Assembly (NCBI GenBank): GCA_030426085.1
Contig: JAUHYW010000089.1
Span: forward strand, 1 to 37,232
Direction: 5' to 3'
Origin: a bacterium
GTDB lineage: Bacteria > Myxococcota_A > Bradymonadia > UBA7976 > UBA1532
Length of the DNA stretch: 37,232 nt
The notes under the pieces were generated by a model. That model saw only the letters and a list, made by a program, of their open reading frames with translations. It did not search any database and had not been told where the DNA came from. A program made the position numbers and the translations under genes. Of the stretch, positions 1-37,232 are shown piece after piece. Positions within the stretch are counted from its first letter, which is position 1. Every line of letters starts with the position of its first letter.

Positions 1-585
1 GGCGGCGGGGGCGGCGGCGGCGGGGGTTGCCCCGGCGCCGGTGGCCGGCCGGCGAACGGGGGCGGCGGATCGTTCGGCCTGTTGATCCGGGGCGGCGTGG
101 TCGGGCTGCACGACGTCGAGATCACGGCCGCCGTCGGCGGGGTCGGCGGCGAGGGCGGCGACGGCGGTCGGGGACGGGAGGGCGGGGTCGGCGGCTCGGG
201 CGGGCGTGCCGGCGCCTGCGCCGGCTGCTCCGACGGCGGCCAGGGCGGTGACGGCGGGCTCGGCGGCTGCGGAGGCAGCTCGGCCGGTGGCTCCGGTGGG
301 CCGTCGGTCGCGATCCTGCGCGTCGGCACCGCAGGCGGGGGTCTGGGCGGCTCGACCGTGCGCTTCGTGGCCGACGTGGCCAGCGCCGCGCCGGACGATG
401 ACGTCGGCGCGGCCCTGGCCCGGCTCCGCACCAGCCCCGGCGGGGAGGGCGGCGTGGGCGGCGCCGCGGCGTGCGGCCGCCCGGCCGACTCGGGCGCCGC
501 GGGGGTCGAGATCGCGGTCGGGTGTTGTCAGCCGGGCGCGCGCTGCTCGGTTGATCCCCAGGCGCCGCTGGCCTGCCCGGATTGA
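1..585 (+). CDS. Gly/Cys-rich surface-type protein, C-terminal part (5' truncated)
   Basis: The frame is open from base 1 and ends at TGA 583-585, so the true start lies left of the window. The first ATG-like start in frame (82) is probably internal, because Gly-rich coding continues upstream of it. Residues are dominated by GG-x-GG runs with scattered cysteines (CAGC, GGCGG, GCCQPGARC near the end). Such low-complexity Gly-rich tails occur on large exported proteins of Myxococcota and similar bacteria. No catalytic domain can be seen and no function is assigned. It converges on the monooxygenase, whose stop lies 1 base away. Other frames here are also open because of base composition; this frame was chosen for its regular GG periodicity. 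Confidence 0.55.
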   Translation, partial: GGGGGGGGGCPGAGGRPANGGGGSFGLLIRGGVVGLHDVEITAAVGGVGGEGGDGGRGREGGVGGSGGRAGACAGCSDGGQGGDGGLGGCGGSSAGGSGGPSVAILRVGTAGGGLGGSTVRFVADVASAAPDDDVGAALARLRTSPGGEGGVGGAAACGRPADSGAAGVEIAVGCCQPGARCSVDPQAPLACPD

Positions 586-586
586 G

Positions 587-2119
587 CTACGCCGTCTGTC
601 TGCCCGGCGCCTCGCCCGCGGCGTCACCGGTCGCTCGGCCGAAGCGATGCAGCGCGGGGTCGAACGTGCGGGTCGCCGCGCGGTAGGCCAGCGTCGTGCC
701 CGGCCACAGGGTGAAGTTCACCCGATCGTCGCTGAGGTACCAGCTATCGCATCCGCTGATCCACACCGTGTCGGCGCTCTCGGCGTCCACCCGGGCCACG
801 AAGTCATCCATGGCTTCCCGGGTGACATCGACCCAGTCGTGGCGCCGGCCCCGGGTGTGGCGGATGGCCCGCATCACGTAGCCGATCTGGGCCTCGATCA
901 TCACCAGCACCGAGTTGTGGCCCAGGGCGGTGTTGGGGCCGAGCAGCAGGAACAGGTTGGGGAAGCCGGCGACGGTGATGCCCAGGTGGGCCCGGGGGCG
1001 GTCGCCCCACGCGTCGGCCAGATCGCGGCCGTCGAGGCCCTCGACGGTCATGTCACCCAATGGCTGGTCGACGGTGAACCCGGTGCACCACGCGATGGCA
1101 TCCAGCTCGACGACGGTGCCGTCGACGAGGCGCACGCCGTGGGGCAGGATCTCGGCGATGCGGGTGTCGACGAGGTCGACGTCCGGTCGCTCGAGCATGG
1201 GATACCAGTCATCGGAGACGAGCACCCGCTTGCAGCCCACCCGGTCGTCGGGGGTCACCTTGCGGATCAGCTCGGGGTCGCTCATCGACTTTCGGATGTG
1301 ACGCCGCAGCCGGGCCTCGTACAGCCGTGAGATGCGCCCCGGGTTGGCGAAGATGAGCGGGTGGCGCAGCTCCCAGAAGAGGTATTGCAGCGTGCGCTTG
1401 AGCCGCAGCAGCCCCGGGATGCGCAGCAGGCCGCGCATCATCGGGCCGTGGGCCCGGTCGTGGCGGGGCACGATCCACGGCGGCGAGCGCTGGAAGACCG
1501 TCAGCCGCGCGGCCTCCGGGGCGAGGGCCGGCGCGAGCTGGATGGCGCTGGCCCCGGTGCCGATCACCCCGATCCGCTCGCCGCGCAGGTCGACGTCGGG
1601 GTCCCATCGGGCCGAATGCAGGCTGATGCCTTCGAAGGCATCCCGCCCGGGGATGTCGGGGTAGCGGGGGTCTTTGAGGCCGCCGACGCCGAAGATGGCG
1701 AACCGGGCCACGAACCGCCGCCCGTCGGCCGCCCGCAGGTGCCACCGGGCTTCGGCGGCGTCGAACCGGGCGTGCACCACCTCGCAGTCGAAGCGGAAGT
1801 GCGGCCGCAGGTCGTGGCGATCGGCGCAGCCTTCGAGGTAGCGCCGGATCTCGGGCTGGCCGGCGAAGGTCCGGCTCCAGTCGGGGTTCTGCTCGAACGA
1901 GAAGCTGTAGATGTGGGACGGCACGTCGCAGGCGCAGCCGGGGTAGACGTTGTCCCGCCAGGTGCCGCCGAGGGCCGGGCCGCGCTCGAGGACGACGAGG
2001 TCGTCGAGGCCGGCCCGCCGCAGGGCGATGGCCATGCCCAGGCCGCTGAAGCCGCTGCCGATGATGGCGAACTCGACGGTCTCGACGGCGGCTTCGGTCT
2101 TCGGCGGCGATGGGCTCAT
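587..2119 (-). CDS. FAD-dependent monooxygenase, Baeyer-Villiger / flavin-containing type
   Basis: The 510-residue protein is a two-dinucleotide-fold flavoprotein expected to use NADPH and O2 to insert oxygen into a ketone or to oxidise a heteroatom. Visible motifs in order: FAD-binding GSGFSG at 21-26; GGTWRDNVYPGCACDVPSHIY (51-71 region), which follows the FAD site in this family; the Baeyer-Villiger fingerprint F-x-G-x3-H-x3-W at 162-172 (followed by D); and NADPH-binding GTGASA at 187-192. The length is normal for the class. It is the last gene of a minus-strand run, 31 bases after the winged-helix gene, so it may be co-transcribed with that gene and amrS. The substrate cannot be deduced. 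Family assignment is firm; the exact reaction is inference. Confidence 0.88.
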   Translation of the reverse strand: MSPSPPKTEAAVETVEFAIIGSGFSGLGMAIALRRAGLDDLVVLERGPALGGTWRDNVYPGCACDVPSHIYSFSFEQNPDWSRTFAGQPEIRRYLEGCADRHDLRPHFRFDCEVVHARFDAAEARWHLRAADGRRFVARFAIFGVGGLKDPRYPDIPGRDAFEGISLHSARWDPDVDLRGERIGVIGTGASAIQLAPALAPEAARLTVFQRSPPWIVPRHDRAHGPMMRGLLRIPGLLRLKRTLQYLFWELRHPLIFANPGRISRLYEARLRRHIRKSMSDPELIRKVTPDDRVGCKRVLVSDDWYPMLERPDVDLVDTRIAEILPHGVRLVDGTVVELDAIAWCTGFTVDQPLGDMTVEGLDGRDLADAWGDRPRAHLGITVAGFPNLFLLLGPNTALGHNSVLVMIEAQIGYVMRAIRHTRGRRHDWVDVTREAMDDFVARVDAESADTVWISGCDSWYLSDDRVNFTLWPGTTLAYRAATRTFDPALHRFGRATGDAAGEAPGRQTA

Positions 2120-2150
2120 GGGTCGAGCATGGCCCCGGCCGGCCCGTGGA

Positions 2151-3077
2151 TCAACCGTCGTCGCCGCCGTGCTGCCCGAGGTAGATCGTGACCTCGCGGG
2201 TCGTGCCGGGGCGTGGGGCGTCGGCGTTGTGGGCGTCCACCGCCGCCCGAAGCTCGCCGAGCCGGCCGCGCAGGTCGTCGAGCGCGCCGTCGACCGCCGC
2301 GGCGTGGGGGTGCTCGGGCCAGACTTCGAATCGGAACGTGCTGCCCCCGCCGGTGGGGGCGCCCTGCAAGCGGGCGCAGACGGTGGCGACGACCGCCTGG
2401 ACGTGATCGAGCACCGCCGCCCCCGGCCCGCCGGGGACGTCGGGGCGCAGCACGACGGTCTCGCAGGTCCAGCCGTCGGCGCTGCGCTCGATGCGCCCGG
2501 CGGCCTCGAGGCGGGCCAGGGCGGTGTCGAGGGTCGCGTCGTCCAGCTTGAGGTGCGCCCGCAGCCGGGCGCGGTCGACGGGCCCCAGCCGGTTGATCGT
2601 CAGCCGGACCAGGGCGTCGCTCTCGGCGGCGTCGGCCATGCCGGCCTCGGCGATGCGGTAGGCGGTCGAGTCGTGGCGCCCGGTGCGATAGATCAGGCCG
2701 CTCTCGACGAGGTCGTTGAGCACCCCCCGCACGGTGGCCTCGTCGTCGTAGCGGAAGCGGTTGAGCACGTCGGCCCGGTTGATGCGCTCGGCCTCGCGGA
2801 TGTGATCGAGCACCGCCTCCCACAGCGTGCGTCCCCGGGCGCTGGCGCTCTCCGAGAGCCGGCGCACCTTGGCCTGATAGCTGCGCAGCGCCAGCCCGAA
2901 CATGTCGGCGATGACCTTGCCGCTGACGTCGCGGGCCTTGAGCGCGGCGACCAGCTCGAGGAAGAGCCGGTCGCCCACGTCGGCCAGCGGGGCCCGGTGC
3001 CCGGCGGCGGTGGCCAGCTCGACGATGAGCTTGGCCATCTCGCCGACGAGCGCCTCGATGACCGGGTCGACGTTCAT
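2151..3077 (-). CDS. Winged-helix DNA-binding protein, function unknown
   Basis: The 308-residue protein begins at ATG 3077, which overlaps the amrS stop by four bases (ATGA), so the pair is translationally coupled. Residues about 1-75 include a helical segment (VIADMFGLALRSYQAKVRRL). Residues about 80-140 look like a winged helix (HIREAERINRADVLNRF, then a DLVESGLIYRT wing), followed by a second similar unit around 150-205. The C-terminal third is a mixed alpha/beta region with FRFEVWPEHPHA, ending in TIYLGQHGG. No enzyme motif is seen. Linkage to the AmmeMemoRadiSam gene suggests a regulator or accessory factor, which is inference. A far longer open frame runs through this locus but is only read-through of the shadow frame of amrS. 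Confidence 0.7.
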   Translation of the reverse strand: MNVDPVIEALVGEMAKLIVELATAAGHRAPLADVGDRLFLELVAALKARDVSGKVIADMFGLALRSYQAKVRRLSESASARGRTLWEAVLDHIREAERINRADVLNRFRYDDEATVRGVLNDLVESGLIYRTGRHDSTAYRIAEAGMADAAESDALVRLTINRLGPVDRARLRAHLKLDDATLDTALARLEAAGRIERSADGWTCETVVLRPDVPGGPGAAVLDHVQAVVATVCARLQGAPTGGGSTFRFEVWPEHPHAAAVDGALDDLRGRLGELRAAVDAHNADAPRPGTTREVTIYLGQHGGDDG

Positions 3078-4195
3078 CGGGCGTAGCGCTCGAGCCGCAC
3101 CGGCTGGCGGCGGGCGCCCCAGGTGCCGGGCACCGCGTCGAACACCCCGGCGCACGGCGTCTGGCAGCGCTGGCAGCGGCCGGCGGCGTCCAGGCCCCAG
3201 CGGGTGAGGGTGTACCAGTCCCGGCCGACGAGCACCGCGTCGCAGCGATGGCAGCGGGTGCTCTGCCCCGCCTCGTCGTGCACGTTGCCGGTGTAGACGT
3301 AGCGCAGGCCGTGCTCGGTGGCGATGCGTCGGGCCCGGCTCAGCGTGTCGAACGGGGTCCGCGGCTTGTCCTGCATGCGGTAGTCGGGGTGGAACGCGCT
3401 GAAGTGCAGCGGCACGTCGGGGCCCAGCGCGTCGGCGATCCAGGCCGACAGCGCGCTCAGCTCGGCGGGGCCGTCGTTCTCCCCGGGGATGAGCAGGGTC
3501 GTGATCTCGAGCCACACGTCGGTCTCGTGCCGCAGGTAGCGCAGCGTATCGAGCACGGCGCCCAGGCGGCCGGTGCACAGCTTGCTGTAGAACCGCTCGG
3601 TGAAGCCCTTGAGATCGACGTTGGCCGCGTCGATGTGCTCGAAGAAGTCGGGCCGGGCCGCGGGGGTGATGTAGCCCGCGGTGACCGCCACCGTCTTGAT
3701 GCCCGCGGCCCGGCAGGCGATCGCGGCGTCGCGGGCGTACTCGAGGAAGATCACCGGGTCGTTGTAGGTGAACGCGACGCTGCGGCAGCCGAGCGCGGCG
3801 GCGGCCCGGGCGATGGTGTCGGGCATCGCGGTCTGCTGGAGGGTGTCCATCTGGCGGGACTTCGAGATGTCGTGGTTCTGGCAGAAGGTGCAGGTGAGGT
3901 TGCAGCCGGCGGTGCCGAACGAGAGCACCGGGGTGCCCGGCAGGAAGTGATTCAGCGGCTTCTTCTCGATGGGATCGATGCAATAGCCGCTCGACCGGCC
4001 GTAGGTGGTCAGCACAACCCGGCCGCCGTCGTTGCGCCGCACGAAGCACAGCCCCCGCTGACCGTCGCGCAGCGCGCAGTGGCGGGGGCAGACGTCGCAT
4101 CGCACCCGGCCGTCGGGCAGGGGCTGCCAGTGACGGGTGGGCCAGGTGGCCGGGGGAGCGGCGGGCCCGGCGGGGTCGGTGGGTGGCGGCGACAC
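3074..4195 (-). CDS. amrS: AmmeMemoRadiSam system radical SAM enzyme
   Basis: This is a radical SAM protein of the pyruvate-formate-lyase-activase-like type. Counting from GTG 4195, the cluster motif CxxxCxxC is C98-C102-C105 (CNLTCTFCQNHDIS). An N-terminal Cys set (C33, C36, C40, C50) precedes it, and two zinc-ribbon-like Cys groups lie near the C-terminus (CHRCD and CQRCQTPC). This layout fits the AmmeMemoRadiSam family, whose biochemical role remains unsettled. The start is uncertain: an in-frame TTG at 4279 adds 28 residues, but GTG 4195 begins just before the conserved region; neither has a strong ribosome site. It is divergent from amrB, separated by about 130 bases, and overlaps the downstream winged-helix gene by four bases. 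Confidence 0.88.
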   Translation of the reverse strand: MSPPPTDPAGPAAPPATWPTRHWQPLPDGRVRCDVCPRHCALRDGQRGLCFVRRNDGGRVVLTTYGRSSGYCIDPIEKKPLNHFLPGTPVLSFGTAGCNLTCTFCQNHDISKSRQMDTLQQTAMPDTIARAAAALGCRSVAFTYNDPVIFLEYARDAAIACRAAGIKTVAVTAGYITPAARPDFFEHIDAANVDLKGFTERFYSKLCTGRLGAVLDTLRYLRHETDVWLEITTLLIPGENDGPAELSALSAWIADALGPDVPLHFSAFHPDYRMQDKPRTPFDTLSRARRIATEHGLRYVYTGNVHDEAGQSTRCHRCDAVLVGRDWYTLTRWGLDAAGRCQRCQTPCAGVFDAVPGTWGARRQPVRLERYAR

Positions 4196-4325
4196 GGCCC
4201 GATTGCACCAGAGGCGGCGGCTTCGGATCAATCGGCCCGCGGCCTGCGCGGGTCGCCTCGGGGGGATTGCCCTTGCCAAGACGGGGCCGGGCGGTCATTT
4301 TCGGACCCGACACCCGAGGAGACCC

Positions 4326-5135
4326 ATGCCCCGCGCCCGACCACCGGCCGTCGCCGGTCGGTTCTACCCCGCAGACGCCCGGCGCCTCGCCGCCGATCTC
4401 GCCGGCTACCTGTCCGACGGCGCCCGCGCGCTGCCCGAGACCGACCGGCCGCCGCCCAAGGCCATCATCGCGCCCCACGCCGGCTACATGTACTCCGGCC
4501 CCATCGCCGGCACCGCCTACGCCGCCTGGCGCCCGCTGAAGGGCCGGGTGCAGCGGGTGGTGCTGCTCGGCCCGGCCCATCGGGTGCAGGTCCGGGGGCT
4601 GGCCGCGCCGACGGTCGACGCCTTCGACGGCCCGCTCGGCCCGGTGCCCATCGACCGGGCGGCGCTCGACGCGGTCGCCGATCTGCCCCAGGTCGTCTTC
4701 GACGATCGGCCCCACGCGCTCGAGCACGCGCTCGAGGTCCAGCTCCCGTTTCTGCAGGCGGTGCTCGGCGACTTCGCCCTCGCGCCGTTCGCGGTGGGCG
4801 CGGCGACCGCGGACGACGTCGGCGCGGTGCTCGACCGCCTGTGGGGCGACGCCGCGACCCGGGTCGTCATCTCGAGCGACCTGAGCCACTATCACGACCA
4901 CCGCACCGCGGCCGCGCTCGACCGGCGGACCGCCGACGCCATCGAGCGCATGGACGGCGCCGCGCTGCACCGCGACTCGGCCTGCGGGCGCATCCCCATC
5001 CGGGGCCTGCTGAGCCTCGCCGATCGCCGAGGCCTGACGGTGCACGCGGTCGACCTGCGCACCTCGGGCGACACCGCCGGTGACGAAGACCGGGTGGTCG
5101 GCTATGGCGCGTTCCTCGTGGAGGCCGAGCGATGA
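4326..5135 (+). CDS. amrB: AmmeMemoRadiSam system protein B (Memo-like)
   Basis: The 269-residue protein belongs to the Memo family, related to class III extradiol dioxygenases. Metal-site-type residues are visible: H51 in PHAGYMYSG, H85 in LLGPAH, E133/H134 in ALEHALEVQLPFL, the SSDLSHYH segment at 183-190, and C220 in DSACGR, all at positions expected from human Memo. ATG 4326 is chosen because of the upstream GAGGAGA (about 4316-4322) and because VAGRFYPAD is the usual family N-terminus; the longer open frame upstream is spurious. It overlaps amrA by four bases (ATGA at 5132), so both are coupled, and it is divergent from amrS. Memo-family proteins bind metal; the bacterial substrate is unknown. 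Confidence 0.9.
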   Translation: MPRARPPAVAGRFYPADARRLAADLAGYLSDGARALPETDRPPPKAIIAPHAGYMYSGPIAGTAYAAWRPLKGRVQRVVLLGPAHRVQVRGLAAPTVDAFDGPLGPVPIDRAALDAVADLPQVVFDDRPHALEHALEVQLPFLQAVLGDFALAPFAVGAATADDVGAVLDRLWGDAATRVVISSDLSHYHDHRTAAALDRRTADAIERMDGAALHRDSACGRIPIRGLLSLADRRGLTVHAVDLRTSGDTAGDEDRVVGYGAFLVEAER

Positions 5136-5713
5136 AGGACGGGAACGACGAGCGGCCGCGGTTCGACGACCGGACCCGGCGCCTGCTGCGCAACATCGCC
5201 AGCGCGTCCATCGCCTGCGCGCTCGACTCGGGCAAGCCCCGGGTGCCCGAGCTGGACGGCCTGCCGCTGCCGTTGCAGGCCCCGGGGGCCAGCTTCGTGA
5301 CGCTGCGGCGGCGGGACGGCACCCTGCGGGGGTGCGTGGGGCGGCTGGAGGCCTATCGGCCGCTGGCGGTGGACGTGGCCCACAACGCCTACGGGGCGGC
5401 GTTTCGCGATCCGCGGTTCCAGACCCTCACCCCGCCGGAGTGGATCGACTGCACGGTGAAGATCGCGGTGCTCGGGGCCCCGATCCCGGTCGACGCCGGT
5501 GACGAGTCGGCGCTGATCGCGGCGCTCGAGCCCACGCTGGACGGGCTGATCCTGGAAGATGGTGGCCGGCGAGGGACCTTCCTGCCGGCGGTGTGGGACC
5601 AGATGTCGGGCCCGCGGGCCTTCGTGCAGCAGCTCAAGCGCAAGATCGGCTGGAGCGTGGAGTACTGGTCGCCCACCATGCGGGCGTGGCGCTATCGGGT
5701 GGAGGCCTTCTGA
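5132..5713 (+). CDS. amrA: AmmeMemoRadiSam system protein A (AMMECR1 domain)
   Basis: The 193-residue protein is a single AMMECR1 domain. The family signature LRGCVG is at 65-70, followed by a conserved DVAHNAYGAAFRDPRF stretch, then the PPEWIDCTVKIAVL and DGLILEDGGRRGTFLPAVWDQ segments usual for the family. Length is normal. Its ATG overlaps the amrB TGA. With amrB and amrS it forms the three-component AmmeMemoRadiSam set, which occurs fused, in one operon, or split as here. The molecular function is not established; the conserved cysteine of LRGC has been suggested as catalytic. It ends 25 bases before the stop of the convergent lipoprotein gene. Confidence 0.9.
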   Translation: MKDGNDERPRFDDRTRRLLRNIASASIACALDSGKPRVPELDGLPLPLQAPGASFVTLRRRDGTLRGCVGRLEAYRPLAVDVAHNAYGAAFRDPRFQTLTPPEWIDCTVKIAVLGAPIPVDAGDESALIAALEPTLDGLILEDGGRRGTFLPAVWDQMSGPRAFVQQLKRKIGWSVEYWSPTMRAWRYRVEAF

Positions 5714-5738
5714 CGCGCCGCCCGCGCAGATCGGGCGC

Positions 5739-7040
5739 TCAGCGGGCGCGCAGCTCGATCAGATCGGGGCTCGGCAGCGCGACGTCGGCCAGCACCACCT
5801 CGGCCAGCGCGTCGATGAACGCGGGGGAGGCCATCGGCCCCACCCGGCCGTCGATCGCGGCCTTCACCTCGCCCCGCAGGCTCGCGTAGACCGCGCCCAG
5901 CCGGGCCGCGTCGAGCTCGGCGCCCAGCGCCGTGCGGGTGTCGACCGTGATCTCGGCCGCCGAGGCCAGCGTCGCCGACGCCGTCGAGCCCCGCATGCCC
6001 TCGGCCGCGATCAGCGCGCGCATCACCGAGGCGCCGTCGCCCGCCAGCGCCTCGATCAGCCCGTCGTGCGCCGCCTGGGCGTCGGCGGCCGAGCGGGCCC
6101 GGCCCAACGCTTCGAAGAAGCCTTCGAACGCCGCGTCGCTCCGGGCCCGGGCCTCGGCGTCGGCCGCGACGTGGGCCGCGATGACCGCCTGCCGGCTCCG
6201 GGTGGCGGCCTCGCCGGCCCAGGTCACCGCGGCGTCGAAGCCCGGCTGCCCGCGCAGCGCCTCGGCGAGCGCCAGCCCGGACGCGGCGGCGGCGTCGGCC
6301 CGGTCCGCGGCGTCGGCCCCGAACACGGCCTCGAGCCCGGCGGTGACGCCGTCGTGATAGTCGGGCCAGACGACGCCCGCCTCGTGCCCCGCGCGCAGCC
6401 CGATGACCAGGCGCTCGAACGCGCCGGCCCGGGCCGCGACCATGCTGTCGACGGTGATCCCGATGCACCCGCCCGCCGCCAGCGCGGCCCGCTCGGTGCG
6501 CTGCGCCGCCGCCGCCGCCGCCGCGAGCGCGTCGGGGGTGGCCGTCGCCGCCATCTCGTGGGTGATCGACGCGATCAGGGCGATGGGATCGACCGCCTCG
6601 CCCGCGGCGTGCAGGATCGCGAAGGCCGCCGCCTCGGCGGTGGTCTCGGCGCTGATGGGCATCGTCGGCGTCAGCGCGCCCCCCGGGGCGCCGAGCGGGA
6701 CCAGCACCCGGCCGGTGGCCTCGCCGCCCAGCCGGCTCTCGACGAAGAACGGCCCCTCGATCGGCGGCGCGTCCAGCCGGAACCGGCCGTCGCGCACCGG
6801 CGCCTCGGCGACGACCACCGAGTCGACCGTGATCAGCGCCACCCCGTCGGCCGCGGGCCCCACCCCCCGGGCCGCCATCGCGCCGCTGTGCTGGTTGCCC
6901 GAGTCGTCGTCGATCGTGCCCTCGATCGCCGCGATCCCCTCCGCGATCGGCTCGCCGTCCCACGGCTCGATTGTCTCGTACTCGCATCCGGCCAGCGCGC
7001 AGGCGCCGGCGATCATCCATCCCAACCAACGTGTGGTCAT
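5739..7040 (-). CDS. Exported lipoprotein, Ala-rich, function unknown
   Basis: The 433-residue protein starts with a short n-region, a hydrophobic stretch and lipobox LAGC with Cys at 19, so it should be lipid-anchored after signal peptidase II cleavage. The mature part begins with an acidic segment. A beta-rich stretch (about 60-130; GVALITVDSVVVAEAPVRDG) follows, and then a long Ala-rich, mostly helical region. A similar phrase (ITVDSMVAARAG) recurs near 195, hinting at an internal relationship. No recognised enzyme domain is visible. It is transcribed alone, convergent with amrA and divergent from aat. Confidence 0.75.
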   Translation of the reverse strand: MTTRWLGWMIAGACALAGCEYETIEPWDGEPIAEGIAAIEGTIDDDSGNQHSGAMAARGVGPAADGVALITVDSVVVAEAPVRDGRFRLDAPPIEGPFFVESRLGGEATGRVLVPLGAPGGALTPTMPISAETTAEAAAFAILHAAGEAVDPIALIASITHEMAATATPDALAAAAAAAQRTERAALAAGGCIGITVDSMVAARAGAFERLVIGLRAGHEAGVVWPDYHDGVTAGLEAVFGADAADRADAAAASGLALAEALRGQPGFDAAVTWAGEAATRSRQAVIAAHVAADAEARARSDAAFEGFFEALGRARSAADAQAAHDGLIEALAGDGASVMRALIAAEGMRGSTASATLASAAEITVDTRTALGAELDAARLGAVYASLRGEVKAAIDGRVGPMASPAFIDALAEVVLADVALPSPDLIELRAR

Positions 7041-7349
7041 GGTGTCCTCGCTCCATCCATCGGTGATGGCCGCCGACCCCGCATCCCCTCAGACTCGGTG
7101 TGCGGCGGCGCTGGCCGGCGATGTTCGCAATGACCGTGCCACCGCGCCGAGGGCCCGCAGGTACGAGAATATATAGAGGCATGTAACAGCGCTGAGCCGC
7201 CCGCTGTGGGCTTCGGCCCCCCGCCCGCGGGGTGCTTTACCCGCGGCTGGGGCGCCGGTTTCGAGCGGCGGTGCCCGCAGACGGATGAGCCGACGGATGA
7301 TCGGGAGATCGCCGGTGCATCCACTCCCGGAGGAAGGTATGTTGCCGAC
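7041..7349. other. Intergenic region between divergent lipoprotein and aat, with two hairpins
   Basis: There is no convincing gene in these 309 bases. An AT-rich island, AATATATAG at 7169-7177, stands out in the GC-rich background and is the likeliest promoter element, but no matched -35 is clear for either strand. Two stem-loops follow: GGGC-TTCG-GCCC at 7208-7219 and CCGCGGG (7225-7231) pairing with CCCGCGG (7240-7246) around an 8-base loop. They would lie in the aat leader if transcription starts near the AT island. Hairpins of this size are common by chance at this base composition. Confidence 0.35.
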
Positions 7350-8072
7350 GTGCCGATCTATCTCCTCGACGAAGCGCTCGCCTTCCCCGATCCGACCAAG
7401 GCCGACCCGGCGACCGGGATCCTGGCCGTGGGCGGTGATCTGAGCCCGGCCCGGCTGATCCTGGCGTACTCGCTGGGCATCTTCCCGTGGTACGACGCCG
7501 ACGCGACGCCCATCCTGTGGCACTCCCCGGCCTGGCGCTTCGCCATGCGCCCCGGCGACCTTCACATCGGCCGCACCCTGCGCAAGACGCTGCGCAAGCA
7601 CCCGTTCGACCTGCGCTACGACACGGCTTTCGAGGCGGTCCTGCGGGCCTGCGCCGAGGTGCCCCGGCCGGGCCAGAACGGCACCTGGCTCAACCCCGAC
7701 ATGCAGGCGGCCTACACCGAGCTGTTCCGCCGGGGCTTCGCCCACTCGGCCGAGGCGTGGCGCGACGGCCGGCTGGTCGGCGGGCTGTACGGGGTGACGC
7801 TGGGCGGGGTGTTCTACGGGGAGTCGATGTTCGCCCTCGAGGACGAGGCGTCGAAGGTGGTCTTCGCGACGCTGGTGCCGGCGCTCGAGCGGGCGGGCTA
7901 CCGGCTCATCGACTGTCAGGTCTACACCGACCACCTCGCCCGCTTCGGCGCTGGGGAGTGGCCCCGGGACGACTTCCTCGAGACGCTCGACGAGGCGCTG
8001 GCGGTGATCCCCCGGCCGGGCTGGCCGGGCAGCGGCGATCGGGCCGGTCGACCGATGCGCATCCGTCGCTGA
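7350..8072 (+). CDS. aat: Leucyl/phenylalanyl-tRNA-protein transferase
   Basis: Aat transfers Leu or Phe from aminoacyl-tRNA to proteins with N-terminal Arg or Lys, marking them for ClpS/ClpAP degradation (bacterial N-degron pathway). The 240-residue product from GTG 7350 has the family features: DPATGILAVGGDLSPARLILAYSLGIFPWY near the N-terminus, PILWHSPAWRFA, NGTWLNPDMQAAYTELF, SAEAWRDGRLVGGLYGVTLGGVFYGESMFA, and DCQVYTDHLARFGA near the end. The longer open frame starting at 7206 is rejected: GTG 7350 follows GGAGGAAGG (7329-7337) and gives the normal N-terminus. It is convergent with rtcA, with stops four bases apart. Confidence 0.95.
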   Translation: MPIYLLDEALAFPDPTKADPATGILAVGGDLSPARLILAYSLGIFPWYDADATPILWHSPAWRFAMRPGDLHIGRTLRKTLRKHPFDLRYDTAFEAVLRACAEVPRPGQNGTWLNPDMQAAYTELFRRGFAHSAEAWRDGRLVGGLYGVTLGGVFYGESMFALEDEASKVVFATLVPALERAGYRLIDCQVYTDHLARFGAGEWPRDDFLETLDEALAVIPRPGWPGSGDRAGRPMRIRR

Positions 8073-8076
8073 TCGA

Positions 8077-9135
8077 TCAATCGCCGAGCGATCCCACCGA
8101 TCGCACCCCCGGCGCCGAGACGACCGTGCCGTCCGACCCGTGCGCGACGGCGAGCGCCGCGTCCCCCAGAAACGCCCGGACGACCGCGACGTGGGTCTCG
8201 GCGTGCGGCGACCACACCCCGCAGCGGAAGCAGCCCCCGGCGAAGGCCATCGGCAGGATGAGCTGATCGGCGAGGTGCTCGCCCACCGGGGCCTCGCTCT
8301 CGATCCAGGCCCGGGCCTGCTCGATCGCGTCCTCGGCGACCTCTTCGGCCGGCCGCCGCCGCCGCCCGAAGGCCGTCACCCGCTCGACCGCCGCCCCGCA
8401 GCGCAGCTCGATGGCCACCACGTTGCCCGGGCCCGGTGAGGGCAGCCGCAGGTTGCGCGCCTGATCCCGGCCCAGGTCGAACGCCCGGCGCACGACCGCC
8501 AGCTCGCGGGTGCCGATCGCGTCGGGCAGGTGGGCCGACAGCGCCCACGCCTCGAGCTCGGGGTCGCCGTCCTTCTCCATGCGCTCGAACGGGGCGCTCG
8601 GCAGCCCCGGCTCGACCTCGAGCACGAAGCGCCCCCCGCCCGCCGGGAAGAAGCCGGCCCGCTCGAATCGGGCCTCGGCCCGGACCCCCATCTCGTGCAG
8701 CGCGGGCAGGTAGATGCGCTCGAAGAAGCCGAACGGCGGCGACATGGGGTTGTGGGTGCCGCCCTCGAAGACGACGGTCGACGGCCGATCGGCGGCGAGC
8801 AGGACCGGCAGCACCGTCTGGCACACCAGCACCGCGCTGCCCGCCGTGCCCACCGCGAACTCGAAGGTGCCGCCCCGGGGCGCGCCGGGCACCAGCGTCA
8901 GGGCCGTCGACCGCAGCTCGGCCCCCGCGACCCGACCGCCGCAGACGGTGGCCACCGCCTTGACCGCGGTCAGGTGCTGCCGCAGCAGCCCGTCCTTCTT
9001 GCGCTTCGCCCGGACGTGATCGACCCGCAGCGGCCGCCCGCAGACCGCGGCCAGGCTCAGCGACGAGCGCACGATCTGCCCCCCGCCTTCGCCCATGCGC
9101 CCGTCGATGCGCACCTCGTCGTATCGCTCACCCAT
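8077..9135 (-). CDS. rtcA: RNA 3'-terminal phosphate cyclase
   Basis: RtcA converts an RNA 3'-phosphate to a 2',3'-cyclic phosphate through a covalent enzyme-AMP step. The 352-residue protein has the family N-terminus RIDGRMGEGGGQIVRSSLSLA, KRKKDGLLRQHLTAVKA, EGGTHNPMSPPF at 124-135, and HLADQ at 287-291, whose His corresponds to the adenylated His309 of E. coli RtcA. A run of His, Cys and Asp residues (GCFRCGVWSPHAETHVAVV) lies near the C-terminus. Its ATG is three bases after the rtcB stop, so both belong to one operon expected to run from the sigma-54 promoter upstream of rtcB. Confidence 0.95.
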   Translation of the reverse strand: MGERYDEVRIDGRMGEGGGQIVRSSLSLAAVCGRPLRVDHVRAKRKKDGLLRQHLTAVKAVATVCGGRVAGAELRSTALTLVPGAPRGGTFEFAVGTAGSAVLVCQTVLPVLLAADRPSTVVFEGGTHNPMSPPFGFFERIYLPALHEMGVRAEARFERAGFFPAGGGRFVLEVEPGLPSAPFERMEKDGDPELEAWALSAHLPDAIGTRELAVVRRAFDLGRDQARNLRLPSPGPGNVVAIELRCGAAVERVTAFGRRRRPAEEVAEDAIEQARAWIESEAPVGEHLADQLILPMAFAGGCFRCGVWSPHAETHVAVVRAFLGDAALAVAHGSDGTVVSAPGVRSVGSLGD

Positions 9136-9138
9136 CGC

Positions 9139-10413
<1,275 letters not shown>

Positions 10414-10472
10414 CGGATGTCTCCGTGGTGAGGGGCGGCCGGGGGTGGCCGCCGGGACGCCCCGCCACAAGA

Positions 10473-10488
10473 GCAGCGCCCGTGCCAA
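10473..10488 (-). promoter_or_regulatory. Sigma-54 promoter of rtcBA
   Basis: Read on the minus strand the site is TTGGCACGGGCGCTGC, matching the -24/-12 consensus with the invariant GG (10486, 10485) and GC (10474, 10473) separated by exactly ten bases. The predicted start point is near 10461, giving a leader of about 48 bases to the rtcB ATG with GGAGA in it. The divergent sigma-54 activator gene rtcR fits regulation of rtcBA by RtcR, as known in E. coli. Confidence 0.85.
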
Positions 10489-10518
10489 CCCCGAAAAATG
10501 GGGCTTCCGGGCGCTCGG

Positions 10519-10550
10519 GGGATACAATCGATATAGATCTCGCTAGAATC
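10519..10550. promoter_or_regulatory. AT-rich island between rtcB and rtcR; candidate RtcR upstream site and rtcR promoter
   Basis: Within 145 intergenic bases this is the only AT-rich patch (GATACAATCGATATAGATCT, then CGCTAGAATCT). It lies 30-60 bases upstream of the -24 element, a possible place for enhancer binding by RtcR. It also contains TACAAT (10523-10528) and TAGAAT (10544-10549), either of which could be a -10 box for rtcR. No strong -35 or clean inverted repeat is visible, so both roles are inference. Confidence 0.35.
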
Positions 10551-10558
10551 TGCGCGAG

Positions 10559-12214
10559 ATGGATAGCACTTCGGCCCCCAACCCCGGAGAGACCCGCCCG
10601 CTGGTGGTGCTCGGCATGTACGGCGCCACCCTCGACAAAGGCGTCGGGCCCAAGCGGTGGCATCGGTGGCGGCCGACGGTTGCGCTGTGCAGCCAGCCCG
10701 ACCTGGTGGTGCGCCGGCTCGAGCTGCTGCACGACCGGGCGATGACCCGCAGCGCGGCGCAGCTCGTCGACGACCTGGCGGCGGTGTCGCCCGAGACCGA
10801 GGTGATCCTGCGGCCGCTCGCGCTCGACGACCCGTGGGACTTCGAAGAGGTCTTCGGCGCCCTGCACGACTTCGCCCGGGCCTACCCGTTCGACCCCGAG
10901 GCCGAGGACTACCGGATCCACATCACCACCGGCACCCATGTGATGCAGATCTGCTGGTTCCTGCTCGCCGAGTCGCGGCACATCCCGGCCCGGCTGGTGC
11001 AAGCCACGCCGCCCGACCGGTGGGACAGCGGCCAGCCGGGCGGCGTCAGCACCATCGACCTCGACCTCTCCCGCTACGACGCCATCGCCCGCCGCTTCGC
11101 CGCCGAGCGGGCGGAGGGGCTGGCCTTCCTCAAGGCGGGCATCGACACGAAGAGCCCCGCCTTCAACCGCCTGATCGCGTCCATCGAGCGGGTCGCCCTG
11201 CGCACCCGGGAGCCGATGCTGCTCACCGGCCCCACCGGCGCCGGCAAGTCCCGGCTGGCGCGGCGGATCTACGCGCTCAAGAGGCAGCGGCGGCAGATCG
11301 AAGGCCCGCTGGTCGAGGTCAACTGCGCGACGCTGCGGGGCGACGGGGCGATGAGCGCGCTCTTCGGCCACACCCGGGGCGCGTTCACCGGGGCGGCGGG
11401 CGCCCGCGACGGCCTGCTGCGGGCGGCCGACGGGGGCCTGCTCTTCCTCGACGAGATCGGCGAGCTGGGCCCCGACGAGCAGGCGATGCTGCTCGGGGCC
11501 ATCGAGCGCAAGGTCTTCCTGCCGGTCGGCGCCGACCGCGAGGCGCGCAGCGACTTCCAGCTCATCGCCGGCACCAACCGCGACCTCGACGACGAGGTGC
11601 GCGCCGGGCGCTTCCGGGCCGACCTGCTCGCCCGCATCGACCTGTGGACCTTCCGCCTGCCGGCCCTGCGCGAGCGGCGGGAGGACATCGCGCCCAACCT
11701 CGACTTCGAGCTGACCCGCTGCGGCGAGCGGCTCGGCGCGCGGATCACCATCAACCGCGAGGCCCGCCGCCGCTTCCTCGCCTGGGCCGAGGGCCCCGAG
11801 GCCCGCTGGCCGGGCAACTTCCGCGACTTCGGGGCGGCCGTCATGCGCATGGCGACCCTGGCCCCGGCGGGGCGCATCGATCGGGCGACGGTGGACGAGG
11901 AGGTCGCCCGTGACGTCGCGCGCCGCGGGGCCCCGCCGCCCGCCGAGGACACCGACGCCCCGCTGCTGACCGCCGCCCTGGGCGCCACGGCCCTGACGCT
12001 CGACCGCTTCGACGCGGTGCAGCTCGCCGAGGTGATCCGGACCTGCCGCCGCCACCCGAGCCTCGCCGCCGCCGGCCGGGCGCTGTTCGCGGTGTCCCGG
12101 ACCCGGCGCAAGTCGAACAACGACAGCGACCGGCTGCGCAAGTACCTGGCGAAGTTCGGCCTGAGCTTCGAAGCCATCCAGCAGATGCCATGGGAGCAGA
12201 TGCCATGGGAGTGA
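10559..12214 (+). CDS. rtcR: Sigma-54-dependent activator of the RNA repair operon
   Basis: The 551-residue protein has an N-terminal sensory domain (about 1-180) of the RtcR/CARF type, with VVLGMYGATLDKG at 16-28 and the HITTGTHVMQICWFLLAES segment at 121-139. The AAA+ module has Walker A GPTGAGKS at 224-231, the sigma-54-contacting GAFTGA loop at 274-279, and Walker B LLFLDEIGEL at 294-303. The C-terminal region carries the DNA-binding helices (around SLAAAGRALFAVSRTRRKSNNDSDRL). E. coli RtcR activates rtcBA on sensing RNA with 2',3'-cyclic phosphate ends. The last residues QMPWEQMPWE come from a perfect 15-bp duplication. ATG 10559 has only a weak ribosome site. Confidence 0.94.
   Translation: MDSTSAPNPGETRPLVVLGMYGATLDKGVGPKRWHRWRPTVALCSQPDLVVRRLELLHDRAMTRSAAQLVDDLAAVSPETEVILRPLALDDPWDFEEVFGALHDFARAYPFDPEAEDYRIHITTGTHVMQICWFLLAESRHIPARLVQATPPDRWDSGQPGGVSTIDLDLSRYDAIARRFAAERAEGLAFLKAGIDTKSPAFNRLIASIERVALRTREPMLLTGPTGAGKSRLARRIYALKRQRRQIEGPLVEVNCATLRGDGAMSALFGHTRGAFTGAAGARDGLLRAADGGLLFLDEIGELGPDEQAMLLGAIERKVFLPVGADREARSDFQLIAGTNRDLDDEVRAGRFRADLLARIDLWTFRLPALRERREDIAPNLDFELTRCGERLGARITINREARRRFLAWAEGPEARWPGNFRDFGAAVMRMATLAPAGRIDRATVDEEVARDVARRGAPPPAEDTDAPLLTAALGATALTLDRFDAVQLAEVIRTCRRHPSLAAAGRALFAVSRTRRKSNNDSDRLRKYLAKFGLSFEAIQQMPWEQMPWE
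12182..12211 (+). repeat. Perfect 15-bp tandem duplication at the rtcR 3' end
   Basis: CAGATGCCATGGGAG occurs twice in direct succession (12182-12196 and 12197-12211), immediately before the rtcR TGA. It adds five residues in frame (QMPWE twice), and the second copy places a purine-rich GGGAG just upstream of the next ATG (12219). Confidence 0.9.
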
Positions 12215-12218
12215 CCCG

Positions 12219-12755
12219 ATGAAGGCCCCCGCCAACCCCTTCCTCGCCGCCGCGGCGGCGCTCGAAGCCGAAGTCCGCCGGCGCCACCCGGACTACGCCG
12301 CCCCCGATGGCTTCGACGGCTACGGCGAGGGGCCCGACCGCTACGTCTGCACCACCTACTGCGTCGAGATCCTGCGCCGGGCGGGCGTGCCCGTCGATCA
12401 GGCGCTGGACGACCGCATCAACATCGAAGACTTCGACCCGCCCCTCGCCGCCGCGGTGGAGCGGGGCGACGACGCGATCGCCGGCATCGCCTGGGCCCTG
12501 GCCGAGGCGGGATACGGCGAGCGGCTGGCCGACATCGAGGCCATCGCCCCCGGCGACTTCGTGCAGTACTGGTACACGACCGCCGCCGGGGGGCTGGCGG
12601 GCCACGTCGGGCTGGTCGTCGAGCGCACGCCGGACGGCATCCGGCTGCACGGATCGCACAAGAGCACCCGGGGCATCGCGGTGCACCCCGAGGTGATCCG
12701 GCTCGACAACAAGCGCGCGATCTTCGCCGTGCGGCCGAGCGCGCCCGCCGCCTGA
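12219..12755 (+). CDS. NlpC/P60- or CHAP-like putative cysteine hydrolase
   Basis: The 178-residue protein has a pattern of the papain-like NlpC/P60 superfamily: candidate nucleophile Cys in YVCTTYCVEILRRAG (C44 or C48), then PGDFVQYWYTTAAGG leading to AGHVGLVVE with candidate His129, and a later HGSH. Such enzymes cut peptide or amide bonds, often in cell walls, but no signal peptide or wall-binding domain is present, so it may act in the cytoplasm. It starts four bases after rtcR and is probably co-transcribed with it. No link between this family and RNA repair is known to me. It could instead belong to the neighbouring phage, but the tight spacing to rtcR argues for a chromosomal gene. Confidence 0.65.
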   Translation: MKAPANPFLAAAAALEAEVRRRHPDYAAPDGFDGYGEGPDRYVCTTYCVEILRRAGVPVDQALDDRINIEDFDPPLAAAVERGDDAIAGIAWALAEAGYGERLADIEAIAPGDFVQYWYTTAAGGLAGHVGLVVERTPDGIRLHGSHKSTRGIAVHPEVIRLDNKRAIFAVRPSAPAA

Positions 12756-12841
12756 ATTCCGTCGACGGTGCAAACCGCTGCACTGCGTCGGGCCCCGCCA
12801 GAGTGCGGCATCCCGCATGCTGTGGTGGCCCCCAGCTGCCA

Positions 12842-12991
12842 CGAAATGCCGATTCCAGGAACAGCAGGAACAGGCGGCCGAGCCCCGACGTCGCAGACGG
12901 TGTCGCCGTCGAGGTCGGTCGGCTCGACGCCCGCCCAGGAGGGGTTCGAGCTGTCGACGGCGTGGGCGTCGGCGAAGGTCGCCGGCAGCCC
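12842..12991 (-). pseudogene. Possible remnant of an exported Ca-binding-type protein
   Basis: One minus-strand frame gives a strikingly protein-like stretch of about 50 residues, including SSNPSWAGVEPTDLDGDTVC and a following ARPPVPAVPGIG. The DLDGDTVCD phrase resembles short acidic calcium-binding repeats of exported proteins. There is no good start and no clean end; the frame runs on into antisense of the neighbouring gene. Upstream it continues into the 60-bp array in a shared phrase (ARVVAAG), so the array may have grown at the edge of this fragment. Confidence 0.25.
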
Positions 12992-13665
12992 GGCGGCGAC
13001 CACTCGGGCGCTGGGCCCGCAGCGATCGCCGTTCACCACGCTCCGAGCCTCGGCCGAGCTGCCCGCCGGCGGCGACCACCATGCGCCGGGCGGCGACCAC
13101 TCGGGCGCTGGGCCCGCGGCGATCGAAGCCTCGGCGAGCTGCCCCTGGCGTCGGTCACCCAGGCGCGCCGGGCCGCGGCGATCGAGGCCTCGGCCGAGCT
13201 GCCCGCCGGCGGCGGCCACCATGGGCGGGCCCGTGGCGCTGGGCCCGCGGCGATCGAAGCCTCGGCCTCACCTGCCCGTTCGCCACGATCTGCCCGCCGG
13301 CGGCGACCACCAGACGCTGGGCCACGGTGATCGAAGCCTCGGCCGAGCTGCCCGCCGGCGGCGACCACTCGGGCGCTGGGCCCGCAGCGATCGAGGCCTC
13401 GGCCGAGCTGCCCGCCGGCGGCGACCACTCGGGCGCTGGGCCCGCATCGAGGCCGTTCGCCACGCTCCGAGCCTCGGCCGAGCTGCCCGCCGGCGGCGAC
13501 CACTCGGGCGCTGGGCCCGCGGCGATCGAGGCCTCGGCCGAGCTGCCCGCCGACGGCGACCACGGGCCCGCGGCGATCGAGGCCTCGGCCGAGCTGCCCG
13601 CCGGCGGCGACCACCATGCGCCGGGCCCGCGGCGATCGAGGCTCGGCCGAGCTGCCGCGGCGATC
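12990..13665. repeat. Degenerate 60-bp tandem repeat array, about 10 units
   Basis: The canonical unit is exactly 60 bp, clearest from 13335 to 13440 where two copies are nearly identical. Each has a core GCCTCGGCCGAGCTGCCCGC followed by a CGGCGGCGACCAC block, a TCGGGCGCTGGGCCCGC block and a CGATCGA link. Other copies are mosaics: some lack the middle block (near 13560), others carry inserts such as GTTCGCCACGCTCCGAG (13034-13049 and 13454-13470). The period is a multiple of three, so every frame yields a 20-residue repeat and none is clearly favoured. It lies between the last chromosomal gene and the methylase. Confidence 0.85.
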
Positions 13666-13856
13666 CACACCGCGGTTGCGCAGCCACTCAAGGTGCAACC
13701 GCCCGGGACCGCGTCCGCGCGGGCCTATTCGTCGGAGTGGCGTGGTTGCGCGGTTGCGCTGCGCCTGAACTTGGGAGGCTTCGGTGTCGGCCGACACCCC
13801 GCCCTACGCGGCACCGGGCTGCCGAAAAATCAATGGGGGGCGGATGCGCAGAACCG

Positions 13857-13875
13857 GGCGCGCGTGAAGCGCGCC
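13857..13875 (-). terminator. Hairpin downstream of the methylase gene, candidate terminator
   Basis: A perfect 7-bp stem GGCGCGC/GCGCGCC with a five-base loop starts 26 bases after the methylase stop on its coding strand. A run of five T follows about 25 bases later rather than directly, so rho-independent termination is only possible, not convincing. Confidence 0.35.
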
Positions 13876-13901
13876 ATGGCCCTCGTCGGTGCCTGAGTCG
13901 G

Positions 13902-14789
13902 TCAGGCGGCCAGGCAGCCCGGGCTGAACCAGATCGTCTCCGACCGGGCCCGCCGGCGGCCCTCGGGCGAGGTCTGGTAGCCGGCCCCGCCTCGGCACGC
14001 GTCCCACCGGTAGGTCGTCCAGCCGGCCGGCACCTCCCGCCCATCCTCGTAGCCGCACACGGCGATCCTGAGACGAGGGTCGTCGCCCACCTCGCAGGCC
14101 CAGCGCCAGACCTCGCCGGCGATGTCGCCCTGCTCGGCGGCGTAGGTCACCCCGACACCGTAGGGCGGATCGAGGAAGAGCCCGGTGCGTCGGCGCGCCG
14201 GGCCCAGCCCGAGCGCCGTGCGGCTTCGAAGGCGGGTCCAGTCGCCGCAGACGACCTTCACCGCCCGCACCCGCTTGCTGACCCACCGCAGCCGATCGGC
14301 GCCGCACCGCGCATGCACGCCGCTGTTGCTGCCGATGTTGGGCAGCCGGGGCCCGGTCGCCCCGTCGCACCAGGTCGAGCCGATGGTGGCGGACTGGCCG
14401 TGCAGCCACCAGCCGGCGAGCTCGACGTCGAAGAAGCTGGGGTCGCACCGGAGCTGCTCGGCGAGTTGGCGGCGCCGGGCCACCAGCACCGACTGCCGAG
14501 CGGCCATGTCGACCTCGATGACCGGGGTGCACGCCGCGGCGACCACCGACTCGACGTCGGCCTGGATGGCCCGCCAGGCGTTCGCGAGCAAGCCGTCGGC
14601 GTCGTTGACGATCTCCCGGCCGCCGCTGTGGTCGCCGGGGCGGTAGAGCAGGACGGCGCCGGCGCCGAAGAACGGCTCGACGTAGCTGTGGACGTCGCCG
14701 AAGCGCCGCCACACCTCGGCGCCGACCTGGCGCTTGTTGCCGAAGTAGGGGAACGGAGTTCGGACTCGCGGCGCCGATGAGCACTTCAT
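13902..14789 (-). CDS. D12-class N6-adenine DNA methyltransferase
   Basis: The 295-residue protein fits the Dam/D12 class: PFPYFGNKR at 12-20, SAM-binding VEPFFGAGAV at 37-46, and catalytic DPPY at 207-210 (in GLFLDPPYGVGVTY). It should transfer methyl from S-adenosylmethionine to adenine N6; the recognition site cannot be read from sequence. No restriction enzyme is adjacent, so it looks like an orphan phage methylase for protection or regulation. It is the last gene of a minus-strand group with the 91-residue gene and the repeat protein; 78 bases separate it from the former. Confidence 0.88.
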   Translation of the reverse strand: MKCSSAPRVRTPFPYFGNKRQVGAEVWRRFGDVHSYVEPFFGAGAVLLYRPGDHSGGREIVNDADGLLANAWRAIQADVESVVAAACTPVIEVDMAARQSVLVARRRQLAEQLRCDPSFFDVELAGWWLHGQSATIGSTWCDGATGPRLPNIGSNSGVHARCGADRLRWVSKRVRAVKVVCGDWTRLRSRTALGLGPARRRTGLFLDPPYGVGVTYAAEQGDIAGEVWRWACEVGDDPRLRIAVCGYEDGREVPAGWTTYRWDACRGGAGYQTSPEGRRRARSETIWFSPGCLAA

Positions 14790-14867
14790 GTGTCGGCCTC
14801 AGCAGTGTGCGAAGCCGGACACTCGCGTGGAAGAATGGGTGCCCGAGGCGACTGGGCCCGACTGGCG

Positions 14868-15143
14868 CTATGCCTCCATGGGGGTTCGGTACACCTCGCT
14901 GCGCGCCAGGTCGGCGGCGAGCGCCACGGCCCGGTCGATCGCCGAGGGGGGCAGGACCACCAGCACGTCGCGACCGGCGCGCACCGAGCGGGCTATGTCG
15001 GCCGCGCAGACCCTCACGTCGAGCACGACGAGCTGCTCGCCTGAAGGGTCCGGGAGCTGATCGAGAGGATCGCCGTCTGCGACGAGCACGCGCCACCCGG
15101 CACCGCTGAATGTGGGCCCGGGCCCGATTGCGAAGGCGCTCAT
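14868..15143 (-). CDS. Small protein of unknown function (91 aa)
   Basis: ATG 15143 gives a 91-residue protein with an alpha/beta look: WRVLVADGDPLDQL, EQLVVLDVRVCAADIARSV and GRDVLVVLPPSAIDRAVALAADLARSE. The alternating strand-helix pattern resembles a small Rossmann-like or receiver-like fold, but no phosphorylation or cofactor motif is evident. It lies 14 bases after the repeat-protein stop and ahead of the methylase in the same direction. Function is unknown. Confidence 0.55.
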   Translation of the reverse strand: MSAFAIGPGPTFSGAGWRVLVADGDPLDQLPDPSGEQLVVLDVRVCAADIARSVRAGRDVLVVLPPSAIDRAVALAADLARSEVYRTPMEA

Positions 15144-15157
15144 GACTCGACGCGTGT

Positions 15158-15799
15158 TCAGGTGCGGCTCGAGGCGCTGGAACCCGGCGCGAGGGGGCAC
15201 GGGGCGTCCACGGCCGGGCGGGCGGTCGGCTGGCGCACCGAGGCGCTGGCGCCCGGGTCGACGGGGCCCAAGTCGACGGCGGGCCGGCGCATCGAGGGGC
15301 TGGCGCCCGGGTCGAGGCGGCCCGGGGCGCCCGCGGCGGGGTCGACGGTCGGCTGGCGCATCGAGGCGCTGGCGCCCGGGTCCAAGTCGGCGGCGGGCCG
15401 GCGCATCGAGGGGCTGGCGCCCGGGTCGCGGCGGCCCGGGGCGCCCGCGGCGGGGTCGACGGTCGGCTGGCGCATCGAGGCGCTGGCGCCCGGGTCGACG
15501 GGGTACATCGACGGCTGATCCGGGCCGCCGGTGGACGGCTCGAAGGAGTCGACGGCGGGCCGGCGCATCGAGGGGCTGGCGCCCGGGTCGAGGCGGCCCG
15601 GGGCGCCCGCGGCGTGGTCGACGGTCGGCTGGCGCATCGAGGCGCTGGCGCCCGGGTCGACGGGGCTCGCGGGCTGGTACATCGACGGCTGATCCAGCGA
15701 GGTGGCGGCGGGGTCGACGGTCGGCTGGCGCATCGAGGCGCTGGCGCCCAGGTTGGCGAACGTGGCGATGAGGGTGAGCGCGGCGAGTACGGGTCGCAT
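15158..15799 (-). CDS. Secreted protein built of 11-residue repeats
   Basis: The 213-residue product from ATG 15799 has an N-terminal signal peptide (charged start, LAALTLIATFANL hydrophobic core, ASA cleavage-type end). ATG 15799 is preferred to a longer frame because GGAG lies seven bases upstream and the signal peptide follows directly. The mature chain consists of an element DPGASASMRQP or DPGASPSMRRP, present eight times with a weaker ninth copy, joined by Ala/Gly/Pro-rich linkers of varying length. The two versions alternate through much of the chain. No known domain is recognised. As an exported repeat protein inside a prophage it may alter the host surface, which is inference. Confidence 0.6.
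   Translation of the reverse strand: MRPVLAALTLIATFANLGASASMRQPTVDPAATSLDQPSMYQPASPVDPGASASMRQPTVDHAAGAPGRLDPGASPSMRRPAVDSFEPSTGGPDQPSMYPVDPGASASMRQPTVDPAAGAPGRRDPGASPSMRRPAADLDPGASASMRQPTVDPAAGAPGRLDPGASPSMRRPAVDLGPVDPGASASVRQPTARPAVDAPCPLAPGSSASSRT
15235..15755 (-). repeat. Eight dispersed copies of a ~29-bp core repeat within the secreted-protein gene
   Basis: The core GGCGCATCGAGGCGCTGGCG continuing into CCCGGGTC recurs near 15237, 15288, 15355, 15401, 15472, 15562, 15631 and 15728 with few substitutions. Intervals vary from 46 to 97 bases, so the copies are not in strict tandem. The second version has G for C at the alanine codon position, giving PSMRR instead of ASMRQ. Confidence 0.85.
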
Positions 15800-15931
15800 C
15801 GGATCTCCGGTGCCCGAGGGCGTTGGGGTGAGATCCAGCCGTCGCGCACCCCGAGGGGTGCCGGCAGCGACATCAACCGTCGGAGGCCGCAGCGGTCGAA
15901 GCACCCGTCGTTGCGGGTGTCGGCACCGCTG

Positions 15932-16387
15932 CTATTCGTCGCTGGCCTGCAGGTGCACGATGCACCACCGTCTGCTGCGGTTGAGGCCGACGGCGACGAG
16001 CACGCCGGCGTCGACGTACTCGCGCAGCCAGCGCCGCGCCCGCGAACGCCCGCCGGCGACATCAGAGACCTCATCGAGCCGGATGGACGTCTCGCCCGCG
16101 AGCAGCTCCTCGACCGGTGGCCGTCGGCCGTCGGCTGGCGTGAAGGCCAGGGCGCCGAATCGCCGGCGCCGGCGACTCACGAGAGAGCGGCTGCAGCGCA
16201 GCTCGGCGGCCACCTCCGTGTCCGAGCGCCGAGCTTGGGCCCGAGGCCCGCCGGCTTCGCGCAGCCACCCCTCGCGCGCGGCCACGACCCGCCAGTTGAT
16301 CGCGCTGTCGCGAGGACGGCGCTGGCCTCGGCGCCAGCTGTCTGGCGGCCGGGGACGATCCGAACGGCTGACCCTCGATCCCCGCAT
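15932..16387 (-). CDS. Helix-turn-helix phage-region regulator candidate
   Basis: The 151-residue basic protein has a helix-turn-helix-like segment around 55-78 (DTEVAAELRCSRSLVSRRRR) and a winged-helix-like C-terminus (RARRWLREYVDAGVLVAVGL, then SRRWCIVHLQ). It starts at ATG 16387, with GGAGG two to six bases upstream. It is the first gene of the leftward accessory group and faces the divergent lipoprotein gene, a usual place for a regulator. The domain call rests on pattern only; the regulated genes are unknown. Confidence 0.55.
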   Translation of the reverse strand: MRGSRVSRSDRPRPPDSWRRGQRRPRDSAINWRVVAAREGWLREAGGPRAQARRSDTEVAAELRCSRSLVSRRRRRFGALAFTPADGRRPPVEELLAGETSIRLDEVSDVAGGRSRARRWLREYVDAGVLVAVGLNRSRRWCIVHLQASDE

Positions 16388-16517
16388 TGCCTCCCTCCAC
16401 TAAACGCTGAACATGCTACCAGTGAACGGGGGTTCCGGTCTGCTGGGCTACGCACGAATTGCCTTGCAGTGCAGCAGCTTGGCAGTAGCCTGGGCTGGCC
16501 ATGTGCCGGGGCGTTCG

Positions 16518-16527
16518 TTTCGAACAC
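16518..16527 (+). promoter_or_regulatory. Recurring motif TTTCGAACAC, copy 1 (intergenic)
   Basis: This copy lies between the divergent HTH regulator and lipoprotein genes, 56 bases before the lipoprotein ATG. It shares 14 bases (GTTTCGAACACCCA) with the copy at 30725. A CACCC/GGGTG stem (16525-16540) follows. Confidence 0.4.
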
Positions 16528-16582
16528 CCACCGAAGGGTGACGGCGTGGGGCGGGCTGGCCTATGCTGCCTGGGGAGGTGGC

Positions 16583-17146
16583 ATGAGCGCGTTGCGTCTG
16601 TTGATGCTGTTGGCCCTGCTGGGCGGGGCGGGCTGTGTGACCAGCGGTGGTGATGGCGACGGCGAGCCGGTCGAGGCGCCGGTGTGCCCCGACATCGACT
16701 ACGTCGAGGCCTGCCTCGCGGCGGGCTATCCCCACGTGATGCGGGCCTGGAGGCTGCCGATCGACGAGTGGGACACGCGACCCGACGGCGCCGCGATCGG
16801 GGTGGGCGCAGTCGATCAGCCAGATGCGCCGGTGGTCGACGGGCTGCTGTACCCGGTGCTGACCACCGTATGGTGTGTGCTCGACCCGGAGCGGCCCCGC
16901 GACAGTCAGGATGTCAGCCCCTACTACCTCCACCGTTCCCAGACGGACTGTCCCAGCAAGCCCCAGGTGAGCGTGCTCTTTCCTCATGACCCGGACGCCA
17001 ATCCGCCCGTCCTATGGAGGCACTACTGCTCCGATGTCGGCGAGCCGGCGTGGCGCTGGACGGTCTACGAGGGGCGCCCGGGCGACGGCGGGCAGGAGGT
17101 CGAGCGTCACGAGTTCCCCGAGAACCGCGCCTGCGGCGACGGCTGA
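16583..17146 (+). CDS. Lipoprotein, probable phage-carried accessory gene
   Basis: ATG 16583 (GGGAGG five to ten bases upstream) gives 187 residues with a hydrophobic n-terminus and lipobox GAGC, so the product should be lipid-anchored. The mature part is Cys-containing (CPDIDYVEAC, VWCVLDPE, TDCPSKP, HYCSDV, NRACGDG); the Cys number suggests disulfides in the periplasm or on the surface. It is the only convincing rightward gene in the phage portion, so it must have its own promoter and resembles a moron that could be expressed from the prophage. Longer open frames upstream are shadows. No family is recognised. Confidence 0.7.
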   Translation: MSALRLLMLLALLGGAGCVTSGGDGDGEPVEAPVCPDIDYVEACLAAGYPHVMRAWRLPIDEWDTRPDGAAIGVGAVDQPDAPVVDGLLYPVLTTVWCVLDPERPRDSQDVSPYYLHRSQTDCPSKPQVSVLFPHDPDANPPVLWRHYCSDVGEPAWRWTVYEGRPGDGGQEVERHEFPENRACGDG

Positions 17147-17181
17147 GCAACTCGAGGTGGCGGCGTGGTGGTGGTGAGGCA

Positions 17182-17637
17182 CTACCAGGCGAGACCGAAC
17201 CCGATACCCATCGGGCCGACCCGAATGCCCTGAGTGGATGAGGGCGCGGGTCGGCACTCTCCCTGGTCACAGTAGGCGTTGCCTTCGCAGTCATCGGCCG
17301 TCGCGCAGCTCGGTGCACAGACGCCCCGAGGGGTGCACGCGTAGCCGCTGTCGCAGTCGGCGGGCGTCTGGCAATACCGCCGTTTGTAGCCCGAGTCGGG
17401 GCCGCTCGGCGTCTTCGCAGCGTGGTAGACGCCGACGATGATGCCAGCCACCAGCAGCGCGCTCAGCACCACCACCACGACGGTGCCGGCGTCAACGTCG
17501 CCAGCGCCGCCCGAGTGGCAATGGTCGGTGCCAACGGTATGGTCGGTATGACACCCATTGGCATCCGTCCTGCCCGGGTGCCCCGAGGCCTGGGTCGCGA
17601 GCAAGAGCGTGATGACTACGGCTATCGTGCGCTGCAT
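17182..17637 (-). CDS. Exported membrane protein with HPGRTDxxGCH motif and Cys-rich tail
   Basis: The 151-residue protein from ATG 17637 starts with a signal-like segment (TIAVVITLLLATQASG). It then has GHPGRTDANGCHTDH leading to DHCH, a His/Cys motif found in small secreted domains of many bacteria. A strong transmembrane stretch follows (VVVVVLSALLVAGIIVGVYH). The C-terminus has eight closely spaced cysteines in a CxxxxDCxxGYxCxxxxxC pattern, which is EGF- or dickkopf-like and common in Myxococcota exported proteins. ATG 17637 is chosen over ATG 17649 and 17658 because GGAGAAG precedes it. It is convergent with the 187-residue lipoprotein gene. Confidence 0.65.
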   Translation of the reverse strand: MQRTIAVVITLLLATQASGHPGRTDANGCHTDHTVGTDHCHSGGAGDVDAGTVVVVVLSALLVAGIIVGVYHAAKTPSGPDSGYKRRYCQTPADCDSGYACTPRGVCAPSCATADDCEGNAYCDQGECRPAPSSTQGIRVGPMGIGFGLAW

Positions 17638-17753
17638 CTGCTTCTCCATCGACACCAAGCCCGAACGGTGGTGCGCTGGGCAGAGTACCGCTTCCGTCCG
17701 CTTCGGGGAACCAGTCCGTGACGGTGCCCTGCCTCGCCTGCGTCGTCGCGTGG

Positions 17754-18002
17754 TCAGCAGCCTTCGAAGCAGGCCGCGGCGCTGGCGTAGCAGGCCCAGG
17801 TCTGCAGCACGTAGTACTTATGACCGACGGGGCCGGGGAACTGCTCGAGGAAGTTGGCTGCCAGCTCAAGGCAGACCTCGAGCGCCCAGCCGCACGCGGC
17901 CGGGCACGCGCCGGGAGCGGGGTCGCCGTCGGCCGGGGTCGGCGGGGTGCCGAGGGCGATGGCGACGAGCAGGGCGGCGACGAGCGCGAGGCGGATGTGC
18001 AT
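17754..18002 (-). CDS. Small secreted Cys-rich protein (82 aa)
   Basis: ATG 18002 overlaps the TGA of the 1013-residue tail gene by one base more than a simple abutment (ATGA), so it is coupled to the phage tail operon. Residues 1-26 are a signal peptide with hydrophobic core (LALVAALLVAIALG). The mature peptide of about 56 residues holds five cysteines (GACPAACGWALEVCLE, WACYASAAACFEGC is partly repeated in style). It is too short to assign. Its position at the end of the tail operon is where lysis or host-interaction genes often lie. Confidence 0.6.
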   Translation of the reverse strand: MHIRLALVAALLVAIALGTPPTPADGDPAPGACPAACGWALEVCLELAANFLEQFPGPVGHKYYVLQTWACYASAAACFEGC

Positions 18003-21000
18003 CAGACGTACCTGAAGGTGTAGGCCGGCGGCTGCTCGGGATCGGGCCCCCGCCCGATCCAGCACCATCGGTTTCGGTCTTGGGGGAGGCAGTCGCTGTA
18101 GCGGGGGAGGTCGACGTAGCCGAGGCGCTCGGGGTCGAAGCCGTGGTCGGCGTCGAAGGTGACGAGGTCGAGGTCGCGGTCGATGGCGGTGATGCTGACC
18201 CAGGCGCCCGCCAGCGGCCAGCGGCGGGGTTCGACACCAGGCCGGATGAAGCGCACCCGCTGCCCGACATACCAGTAGTCGACGTCCCGCTGGCTCTGGC
18301 CGGTGCGGCGGTTCGTCGGTGACGTGTACTTGTTGCGGGCGACGATGACGGTGTCGGAGTCGGTGATCCCGACGACGCGCAGAGTCGGGCCGTAGCCCCG
18401 CACGATGGTCGCACCGAGGGCGAGCTCGACGCGACACTCCATGCGCCACGGGTCGAGTTCCCAGCCGAGGATCTGGGCGGCTTGACCGACGACCCCGAGG
18501 GAGCCGTCGGGCCCCCGGGTGGTGAGCGAGTCGACGAACACGACGGCGCCCGGGGCGGTGCGCAGCATGTCGACAGCCGGCAGGCTGCCCGCGATCATGC
18601 GCCGTGGGCGACCGTGCTGGGCGAAGCGGGCGTCGGCGATCGAGCGCAGCAGCGCCTCGTGGGTCGTCGCGGCGCCGGGCTGGATGCGCACGCCCCGCAG
18701 CTTCTCGGTGACGGCGTGCTCCTGCCCACCACATTCGTTGACCAGGCCGCCGTCGATGACCTGGACCCGCACCGTCGGCTCGCCGTCGATGAAGTTCGCC
18801 TCGAAGTCGATGCGGTTGACGACCCGTCGATCGGTGCGAGTGCCCGGCCGCCGGCGGGCGAGCCAGCGCCCATCGCTGATCCGGACGCCGATCGCCTCGG
18901 TAGACACGGCGAGGCCGGCTGCCTCGAGGTGCAGCACCCGCTTCCCGGTGTCGTAGTCGAGGTGCTCGACGATGTGGGCCCGCATGGCGCGCAGGGTGCC
19001 GCCGATCAGATCGCCGAGCTGCTGATCGGCGGTGAGGTCGATGTCGTCGACGTCGCCGATGAGGGCGTCGACGGGGAAGCCGAGGAAGGAGCCGGGCGCG
19101 ACCCGCTCGAACGGGATGCCGGCCCCGAAGGGGAGCACGTCGTAGGGCCCGTTGGCCTCGTCGCCGTAGCGGCTGGTCAGCAGCTGCAGCAGCAGCCGGC
19201 CGGGGCCGACATCGCGCGCGTTGATGCTGGCCCGGATCTGGACGGTGCGTTTGCCGTCCCAGTCGCCGAAGGGGAGGCGGTAGCGCCGGTCCTGGGCGTC
19301 GGTCTCGAGCAGAAAGCCGGGGACGTCGCCGCCGAAGACGTTCGAGGCGGCGGTGACGTTGACGATCCGGGGGCTGGTGGCACGCTCCCGGCCGCGCTCG
19401 TCCCAGGTGACCGTCGCGGTGAACGGCGGGGCGGGGAACGGTCGATCGCTCTCGACGTGGATATAGGTCTCTCCGCTCCACCACGCGTCGGCGATGCCCC
19501 GGATGGGGACCTCGGCCCAGCCGGCGGAGCGGTCGGCGCGGACCGGCCGGATCTCGAGGGTGCGCTCGGCGGGCGCGCTCCGCGCGATCTGGGCCGGGTC
19601 GAGCTGGTCGATGGGGGTGGTGAAGCGCTCGTCGGCGGGGTCGGCGAGGTCGACGGCGTACCACGCGGTGCCCGGCAGGTATGGGGTGAGCACCAGGCGG
19701 GCGTGGTTCTCGGCGGGTCCGGTGGCGACGCAGCGCAGCGACGCGGGTCGCTGGACGGCGTCGAGCTGCATGTCGAGCCACGCCGGCTCGGCGCCTGCCC
19801 GGGCGCTGGCGGTGAGGGGGCTGCCGGGCTGGAGCTGCTCGCCGACGGCGCGTATCAGCGCGTTGGGCCAGATGACGGCCGCGTCGCCGTCGGGGGCGAA
19901 CCGCGCCTCGCGGGTGATCCGCGCTGGCGCGCTGAAGACGCGGGCCCACTGGGCGGCGACCGGGTCCGCTGCGAGCTTCAATTCGCCATCGACGTACGCC
20001 GAGACCGGTATCCGCTGCCCGTCGAGCATGAGCAGATCGCCGGCGAGGCTGGTGCCCCGCTGCTCGATGTCGAAGATGGCCTCGTGGGCGCTCCGGATGG
20101 TGCCCTCGAGGATCTTGTCCGCGGGATCGTAGTCGACGGGGGAGGCTTGGTAGGCGCCGAGCTGGCGGGCCTGGGTGACGGTGATGTGGCGGCCGTGGTC
20201 CCCGTCGGCGAAGACCTTCCAGCCGTGCTGGAGACCGGTGAACGCGTCGCGGCCGCCGATCTTCTTCTCGAGGGCAGAGGTCCAGGGCGTGACGGAGAGC
20301 TGGACGCCCGCGACGCCGGGAGCGTCGGGTGGCCCGTCGAGGAAGCCGGCGACGAGCTCGATGGCACTCGGGGCCCGGGAGCCGTCGGCGCGCTCGACGC
20401 TCAGGAGCAGGCGAGCCGGGCGGCCCTCCCAGGCGATGATGTGCGAGGTCGCGAGCGGGTAGCGCCCCCGGTTCGCGTCGACGCGGTGGCGCTGGCGCAG
20501 GCTGCCGAAAGCCTCGCGCTCGACGATGGTCATCACGCCAGCGTCGACCTGGTAGCGCATCACCTCGAGCCCGACGCACAGGGTACCGGCGGCCGGCCAG
20601 AAGCTGGGGTGGCTGTCGCGGAAGACGACGTCGAAGGGCGCGTCGTCGTCGTAGGCGATCTCTGTCGCCAGCTCGCCGTGGTACGGCACGCCCTCGACCG
20701 TCACCATCAGGTCGTCGAGCGGGTAGGCGCGGGTCGGCCGGAGGTCGACTCGCGTGGCGCCGGCGCTGACCCATCCCTTGAAGGGGTCGAACTTCGCCTG
20801 GTAGGGCTCGACGCCCACGATCCCCTGGGCAAAGGCGATACCGGTCGCGCCCTCGACCTCCGACTCGACGTCGGGCATGAACGGCCCGCTGTAGAAGCGC
20901 AGGGCGCGCTCAGCACCGGCGGGGCCCACGAACAGGCCGTCGATGACCAACTCGAAGGCGAAGCGCACCCCGTTGCGCCCGGCGACGACGACGCCGTCGG

Positions 21001-21043
21001 CGTCGTAGATCTCCAGCTCGGCCAGCAGACTGCGGACCGACAT
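18002..21043 (-). CDS. Large virion protein, tail-tip / baseplate-hub candidate
   Basis: The 1013-residue protein is the largest in the phage module and sits after tape measure and three smaller distal proteins, the position of the tail-tip or hub (gpJ-like) protein in long-tailed phages. It is rich in beta-type sequence throughout, with short phrases such as ELEIYDADGVVVAGRNGVRF at the N-terminus and FVDSLTTRGPDGSLGVVGQA in the last quarter. The C-terminus contains RDLDLVTFDADHGFDPERLGY and ends TFRYV. No signal peptide, protease or glycosidase motif is seen. The role is inferred from position, size and lack of other domains. Confidence 0.55.
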   Translation of the reverse strand: MSVRSLLAELEIYDADGVVVAGRNGVRFAFELVIDGLFVGPAGAERALRFYSGPFMPDVESEVEGATGIAFAQGIVGVEPYQAKFDPFKGWVSAGATRVDLRPTRAYPLDDLMVTVEGVPYHGELATEIAYDDDAPFDVVFRDSHPSFWPAAGTLCVGLEVMRYQVDAGVMTIVEREAFGSLRQRHRVDANRGRYPLATSHIIAWEGRPARLLLSVERADGSRAPSAIELVAGFLDGPPDAPGVAGVQLSVTPWTSALEKKIGGRDAFTGLQHGWKVFADGDHGRHITVTQARQLGAYQASPVDYDPADKILEGTIRSAHEAIFDIEQRGTSLAGDLLMLDGQRIPVSAYVDGELKLAADPVAAQWARVFSAPARITREARFAPDGDAAVIWPNALIRAVGEQLQPGSPLTASARAGAEPAWLDMQLDAVQRPASLRCVATGPAENHARLVLTPYLPGTAWYAVDLADPADERFTTPIDQLDPAQIARSAPAERTLEIRPVRADRSAGWAEVPIRGIADAWWSGETYIHVESDRPFPAPPFTATVTWDERGRERATSPRIVNVTAASNVFGGDVPGFLLETDAQDRRYRLPFGDWDGKRTVQIRASINARDVGPGRLLLQLLTSRYGDEANGPYDVLPFGAGIPFERVAPGSFLGFPVDALIGDVDDIDLTADQQLGDLIGGTLRAMRAHIVEHLDYDTGKRVLHLEAAGLAVSTEAIGVRISDGRWLARRRPGTRTDRRVVNRIDFEANFIDGEPTVRVQVIDGGLVNECGGQEHAVTEKLRGVRIQPGAATTHEALLRSIADARFAQHGRPRRMIAGSLPAVDMLRTAPGAVVFVDSLTTRGPDGSLGVVGQAAQILGWELDPWRMECRVELALGATIVRGYGPTLRVVGITDSDTVIVARNKYTSPTNRRTGQSQRDVDYWYVGQRVRFIRPGVEPRRWPLAGAWVSITAIDRDLDLVTFDADHGFDPERLGYVDLPRYSDCLPQDRNRWCWIGRGPDPEQPPAYTFRYV

Positions 21044-21046
21044 GTG

Positions 21047-21238
21047 TCAGAGCCTCGCGTCCCGGGCTCCGGCATCCCGGGCTTCGGCCGGCTGACTCGC
21101 CTCCCGGGCTCCGGCATCCCGGGCTTCGGCCGGTTGACTCCCGGCGGGCACGGACGTGTTGGCCTGGGTCAGGATGACGAGTCCGCAGCCCCCGAGCAGG
21201 AAGGCGAGCAGGATGGCAGCGGCCGCGCGACGACTCAT
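21047..21238 (-). CDS. Small lipoprotein with tandem 14-residue repeat, spanin-like candidate
   Basis: ATG 21238 gives 63 residues: MSRRAAAAILLAFLLGGCG with lipobox LGGC (Cys 18), then a short mature tail containing SQPAEARDAGAREA followed by a near-identical SQPAEARDAGARDA. ATG 21238 is preferred to ATG 21250 because GGAG lies seven to ten bases upstream. Small outer-membrane lipoproteins in phage operons can be o-spanins (Rz1-like), but those are usually nested in an i-spanin gene, which is not the case here. The gene ends three bases before the tail-tip gene starts. Confidence 0.55.
   Translation of the reverse strand: MSRRAAAAILLAFLLGGCGLVILTQANTSVPAGSQPAEARDAGAREASQPAEARDAGARDARL
21061..21144 (-). 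repeat. Two tandem 42-bp repeats
   Basis: Copies at 21061-21102 and 21103-21144 differ at only a few positions. They encode the duplicated 14-residue tail of the small lipoprotein and keep frame. Confidence 0.85.
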
Positions 21239-21334
21239 GAGCGACTCCATGGGGGTGGCCCTCTTCGATCGCATGTCGGGAGGGGTTCCACCTGCAGCCG
21301 AAAGCCGGGGACCGCCACGCGTCAGATCGAGCAA

Positions 21335-22006
21335 TCAGGCATCGGGCAGCACGGGCTGCCACCCCTCGGCCCAGGTGACCGAGTAGATCCGGACCGCGGT
21401 CGACTCGACCACGAGGAAGAGCGGCTCGTCGACATCCGGGCCGTCGGGATCGAGCAGTCGGGGGTCTTCGAGCACGCTGGTGCGCCCCCACCCGGTGGTC
21501 ACCCACCGATCAGCCTGCTGCCCGCCATCACGCCAGAACGTCGCCCAGGCCTCCTCGACGGACACGCCTGCCTCCGCCGCACGCGCGACGACGTCATCGA
21601 GCTGGGCAGGGCTGGGGGGCAGGAAACCGCTGTCGAACGACCACACGATCGGCCCGTCGACGAGCTCCTCAGTGCCGGTCTCGATGCGGATGGTGACCTC
21701 GGGCGGGTCGCCGCTGAGCGGCTGCACGGCGAGCAGTGAGATCCCGACCCAGAAAGTGTTCGAAACAGGCCCCCGGTGCAGTTCGATTCGAGGGGGCGCC
21801 GCATAGCCCGGGTCGTCGGCCTGATCGACGTCGGCGCCGCCGAGCTGGTGATGCCGACAGCCGTCCCGCAGCCCTCGCCAGCCGAGGAACGCGTTGAGCT
21901 GCGCGCCGAACAGCGCGGGCGCCGACGCGCGCGGAGGGAAGCCGACCTCGAACTGCCCGGGGGTGACCGGGGACGCGGCGGGCACGCTGGTCGGGATGAA
22001 CGCCAT
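21335..22006 (-). CDS. Phage distal-tail protein candidate (223 aa)
   Basis: The 223-residue protein begins MAFIPTSVPAASPVTPGQFEVGFPPR and contains beta-type segments (PPEVTIRIETGTEELVDGPI, EPLFLVVESTAVRIYSVTW). A helical piece with GVSVEEAWATFW lies between. Its ATG overlaps the stop of the 343-residue gene (ATGA). It belongs to the tail operon by direction and coupling, but no family is recognised. Confidence 0.55.
   Translation of the reverse strand: MAFIPTSVPAASPVTPGQFEVGFPPRASAPALFGAQLNAFLGWRGLRDGCRHHQLGGADVDQADDPGYAAPPRIELHRGPVSNTFWVGISLLAVQPLSGDPPEVTIRIETGTEELVDGPIVWSFDSGFLPPSPAQLDDVVARAAEAGVSVEEAWATFWRDGGQQADRWVTTGWGRTSVLEDPRLLDPDGPDVDEPLFLVVESTAVRIYSVTWAEGWQPVLPDA
21756..21765 (-). 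promoter_or_regulatory. Recurring motif TTTCGAACAC, copy 2 (within a gene)
   Basis: This copy lies inside the 223-residue tail gene, where it encodes VSNT with flanks, so coding constraint may explain it. It reads TTTCGAACAC on the coding strand. Confidence 0.25.
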
Positions 22007-23037
22007 CAGGCTTCCCAGATCCCGACGCTGTGCAGTGCGAGCCCCGGCTCGGGGTAGATGGCGAGCTGGGTCCAGCCGGGCAGATCCTGAGGGGCGCCGA
22101 ACTCCCGGCTGTCACGCAGGAACGCTTCGAAGGTCACCCAGTCGAGCGCCGATTCGGCGCCGATCTCGACCGGGTGCAGTGCGACGTCGGGCACCTGCCC
22201 GGCGACGACCCTGGGGCCGCCGGCGCTGCGCTGCACCCACACCCGCAGGGCGTCCTCGGTTGGGTTGGCGACTCTGAGCCGGCCGGCGACGAGCACGCCG
22301 CGGTAGGGCACAGGCACCACCCGCCGGATGGGGCGGCACACGAAGCGGCCGGGGTCGGCCCCGGCGCCGCCGATGGCAGACGTCGAGAAGTAGCTGCGTC
22401 GCCGCGCGGCGAGGTGCTCGGCGGCCTCGTGCAACACCAGCATGCGCCCGCTCGAGAGCAGCTCGTCGACGTCGAAGTCGGCGTCGTCGAGCGGATCGAT
22501 GCTGTCGAAGGCGGCATCCGGGAGCACGCCGTCAGCTGCTGGCCACCCTGCGGCCACGAGCGGCGACCAGCTCACCTCGACGCTGACGAACTCGACGCTG
22601 TCGGCCGTGGCGAGCACCAGGTCGTCGAAGCCGCCGGCGGTGTCGACGTCGAGGGTTGCCTCGAAGGTGCCATCCCCGACGACGACCTCCTGGTACAGGT
22701 CTGCGCCAGCGATCGTCGACGCTCGCAGCGTGCCGGCCCCTGATGCGTACTCGATGACCACCCGGATCGTCGTATGCCGGCTCGACGGCGCTGGCGGGAT
22801 CGGATACCAGAGCCGCCCCTCGAGCCCGGGGCTCATCACCGCGCCGTGGCCATCGGCCCAGCTGTCCGAGGCAATCGCGCCGGCGTGCAGCGTCGCCAGC
22901 GCCAGGTTGACCCCGCCGGCGAGGTGCTGCCAGTGCGCACCGGGAGCGGAGACGTCCGCAGCGATGATCGGCGCCGCGACCCGGTAGAAGCGGGTGTCGT
23001 GCCCTGGGTAGGGGGCGCTGGGGAGCGTCAGGGCCAT
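22006..23037 (-). CDS. Phage distal-tail protein candidate (343 aa)
   Basis: ATG 23037 gives 343 residues and overlaps the previous gene by ten bases. The N-terminal half looks like a carbohydrate-binding-type or jelly-roll beta domain (HTTIRVVIEYASGAGTLRAS, TFEATLDVDTAGGFDDLVLA). The C-terminal half has RRVVPVPYRGVLVAGRLRVA and ends LALHSVGIWEA. Such beta-sandwich domains are common in distal tail or receptor-binding proteins. Function is inferred from place in the operon only. A much longer open frame starting at 23655 is a shadow of the neighbour. Confidence 0.55.
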   Translation of the reverse strand: MALTLPSAPYPGHDTRFYRVAAPIIAADVSAPGAHWQHLAGGVNLALATLHAGAIASDSWADGHGAVMSPGLEGRLWYPIPPAPSSRHTTIRVVIEYASGAGTLRASTIAGADLYQEVVVGDGTFEATLDVDTAGGFDDLVLATADSVEFVSVEVSWSPLVAAGWPAADGVLPDAAFDSIDPLDDADFDVDELLSSGRMLVLHEAAEHLAARRRSYFSTSAIGGAGADPGRFVCRPIRRVVPVPYRGVLVAGRLRVANPTEDALRVWVQRSAGGPRVVAGQVPDVALHPVEIGAESALDWVTFEAFLRDSREFGAPQDLPGWTQLAIYPEPGLALHSVGIWEA

Positions 23038-24245
23038 TGCGACCGCCTGACGTTGAGGGTGTGCTCCTGCTGTCCCTTTCGCCGGTGGTGGCCGGCCCAG
23101 GCGGCCGTCTCCGATCCGGGCGAGCGTGTGGCGAGCGTGCAGATGAGGCGCCCGCGCTGGCCGTCCTCCTCGGTGGTGTAGACGAGGTCGTACTCGTCGA
23201 GGCCTCGCTGCACGCGGGCGCCGTCCGGCAGCGCCCGGCGGATCTCCCCCGGCCACTGCTGATAGAGGGTGACCTGGTGCATCCAGGTAGGGCGGTGGCG
23301 GTGGTGGTAGTGGCTGGCGAGGTTGCGCACGTCGTCGGGGCCATCGAGCCACCACGTCACCTCGCGGGTGAGGTGGCGGTAGACGATGTTGCGGATCGCG
23401 TCGCCATCGGTGACGTCCCCACCGTAGCTGAGCTCCACGAACCCGGGGCGGACCCGGGGCGGGCGGCTGGGGACCAACGCGGGGGCCAGCGGATCCGACG
23501 CCCTGTAGAGCATCAGGCTGGTGCCATCGACCGCCGTCGGGGTGTCGCCATCCCGGAAACCGAGCAGCCGCTGAAGAGTCGCGTTTTCCCAGGTGATCGG
23601 GTCGAAGACGGCCGGGTAGCTCGTCCAGACGTGCCCGTCGGCGTCGATCCCCCATCGAATCCGGCGATTGACGGGGTCCGAGGTGTCGTTGTCCAGCGCC
23701 TCGAGCGAGGTCGTGGTGGCGTCGTCGGCGTCCGCGCTACCCCGGGCGCGGAGCAGCGTCAGGACGTCCTGTGCGTAGGTCTCGCCGTAGGGGAGGGTGA
23801 ACGTGGAAGCGTCGATTCGCAGGCGGATCGTCGGCTCCACGACGGGGTTGATGCGCTGCCAGTCACGGGTCGCGCGAACGACTTGTGCAGCGACACCGTC
23901 GACGGCCCCGAGCACCGAGGCCTGCCCGGCAGGATCGATGCCAAAGATGGCGTTGCCGGAGAGCGGGTCGAAGGAGAAAGGGACGTCATCCGGTGCGTAT
24001 ACGACCAGGCGGTCGCTGGCATCCAGGTACGCACCGAAGCCGGGAGCGATGGCGAGCTGCACGAGCAGCGACCTGGAGCTGCTCGACCCTCGCCCGTTGA
24101 CGAGGTCAACGGCGTCTTCGAACCACGCATCGGCGACCTGCACCGCGCCATCGCTGCCCCGCTGCCAGCAGTCGGTGCCGTAGAAGGCGCTGCAGTCGAC
24201 GGCGCCGGCCCACATACAGCGGGGGCCGGGGTGGTGTCCCGGCAT
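23028..24245 (-). CDS. Phage distal-tail protein candidate (405 aa)
   Basis: ATG 24245 overlaps the tape-measure stop (ATGA) and gives 405 residues. Recognisable phrases are NAIFGIDPAGQASVLGAVDG, RRIRWGIDADGHVWTSYPAV and FVELSYGGDVTDGDAIRNIV, typical beta-rich virion sequence. A basic, His-rich stretch (SHYHHRHRPTW) lies near 325. In siphophages the gene after the tape measure encodes the distal tail protein, so this is the best positional candidate. No direct family match is claimed. Confidence 0.55.
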   Translation of the reverse strand: MPGHHPGPRCMWAGAVDCSAFYGTDCWQRGSDGAVQVADAWFEDAVDLVNGRGSSSSRSLLVQLAIAPGFGAYLDASDRLVVYAPDDVPFSFDPLSGNAIFGIDPAGQASVLGAVDGVAAQVVRATRDWQRINPVVEPTIRLRIDASTFTLPYGETYAQDVLTLLRARGSADADDATTTSLEALDNDTSDPVNRRIRWGIDADGHVWTSYPAVFDPITWENATLQRLLGFRDGDTPTAVDGTSLMLYRASDPLAPALVPSRPPRVRPGFVELSYGGDVTDGDAIRNIVYRHLTREVTWWLDGPDDVRNLASHYHHRHRPTWMHQVTLYQQWPGEIRRALPDGARVQRGLDEYDLVYTTEEDGQRGRLICTLATRSPGSETAAWAGHHRRKGQQEHTLNVRRSQWP

Positions 24246-26635
24246 CAGGCAACCCCCTGCTCGAAGCGGACCTCGCCGTAGCCCCGCTGGTCGTAGTGGT
24301 CGCTGATCGTGTCCCGGGCGCTGCGGGGGTCGCTCGCCCCGTGGATGTGGATGACGGTGCTCGACGTCCGCCACCCGCCGGCGCCGCCGCCCCGCGGCAG
24401 GTCGGAAGACGAAGGTTGCGACTGCGCGCTGCTGAGCTGGGGGACGGTGACCCCACCACCGCCGCCCCCGCCTGCCTTCGCTCCCGGGACCCTCTCGAAC
24501 TTCACCGCCGCTGCGACGTGCGCCCCGGCGGCGGCAAAGTGGGTCGCGGCCCCCCAGACGTCGTAGGCCGCCGCCGAGCTGAAGCCGGCGGCGATCTCCT
24601 TCGCTGCCAGCGCGAGCTCCATCACCCGCTCGATGCCCGCCAGCACTCCCTTCGAGGCCCCGACGCTCTTGGCCAGGGTCATCGCCGCGCGGCCGAGCTG
24701 GTTCGTGAAGCCGGCGACCGCAGCCACCTCGGCGGCCTGCGCCTCGATCCGCCGCTGCGCCGACTGCTCGATCAGCCGGGTCCGCCGCTCTTCGTAGACC
24801 TGGGTCAGCAGGTGGACGTTGTCGCCGTGCTGCACGGCGAGCTCGTACTCGGCGGCGTAGCGCTCCTCGAGTTGCAGGAGCGCGGTCTCCAAGACGAGGT
24901 CGCCGCCGCTGAGCTCGACCCGGCGCAGGCTGTCTCGTTCTCGGGCGGCGGCGAACCCCTCTGCGAGCGCCGTCAGCTCCCCGAGCTTCGACGACAAGTC
25001 TCCGGCCGAGACGTCGAGCAGCGCATCCACCCATGGCAACTGCACCTGCTCGTCACCGCCGAGCGCGGCGAGGCGCTCGAAGAGACCTCCGTCGGCGTTG
25101 TCGATGTTCTGCTCGAGCCAGGCCGCGAGGGTCTGGGTCTCGGCGCTCGCGGCCCGGACCGCCTTCGAGTACTCGCCGACCTTGGTGGTCACCGCGTCGT
25201 AGGCTTCGACCCCCCGGGCGGCAAACCCTGCGAGCAGGTCGAGCACGTCGGCTGCGGGCTTCTTCCCCCGGGCGAGCGCGACCCGATACTCGGCCTGCAT
25301 CACGATGGTGCGGCCGATGTACGCTGCCTCCTGGCCGAGCTGCTCGATGTATCGCTGCTGCCGCCTCGTCGTCTGCTCGAGTTCCAGCCGGAGCGAGCGC
25401 GCGGCTGCCTCCTTCTCGAGCAGCTTCTGGCGCGCCCTCTCGGCCTCCCCCACCAGAGCCGCGGTGTGCCGGGTGAAGATCTCGACGCTGCGTGTGGCGC
25501 GGTTGAGGTAGAAACCCTCCGCGCCCCGCTTGCGCAGGTCCACCAGCTCGGCCGAGGCTTGGTTCAGTTCGAGCTGCGCCTCGGCGGCGTGCTTGAGCTT
25601 CTCCTCGTAGAGCGTCGTCGCGGCCCCGGCTTCCGTCAGGCGGGCAGCGAGCCGGGCCGCCCGCTCAGGATCGAGCGCCGCAATGGAGTCGACCGACGAG
25701 AGCTGTTGGGCGGCGGCGGAGACCTCCTGCAGCGCGCCCGCGAGAGCTTCGGCCTGGCGCTTCGCCGCCTTCCCCGCATCGGTCATCTCGTACATCTTCT
25801 GCACGAACTCGACGCTGCCCTGCACGACCTCGACGAGCGCGAACCCACTGAGCAGCTTGATGGCGTCTTCGAAGTCGCCGAGCCGGCTGATCACGTCGCC
25901 GAAGCGCCCGTAGGTCTCGTTGAGGTCGCCGTTGATCTCGTCGAAGGCATCCCCGAACGAGCGGCGGGCTTCCTCGGCCCCCTCGGCGATCCCGTCGAGC
26001 CCCCCGCCCTCGTCGGAGCCTTGCCGCTCGATCGCGTCGGCCCGTTCCCGGGCGTGGGCGGCCTGAATTGCTTCGAGGTCCCGCCCCTGCCGCCGGGCAC
26101 GTTCGATCTCCTTCTGGTGGCGGACGTCGATGAGCGCCAGCTCGCGCTCGTGCGCGTCTTCGATGGCGCGGGCCCGTGCCTCGGCGTCGGCGAGGGCCAC
26201 CTGACGGGCTTTGGCGAGTGCGCGTTCCTCGGCCTTCGCCTGGCGCTCGGCCTCCCGCTCGGCCTTGGCTGCGATCTTCTCTTCGAGCTCCGCGCGCTGC
26301 TTGGCGTGCAGCGCCTCGAGGTCGACGAGGTTCTCCCCGCGCCGCTTGGCGGCGGCGACTTCGCGCTCCTGGCGCAGGTCGAGCAGCCGGGTGCGGCGGG
26401 CCTCCTCGTCTTCGAGCAGGCGGATGCGCCGCTCCGCGTTCTTTCGGGTCGCCGCTGCGATGCCGGTCTCGGCCTTCTCGACCTTGGCGCCGGCCGCCTG
26501 CAGGGTTCGCGCGACGGACTGCCCCCGGCGCTCGAGCCCCTGCAGCGACGTGTCGGCGGTCCGGATCTCGTTGTCGAGGTTCTTCGCTCCCACCGACCCG
26601 AAGGCCACCTCGAAGCGTCGTCGCACCTCACCCAT
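24245..26635 (-). CDS. Tail tape measure protein
   Basis: The 796-residue protein from ATG 26635 has the classic layout. Residues about 30-230 are a long coiled-coil rich in Ala, Glu, Arg and Lys. Further helical segments follow to about 600. A hydrophobic Ala-rich region at about 620-720 (GRAAMTLAKSVGASKGVLAG, KEIAAGFSSAAAYDVWGAAT) comes before a Gly-rich linker (GGGGGGGVT) and a short C-terminal domain with STVIHIHGASDP. Tape measure length sets tail length at about 1.5 angstrom per residue, so roughly 0.12 micrometre is expected. The longer frame to 26773 is rejected, as MGEVRRRFEVAFG is the natural start. Confidence 0.85.
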   Translation of the reverse strand: MGEVRRRFEVAFGSVGAKNLDNEIRTADTSLQGLERRGQSVARTLQAAGAKVEKAETGIAAATRKNAERRIRLLEDEEARRTRLLDLRQEREVAAAKRRGENLVDLEALHAKQRAELEEKIAAKAEREAERQAKAEERALAKARQVALADAEARARAIEDAHERELALIDVRHQKEIERARRQGRDLEAIQAAHARERADAIERQGSDEGGGLDGIAEGAEEARRSFGDAFDEINGDLNETYGRFGDVISRLGDFEDAIKLLSGFALVEVVQGSVEFVQKMYEMTDAGKAAKRQAEALAGALQEVSAAAQQLSSVDSIAALDPERAARLAARLTEAGAATTLYEEKLKHAAEAQLELNQASAELVDLRKRGAEGFYLNRATRSVEIFTRHTAALVGEAERARQKLLEKEAAARSLRLELEQTTRRQQRYIEQLGQEAAYIGRTIVMQAEYRVALARGKKPAADVLDLLAGFAARGVEAYDAVTTKVGEYSKAVRAASAETQTLAAWLEQNIDNADGGLFERLAALGGDEQVQLPWVDALLDVSAGDLSSKLGELTALAEGFAAARERDSLRRVELSGGDLVLETALLQLEERYAAEYELAVQHGDNVHLLTQVYEERRTRLIEQSAQRRIEAQAAEVAAVAGFTNQLGRAAMTLAKSVGASKGVLAGIERVMELALAAKEIAAGFSSAAAYDVWGAATHFAAAGAHVAAAVKFERVPGAKAGGGGGGGVTVPQLSSAQSQPSSSDLPRGGGAGGWRTSSTVIHIHGASDPRSARDTISDHYDQRGYGEVRFEQGVA

Positions 26636-27062
26636 GACGGGCTCCAGCAGCCATCTGGGCCTCTTCGATGGCGCGCCGCTCTTGGAACGCGCGGAGAGCG
26701 TCGACCTCGGCCGCTGCAACATCCAGTGCGGCCAGGGTGCGCACTGAGGGTTCGACGGGCCGGCCATAGCCATCGGCGATGCGCCGCAGGGTCACGAGGG
26801 AGCGCCGCACGATCGGGGCACTCGCCTCAGCAGCCGGACAGGCGGGGAACGCCATGTCCGCCAGGGCCCCGCCGGCTGCCGGGAAGACCCTCCTCCCGAT
26901 GAAGACGACTCGGCCGTCGTCATCGGCGCTCGCCAGGGGGTGCCCCGGGTGAACGGGGCCGCCGCAGTCGCCTCGCAGTCGGCGCAGGGCGGGCCGGCAG
27001 CGCTCGCAGTCCCAGCCTGCGTCGCGGTCGGTCAGCCAGACACCGGCGACGAGGCCCCGCCT
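26628..27062 (-). CDS. Tail assembly chaperone, frameshift-expressed extension (gpT-like)
   Basis: This frame is open from before the slippery site to TGA 26628 and overlaps the tape-measure gene by eight bases. Between 27062 and 26856 it contains no ATG, GTG or TTG, yet it encodes plausible protein: GLVAGVWLTDRDAGWDCERC, then DCGGPVHPGHPLA and DDDGRVVFIGRRVFPAA. Independent initiation at ATG 26855 would give only 75 residues and lose the CxxC part. A CTG overlapping the upstream TGA (27035) is a less likely start. Reading by -1 slip at CCCAAAA gives 144 extra residues on the upstream protein (422 in all), as in the lambda G-T chaperone arrangement. Confidence 0.75.
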   Translation of the reverse strand, partial: RRGLVAGVWLTDRDAGWDCERCRPALRRLRGDCGGPVHPGHPLASADDDGRVVFIGRRVFPAAGGALADMAFPACPAAEASAPIVRRSLVTLRRIADGYGRPVEPSVRTLAALDVAAAEVDALRAFQERRAIEEAQMAAGARHG

Positions 27063-27895
27063 TTTGGGGGGCCGAGGACCTTCATGCGCGCGACGTGTCC
27101 CATCGCCTCCGATTGCTGGGGGTCGGGCAAGCGATCGAAGTGGTCGCTCCCCCCCCAGCCGTCGACGACGACGGTCTGGCGGGCCTCGTCGCGCATGATG
27201 TCGCGGCTCCGGCGCCGGTAGGCCCGCAGCGCGCGACGCTCCTCGTCGTCGAGGTCATCCTCGGAGAGGGGTCGTCCGACGCCATCGAGCAGCGCGTCGA
27301 CCACATCGACCAGCTCACCGACGGCGCTGGCATCGCCCGGGTCGGCCTTGACGGCCGCGAGGGTGCGCTCGAGCCGCGAGGCGCGGCTCGCCAGACCCGG
27401 CATGTTGATGGCCCGGGCGGCGGTCGCCGCGAGCCCCTTGAGCGCGGCCGTCCGAGCGGTCTCGGCCGCCTTCTCGGCAGCCTGTTCGTCCAGGCCCTCG
27501 ACGTCGACGTCGATGACCACCTGCACCCGATGCTCGGCGGCCCACTCGTCGAGGCGCTCGGCGACGTCTCGGTGCGCCAGGCCTCGCACCTCGGTGTCAC
27601 GCTCGCGGATCGACCGGGCCAGGGTCTCCCCGAGCTTGTTCGGCCAGCCGGCCCGATCCTCGGCGGCGTCCTGCATCGCCTGGGTCAGCGGCCGGTAGGT
27701 GGCCCAAGTGGCATCGGGGGGCACGGGGACGGCGTGGCGCTTCTTCTTCACGACGACGACGACCTGGTCGGGAGTGACGCTCTCCGGCCCCATCGACCCG
27801 TAGGAGTAGCCGACGTCGCCGGCCATGGCGTCGCCGAAAGCGGGGTCGCTCCCGAACGGCAGCCGCACCCCTTGGTCGCATCGCGGACTGATCAT
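27032..27895 (-). CDS. Tail assembly chaperone, 0-frame product (gpG-like)
   Basis: The 287-residue protein starts at ATG 27895, overlapping the preceding stop (ATGA), and ends at TGA 27032. It contains QVVVVVKKKRHAVPVPPDATW near 45, a long acidic helical middle (AEHRVQVVIDVDVEGLDEQA and an Ala-rich helix), a helix-rich SEDDLDDEERRALRAYRRRS, and a C-terminus ending PPKGGASSPVSG. It lies between the tail tube and tape measure genes, the fixed place of the G gene in long-tailed phages. The slippery site lies ten codons before its stop. It is longer than typical gpG proteins (about 140 residues), so extra domains may be present. Confidence 0.65.
   Translation of the reverse strand: MISPRCDQGVRLPFGSDPAFGDAMAGDVGYSYGSMGPESVTPDQVVVVVKKKRHAVPVPPDATWATYRPLTQAMQDAAEDRAGWPNKLGETLARSIRERDTEVRGLAHRDVAERLDEWAAEHRVQVVIDVDVEGLDEQAAEKAAETARTAALKGLAATAARAINMPGLASRASRLERTLAAVKADPGDASAVGELVDVVDALLDGVGRPLSEDDLDDEERRALRAYRRRSRDIMRDEARQTVVVDGWGGSDHFDRLPDPQQSEAMGHVARMKVLGPPKGGASSPVSG
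27062..27068 (-). promoter_or_regulatory. Programmed -1 ribosomal frameshift site CCCAAAA
   Basis: On the coding strand the 0-frame codons read GGC CCC CCA AAA GGC. C_CCA_AAA fits the X_XXY_YYZ heptamer: Pro- and Lys-tRNA can re-pair with CCC and AAA after slipping one base back. Reading then continues in the -1 frame into the Cys-containing extension without a stop until 26628. Confidence 0.75.
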
Positions 27896-28299
27896 GATCC
27901 CTCCCGGTGGTGATCGAGGAAGCGCTCGAACGTGCGCGTGGCGAGCTGCTCGAGGTCGCGAATGGCCGCGTCGCCCAGTTCGAAGGTCGAGAACCGCGCG
28001 AACACGTGACGCGCGTGCCGCGCCGTCGGACGCACGGCGACCTCATCCGCCCGACGCTGGGCGGTGAGGCCGTCGAGCGTGGCACCCGAACGCCGGAGCG
28101 TGATGCGTTCACCGGCTCTTCGGGGGTCGCGGTGGGTGCCGAGCGCCTCGCCGTAGGCATCGACGCCTCGAGCCGCTGCGGCCCGAACGCCGTCGATGAA
28201 CGCGCGAGCGGAGGCGGTCAGCAGGTCGCGCCCGATCAGGCGGCTCGCCGGCCGCCTGCGCCCACGCGGGTGCAGGCGTACCCCCCAGCGCCGGTTCAC
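27892..28299 (-). CDS. Tail-completion / HK97 gp10-like protein candidate
   Basis: GTG 28299 overlaps the tail-tube stop (GTGA) and gives 135 residues. The first 30 residues are very basic (NRRWGVRLHPRGRRRPASRL). A helix with SARAFIDGVRAAAARGVDAY follows, then a beta part with GERITLRRSGATLDGLTAQ, AVRPTARHARHVFARFSTFE, and a final helix. The size and the late pattern of strand, RHARHVFARF and C-terminal helix recall phage neck or tail-completion proteins (HK97 gp10 / Mu gpG types). Confidence in the exact role is low; phage origin is firm from coupling. Confidence 0.5.
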   Translation of the reverse strand: MNRRWGVRLHPRGRRRPASRLIGRDLLTASARAFIDGVRAAAARGVDAYGEALGTHRDPRRAGERITLRRSGATLDGLTAQRRADEVAVRPTARHARHVFARFSTFELGDAAIRDLEQLATRTFERFLDHHREGS

Positions 28300-29645
28300 G
28301 CCAACCCCAGCTTCAACGGGGCGGTGCCGCCGCTGTCTTCGCTGATGTTGGGCCCGAGGCCGAACATCAGCGGGATCCGGTAGAAGTCTTTGCCGAAGTC
28401 GAAGCGGCGTACGTCGGTCTTGAGCGTCGCCGCCGGCACGACCCACCCCCCGCCGTGCTGCCCGACCGGGCCCATCGGCAGCGCGAGCGCCAGCGCGTTG
28501 CGGTAGGCGTCCCACAGCCGGCGCTGCAGCGCCGCCAGATCGTCGACTTCCTGGCTGAGCAAGAGCGAGATCTCGGCCGACATGCCATCGACCTCGTGTG
28601 GACCGGGGCCTAGCCCATCGAAGTCGCCACGGCGTCCGAGGGTGTTGGTGATCTTGATCGAGACCTCATCGACGTAGAGCCGCTCGCCGCCGAGCATGAT
28701 CGGGGCCGTGAGCGTCGGGTCGGTGCGGTCGAAGCTCGAGCCGCTGCTCATCTGGGGGCGGGTGCCGGCCCAGGTGAGGATGCGCCTGCCGGGCGGTTCG
28801 TAGGGGATGGCATCCGTATTGGTGCCCGCAACCACCGCGGCGTCGCCGCTCGCGTCGATGATCAGATCGAAGTTCATCGCGAAGTCCGCTTGGACCGCCC
28901 GCTGGTTCATCGTGACGGACAGCTCGCTCCAGCGCCCCCCGAAGCAGTACTCGCGCCAGCCCGCACCATCCATCCGTAGCGCGACCGACGGACCCAGCTC
29001 CAGGTCCGAGCGGGGCTTGCCGAAGTCGAACGTCTGGCACAGCTCGACAACATCCGCCTCGGCGAGGGCGGCGCCGAGCGGCAGCAGCTGGCGCACGACG
29101 CCTTCCGCCAGGCCCGAAACCATCGAGGCGTGTTTGCGCCCCCCGACGGTGCGAGTGACGACCTGGCCGACGTGCATATCAGCCGGCACGGCGGCGCAGG
29201 TCCACTCGTTGGCGTCGTTGCTCCCGGTCGCGGCGAGCGTGCGGGTGGTGATGGCGTCCCGGACCAGGCTGCCCGACCCGAGCAGCTTCGCGAAAGCGAT
29301 CGCGAGGTGGCTGCCCCACCCGCCACCGAACGCGGGCACGCTGTGCGGCATCACCGAGATCGACCCGGCGCCGGCGCGGTAGATCTGGGGCGTGCCGCTG
29401 CTGTCGAGCGTGTCGGGCTCGGCGGCCGGCTCGTAGTAATCGCCCGCCTCATGTTCGGTTTCGAGCATGACCGGGTCGCCGATCTGTTGCACAGCGCCGC
29501 GGGCCGGCATGAACGGTGTCCAGGTGTCGCCGAGCAGCGACACGTCGGGCACGGGGGAGTCAGCCCCGATGAGCGCGTAGAGCGGATCGTCGCCGTCGTC
29601 GATCTCACGGGCCACGGCGATGGCGGTCGGTCGTCGGGACTGCAT
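28296..29645 (-). CDS. Tail tube (major tail) protein candidate
   Basis: The 449-residue protein precedes the chaperone and tape-measure genes, where the tube protein lies. The C-terminal half reads like a tube fold: GGERLYVDEVSIKITNTLGR followed by acidic, Gly-rich turns, MSAEISLLLSQEVDDLAALQ, and TDVRRFDFGKDFYRIPLMF. Residues about 60-250 contain RTVGGRKHASMVSGLAEGVV and other beta-type pieces. It is larger than usual tube proteins (150-250 residues), so an inserted or surface domain is likely. It starts three bases before the stop of the upstream 257-residue gene. Confidence 0.6.
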   Translation of the reverse strand: MQSRRPTAIAVAREIDDGDDPLYALIGADSPVPDVSLLGDTWTPFMPARGAVQQIGDPVMLETEHEAGDYYEPAAEPDTLDSSGTPQIYRAGAGSISVMPHSVPAFGGGWGSHLAIAFAKLLGSGSLVRDAITTRTLAATGSNDANEWTCAAVPADMHVGQVVTRTVGGRKHASMVSGLAEGVVRQLLPLGAALAEADVVELCQTFDFGKPRSDLELGPSVALRMDGAGWREYCFGGRWSELSVTMNQRAVQADFAMNFDLIIDASGDAAVVAGTNTDAIPYEPPGRRILTWAGTRPQMSSGSSFDRTDPTLTAPIMLGGERLYVDEVSIKITNTLGRRGDFDGLGPGPHEVDGMSAEISLLLSQEVDDLAALQRRLWDAYRNALALALPMGPVGQHGGGWVVPAATLKTDVRRFDFGKDFYRIPLMFGLGPNISEDSGGTAPLKLGLA

Positions 29646-29648
29646 TGC

Positions 29649-30422
29649 CTACTCCGGATCGGCGGTGATGATGGGTGCCCGCAACAACACGACGAGCCCC
29701 TGCTCGTCGTCGGTGGCGAGCAGTTGGGCGCCGGCGACGCGGGTGATGGTGACGCCCGCGACGGCGCCCCCGAAGGTGGCTGTCGGCCCAGGTGCAGCGC
29801 CCCAGCCGTCGTCATCGACCCGCCAGTCCTCGGCCCGCAGCTGCTCGACAAGGCAGGCCCGCACACCCGGCCAGCTGCCGGCGTACGGGTTGATGGTCAG
29901 GTCCAGGCGGATGTCGGCCTTGACCGAGTCGTCGTCGAAGACATCGACCTCGGCGGCGAGCGGGGCGACCAGCACGAGGCCGTCGGCGCTGGCCAGCGCC
30001 AGGCGCTGAGCAATGCCGCGGAAGCGCTCGCCCAGCTTGGCCTCGGCGGCGAGATCGCCGCGCTCGAGCATCGTCACAAGCTGCACGAGGCACTCGACCC
30101 GGACCGGCGCATGTTGGCTGTCCCGGTCGAGCACCCCGATCGGCAGGCTGTGGTCGGCGAGAAGTCGCCGTGACAGGTCGACCGCGACGTCGAACGCCCG
30201 AGCGTCGGCTTCACCGCGCCCCGCCGCCACCTCGAGGTAGACCCAGAGCAGCGCCGCGTGCTCGACACGCCGCTGGCTGGCCGTGGCGTCCACGTCGTCG
30301 TCGGCGCCCTCGAAGCTCACCCGCGCCGCCATGTCGCGCTGCGCCGTTGCCGCGCCCAGGCCATCGTCCGCGACGAAGGCCCCGACGGCGCGCAGGTGAG
30401 CGATGAGCGCGTCGACGATCAT
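29649..30422 (-). CDS. Tail terminator / neck protein candidate (257 aa)
   Basis: ATG 30422 overlaps the stop of the 96-residue gene (ATGA) and yields 257 residues. The N-terminus MIVDALIAHLRAVGAFVADD resembles the start of tail terminator proteins. A later pair of acidic strands (AAEVDVFDDDSVKADIRLDL) and a C-terminal beta stretch (VAGVTITRVAGAQLLATDDE) complete it. Position just before the tube gene supports a terminator or neck role. The longer frame to 30812 is a read-through. Confidence 0.5.
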   Translation of the reverse strand: MIVDALIAHLRAVGAFVADDGLGAATAQRDMAARVSFEGADDDVDATASQRRVEHAALLWVYLEVAAGRGEADARAFDVAVDLSRRLLADHSLPIGVLDRDSQHAPVRVECLVQLVTMLERGDLAAEAKLGERFRGIAQRLALASADGLVLVAPLAAEVDVFDDDSVKADIRLDLTINPYAGSWPGVRACLVEQLRAEDWRVDDDGWGAAPGPTATFGGAVAGVTITRVAGAQLLATDDEQGLVVLLRAPIITADPE

Positions 30423-30709
30423 CGGCTGGGGCCGGGTTCGGCGAGCTCGGCATAGGCGTCCTCCATCACGAGGACGCGGAAGCTGAGCTGCTCGACCCGG
30501 TACGACTGCCGCCGCACCTCGACCAGCGTGGAGTCGACGCCGGTGCTCGCCGCCCGCGCAGCGGCCGCGGCGTCCCGAGCAGCGGCCGCGGCGGACTGCG
30601 CCGCGGCGACAGCCACGCCGAGGCGGCGCTCGCGCTGGGCCTCGCGTTGCAGGCTCGTCACCTGGAGCGCGAGGACGGCGCCGGCGAACAAGGTGAGGAT
30701 GAGGCGCAT
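30419..30709 (-). CDS. Small membrane-anchored coiled-coil protein (96 aa)
   Basis: The 96-residue protein has an N-terminal hydrophobic segment (LILTLFAGAVLALQV) followed by a charged and Ala-rich coiled-coil (REAQRERRLGVAVAAAQSAA, AARDAAAAARAA) to about residue 90. This one-membrane-segment plus periplasmic coiled-coil layout is that of an i-spanin (Rz-like), although the gene lies among head-tail connector genes rather than a lysis cassette. It could instead be a chaperone or membrane-attachment factor. It follows a 36-base gap that carries the recurring TTTCGAACAC motif. Confidence 0.5.
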   Translation of the reverse strand: MRLILTLFAGAVLALQVTSLQREAQRERRLGVAVAAAQSAAAAARDAAAAARAASTGVDSTLVEVRRQSYRVEQLSFRVLVMEDAYAELAEPGPSR

Positions 30710-30724
30710 CGTCTGACCTCGGGG

Positions 30725-30734
30725 TTTCGAACAC
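30725..30734 (+). promoter_or_regulatory. Recurring motif TTTCGAACAC, copy 3 (intergenic)
   Basis: This copy fills the 36-base gap upstream of the 96-residue membrane protein gene, 16-25 bases before its ATG. The flanks GGG and CCC allow a short stem around it. Confidence 0.4.
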
Positions 30735-30745
30735 CCAGCCGTGGA

Positions 30746-31591
30746 TCAGGTGAACGCGACCTCGATCAACCGCGCGGGGCCCCGGCGGTTGATCGGGGTG
30801 AGCTTCAGCCACAGGCTGCCGACGAGCGCGGTGGACTTGTCCTTGATCTCGACCACCAGCGACCCGGCGTCGGCCGTGGCCCGCATCGCGACGTTGCTGT
30901 CGACGAGGTCGCCCGAGTTCGCCGTCCCGGTGGTGAGGTTGAAGGCCTCGGTCGCCATGTCGGCCGGCGTGGCGTTGGCGTCGAGCAGCTCGATGAAGAC
31001 CTCGGCGGCCGCCACCGCGTCGCCGTTGCTGTCGACGCAGGTGACGGTCGCCACCCGAGCGTCATCCGCCTCGTCGGCAAGCGCGACATTGAGCACGAGA
31101 TCGGCCTCGCGGGCGGTCATCCGGGCGGCCAGGAGGTCGAGGGCGGCGTCGATGGCGGCGGGATCGGCGCCGGGCCAGTCGGTGGTGTCGTCGACCGCGT
31201 ACGGGAGGCCGGCGTCGACGGCCGTCTCCTGCCAACCGAGGACCCGGACCTGCGGCCGCCGGCCGGCCGCGGCGTCGCCGTGCTGCACGAGCTGCGCGGC
31301 GGCGCGGTTGGGCGACACCCGGGGCGCGCCGGCGCCGTCGGCATCCGGGCTGATGAGGTCGGTCGACGAGACGTCGATCGTGGTGCCGATCAGCAGCGGG
31401 GCGATCTCGCCGGGCATGGCGACGCCGACGCTGCCGCCGAGGGCATCGTTGACGCTGACCACGACGCCGAGCCAGCGATCGGTCGCCGCCGAGCAGAGCG
31501 CGATGTCGTCGCCGCTGCGCTTGACGAACTTGCCGAGCCAGTTGGCGCTGTAGGGGTTGGTGGCGTTGGGCGCCTTGAATTTGTAGGGCAC
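30746..31591 (-). CDS. Capsid decoration-type protein with C-terminal Ig-like domain
   Basis: GTG 31591, with GGAGG upstream, gives 281 residues; the ATG-like start at 31663 is rejected. Residues 1-115 are clearly paralogous to the 124-residue decoration protein at 34329-34703: both share W-x-G-x2-V-x-R-x-GDD-x-AL, GV-x2-SV-x-D, PGE-x-A-x-LL, and the identical phrase TDLISPDADGAG. After a helical linker (AAIDAALDLLAARMTA), residues about 185-281 form an Ig-like beta domain (DARVATVTCVDSNGDAVAAA, SLWLKLTPIN). Ig-like domains are common on phage surface proteins and may bind glycans. It lies between connector and tail genes, not beside the capsid gene. Confidence 0.6.
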   Translation of the reverse strand: MPYKFKAPNATNPYSANWLGKFVKRSGDDIALCSAATDRWLGVVVSVNDALGGSVGVAMPGEIAPLLIGTTIDVSSTDLISPDADGAGAPRVSPNRAAAQLVQHGDAAAGRRPQVRVLGWQETAVDAGLPYAVDDTTDWPGADPAAIDAALDLLAARMTAREADLVLNVALADEADDARVATVTCVDSNGDAVAAAEVFIELLDANATPADMATEAFNLTTGTANSGDLVDSNVAMRATADAGSLVVEIKDKSTALVGSLWLKLTPINRRGPARLIEVAFT

Positions 31592-31601
31592 GGGACCTCC
31601 G

Positions 31602-32561
31602 TCAGCGATCCATGTCGCGGGTGAAGCGGCGAGCCGGCGGAAAGCCGCCGCCGGCGAAGCCAAGGACTCGCCGAGGGGACCTCGGCGGCAGATCGGGGAC
31701 CCCGTCCCCGTTGCGGTCCTGCAGGAAGCGGTCGACGAGCTTGTCAGCCCAGCGCTCGGCCTTGCGGCTGGCCGCCAGGGCGGTGTCGAGGTCGACCTTC
31801 GGCAGAATGGCCCTGGTGTACTCGGCGTGCGGGCCCACGAAGTCTGCCGCGTTGACGATCGCGGTCACGTCGAGATCTCGCGGCAGACGGGACTCGATGT
31901 GCGCGACGAGTTCGTCGAGGGCCTGGTCGACGAGGCCCTGGAGACTCTGCGCGCGCTGCTCGCGGTAAAGCGCCACTGACACGCGCCGCCGCAGCTCGGC
32001 GAGCGTCAAACCGGTCCAGAATCGGCGCGCCGCGATCTGGACGGTCCCCTGGTCCAACGCCGGGGCGGCGCCGCCGCCCGGCTGCAGCCTGGAGTACACG
32101 ACCCGCCAGCCCAGGTGGCCGGCTTGGGCCGTCGGCCCGGCCGACATGTCTTCTTCCTCGGCGATGAGCGTGGTCGACCAGCGCCGCCACTGAAGCGTCG
32201 CCCGCGCGGCGTCGGTGATCACCACGGGGCGGGGTAGGGGGGTCGAGAGGTACACCGTCGCCCCGATGATGCGTCCGACCCGCACCTCGAGGGCCTGACC
32301 GTCGGCGGCGATGAGCCAGGCCTCGCCGTCCTCGCCGGCGGACCGAGCGGCCGCCAGCGGCGCGGCGCTGGCGGTCAGGGTCATGCCGTCGTCGCTGATG
32401 CCGAGCAGTTCGACGTCGGGGTGCTGGGCGGTGAGCGCTGGGGCCCACTGATCACCAGACGCAATGATGGTGAGGGTCGGGGTGCTCCCCGCCTCGAGCG
32501 GCGCGGGGGACTCCCACCCCCATGCCTCATCGCGACCGACGATGAGCGGCTCCTCGCGCAT
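31602..32561 (-). CDS. Head-tail connector candidate (319 aa)
   Basis: ATG 32561 (TGATG overlap with the upstream stop; GTG 32564 one codon earlier is equally possible) gives 319 residues. The N-terminal half is beta-rich (TPTLTIIASGDQWAPALTAQ, GRIIGATVYLSTPLPRPVVI). The C-terminal half is helical with LTLAELRRRVSVALYREQRA and ALDELVAHIESRLPRDLDV. It ends with an acidic DRNGDGVPDLPPRSPRR motif and a GFAGGGFPPARR tail. Position two genes after the major capsid gene suits a connector (gp6-like). No firm family call. Confidence 0.5.
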   Translation of the reverse strand: MREEPLIVGRDEAWGWESPAPLEAGSTPTLTIIASGDQWAPALTAQHPDVELLGISDDGMTLTASAAPLAAARSAGEDGEAWLIAADGQALEVRVGRIIGATVYLSTPLPRPVVITDAARATLQWRRWSTTLIAEEEDMSAGPTAQAGHLGWRVVYSRLQPGGGAAPALDQGTVQIAARRFWTGLTLAELRRRVSVALYREQRAQSLQGLVDQALDELVAHIESRLPRDLDVTAIVNAADFVGPHAEYTRAILPKVDLDTALAASRKAERWADKLVDRFLQDRNGDGVPDLPPRSPRRVLGFAGGGFPPARRFTRDMDR

Positions 32562-33136
32562 CACGCGCCCTCGCCCTCACGCTGCGCGAAGGCCTCGGCG
32601 ACCGAGCGCTGCGGCTGGGTGTACAGCCAGGCCAACAGGTCCGCCCGCTTCGGGCTCTTGCTCTTGAGCTTGCCACCGAGCTGGCTGACGAGCGCGGCGA
32701 GTGCCTCGACGGGTTCGTCGAGCCAGGGCTTGTCGATGATCTCGGCGGCGCCGAGCTGGGTCTGCAGCGCGGCTACGCGCTCGTCTCGCGCCAAGACCTG
32801 GAGCGCCAGCTGCTCGATCTTCGAGCTGTCCTCGGCGACCTGCTGGCTCAGCGCATCGCGCTGTTCGCAGAGCACCGCGATCTCGTGCCGCAGGTCGTCC
32901 TGCGCCTCGAACGCCGCGGCGAGCGCCACCCTCAGCTCGCGGATCTGTGCGCCGCTGGCATCGGTCTCGATGCTGCCGGCCGCTTGGGCACCGACCGCTC
33001 GCAGCCCGCGCCGCGCCTGGGCGGGCTTGATCGCCACGACCCGGCAGGTGTCCCCGGGCTTCAGCTCTCGGTTCTTGCCCTGGATGTCCTTGACCACGAG
33101 GCGCCCGGGCCCGGGCCACTTGGCGAGTTCGCTCAT
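32561..33136 (-). CDS. Coiled-coil phage protein (191 aa)
   Basis: The protein begins with a small SH3-like or beta segment (GRLVVKDIQGKNRELKPGDT, CRVVAIKPAQARRG). A long coiled coil follows at about 60-130 (RELRVALAAAFEAQDDLRHE, QQVAEDSSKIEQLALQVLAR). A helical end contains KSKSPKRADLLAWLYTQPQR. It is the first gene after the capsid gene, with a 58-base gap containing a hairpin and the recurring motif. The function is unknown; head-completion or capsid-associated roles would suit the place. Confidence 0.55.
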   Translation of the reverse strand: MSELAKWPGPGRLVVKDIQGKNRELKPGDTCRVVAIKPAQARRGLRAVGAQAAGSIETDASGAQIRELRVALAAAFEAQDDLRHEIAVLCEQRDALSQQVAEDSSKIEQLALQVLARDERVAALQTQLGAAEIIDKPWLDEPVEALAALVSQLGGKLKSKSPKRADLLAWLYTQPQRSVAEAFAQREGEGA

Positions 33137-33154
33137 TGATTGCTCCGCTCCGGC

Positions 33155-33164
33155 GTGTTCGAAA
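33155..33164 (-). promoter_or_regulatory. Recurring motif TTTCGAACAC, copy 4 (intergenic)
   Basis: This copy lies in the 58-base gap after the capsid gene, just past the 8-bp hairpin and 19-28 bases upstream of the ATG of the coiled-coil gene. Confidence 0.4.
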
Positions 33165-33166
33165 TG

Positions 33167-33189
33167 CCCCGCTGAGCCGGCCAGCGGGG
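33167..33189 (-). terminator. Perfect 8-bp hairpin after the major capsid gene
   Basis: CCCCGCTG (33167-33174) pairs fully with CAGCGGGG (33182-33189) around a seven-base loop, starting six bases after the capsid stop on the coding strand. No T-run follows, so it is more likely an attenuator or mRNA-stabilising stem that keeps capsid mRNA abundant than a complete terminator. Confidence 0.45.
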
Positions 33190-33194
33190 GGGCC

Positions 33195-34286
33195 TCAGCC
33201 GAGGACGTCGGTGATGGTGTAGATCCCGGTGCGATCGAGCAGGTGGAACGATTCGCAGTGGAGCATGCCGTGCTCCTTCGAATTGGTGCGGACCTGGTAC
33301 TCGCCGGCGACGTAGGTCATGCCCGCGAGCCGGGCGCGGAGGTCCGCCTGGGGCACGGTGCCCGGATCGGCGAGCACCGCGCCGTGGGCGGCCTTGAACT
33401 CGGGCAGGTCCTGGAAGAGGTTGGCGGGCCGCATGATGTGCACCGCCCCGGCCGCGACCACCGGGATGACGAAGTCCTCGGCGGGGCGCTCGGGATCACG
33501 CCCGATGCCATCCATCTCCGTCCGGGCGAACACGATGTGGTCGCCGAGGATGTAGTCCTTGAAGTTCTTCGGGTTCTGGTGAGCGGCGTCGACGACGAGG
33601 CGCCTGACGCCGAGCTGCGGCTGCAGATACAGCTTGACCAGCGAGTCGTCGGTGTGAATGCCGTTGACGTTGTCGGCCAGCTTGTCGACCACGCTCGGGT
33701 GGCGCCGGACGAAGTCGTACATCTTGACGTTGAGGTACACGGTATCGGCGTCGCTCGCCCGCGCGCCCGCGAGCATGATGGCGTCGAGGTCATCCGCGTC
33801 GTCGATCGCGTTGCCAGCCCGGCTCACGCTGTCGGGGTGGAAGGCGGCCGCGCCCTGCGCGATCCAGGCCGCGTGGCGGAGCGCGGAGCCGACCCGGAGT
33901 TGCCGCGCCATCCACGCCGCCTGGCGCGCCTGATACAGCAGCGCGTTCTTGAACGAGTCGCGGCCGCCCAGCTGCACCTTCGCCGCGTCGTCGAAGTCGA
34001 CGACGTCGAAGTCCCGGTACAGGGGGCACACGTACTCCGTCGGGCTGAGCGGCGGGGTGTTGCTGCGCACGCCGTCGGCCTTGCTGACGGCGGGGCGGAT
34101 CTCCTCCTCGGTCAGGGCCGGGTAGTCGGCGGGGTCGTCCGACTCGCGCTGAAATGTGCCGCTGGGCTCGCCGGCGACCCGACCCCAGAGGGTGAGGTGG
34201 GCGAACTTCCGGGCGTCCTTCGCGTGGTCGTAGCCCCCGATCGCGCCGGGGACCAGGGTGTCGATGGGGCGTTCTGTGGTCGCCAT
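33195..34286 (-). CDS. Major capsid protein (HK97-fold, gpE-type candidate)
   Basis: The 363-residue protein has the size and layout of HK97-fold capsid proteins: an N-terminal arm, a first conserved block LYRDFDVVDFDDAAKVQLGG, a helix of QAAWMARQLRVGSALR, and an internal D-A-DTVYLNVKMYDFVRRHPSVVDKL segment in which a strand-helix step reads as the family NTLVLG-type motif. Further C-terminal are DYILGDHIVFARTEM and EDFVIPVVAAGAVHIMRPAN, then GEYQVRTNSKEHGMLHCESF. It follows protease/scaffold and decoration genes in the standard order. The ATG has ACGGAGAA upstream, a good ribosome site. Confidence 0.8.
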   Translation of the reverse strand: MATTERPIDTLVPGAIGGYDHAKDARKFAHLTLWGRVAGEPSGTFQRESDDPADYPALTEEEIRPAVSKADGVRSNTPPLSPTEYVCPLYRDFDVVDFDDAAKVQLGGRDSFKNALLYQARQAAWMARQLRVGSALRHAAWIAQGAAAFHPDSVSRAGNAIDDADDLDAIMLAGARASDADTVYLNVKMYDFVRRHPSVVDKLADNVNGIHTDDSLVKLYLQPQLGVRRLVVDAAHQNPKNFKDYILGDHIVFARTEMDGIGRDPERPAEDFVIPVVAAGAVHIMRPANLFQDLPEFKAAHGAVLADPGTVPQADLRARLAGMTYVAGEYQVRTNSKEHGMLHCESFHLLDRTGIYTITDVLG

Positions 34287-34328
34287 CGGGGTTCTCCGTG
34301 GCCGTCAAGGCCGTCTGAGCGCTGAGCG

Positions 34329-34703
34329 CTAAATCGTGTGCAGGCCGTCGAGGACGCGGACCGGCACGGTCCGGCCGGCGCCTGCGCCCAGAAACTGGGC
34401 GAGAACGCAGGCAGGGCGGTCGCCGGCGCCGCTCGGGACGCCGGCGCCATCGGCGTCGGGGCTGATGAGGTCGGTCGTCGCCGGGTCGATGGGCGACCCG
34501 AGCAGCAGCTGCGCTTCTTCGCCGGGCAGGGCGACAGCGATCTCGCCACCGGGGCGGTCGGTCACCGAAATGCAGACCCCGACACATCGCACGGCGCCGG
34601 ACGCCGCGAGCGCCAGGTCGTCGCCGTCGCGCCTCACCAGGCGGCCCTTCCAGCCCGCCTCGTGGGGGTTGACGTCGCTCGGGGCGAAGAAGCGCTTGGC
34701 CAT
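34329..34703 (-). CDS. Capsid decoration protein candidate
   Basis: ATG 34703 gives 124 residues in the place of the lambda gpD gene, between protease/scaffold and major capsid. It is made of short beta strands: GWKGRLVRRDGDDLALAASG, GVCISVTDRPGGEIAVALPG, then QLLLGSPIDPATTDLISPDA and a C-terminal TVPVRVLDGLHTI. The fold looks like DUF2190/decoration-type small capsid proteins. A second copy of this domain, fused to an Ig-like domain, occurs at 30746-31591. The tracked start at 34877 is rejected. Confidence 0.65.
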   Translation of the reverse strand: MAKRFFAPSDVNPHEAGWKGRLVRRDGDDLALAASGAVRCVGVCISVTDRPGGEIAVALPGEEAQLLLGSPIDPATTDLISPDADGAGVPSGAGDRPACVLAQFLGAGAGRTVPVRVLDGLHTI

Positions 34704-34705
34704 CG

Positions 34706-35308
34706 TCAGCGACCGCGCGAGCTGCGGTAGGCCGCCGCCGCGGCCTTGGCGAAGTCGCCGCCGAACTTCTCGGTCGCGAGTTGGTGGATGGCCGCCGGCG
34801 ACAGCGGGTCGACCGTGCCCTGCGACAGCCCGTGGCTGGTGCGCTCGGCCGGGACCAGCGCCTCGCGCTTGCCCCACTCGGCGAACAGCTCACGGTCCTC
34901 GTCGGTGGCGTTGGGGCTGTGGGCCCGGCGGTGGTCGGCGAGGTACCGCGTCCGGTCGGTCGGGCTGACCGTGCGGCTCGCGAGCAGCTCGGCGAAGCCC
35001 CGCTCGCCGTCCGCGAGGTCGAGCCGCGCCTGCAGCGCGGCGAGCTGGGTCTTGTGCTCGATCGTGGCGGCCGCCAGCGCGTGCTGGATCACCTGTTCGA
35101 TCTTGCCCTGCGACAGGTTGGCGCCGTCCGCGGTGCCCTGCGACAGGCTCGCCATCGGCGACCCGCCGGGCATCTCCTCGCCGGCGGGCTCTTCGCCAGC
35201 GGGCTCCTCGCCGGCCGGCTTCATGGCGGCGAGGCACGCCTCGAGCTGGTCGCCCAGCGCCGCGAAGCCGGCCGCCATCATGTCCTTGAGCTGCTGGATC
35301 TCTTCCAT
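34706..35308 (-). CDS. Nested scaffold protein (internal in-frame start)
   Basis: ATG 35308 (Met 362 of the fusion) is preceded by GAGGAGG at 35323-35317 with eight bases between, the best ribosome site in this part of the window. It would produce a separate 200-residue protein with the same C-terminus: MEEIQQLKDMMAAGFAALGD, the (PAGEE) repeat, coiled-coil segments (IEQVIQHALAAATIEHKTQL) and a final helical tail. This is the arrangement of lambda C/Nu3 and Mu I/Z, where a protease gene contains an in-frame scaffold gene. Confidence 0.6.
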   Translation of the reverse strand: MEEIQQLKDMMAAGFAALGDQLEACLAAMKPAGEEPAGEEPAGEEMPGGSPMASLSQGTADGANLSQGKIEQVIQHALAAATIEHKTQLAALQARLDLADGERGFAELLASRTVSPTDRTRYLADHRRAHSPNATDEDRELFAEWGKREALVPAERTSHGLSQGTVDPLSPAAIHQLATEKFGGDFAKAAAAAYRSSRGR

Positions 35309-36391
35309 GTCGGGGCCCTCCTCGGAGCCGTCGGTGGTCGGGTGGTCGGCCCGGGGGTCGCTGAGACGGACGCGGTCCAGCTTCTCGTGGGCCTGTGCGG
35401 GGTTACGGGTGAGAGCGAGGCCGTCCATGAGGATCGAGCCCAGCAGTTGCCGGGTTGCGGGGTGGAACGACGGCCCGGGGGCGATCTCCGGGCTCGACCA
35501 GATGGCGCCGCTCGAGGCGGCGACGTACTCGGCGAGCCCGGGGTTGTAGGCCGGGGCCACGGCGAGGCTCTCGCCACCGTCGACGAGCCAGGCCGCGACG
35601 ACCGTCCCCGCGCTCGGAGGCCGGTGCTCGAGGTTGATCGGGATCTCCTGGCCGGCGTCGAACGCGGCCACGATTGCCGCGAGATCCTCGCGGGTGATGG
35701 TGCCTCGGCGCTCGCCGCCGGGGATGTGGCGCCGCTTGGCGCCGGCCATCACCGTCGCCGCCACCCGCTGATAGATCTCGCCCGTGGCGAGACACCGGAA
35801 CGGCTTTCCGAGTACCCAGCCGTCGGTGAGCTCGATCCCATGGGTGCGCCGGCCGGCTTCGGCCTCGAGGTCGACGCCCCACCGCAGCTCGCGATAGGGC
35901 ACCCGCGCAGCCAGATTCTCTCGGCCGCGACCCAGCTCGAGCACCGCCCGCGCGTCGCCGAGCGCGACTTCGAGGGCCATGGCGGTGCACCCGCCCGACG
36001 GGAGCGGACCCGAGTACTCGCCCGCGCCCACGTAGGCGACCGTCGAGTGGGCGATGAACTCCGGGTGGGTCTCCGGCGTTGGAATCCCGCGTGCGGCGAG
36101 GGCTGCCCGGAGCCAGTCCCGCAGCGTGGCAACGGGGCCGGGGTCGTCGACGAGCAGCACGGCCGCCCGCTGCTCGGTGTCGCCGAGATACTCGACCGTC
36201 GAGCCCAGACGGATCGGGACCGGCTTCGCGGCCCGGGCCACGGCCTCGACGACCTCGAGCACGTCGGCGAAGGGTGCGGTGCACTCCGGCGAGAAGCAGA
36301 GGGTCACATGCGGCGCGCCACGCTGTTCGTCGGGTGGATACTGGGCGGCGCAGGCCTCGGGCAGCCGGATGCCGAGGTAGAGGTCAGGCAT
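34706..36391 (-). CDS. 2H phosphoesterase - prohead protease - scaffold fusion
   Basis: The 561-residue protein has three parts. Residues 1-125 show the two HxT/S motifs of 2H phosphoesterases (2'-5' RNA ligase/cyclic phosphodiesterase superfamily): H28-V-T30 in GAPHVTLCFSP and H115-S-T117 in FIAHSTVAYVG, 87 residues apart as usual. Residues about 180-340 match Mu gpI-type prohead proteases, with PINLEHRPPSAGTVVAAWL (251-269) and the family phrase LALTRNPA (325-332). Residues 362-561 are a charged helical scaffold with (PAGEE)3 and three LSQG motifs. It overlaps the portal stop by eight bases. Whether the 2H domain is enzymatically active is inference from retained motifs. Confidence 0.75.
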   Translation of the reverse strand: MPDLYLGIRLPEACAAQYPPDEQRGAPHVTLCFSPECTAPFADVLEVVEAVARAAKPVPIRLGSTVEYLGDTEQRAAVLLVDDPGPVATLRDWLRAALAARGIPTPETHPEFIAHSTVAYVGAGEYSGPLPSGGCTAMALEVALGDARAVLELGRGRENLAARVPYRELRWGVDLEAEAGRRTHGIELTDGWVLGKPFRCLATGEIYQRVAATVMAGAKRRHIPGGERRGTITREDLAAIVAAFDAGQEIPINLEHRPPSAGTVVAAWLVDGGESLAVAPAYNPGLAEYVAASSGAIWSSPEIAPGPSFHPATRQLLGSILMDGLALTRNPAQAHEKLDRVRLSDPRADHPTTDGSEEGPDMEEIQQLKDMMAAGFAALGDQLEACLAAMKPAGEEPAGEEPAGEEMPGGSPMASLSQGTADGANLSQGKIEQVIQHALAAATIEHKTQLAALQARLDLADGERGFAELLASRTVSPTDRTRYLADHRRAHSPNATDEDRELFAEWGKREALVPAERTSHGLSQGTVDPLSPAAIHQLATEKFGGDFAKAAAAAYRSSRGR

Positions 36392-37232
36392 CGCCGACCA
36401 GCTTGCGGGGGACGCCGCCGGAGGCCGGGTCGTAGTTCTTCGTCGACACCGGCGGAGCCCCCTCGGGCGGGGTCAAGCGCTCGAGCTCGGCGAGCGTGCG
36501 CCGGCCATCCTCGGGGTCGATGTCGGCCAGGCGCATGAGCCGGTCCCAGATGACCGGGAAGCGGGCGATGTTGACCGCCGGCTGCAGCAGGTTGGGCAGG
36601 TGGTTGAGCAGGTCGGCGAGCGGGTCGTCGGCGACGCCGAAGTGCTTGAGCCGGGGGTAGTCGTTCGGGTGCTGCGGGCCGTAGCTCAGGTCGAGCACCC
36701 GCTGAACCGAGCCACCGCCCGGGCGGGGTCGACCGGAGAGGGCGTCGCACCAGGTGTCGAGCACGCGCACGACGAGCTGGGTGAACGCGTCTTGCAGAAC
36801 CTGCCCGACGTTGTAGCTGCCAGTGCCCGAGGTGCCGAGTTCGAGCATGTTGAGCAGGTACGCCGAGAGGATCTGCTCGTAGGCGAACCGCAGCACCGAG
36901 AGGATTCGCTCGGGGTTGAAGGCGTCCTGCCCGACGATCTCGACCCGGAACTCGGGACTGTCGAGCAGGTAGCTCGCTTCGCCGCCGGCGTACTGCTCCA
37001 TCACGCTGACGAAGCGGTCGAACATGTCGTCGAAGTCGGCGTCCTGGTAGATCCCAGTGCCCGCCCGGCGGTCGATGGTCGCCTTCGGCACGCCAACGGC
37101 GTACTTCATAGCGCGGGCTGACGCCCGCAACCCAAGGGCGATACTCAACCGCTGACGGGAGAACGAACACGGCGCCGCTCGGGTAGAGGTCAGGTTGCGA
37201 CATCCAACGACCACCCGAGGCGGCACCGTGAA
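36384..37232 (-). CDS. Portal protein, DUF935 (Mu gp29-like), 5' part outside the window
   Basis: The frame is open to the right edge; the visible part is about 280 residues, so the N-terminal half of a normal portal (about 450-500) lies outside. Portal-like features: GVPKATIDRRAGTG, FDDMFDRFVSVMEQYAGGEA, ILSVLRFAYEQILSAYLLNM, and the family phrase LGTSGTGSYNVGQVLQDAF, followed by YGPQHPNDYPRLKHFGV. Portal dodecamers thread DNA into the head. GTG 37224-37226 is the outermost start in view but is not likely to be the true start. Near the right edge a second frame looks more protein-like, so a +1 frameshift between about 37120 and 37180 is possible. Confidence 0.7.
   Translation of the reverse strand, partial: FTVPPRVVVGCRNLTSTRAAPCSFSRQRLSIALGLRASARAMKYAVGVPKATIDRRAGTGIYQDADFDDMFDRFVSVMEQYAGGEASYLLDSPEFRVEIVGQDAFNPERILSVLRFAYEQILSAYLLNMLELGTSGTGSYNVGQVLQDAFTQLVVRVLDTWCDALSGRPRPGGGSVQRVLDLSYGPQHPNDYPRLKHFGVADDPLADLLNHLPNLLQPAVNIARFPVIWDRLMRLADIDPEDGRRTLAELERLTPPEGAPPVSTKNYDPASGGVPRKLVGDA

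Follow-up and report, generated by a model that had tools for sequence, protein, structure and literature searches.

Probable programmed −1 ribosomal frameshifting at CCCAAAA in a divergent tail assembly chaperone gene of a Myxococcota prophage

Does the gene lying between the tail-tube and tape-measure genes of this prophage, carried by an uncultured Myxococcota bacterium, encode one tail assembly chaperone or two? The window (the whole stretch of 37,232 nucleotides analysed here) contains at this place a 0-frame ORF for a G-like tail assembly chaperone (27032..27895, minus strand; 287 aa, 278 of them up to the slippery heptamer near its 3' end), followed by a long stretch that is open in the −1 frame and has no start at the junction. 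We consider it very likely that this one gene gives rise to two tail assembly chaperones through programmed −1 ribosomal frameshifting at CCCAAAA. Normal reading would yield the short chaperone G of 287 aa, and tandem tRNA slippage from CCA_AAA to CCC_AAA would give a minority long product, GT, with a predicted length of 422 aa (26628..27895, minus strand) and a junction that, from the translation, would read GPPK-RRGLV. On the lambda model, G would be expected to form a coat on the tape measure protein and the T part of GT to recruit tail tube subunits, and both would then be absent from the virion. We infer in this scheme the slippage in this host, the rate of slippage and the roles of G and T. 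A slip on CCCAAAA requires the proline tRNA to re-pair from CCA to CCC, and its efficiency may differ from that on GGGAAAA.

The slippery site and the reading frame behind it

The 0-frame ORF begins with an ATG preceded, at three bases, by GGGAGGG, and ends in GGC CCC CCA AAA GGC GGG GCC TCG TCG CCG GTG TCT GGC TGA. The first-pass annotation had pointed to a canonical X_XXY_YYZ heptamer near the stop of the gene before the tape measure, and C_CCA_AAA is seen at 27068-27062 (27062..27068, minus strand) in phase with the 0 frame, at a position homologous to that of GGGAAAA, GGGAAAG or GGGTTTC in relatives. Nine sense codons separate it from the 0-frame TGA (27034-27032), which is the tenth codon after the heptamer. 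A second in-phase heptamer, C_CCC_CCA (27065..27071, minus strand), overlaps the first within the same C6A4 run, and slippage on either CCCAAAA or CCCCCCA would lead to the same peptide, GPPKRRGLV. In trials with the gene's own codons in shuffled order, the last 21 codons contained a heptamer whose Y was A or T in 0.4% of cases and any XXXYYYZ in 5.9%; taken alone, without the relatives, these heptamer statistics are suggestive of a programmed frameshift.

Downstream of the heptamer the −1 frame, which encodes a T-like domain (26628..27062, minus strand), stays open for 144 codons up to a TGA at 26630-26628 and runs over the start of the tape measure gene. The sequence confirms the earlier reading that this frame has no ATG, GTG or TTG before 26855. 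The ATG found there lies 69 codons downstream of the heptamer, beyond three of four conserved cysteines, and leaves the 75-residue ORF that had been foreseen as a separate small gene. Immediately past the heptamer the pattern of low-GC and high-GC codon positions shifts to the −1 phase, and within the tape-measure gene it is back in the 0 phase, so that the −1 frame looks coding by its codon-position composition.

The length of 287 residues first reported for the 0-frame protein is correct, compared with about 155-230 residues for most G-like ORFs of the relatives. The excess is accounted for by an internal helical insertion of ~80-100 residues (about residues 95-200) that is absent from most relatives; the structure model of the window G is of moderate confidence only.

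Relatives and conservation of the junction

Searched alone, the 0-frame protein matched only within its own genome, with no relative in Pfam, PHROGs or 50,697 phage records, nor in the scanned viral and genome contigs or 95 other genomes of the phylum; the −1-frame protein likewise matched no Pfam or PHROGs family. A first round of relatives was found via the tail tube protein (28296-29645) and comprised eight loci, five in Myxococcota MAGs and three on viral contigs. L008-L010 are located in a genome of the same genus and L007 in one of the same family, to which L022, a further tube relative found by profile, also belongs. Tube relatives were present on five viral contigs, and those of L027, L028 and L031 extend past the tube. 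The gene order in these first-round relatives is tube, G, a stretch open in the −1 frame, and then tape measure or contig end. One weak tube match (G012), whose neighbours resemble contractile injection system genes, was set aside. In a second round, the T protein of L028 alone was used as query and retrieved 75 viral (IMG/VR) loci, with L037 corresponding to L028 itself. Because this search used T peptides and the heptamer was no criterion, the conservation of the heptamer among these loci is not circular.

The anatomy of the junction, the conservation of heptamer and −1-frame protein and the gene order can be read directly from these loci. The first-pass annotation had likened the locus to the G/G-T chaperone arrangement and had proposed comparing heptamer and −1 frame in related prophages; the comparison upheld the arrangement and found both elements conserved, L010 being the exception. 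A slippery heptamer occupies the junction in all 75 second-round viral loci (70 GGGAAAA and 5 GGGAAAG), with GGGAAAATAG as the junction of a viral relative, and a canonical heptamer is found in eight of the nine first-found loci including the window (7/8 relatives). The junction is GGGAAAA in L007, L008, L022, L027, L028 and L031 and GGGTTTC in L009; in L010 it reads GGATTTC, which is not canonical, and an ATGA stop-start overlap is found at the homologous place. The loci with a canonical site other than the window thus all carry GGGAAAA or GGGAAAG, save L009, and the window carries CCCAAAA. The 0-frame stop lies directly after the heptamer in 59 of the 61 distinct viral junctions.

Profile searches linked the window to the same group. 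A T profile of 61 relatives, built with the window excluded, gave a single match in the window's six frames, which lies in the −1 frame (E 7.8e-23) and starts at 27050, four residues past the heptamer, and a G profile of the relatives, again with the window excluded, matched the 0-frame protein (E 1.7e-7). Since the window also matches the relatives, in the same order, in its genes for tube, tape measure, portal and protease and in several others, we assign it to this group. The −1-frame protein is conserved in the relatives from a few residues after the heptamer, and two tryptophans and four cysteines (in CxxC, RGxCGG and CP motifs) are invariant or nearly so across 67 loci, a cysteine pattern that suggests a metal-binding domain. 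The median dN/dS of the −1 frame was 0.08 (96 viral pairs), a value indicating, at the sequence level, strong purifying selection on the −1-frame protein in the viral relatives.

Constraint was also apparent in the codon whose last base opens the heptamer. In the viral set its amino acid may be E, S, A, Q, V or T, but the third base is invariably G, and codons rare in these viral genes (TCG, 7% of Ser; ACG, 8% of Thr) are used there too. On the tree of 67 loci, this codon underwent at least 16 amino acid changes (among E, S, A, Q, V, T, L and P), and its third base is G in all loci of the tree but the window; L010 was omitted from the tree, and its codon, GCG, also has G as third base. That the codon changes its amino acid and yet keeps the third base points to selection on the nucleotide signal. 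In 44 of the 61 distinct viral junctions, GGTGA, often within AGGTGAT, occurs in the 12 nt preceding the heptamer. This motif looks like the 3' portion of an extended Shine-Dalgarno sequence and could be an internal stimulator, or a mere consequence of the LGDxGK protein motif.

Downstream RNA structure and alternative explanations

In the window, a candidate stimulatory stem-loop (27014..27056, minus strand) starts 5 nt after the heptamer, with a predicted folding energy of −24.3 kcal/mol and a z-score of −1.28; 18% of nearby control windows fold as well, which places it not above the GC-rich background, and the stem at 27056-27014 is a candidate stimulatory element only. Among lambda-type G/GT frameshifts, such a downstream structure is an optional feature. 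Over the 55 distinct viral junctions, the 50 bases from 5 nt after the heptamer had a mean z of −2.5 relative to shuffles, compared with −0.2 for nearby controls, and the first base pairs of the stem lie 5-9 nt after the heptamer; the rank test against controls (p 1.5e-25) treated related loci as independent, so its significance is overstated. RNAalifold over all 55 distinct viral junctions did not yield a shared structure, since the register of the stem varies among them. Among 23 junctions in one register, 86.6% of the pair cells hold, compared with 51-76% when slid, and covariation is modest, 3 pairs having changed on both sides.

If the T part were a separate protein made from its own start, by re-initiation after the G stop or from an unusual start, the heptamer would be incidental. 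The ATG of L010, which overlaps the G stop (ATGA) at a junction with no canonical heptamer, and the ATG directly or shortly after the heptamer in L027, L028 and L037-L043 would fit such a scheme. A start at the junction, named by the first-pass annotation as evidence against frameshifting, is thus present in this minority, but it is absent from most relatives and from the window. An ATG occurs within eight codons after the heptamer in 5 of the 61 distinct viral junctions and in none of the other 56, and a −1-frame stop lies within five codons upstream in 56 of the 61, so that in most viral junctions slippage is the only evident entry into the −1 frame. In L007, L022, L027, L028 and L031 the −1-frame stop is no more than four codons upstream of the heptamer, and no upstream start can therefore yield T. 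The viral loci with a junction ATG still keep the slippery heptamer, GGGAAAA, and the window's first ATG, GTG or TTG comes too late to include three of the four conserved cysteines, all of which makes a separate start very unlikely. L010, L027, L028 and L037-L043 could make T partly or wholly by re-initiation; for the window, whose junction lacks a start, these exceptions are of no consequence.

Two further explanations would attribute the change of frame to the homopolymers rather than to the ribosome. A wrongly assembled or base-called C6A4 run, with the true gene being one continuous frame, is compatible with the draft state of the assembly (178 contigs) and with the break falling at a homopolymer run; independent assemblies of many other phages, however, change frame at the same place, mostly without a long homopolymer, and we rejected this very improbable explanation on that contradiction. 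RNA polymerase slippage yielding the −1 product could likewise use the C6 run followed by A4 of the window, but in the GGGAAAA and GGGAAAG of the relatives the homopolymers are three and three to four bases long, generally considered insufficient for transcriptional slippage, and all these sites keep their X_XXY_YYZ phase with respect to the 0 frame, a constraint that only slippage of the ribosome would impose. Given these short runs and the kept phase, transcriptional slippage was also rejected and seems the least probable of all. Programmed −1 ribosomal frameshifting at CCCAAAA is thus our preferred explanation for the window.

Neighbouring genes and relation to known tail chaperones

The gene at 24245..26635 (minus strand), whose ATG at 26635 overlaps the end of the −1 frame, has homologs at the corresponding place in L008, L009, L010 and L031, and the gene at the tape-measure position in L028 matches the phrog_1538 tape measure; by homology and position, the product is the tape measure protein. 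On the other side, the major tail tube protein (28296..29645, minus strand; 449 aa) was assigned from its homologs and from its structure model, which matched the tail tube proteins of T5 and P74-26 with E values of 1e-7 to 3e-6; with a mean pLDDT of 58 the model is only moderate, and we describe the product as probably tail-tube-like. Two overlapping ORFs are found between tube and tape measure, and the window has an extra small ORF between tube and G (27892..28299, minus strand) that overlaps both and is homologous to small tail-region genes of L008 and L009. The annotated genes of L028 comprise a Mu-like portal (PF06074), a Mu-like protease (PF10123), a major head protein (phrog_1005) and the tape measure (phrog_1538).

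Three further observations concern the prophage and its surroundings. The gene at 34706-36391 (minus strand) encodes a 2'-5' RNA ligase/2H phosphoesterase domain (PF13563, E 1e-8, residues 16-121) followed, in the same fused protein, by a region with homology to the Mu-like head protease found in L028; we know of no described pairing of these two domains. Positions 1-14789 correspond to host chromosome, with genes for RtcA, RtcB, RtcR, Leu/Phe-tRNA transferase and AMMECR1. At the other extreme, the contig ends (37232) inside the portal gene (36384-37226), and the prophage is therefore cut.

The tube, G and T profiles found no PDB relative by sequence, and the structure model of G found nothing by Foldseek; G, as modelled with moderate confidence, appears to resemble no known chaperone in Pfam, PHROGs or PDB folds, either by sequence or by fold. 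G, tube, a 1013-aa tail-region protein and a capsid candidate had no match in the 50,697 phage genome records, and neither had the T protein of L028; that of L031 had one weak match (E 0.01).

The lambda G/GT heptamer is GGGAAAG, which five of the viral relatives also carry; that of the window is CCCAAAA. As in lambda, the site lies between the tail tube and tape measure genes, the −1 slip falls near the end of the first ORF, and a long −1-frame extension follows from which, by analogy, a minority fusion product would be expected. The group differs from lambda in the four near-invariant cysteines of its T part, in the downstream stem-loop of most viral relatives, and in having no detectable similarity, by sequence or fold, to any known G or T protein. 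The use of the signal and the gene position are shared with P2 and its relatives, SEA-PHAGES actinobacteriophages and haloarchaeal siphoviruses, whose protein families are different. The mechanism of the G/GT tail chaperone frameshift has been described for lambda, and this frameshift is widely conserved in long-tailed dsDNA phages despite low sequence similarity (PMC5009743), with 2,397 annotated cases in SEA-PHAGES genomes (PMC10274946). The system of the window is a divergent lambda-type G/GT frameshift, of a kind already known.

These results extend the lambda-type tail frameshift to an uncultured phage group without a close match in the searched phage genome records and whose chaperone has no Pfam or PHROGs model, on the strength of a comparison of more than 80 loci. 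In most of these genomes the −1 part would be missed or shortened by gene callers. It is possible, if rather doubtful, that T represents a new cysteine-rich, probably metal-binding chaperone domain and that the frameshift has been supplemented or replaced by ATG re-initiation in L010, L027, L028 and L037-L043. The four-cysteine T part and the few loci with a junction ATG offer a natural comparison between frameshifting and re-initiation and, should re-initiation indeed operate in some lineages, two ways of making T would be comparable within one phage group.

Follow-up and report, generated by a model that had tools for sequence, protein, structure and literature searches.

Results

The window (the whole stretch of 37,232 nucleotides analysed here) carries, downstream of a portal gene and upstream of a gene in the major capsid position, a single open reading frame in which a 2H phosphoesterase domain is joined to a prohead protease and its scaffold. 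The features of the locus are as follows.

36384..37226, minus strand: portal gene upstream of the fusion, near or across the contig end (phrog_113 portal, E=0.002)
34706..36391, minus strand: fusion of 2H phosphoesterase, linker, Mu gpI-type prohead protease and scaffold; single ORF with ATG start, 561 aa
35927..36391, minus strand: 2H phosphoesterase domain, residues 1-155 (PF13563, AlphaFold2 model, fold matches)
36302..36310, minus strand: first active-site motif H28-V-T30 (H and T invariant in 4/4 fusions)
36041..36049, minus strand: second active-site motif H115-S-T117 (H and T invariant in 4/4 fusions)
35828..35926, minus strand: low-confidence, probably flexible linker, residues 156-188 (pLDDT <50; insertion point of a WYL domain in the homologue at L010/L024)
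35357..35827, minus strand: Mu gpI-type protease region, residues 189-345, with H256 and S299-S300 (hhalign, invariant columns, PF10123 in homologues)
35624..35626, minus strand: putative protease catalytic His256 (invariant; aligned with the His of Mu-like proteases)
35492..35497, minus strand: Ser299-Ser300 (Ser300 opposite the invariant Ser of Mu-like proteases)
35317..35322, minus strand: AGGAGG Shine-Dalgarno sequence, 8 nt upstream of the nested scaffold start
34706..35308, minus strand: nested in-frame scaffold ORF from Met362 (internal start and Shine-Dalgarno match in 4/4 genes; long helices in the model)
33195..34286, minus strand: gene in the major capsid position, downstream of the fusion (weak phrog_1005 match, E=0.072)

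Codon-position GC is alike from the 2H domain through linker and protease to the scaffold (GC3 0.82-0.96), which fits one coding frame. The whole window protein was searched against 95 genomes. In a sister genome of the same genus (G001) the search matched three more complete fusions, as well as a partial copy lacking the 2H domain; the sole other matching genome, G013, gave a weak partial match (E=4.9e-4). The three full-length homologues are:

L009 7469-9133: fusion P0002, 38% identical to the window protein
L010 7667-9571 (contig G001:C48; same gene as L024 7218-9122): fusion P0005, 34% identical to the window protein
L011 6718-8391, minus strand: fusion P0003, 31% identical to the window protein

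The other fusions are 33-45% identical to P0002. All three sister-genome proteins match PF13563 above its cut-off (2.2e-11 to 3.8e-10) and lie on separate contigs (C25, C43 and C48), which argues against an assembly chimera. The window ORF is confirmed as a genuine fusion of a 2H domain, a Mu gpI-type protease and a scaffold. The preliminary description had read the frame at 34706-36391 in just this way, with both HxT/S motifs in an N-terminal 2H part joined to a Mu gpI-type protease and scaffold; both halves of that reading are borne out by the 561-aa frame and by the family, protease and nested-start evidence given below. In P0005 a WYL domain (PF13280, E=4.9e-16) stands between 2H domain and protease and may have a sensing role; the domain scan was run on P0004, the same frame with two additional codons. 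The contig of P0002 also holds a perfect 2818-bp tandem duplication (L009 8150-13785, G001:C25) with its junction inside the protease gene. The second protease copy has no 2H domain and an unrelated start, and the duplication could be a recent event or an assembly artefact.

The stop of the upstream portal gene overlaps the start of the fusion. In the sister genome, the genes upstream of the three fusions match PF06074 (Portal_Mu, 2.9e-14 to 3.7e-19) and the genes downstream of all three match phrog_1005 (major head, 7e-11 to 2e-19), so that four divergent fusions share one place, with a Mu portal gene before and a major capsid gene after. The prophage structural genes share their strand with a DNA methyltransferase gene at 13902-14789 of the window (phrog_56, E=2e-19). 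The window also contains rtcR, rtcB and rtcA at about 8-12 kb (RtcB confirmed by search, rtcR and rtcA named by reading), and a connection between this locus and the fusion had been raised as possible. In G001 none of the contigs with RtcB matches (C4, C18, C50 and C97) is among those of the fusions (C25, C43 and C48), although incomplete contigs could hide a distant linkage. On this evidence the neighbourhood looks like coincidence.

In a Pfam scan, residues 16-121 of the window protein match PF13563 (2_5_RNA_ligase2) above the family cut-off (E=1.1e-8). LigT_PEase scores 21.2 bits, under its cut-off of 23.3, and no curated ThpR/LigT-type model was matched in NCBIfam at E up to 10. Two HxT/S motifs spaced 75-100 residues apart occurred in 73 of 20,000 shuffles of residues 1-160; the spacing by itself is therefore suggestive, and the 2H claim rests on the family match. 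In the alignment of the four fusions (31-45% identity) H28, T30, H115 and T117 are invariant in every copy, and the chance of all four falling among the 21 invariant of 159 positions is 2e-4. Routine loss of the motifs in homologues, which the preliminary description had named as counting against it, was not found among these copies. Both HxT pairs are also kept in three other phage 2H domains, which belong to large or head-region proteins. The host has a ThpR-like protein of its own (L055, contig G000:C37, about 1322-2019, between cinA-like and recA-like genes), which lacks both HxT motifs. Thus 2H copies in this lineage can decay, which counts for the kept motifs of the fusions mattering.

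The best AlphaFold2 model of residues 1-188, built on four sequences, has a mean pLDDT of 72.6 and a pTM of 0.69, a confidence that is that of one model of five, the remaining four having mean pLDDT of 38-52. Ten-residue block means are 61-94 over 2H residues 1-155, and residues 156-188 are below 50. The full-length model shows the same 2H secondary structure and long helices in the scaffold, with a poorly folded protease (pLDDT <50). Foldseek found its best PDB match for the 2H model in drCPDase (5h7e, E=2.4e-6). VIA-align gave the closest superpositions with Usb1 (Z 15.2, rmsd 2.6, 149 aligned) and bacterial CPDase (Z 15.0, rmsd 3.9, 154 aligned), followed by the rotavirus VP3 PDE (Z 13.2, rmsd 3.0, 136 aligned) and LigT (Z 13.1, rmsd 3.2, 147 aligned). 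Actinophage proteins annotated as 'RNA ligase' are among the top rows from a viral structure library, as are one 'capsid morphogenesis protein' and one 'putative structural protein'. Sequence and model together place the domain in the 2H superfamily, with its two HxT/S motifs predicted on the paired lobes of a bilobal alpha/beta fold. The structural comparison with Acb1 and LigT proposed in the preliminary description thus recovers a predicted 2H fold with its paired active site. For Acb1 (PDB 7t26, 7t27 and 9q2g) the shared fold stands, but the match is weaker than to Usb1, CPDase or LigT (Z 9.7-10.1, rmsd 3.2-3.5, 125-130 aligned), and by sequence a PDB search with the window protein gave one weak match (E=2.1 over 25 residues). 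Beyond the shared fold we find no support for Acb1 as the specific identity of the domain. Acb1 is a standalone phage enzyme, unlike the window fusion.

The order of the fold matches bears on a reading in which the cargo is directed at RNA: a Usb1-like exonuclease or 2',3'-cyclic phosphodiesterase would trim host anticodon-nuclease ends, after injection or during late infection, and have no signalling role. Usb1, CPDase and LigT all rank above Acb1, and an RNase is one of two proposals made by Iyer et al. for 2H domains fused to MuF or portal proteins, with which it fits (text of PMC5512222). Against this, fold rank does not fix the substrate, as all 2H enzymes share the fold, and the model of residues 1-188 rests on four sequences. 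We regard this as a real but rather doubtful possibility.

The protease half of the window protein by itself has no significant Pfam or PHROG match, PF10123 included. In the homologues PF10123 (Mu-like_Pro) is matched twice above cut-off (E=6.9e-9 and 4.1e-7) and once just below it (6.1e-5), and two of the three match head maturation protease PHROGs. When the four-fusion alignment was compared by hhalign with five Mu-like proteases from other genomes (probability 93.6, E=2.1e-7), H256 and S300 came to lie opposite their invariant His and Ser; H256 and S299-S300 are invariant across all four fusions. These alignments point to a protease of the Mu gpI type (PF10123-related) with conserved His and Ser. 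At the border of protease and scaffold, each of the four genes has an internal ATG or GTG with a Shine-Dalgarno match of 5-6 nt (residues 362, 365, 459 and 375). The match is the longest of its gene in two cases and tied with others in the remaining two. A match of at least 4 nt precedes 19 of the 107 internal start-type codons in the four genes together; the evidence for a nested start is therefore the shared position, not the Shine-Dalgarno match alone. It argues for an in-frame nested scaffold gene with a candidate internal translation start, an arrangement that the KS10 genome paper describes for KS10 and "many other phages" (passage in PMC2628397).

A search with the 2H alignment (E up to 1e-6) returned two of 57 class genomes and two of 377 sampled phylum genomes, all of this genus. 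Mu-like_Pro is present in 22 of 282 phylum genomes, at 27 places; PF10123 does not detect the protease of the window, which lies outside this count. With the 2H profile, three of the 27 places carry a 2H domain, all in G001, whose fourth place is the partial copy without it; at the 23 places outside G001 none was found within the stretch examined around each. On contig G007:C184 a protease of this type has its N terminus, the position of the 2H domain, truncated by the contig end. In 50,697 phage records (tblastn) the window protein, P0002 and P0003 had no match; P0005 had 13, all around its WYL region, the window 2H domain alone had one (Rctr197k, 32.9% identity), and the protease segment alone had three, all with E of 1 or worse. 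Narrow pattern scans found no such fusion in viral contigs; of two scans of genome contigs, the first found none and the second only the three sister-genome fusions. The search for the same fusion in phage genomes, as suggested earlier, turned up none of this type in the phage records and three in the sister genome. Among the genomes searched the fusion is found only in this genus, and its number is a lower bound because the scans were narrow. As a known defence system the fusion was rejected (no PADLOC model at E up to 10).

Since most Mu-like proteases of the phylum do without it, the 2H domain is dispensable for assembly as such. This speaks against a structural relic, in which the fold would be kept as an assembly or targeting module (e.g. 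binding portal or nucleic acid) and have no catalysis. Attachment to a structural protein would suit such a role, and non-catalytic 2H proteins exist in eukaryotes; however, the four catalytic residues are invariant in 4/4 copies at 31-45% identity and recur in the three other phage 2H domains, so we consider a relic decidedly unlikely. The restriction to one lineage likewise argues against a 2H domain active only inside the procapsid, e.g. clearing RNA from the head before DNA packaging. Fusion to protease and scaffold would place the domain there, and the 2H fold fits RNases, but we know of no phage that needs its head cleared of RNA, and this is to our mind highly improbable.

The four-sequence 2H profile scored Rctr197k_173 at 72.6 bits, two ThpRs at 22.4 and 19.6, OneinaGillian at 18.0 and ReqiPepy6 at 17.2. 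The closest 2H relative found is therefore Rctr197k_173 (KX853510), a phage protein of polyvalent type. Capture of the host ThpR as origin of the 2H domain was rejected (19.6 bits versus 72.6; the host copy lacks the motifs). Rctr197k_173 has 2039 aa with InPase and other domains, a C-terminal 2H domain and no protease domain match, whereas in the window fusion the 2H domain is N-terminal and joined to a protease. Its multi-domain pattern corresponds to the polyvalent proteins of Iyer et al. By its domain content the window fusion fits the same description, with at least two disparate domains in one late structural-region protein (three in P0005, with its WYL domain), as in phage polyvalent or head-delivered effector proteins.

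Discussion

Our tentative interpretation, which we would put a little below an even chance, is that a protease of virion assembly bears a probably active 2H domain at its N terminus, as cargo against nucleotide signals or RNA ends. In its favour are the 2H family and fold, HxT residues that are invariant in four divergent fusions at one place, the kept His and Ser of the protease, the internal scaffold start in 4/4 genes, a closest 2H relative of phage polyvalent type and the cyclase genes of the window's own genome. Counted against it are the fold being nearer to RNA-end enzymes than to Acb1, the presence of a 2H domain at only 3/27 Mu-like_Pro places and the full-length model, which folds the protease poorly. 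The fusion would be made late, directly after the portal. Its C-terminal half would double as scaffold, also made alone from the internal start, and would draw the full-length protein into the procapsid, where the protease would digest the scaffold and probably also cut the flexible linker, releasing the 2H domain. Candidate substrates of this domain are 2'-5' and cyclic phosphodiesters and 2',3'-cyclic RNA ends; most likely the phage would benefit by getting rid of CBASS-type nucleotide alarm signals of the host or of damaged RNA ends. The domain could act around the procapsid, at a late stage in the producing cell, or early in the next cell if some of it stays in the head.

A target of the CBASS type exists in these hosts. 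The window's own genome has three SMODS CD-NTase cyclase genes, and such genes are found in 4/13 family genomes. As two of these are without detected fusion, the co-occurrence shows only that such a target exists. One CBASS-type cyclase gene in the window's own genome adjoins an E1-E2 gene (L071 1572-4336, G000:C47). In the sister genome, a CD-NTase cyclase forms the C-terminal part of a 1336-aa protein (L073 379-4386, G001:C29), which also has a kinase-like match to PD-T4-6 and a start that reads as TIR-like. The prohead protease of phage Bas13 is reported to interact with a CBASS cyclase in E. coli, EcCdnD12, and to stimulate it (Richmond-Buccola et al. 2024, cited from passages of PMC12409349 and PMC11312562). 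With a prohead protease as CBASS trigger, tethering a signal-degrading enzyme to the prohead protease is an attractive idea. The fusion would then be a built-in antidote, its 2H domain tethered to the very kind of protease that triggers CBASS, so that the signal would be broken down at the place and time of its production; in the variant with WYL, a nucleotide-sensing domain would gate the enzyme. We nevertheless think this specific version unlikely.

An active 2H domain would add capsid maturation proteases to MuF and portal proteins as vehicles for enzymatic cargo. Capsid assembly proteins are known to trigger cyclic-nucleotide defence, and the fusion would then make it testable whether phages station enzymes that degrade such signals at the procapsid. 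With its WYL domain, P0005 is a candidate sensor-enzyme-protease protein, and no counterpart was found in the literature on WYL domains and phage proheads.

The window fusion can be compared with several known systems. Its protease with embedded in-frame scaffold in the head region follows the Mu gpI/gpZ type (e.g. KS10 gp28/gp29, passage in PMC2628397); Mu-like proteases elsewhere in the phylum differ in having no detected 2H domain. The text of Iyer et al. (2017, PMC5512222) describes 2H domains fused to MuF or portal proteins, for which RNase activity or degradation of nucleotide signals is proposed, and assemblin-like peptidases at the C termini of some polyvalent proteins. As in those fusions, the 2H domain is joined here to a head morphogenesis protein; the partner is a Mu gpI-type protease with nested scaffold, plus the WYL variant, a pairing not named in that text. 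Among the listed papers and passages on 2H, LigT or 2-5 RNA ligase domains with prohead proteases, the text of PMC5512222 included, there was likewise no 2H–Mu gpI-type protease fusion. In gp22, the capsid morphogenesis protein of Microbacterium phage OneinaGillian (L063 9225-12377, 1050 aa), a single chain matches MuF, 2H and head maturation protease profiles, the MuF and 2H Pfam matches being significant and under the curated cut-offs; a MuF-protease fusion is reported for its phage cluster (passage in PMC7302621). Like the window fusion, gp22 lies between portal and major capsid and combines a 2H domain keeping both HxT motifs with a protease match. It differs in having MuF before the 2H domain, a protease of another family (phrog_18402) and a distant 2H domain (18 bits). 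ReqiPepy6 gp013, adjoining TerL, starts with a 2H domain, and 130 phage records match somewhere in gp013. Together with the cases of Iyer et al., these two show that head-region 2H fusions are already known and that the window fusion is a variant of them; what is new here is the Mu gpI-protease architecture and its WYL version.
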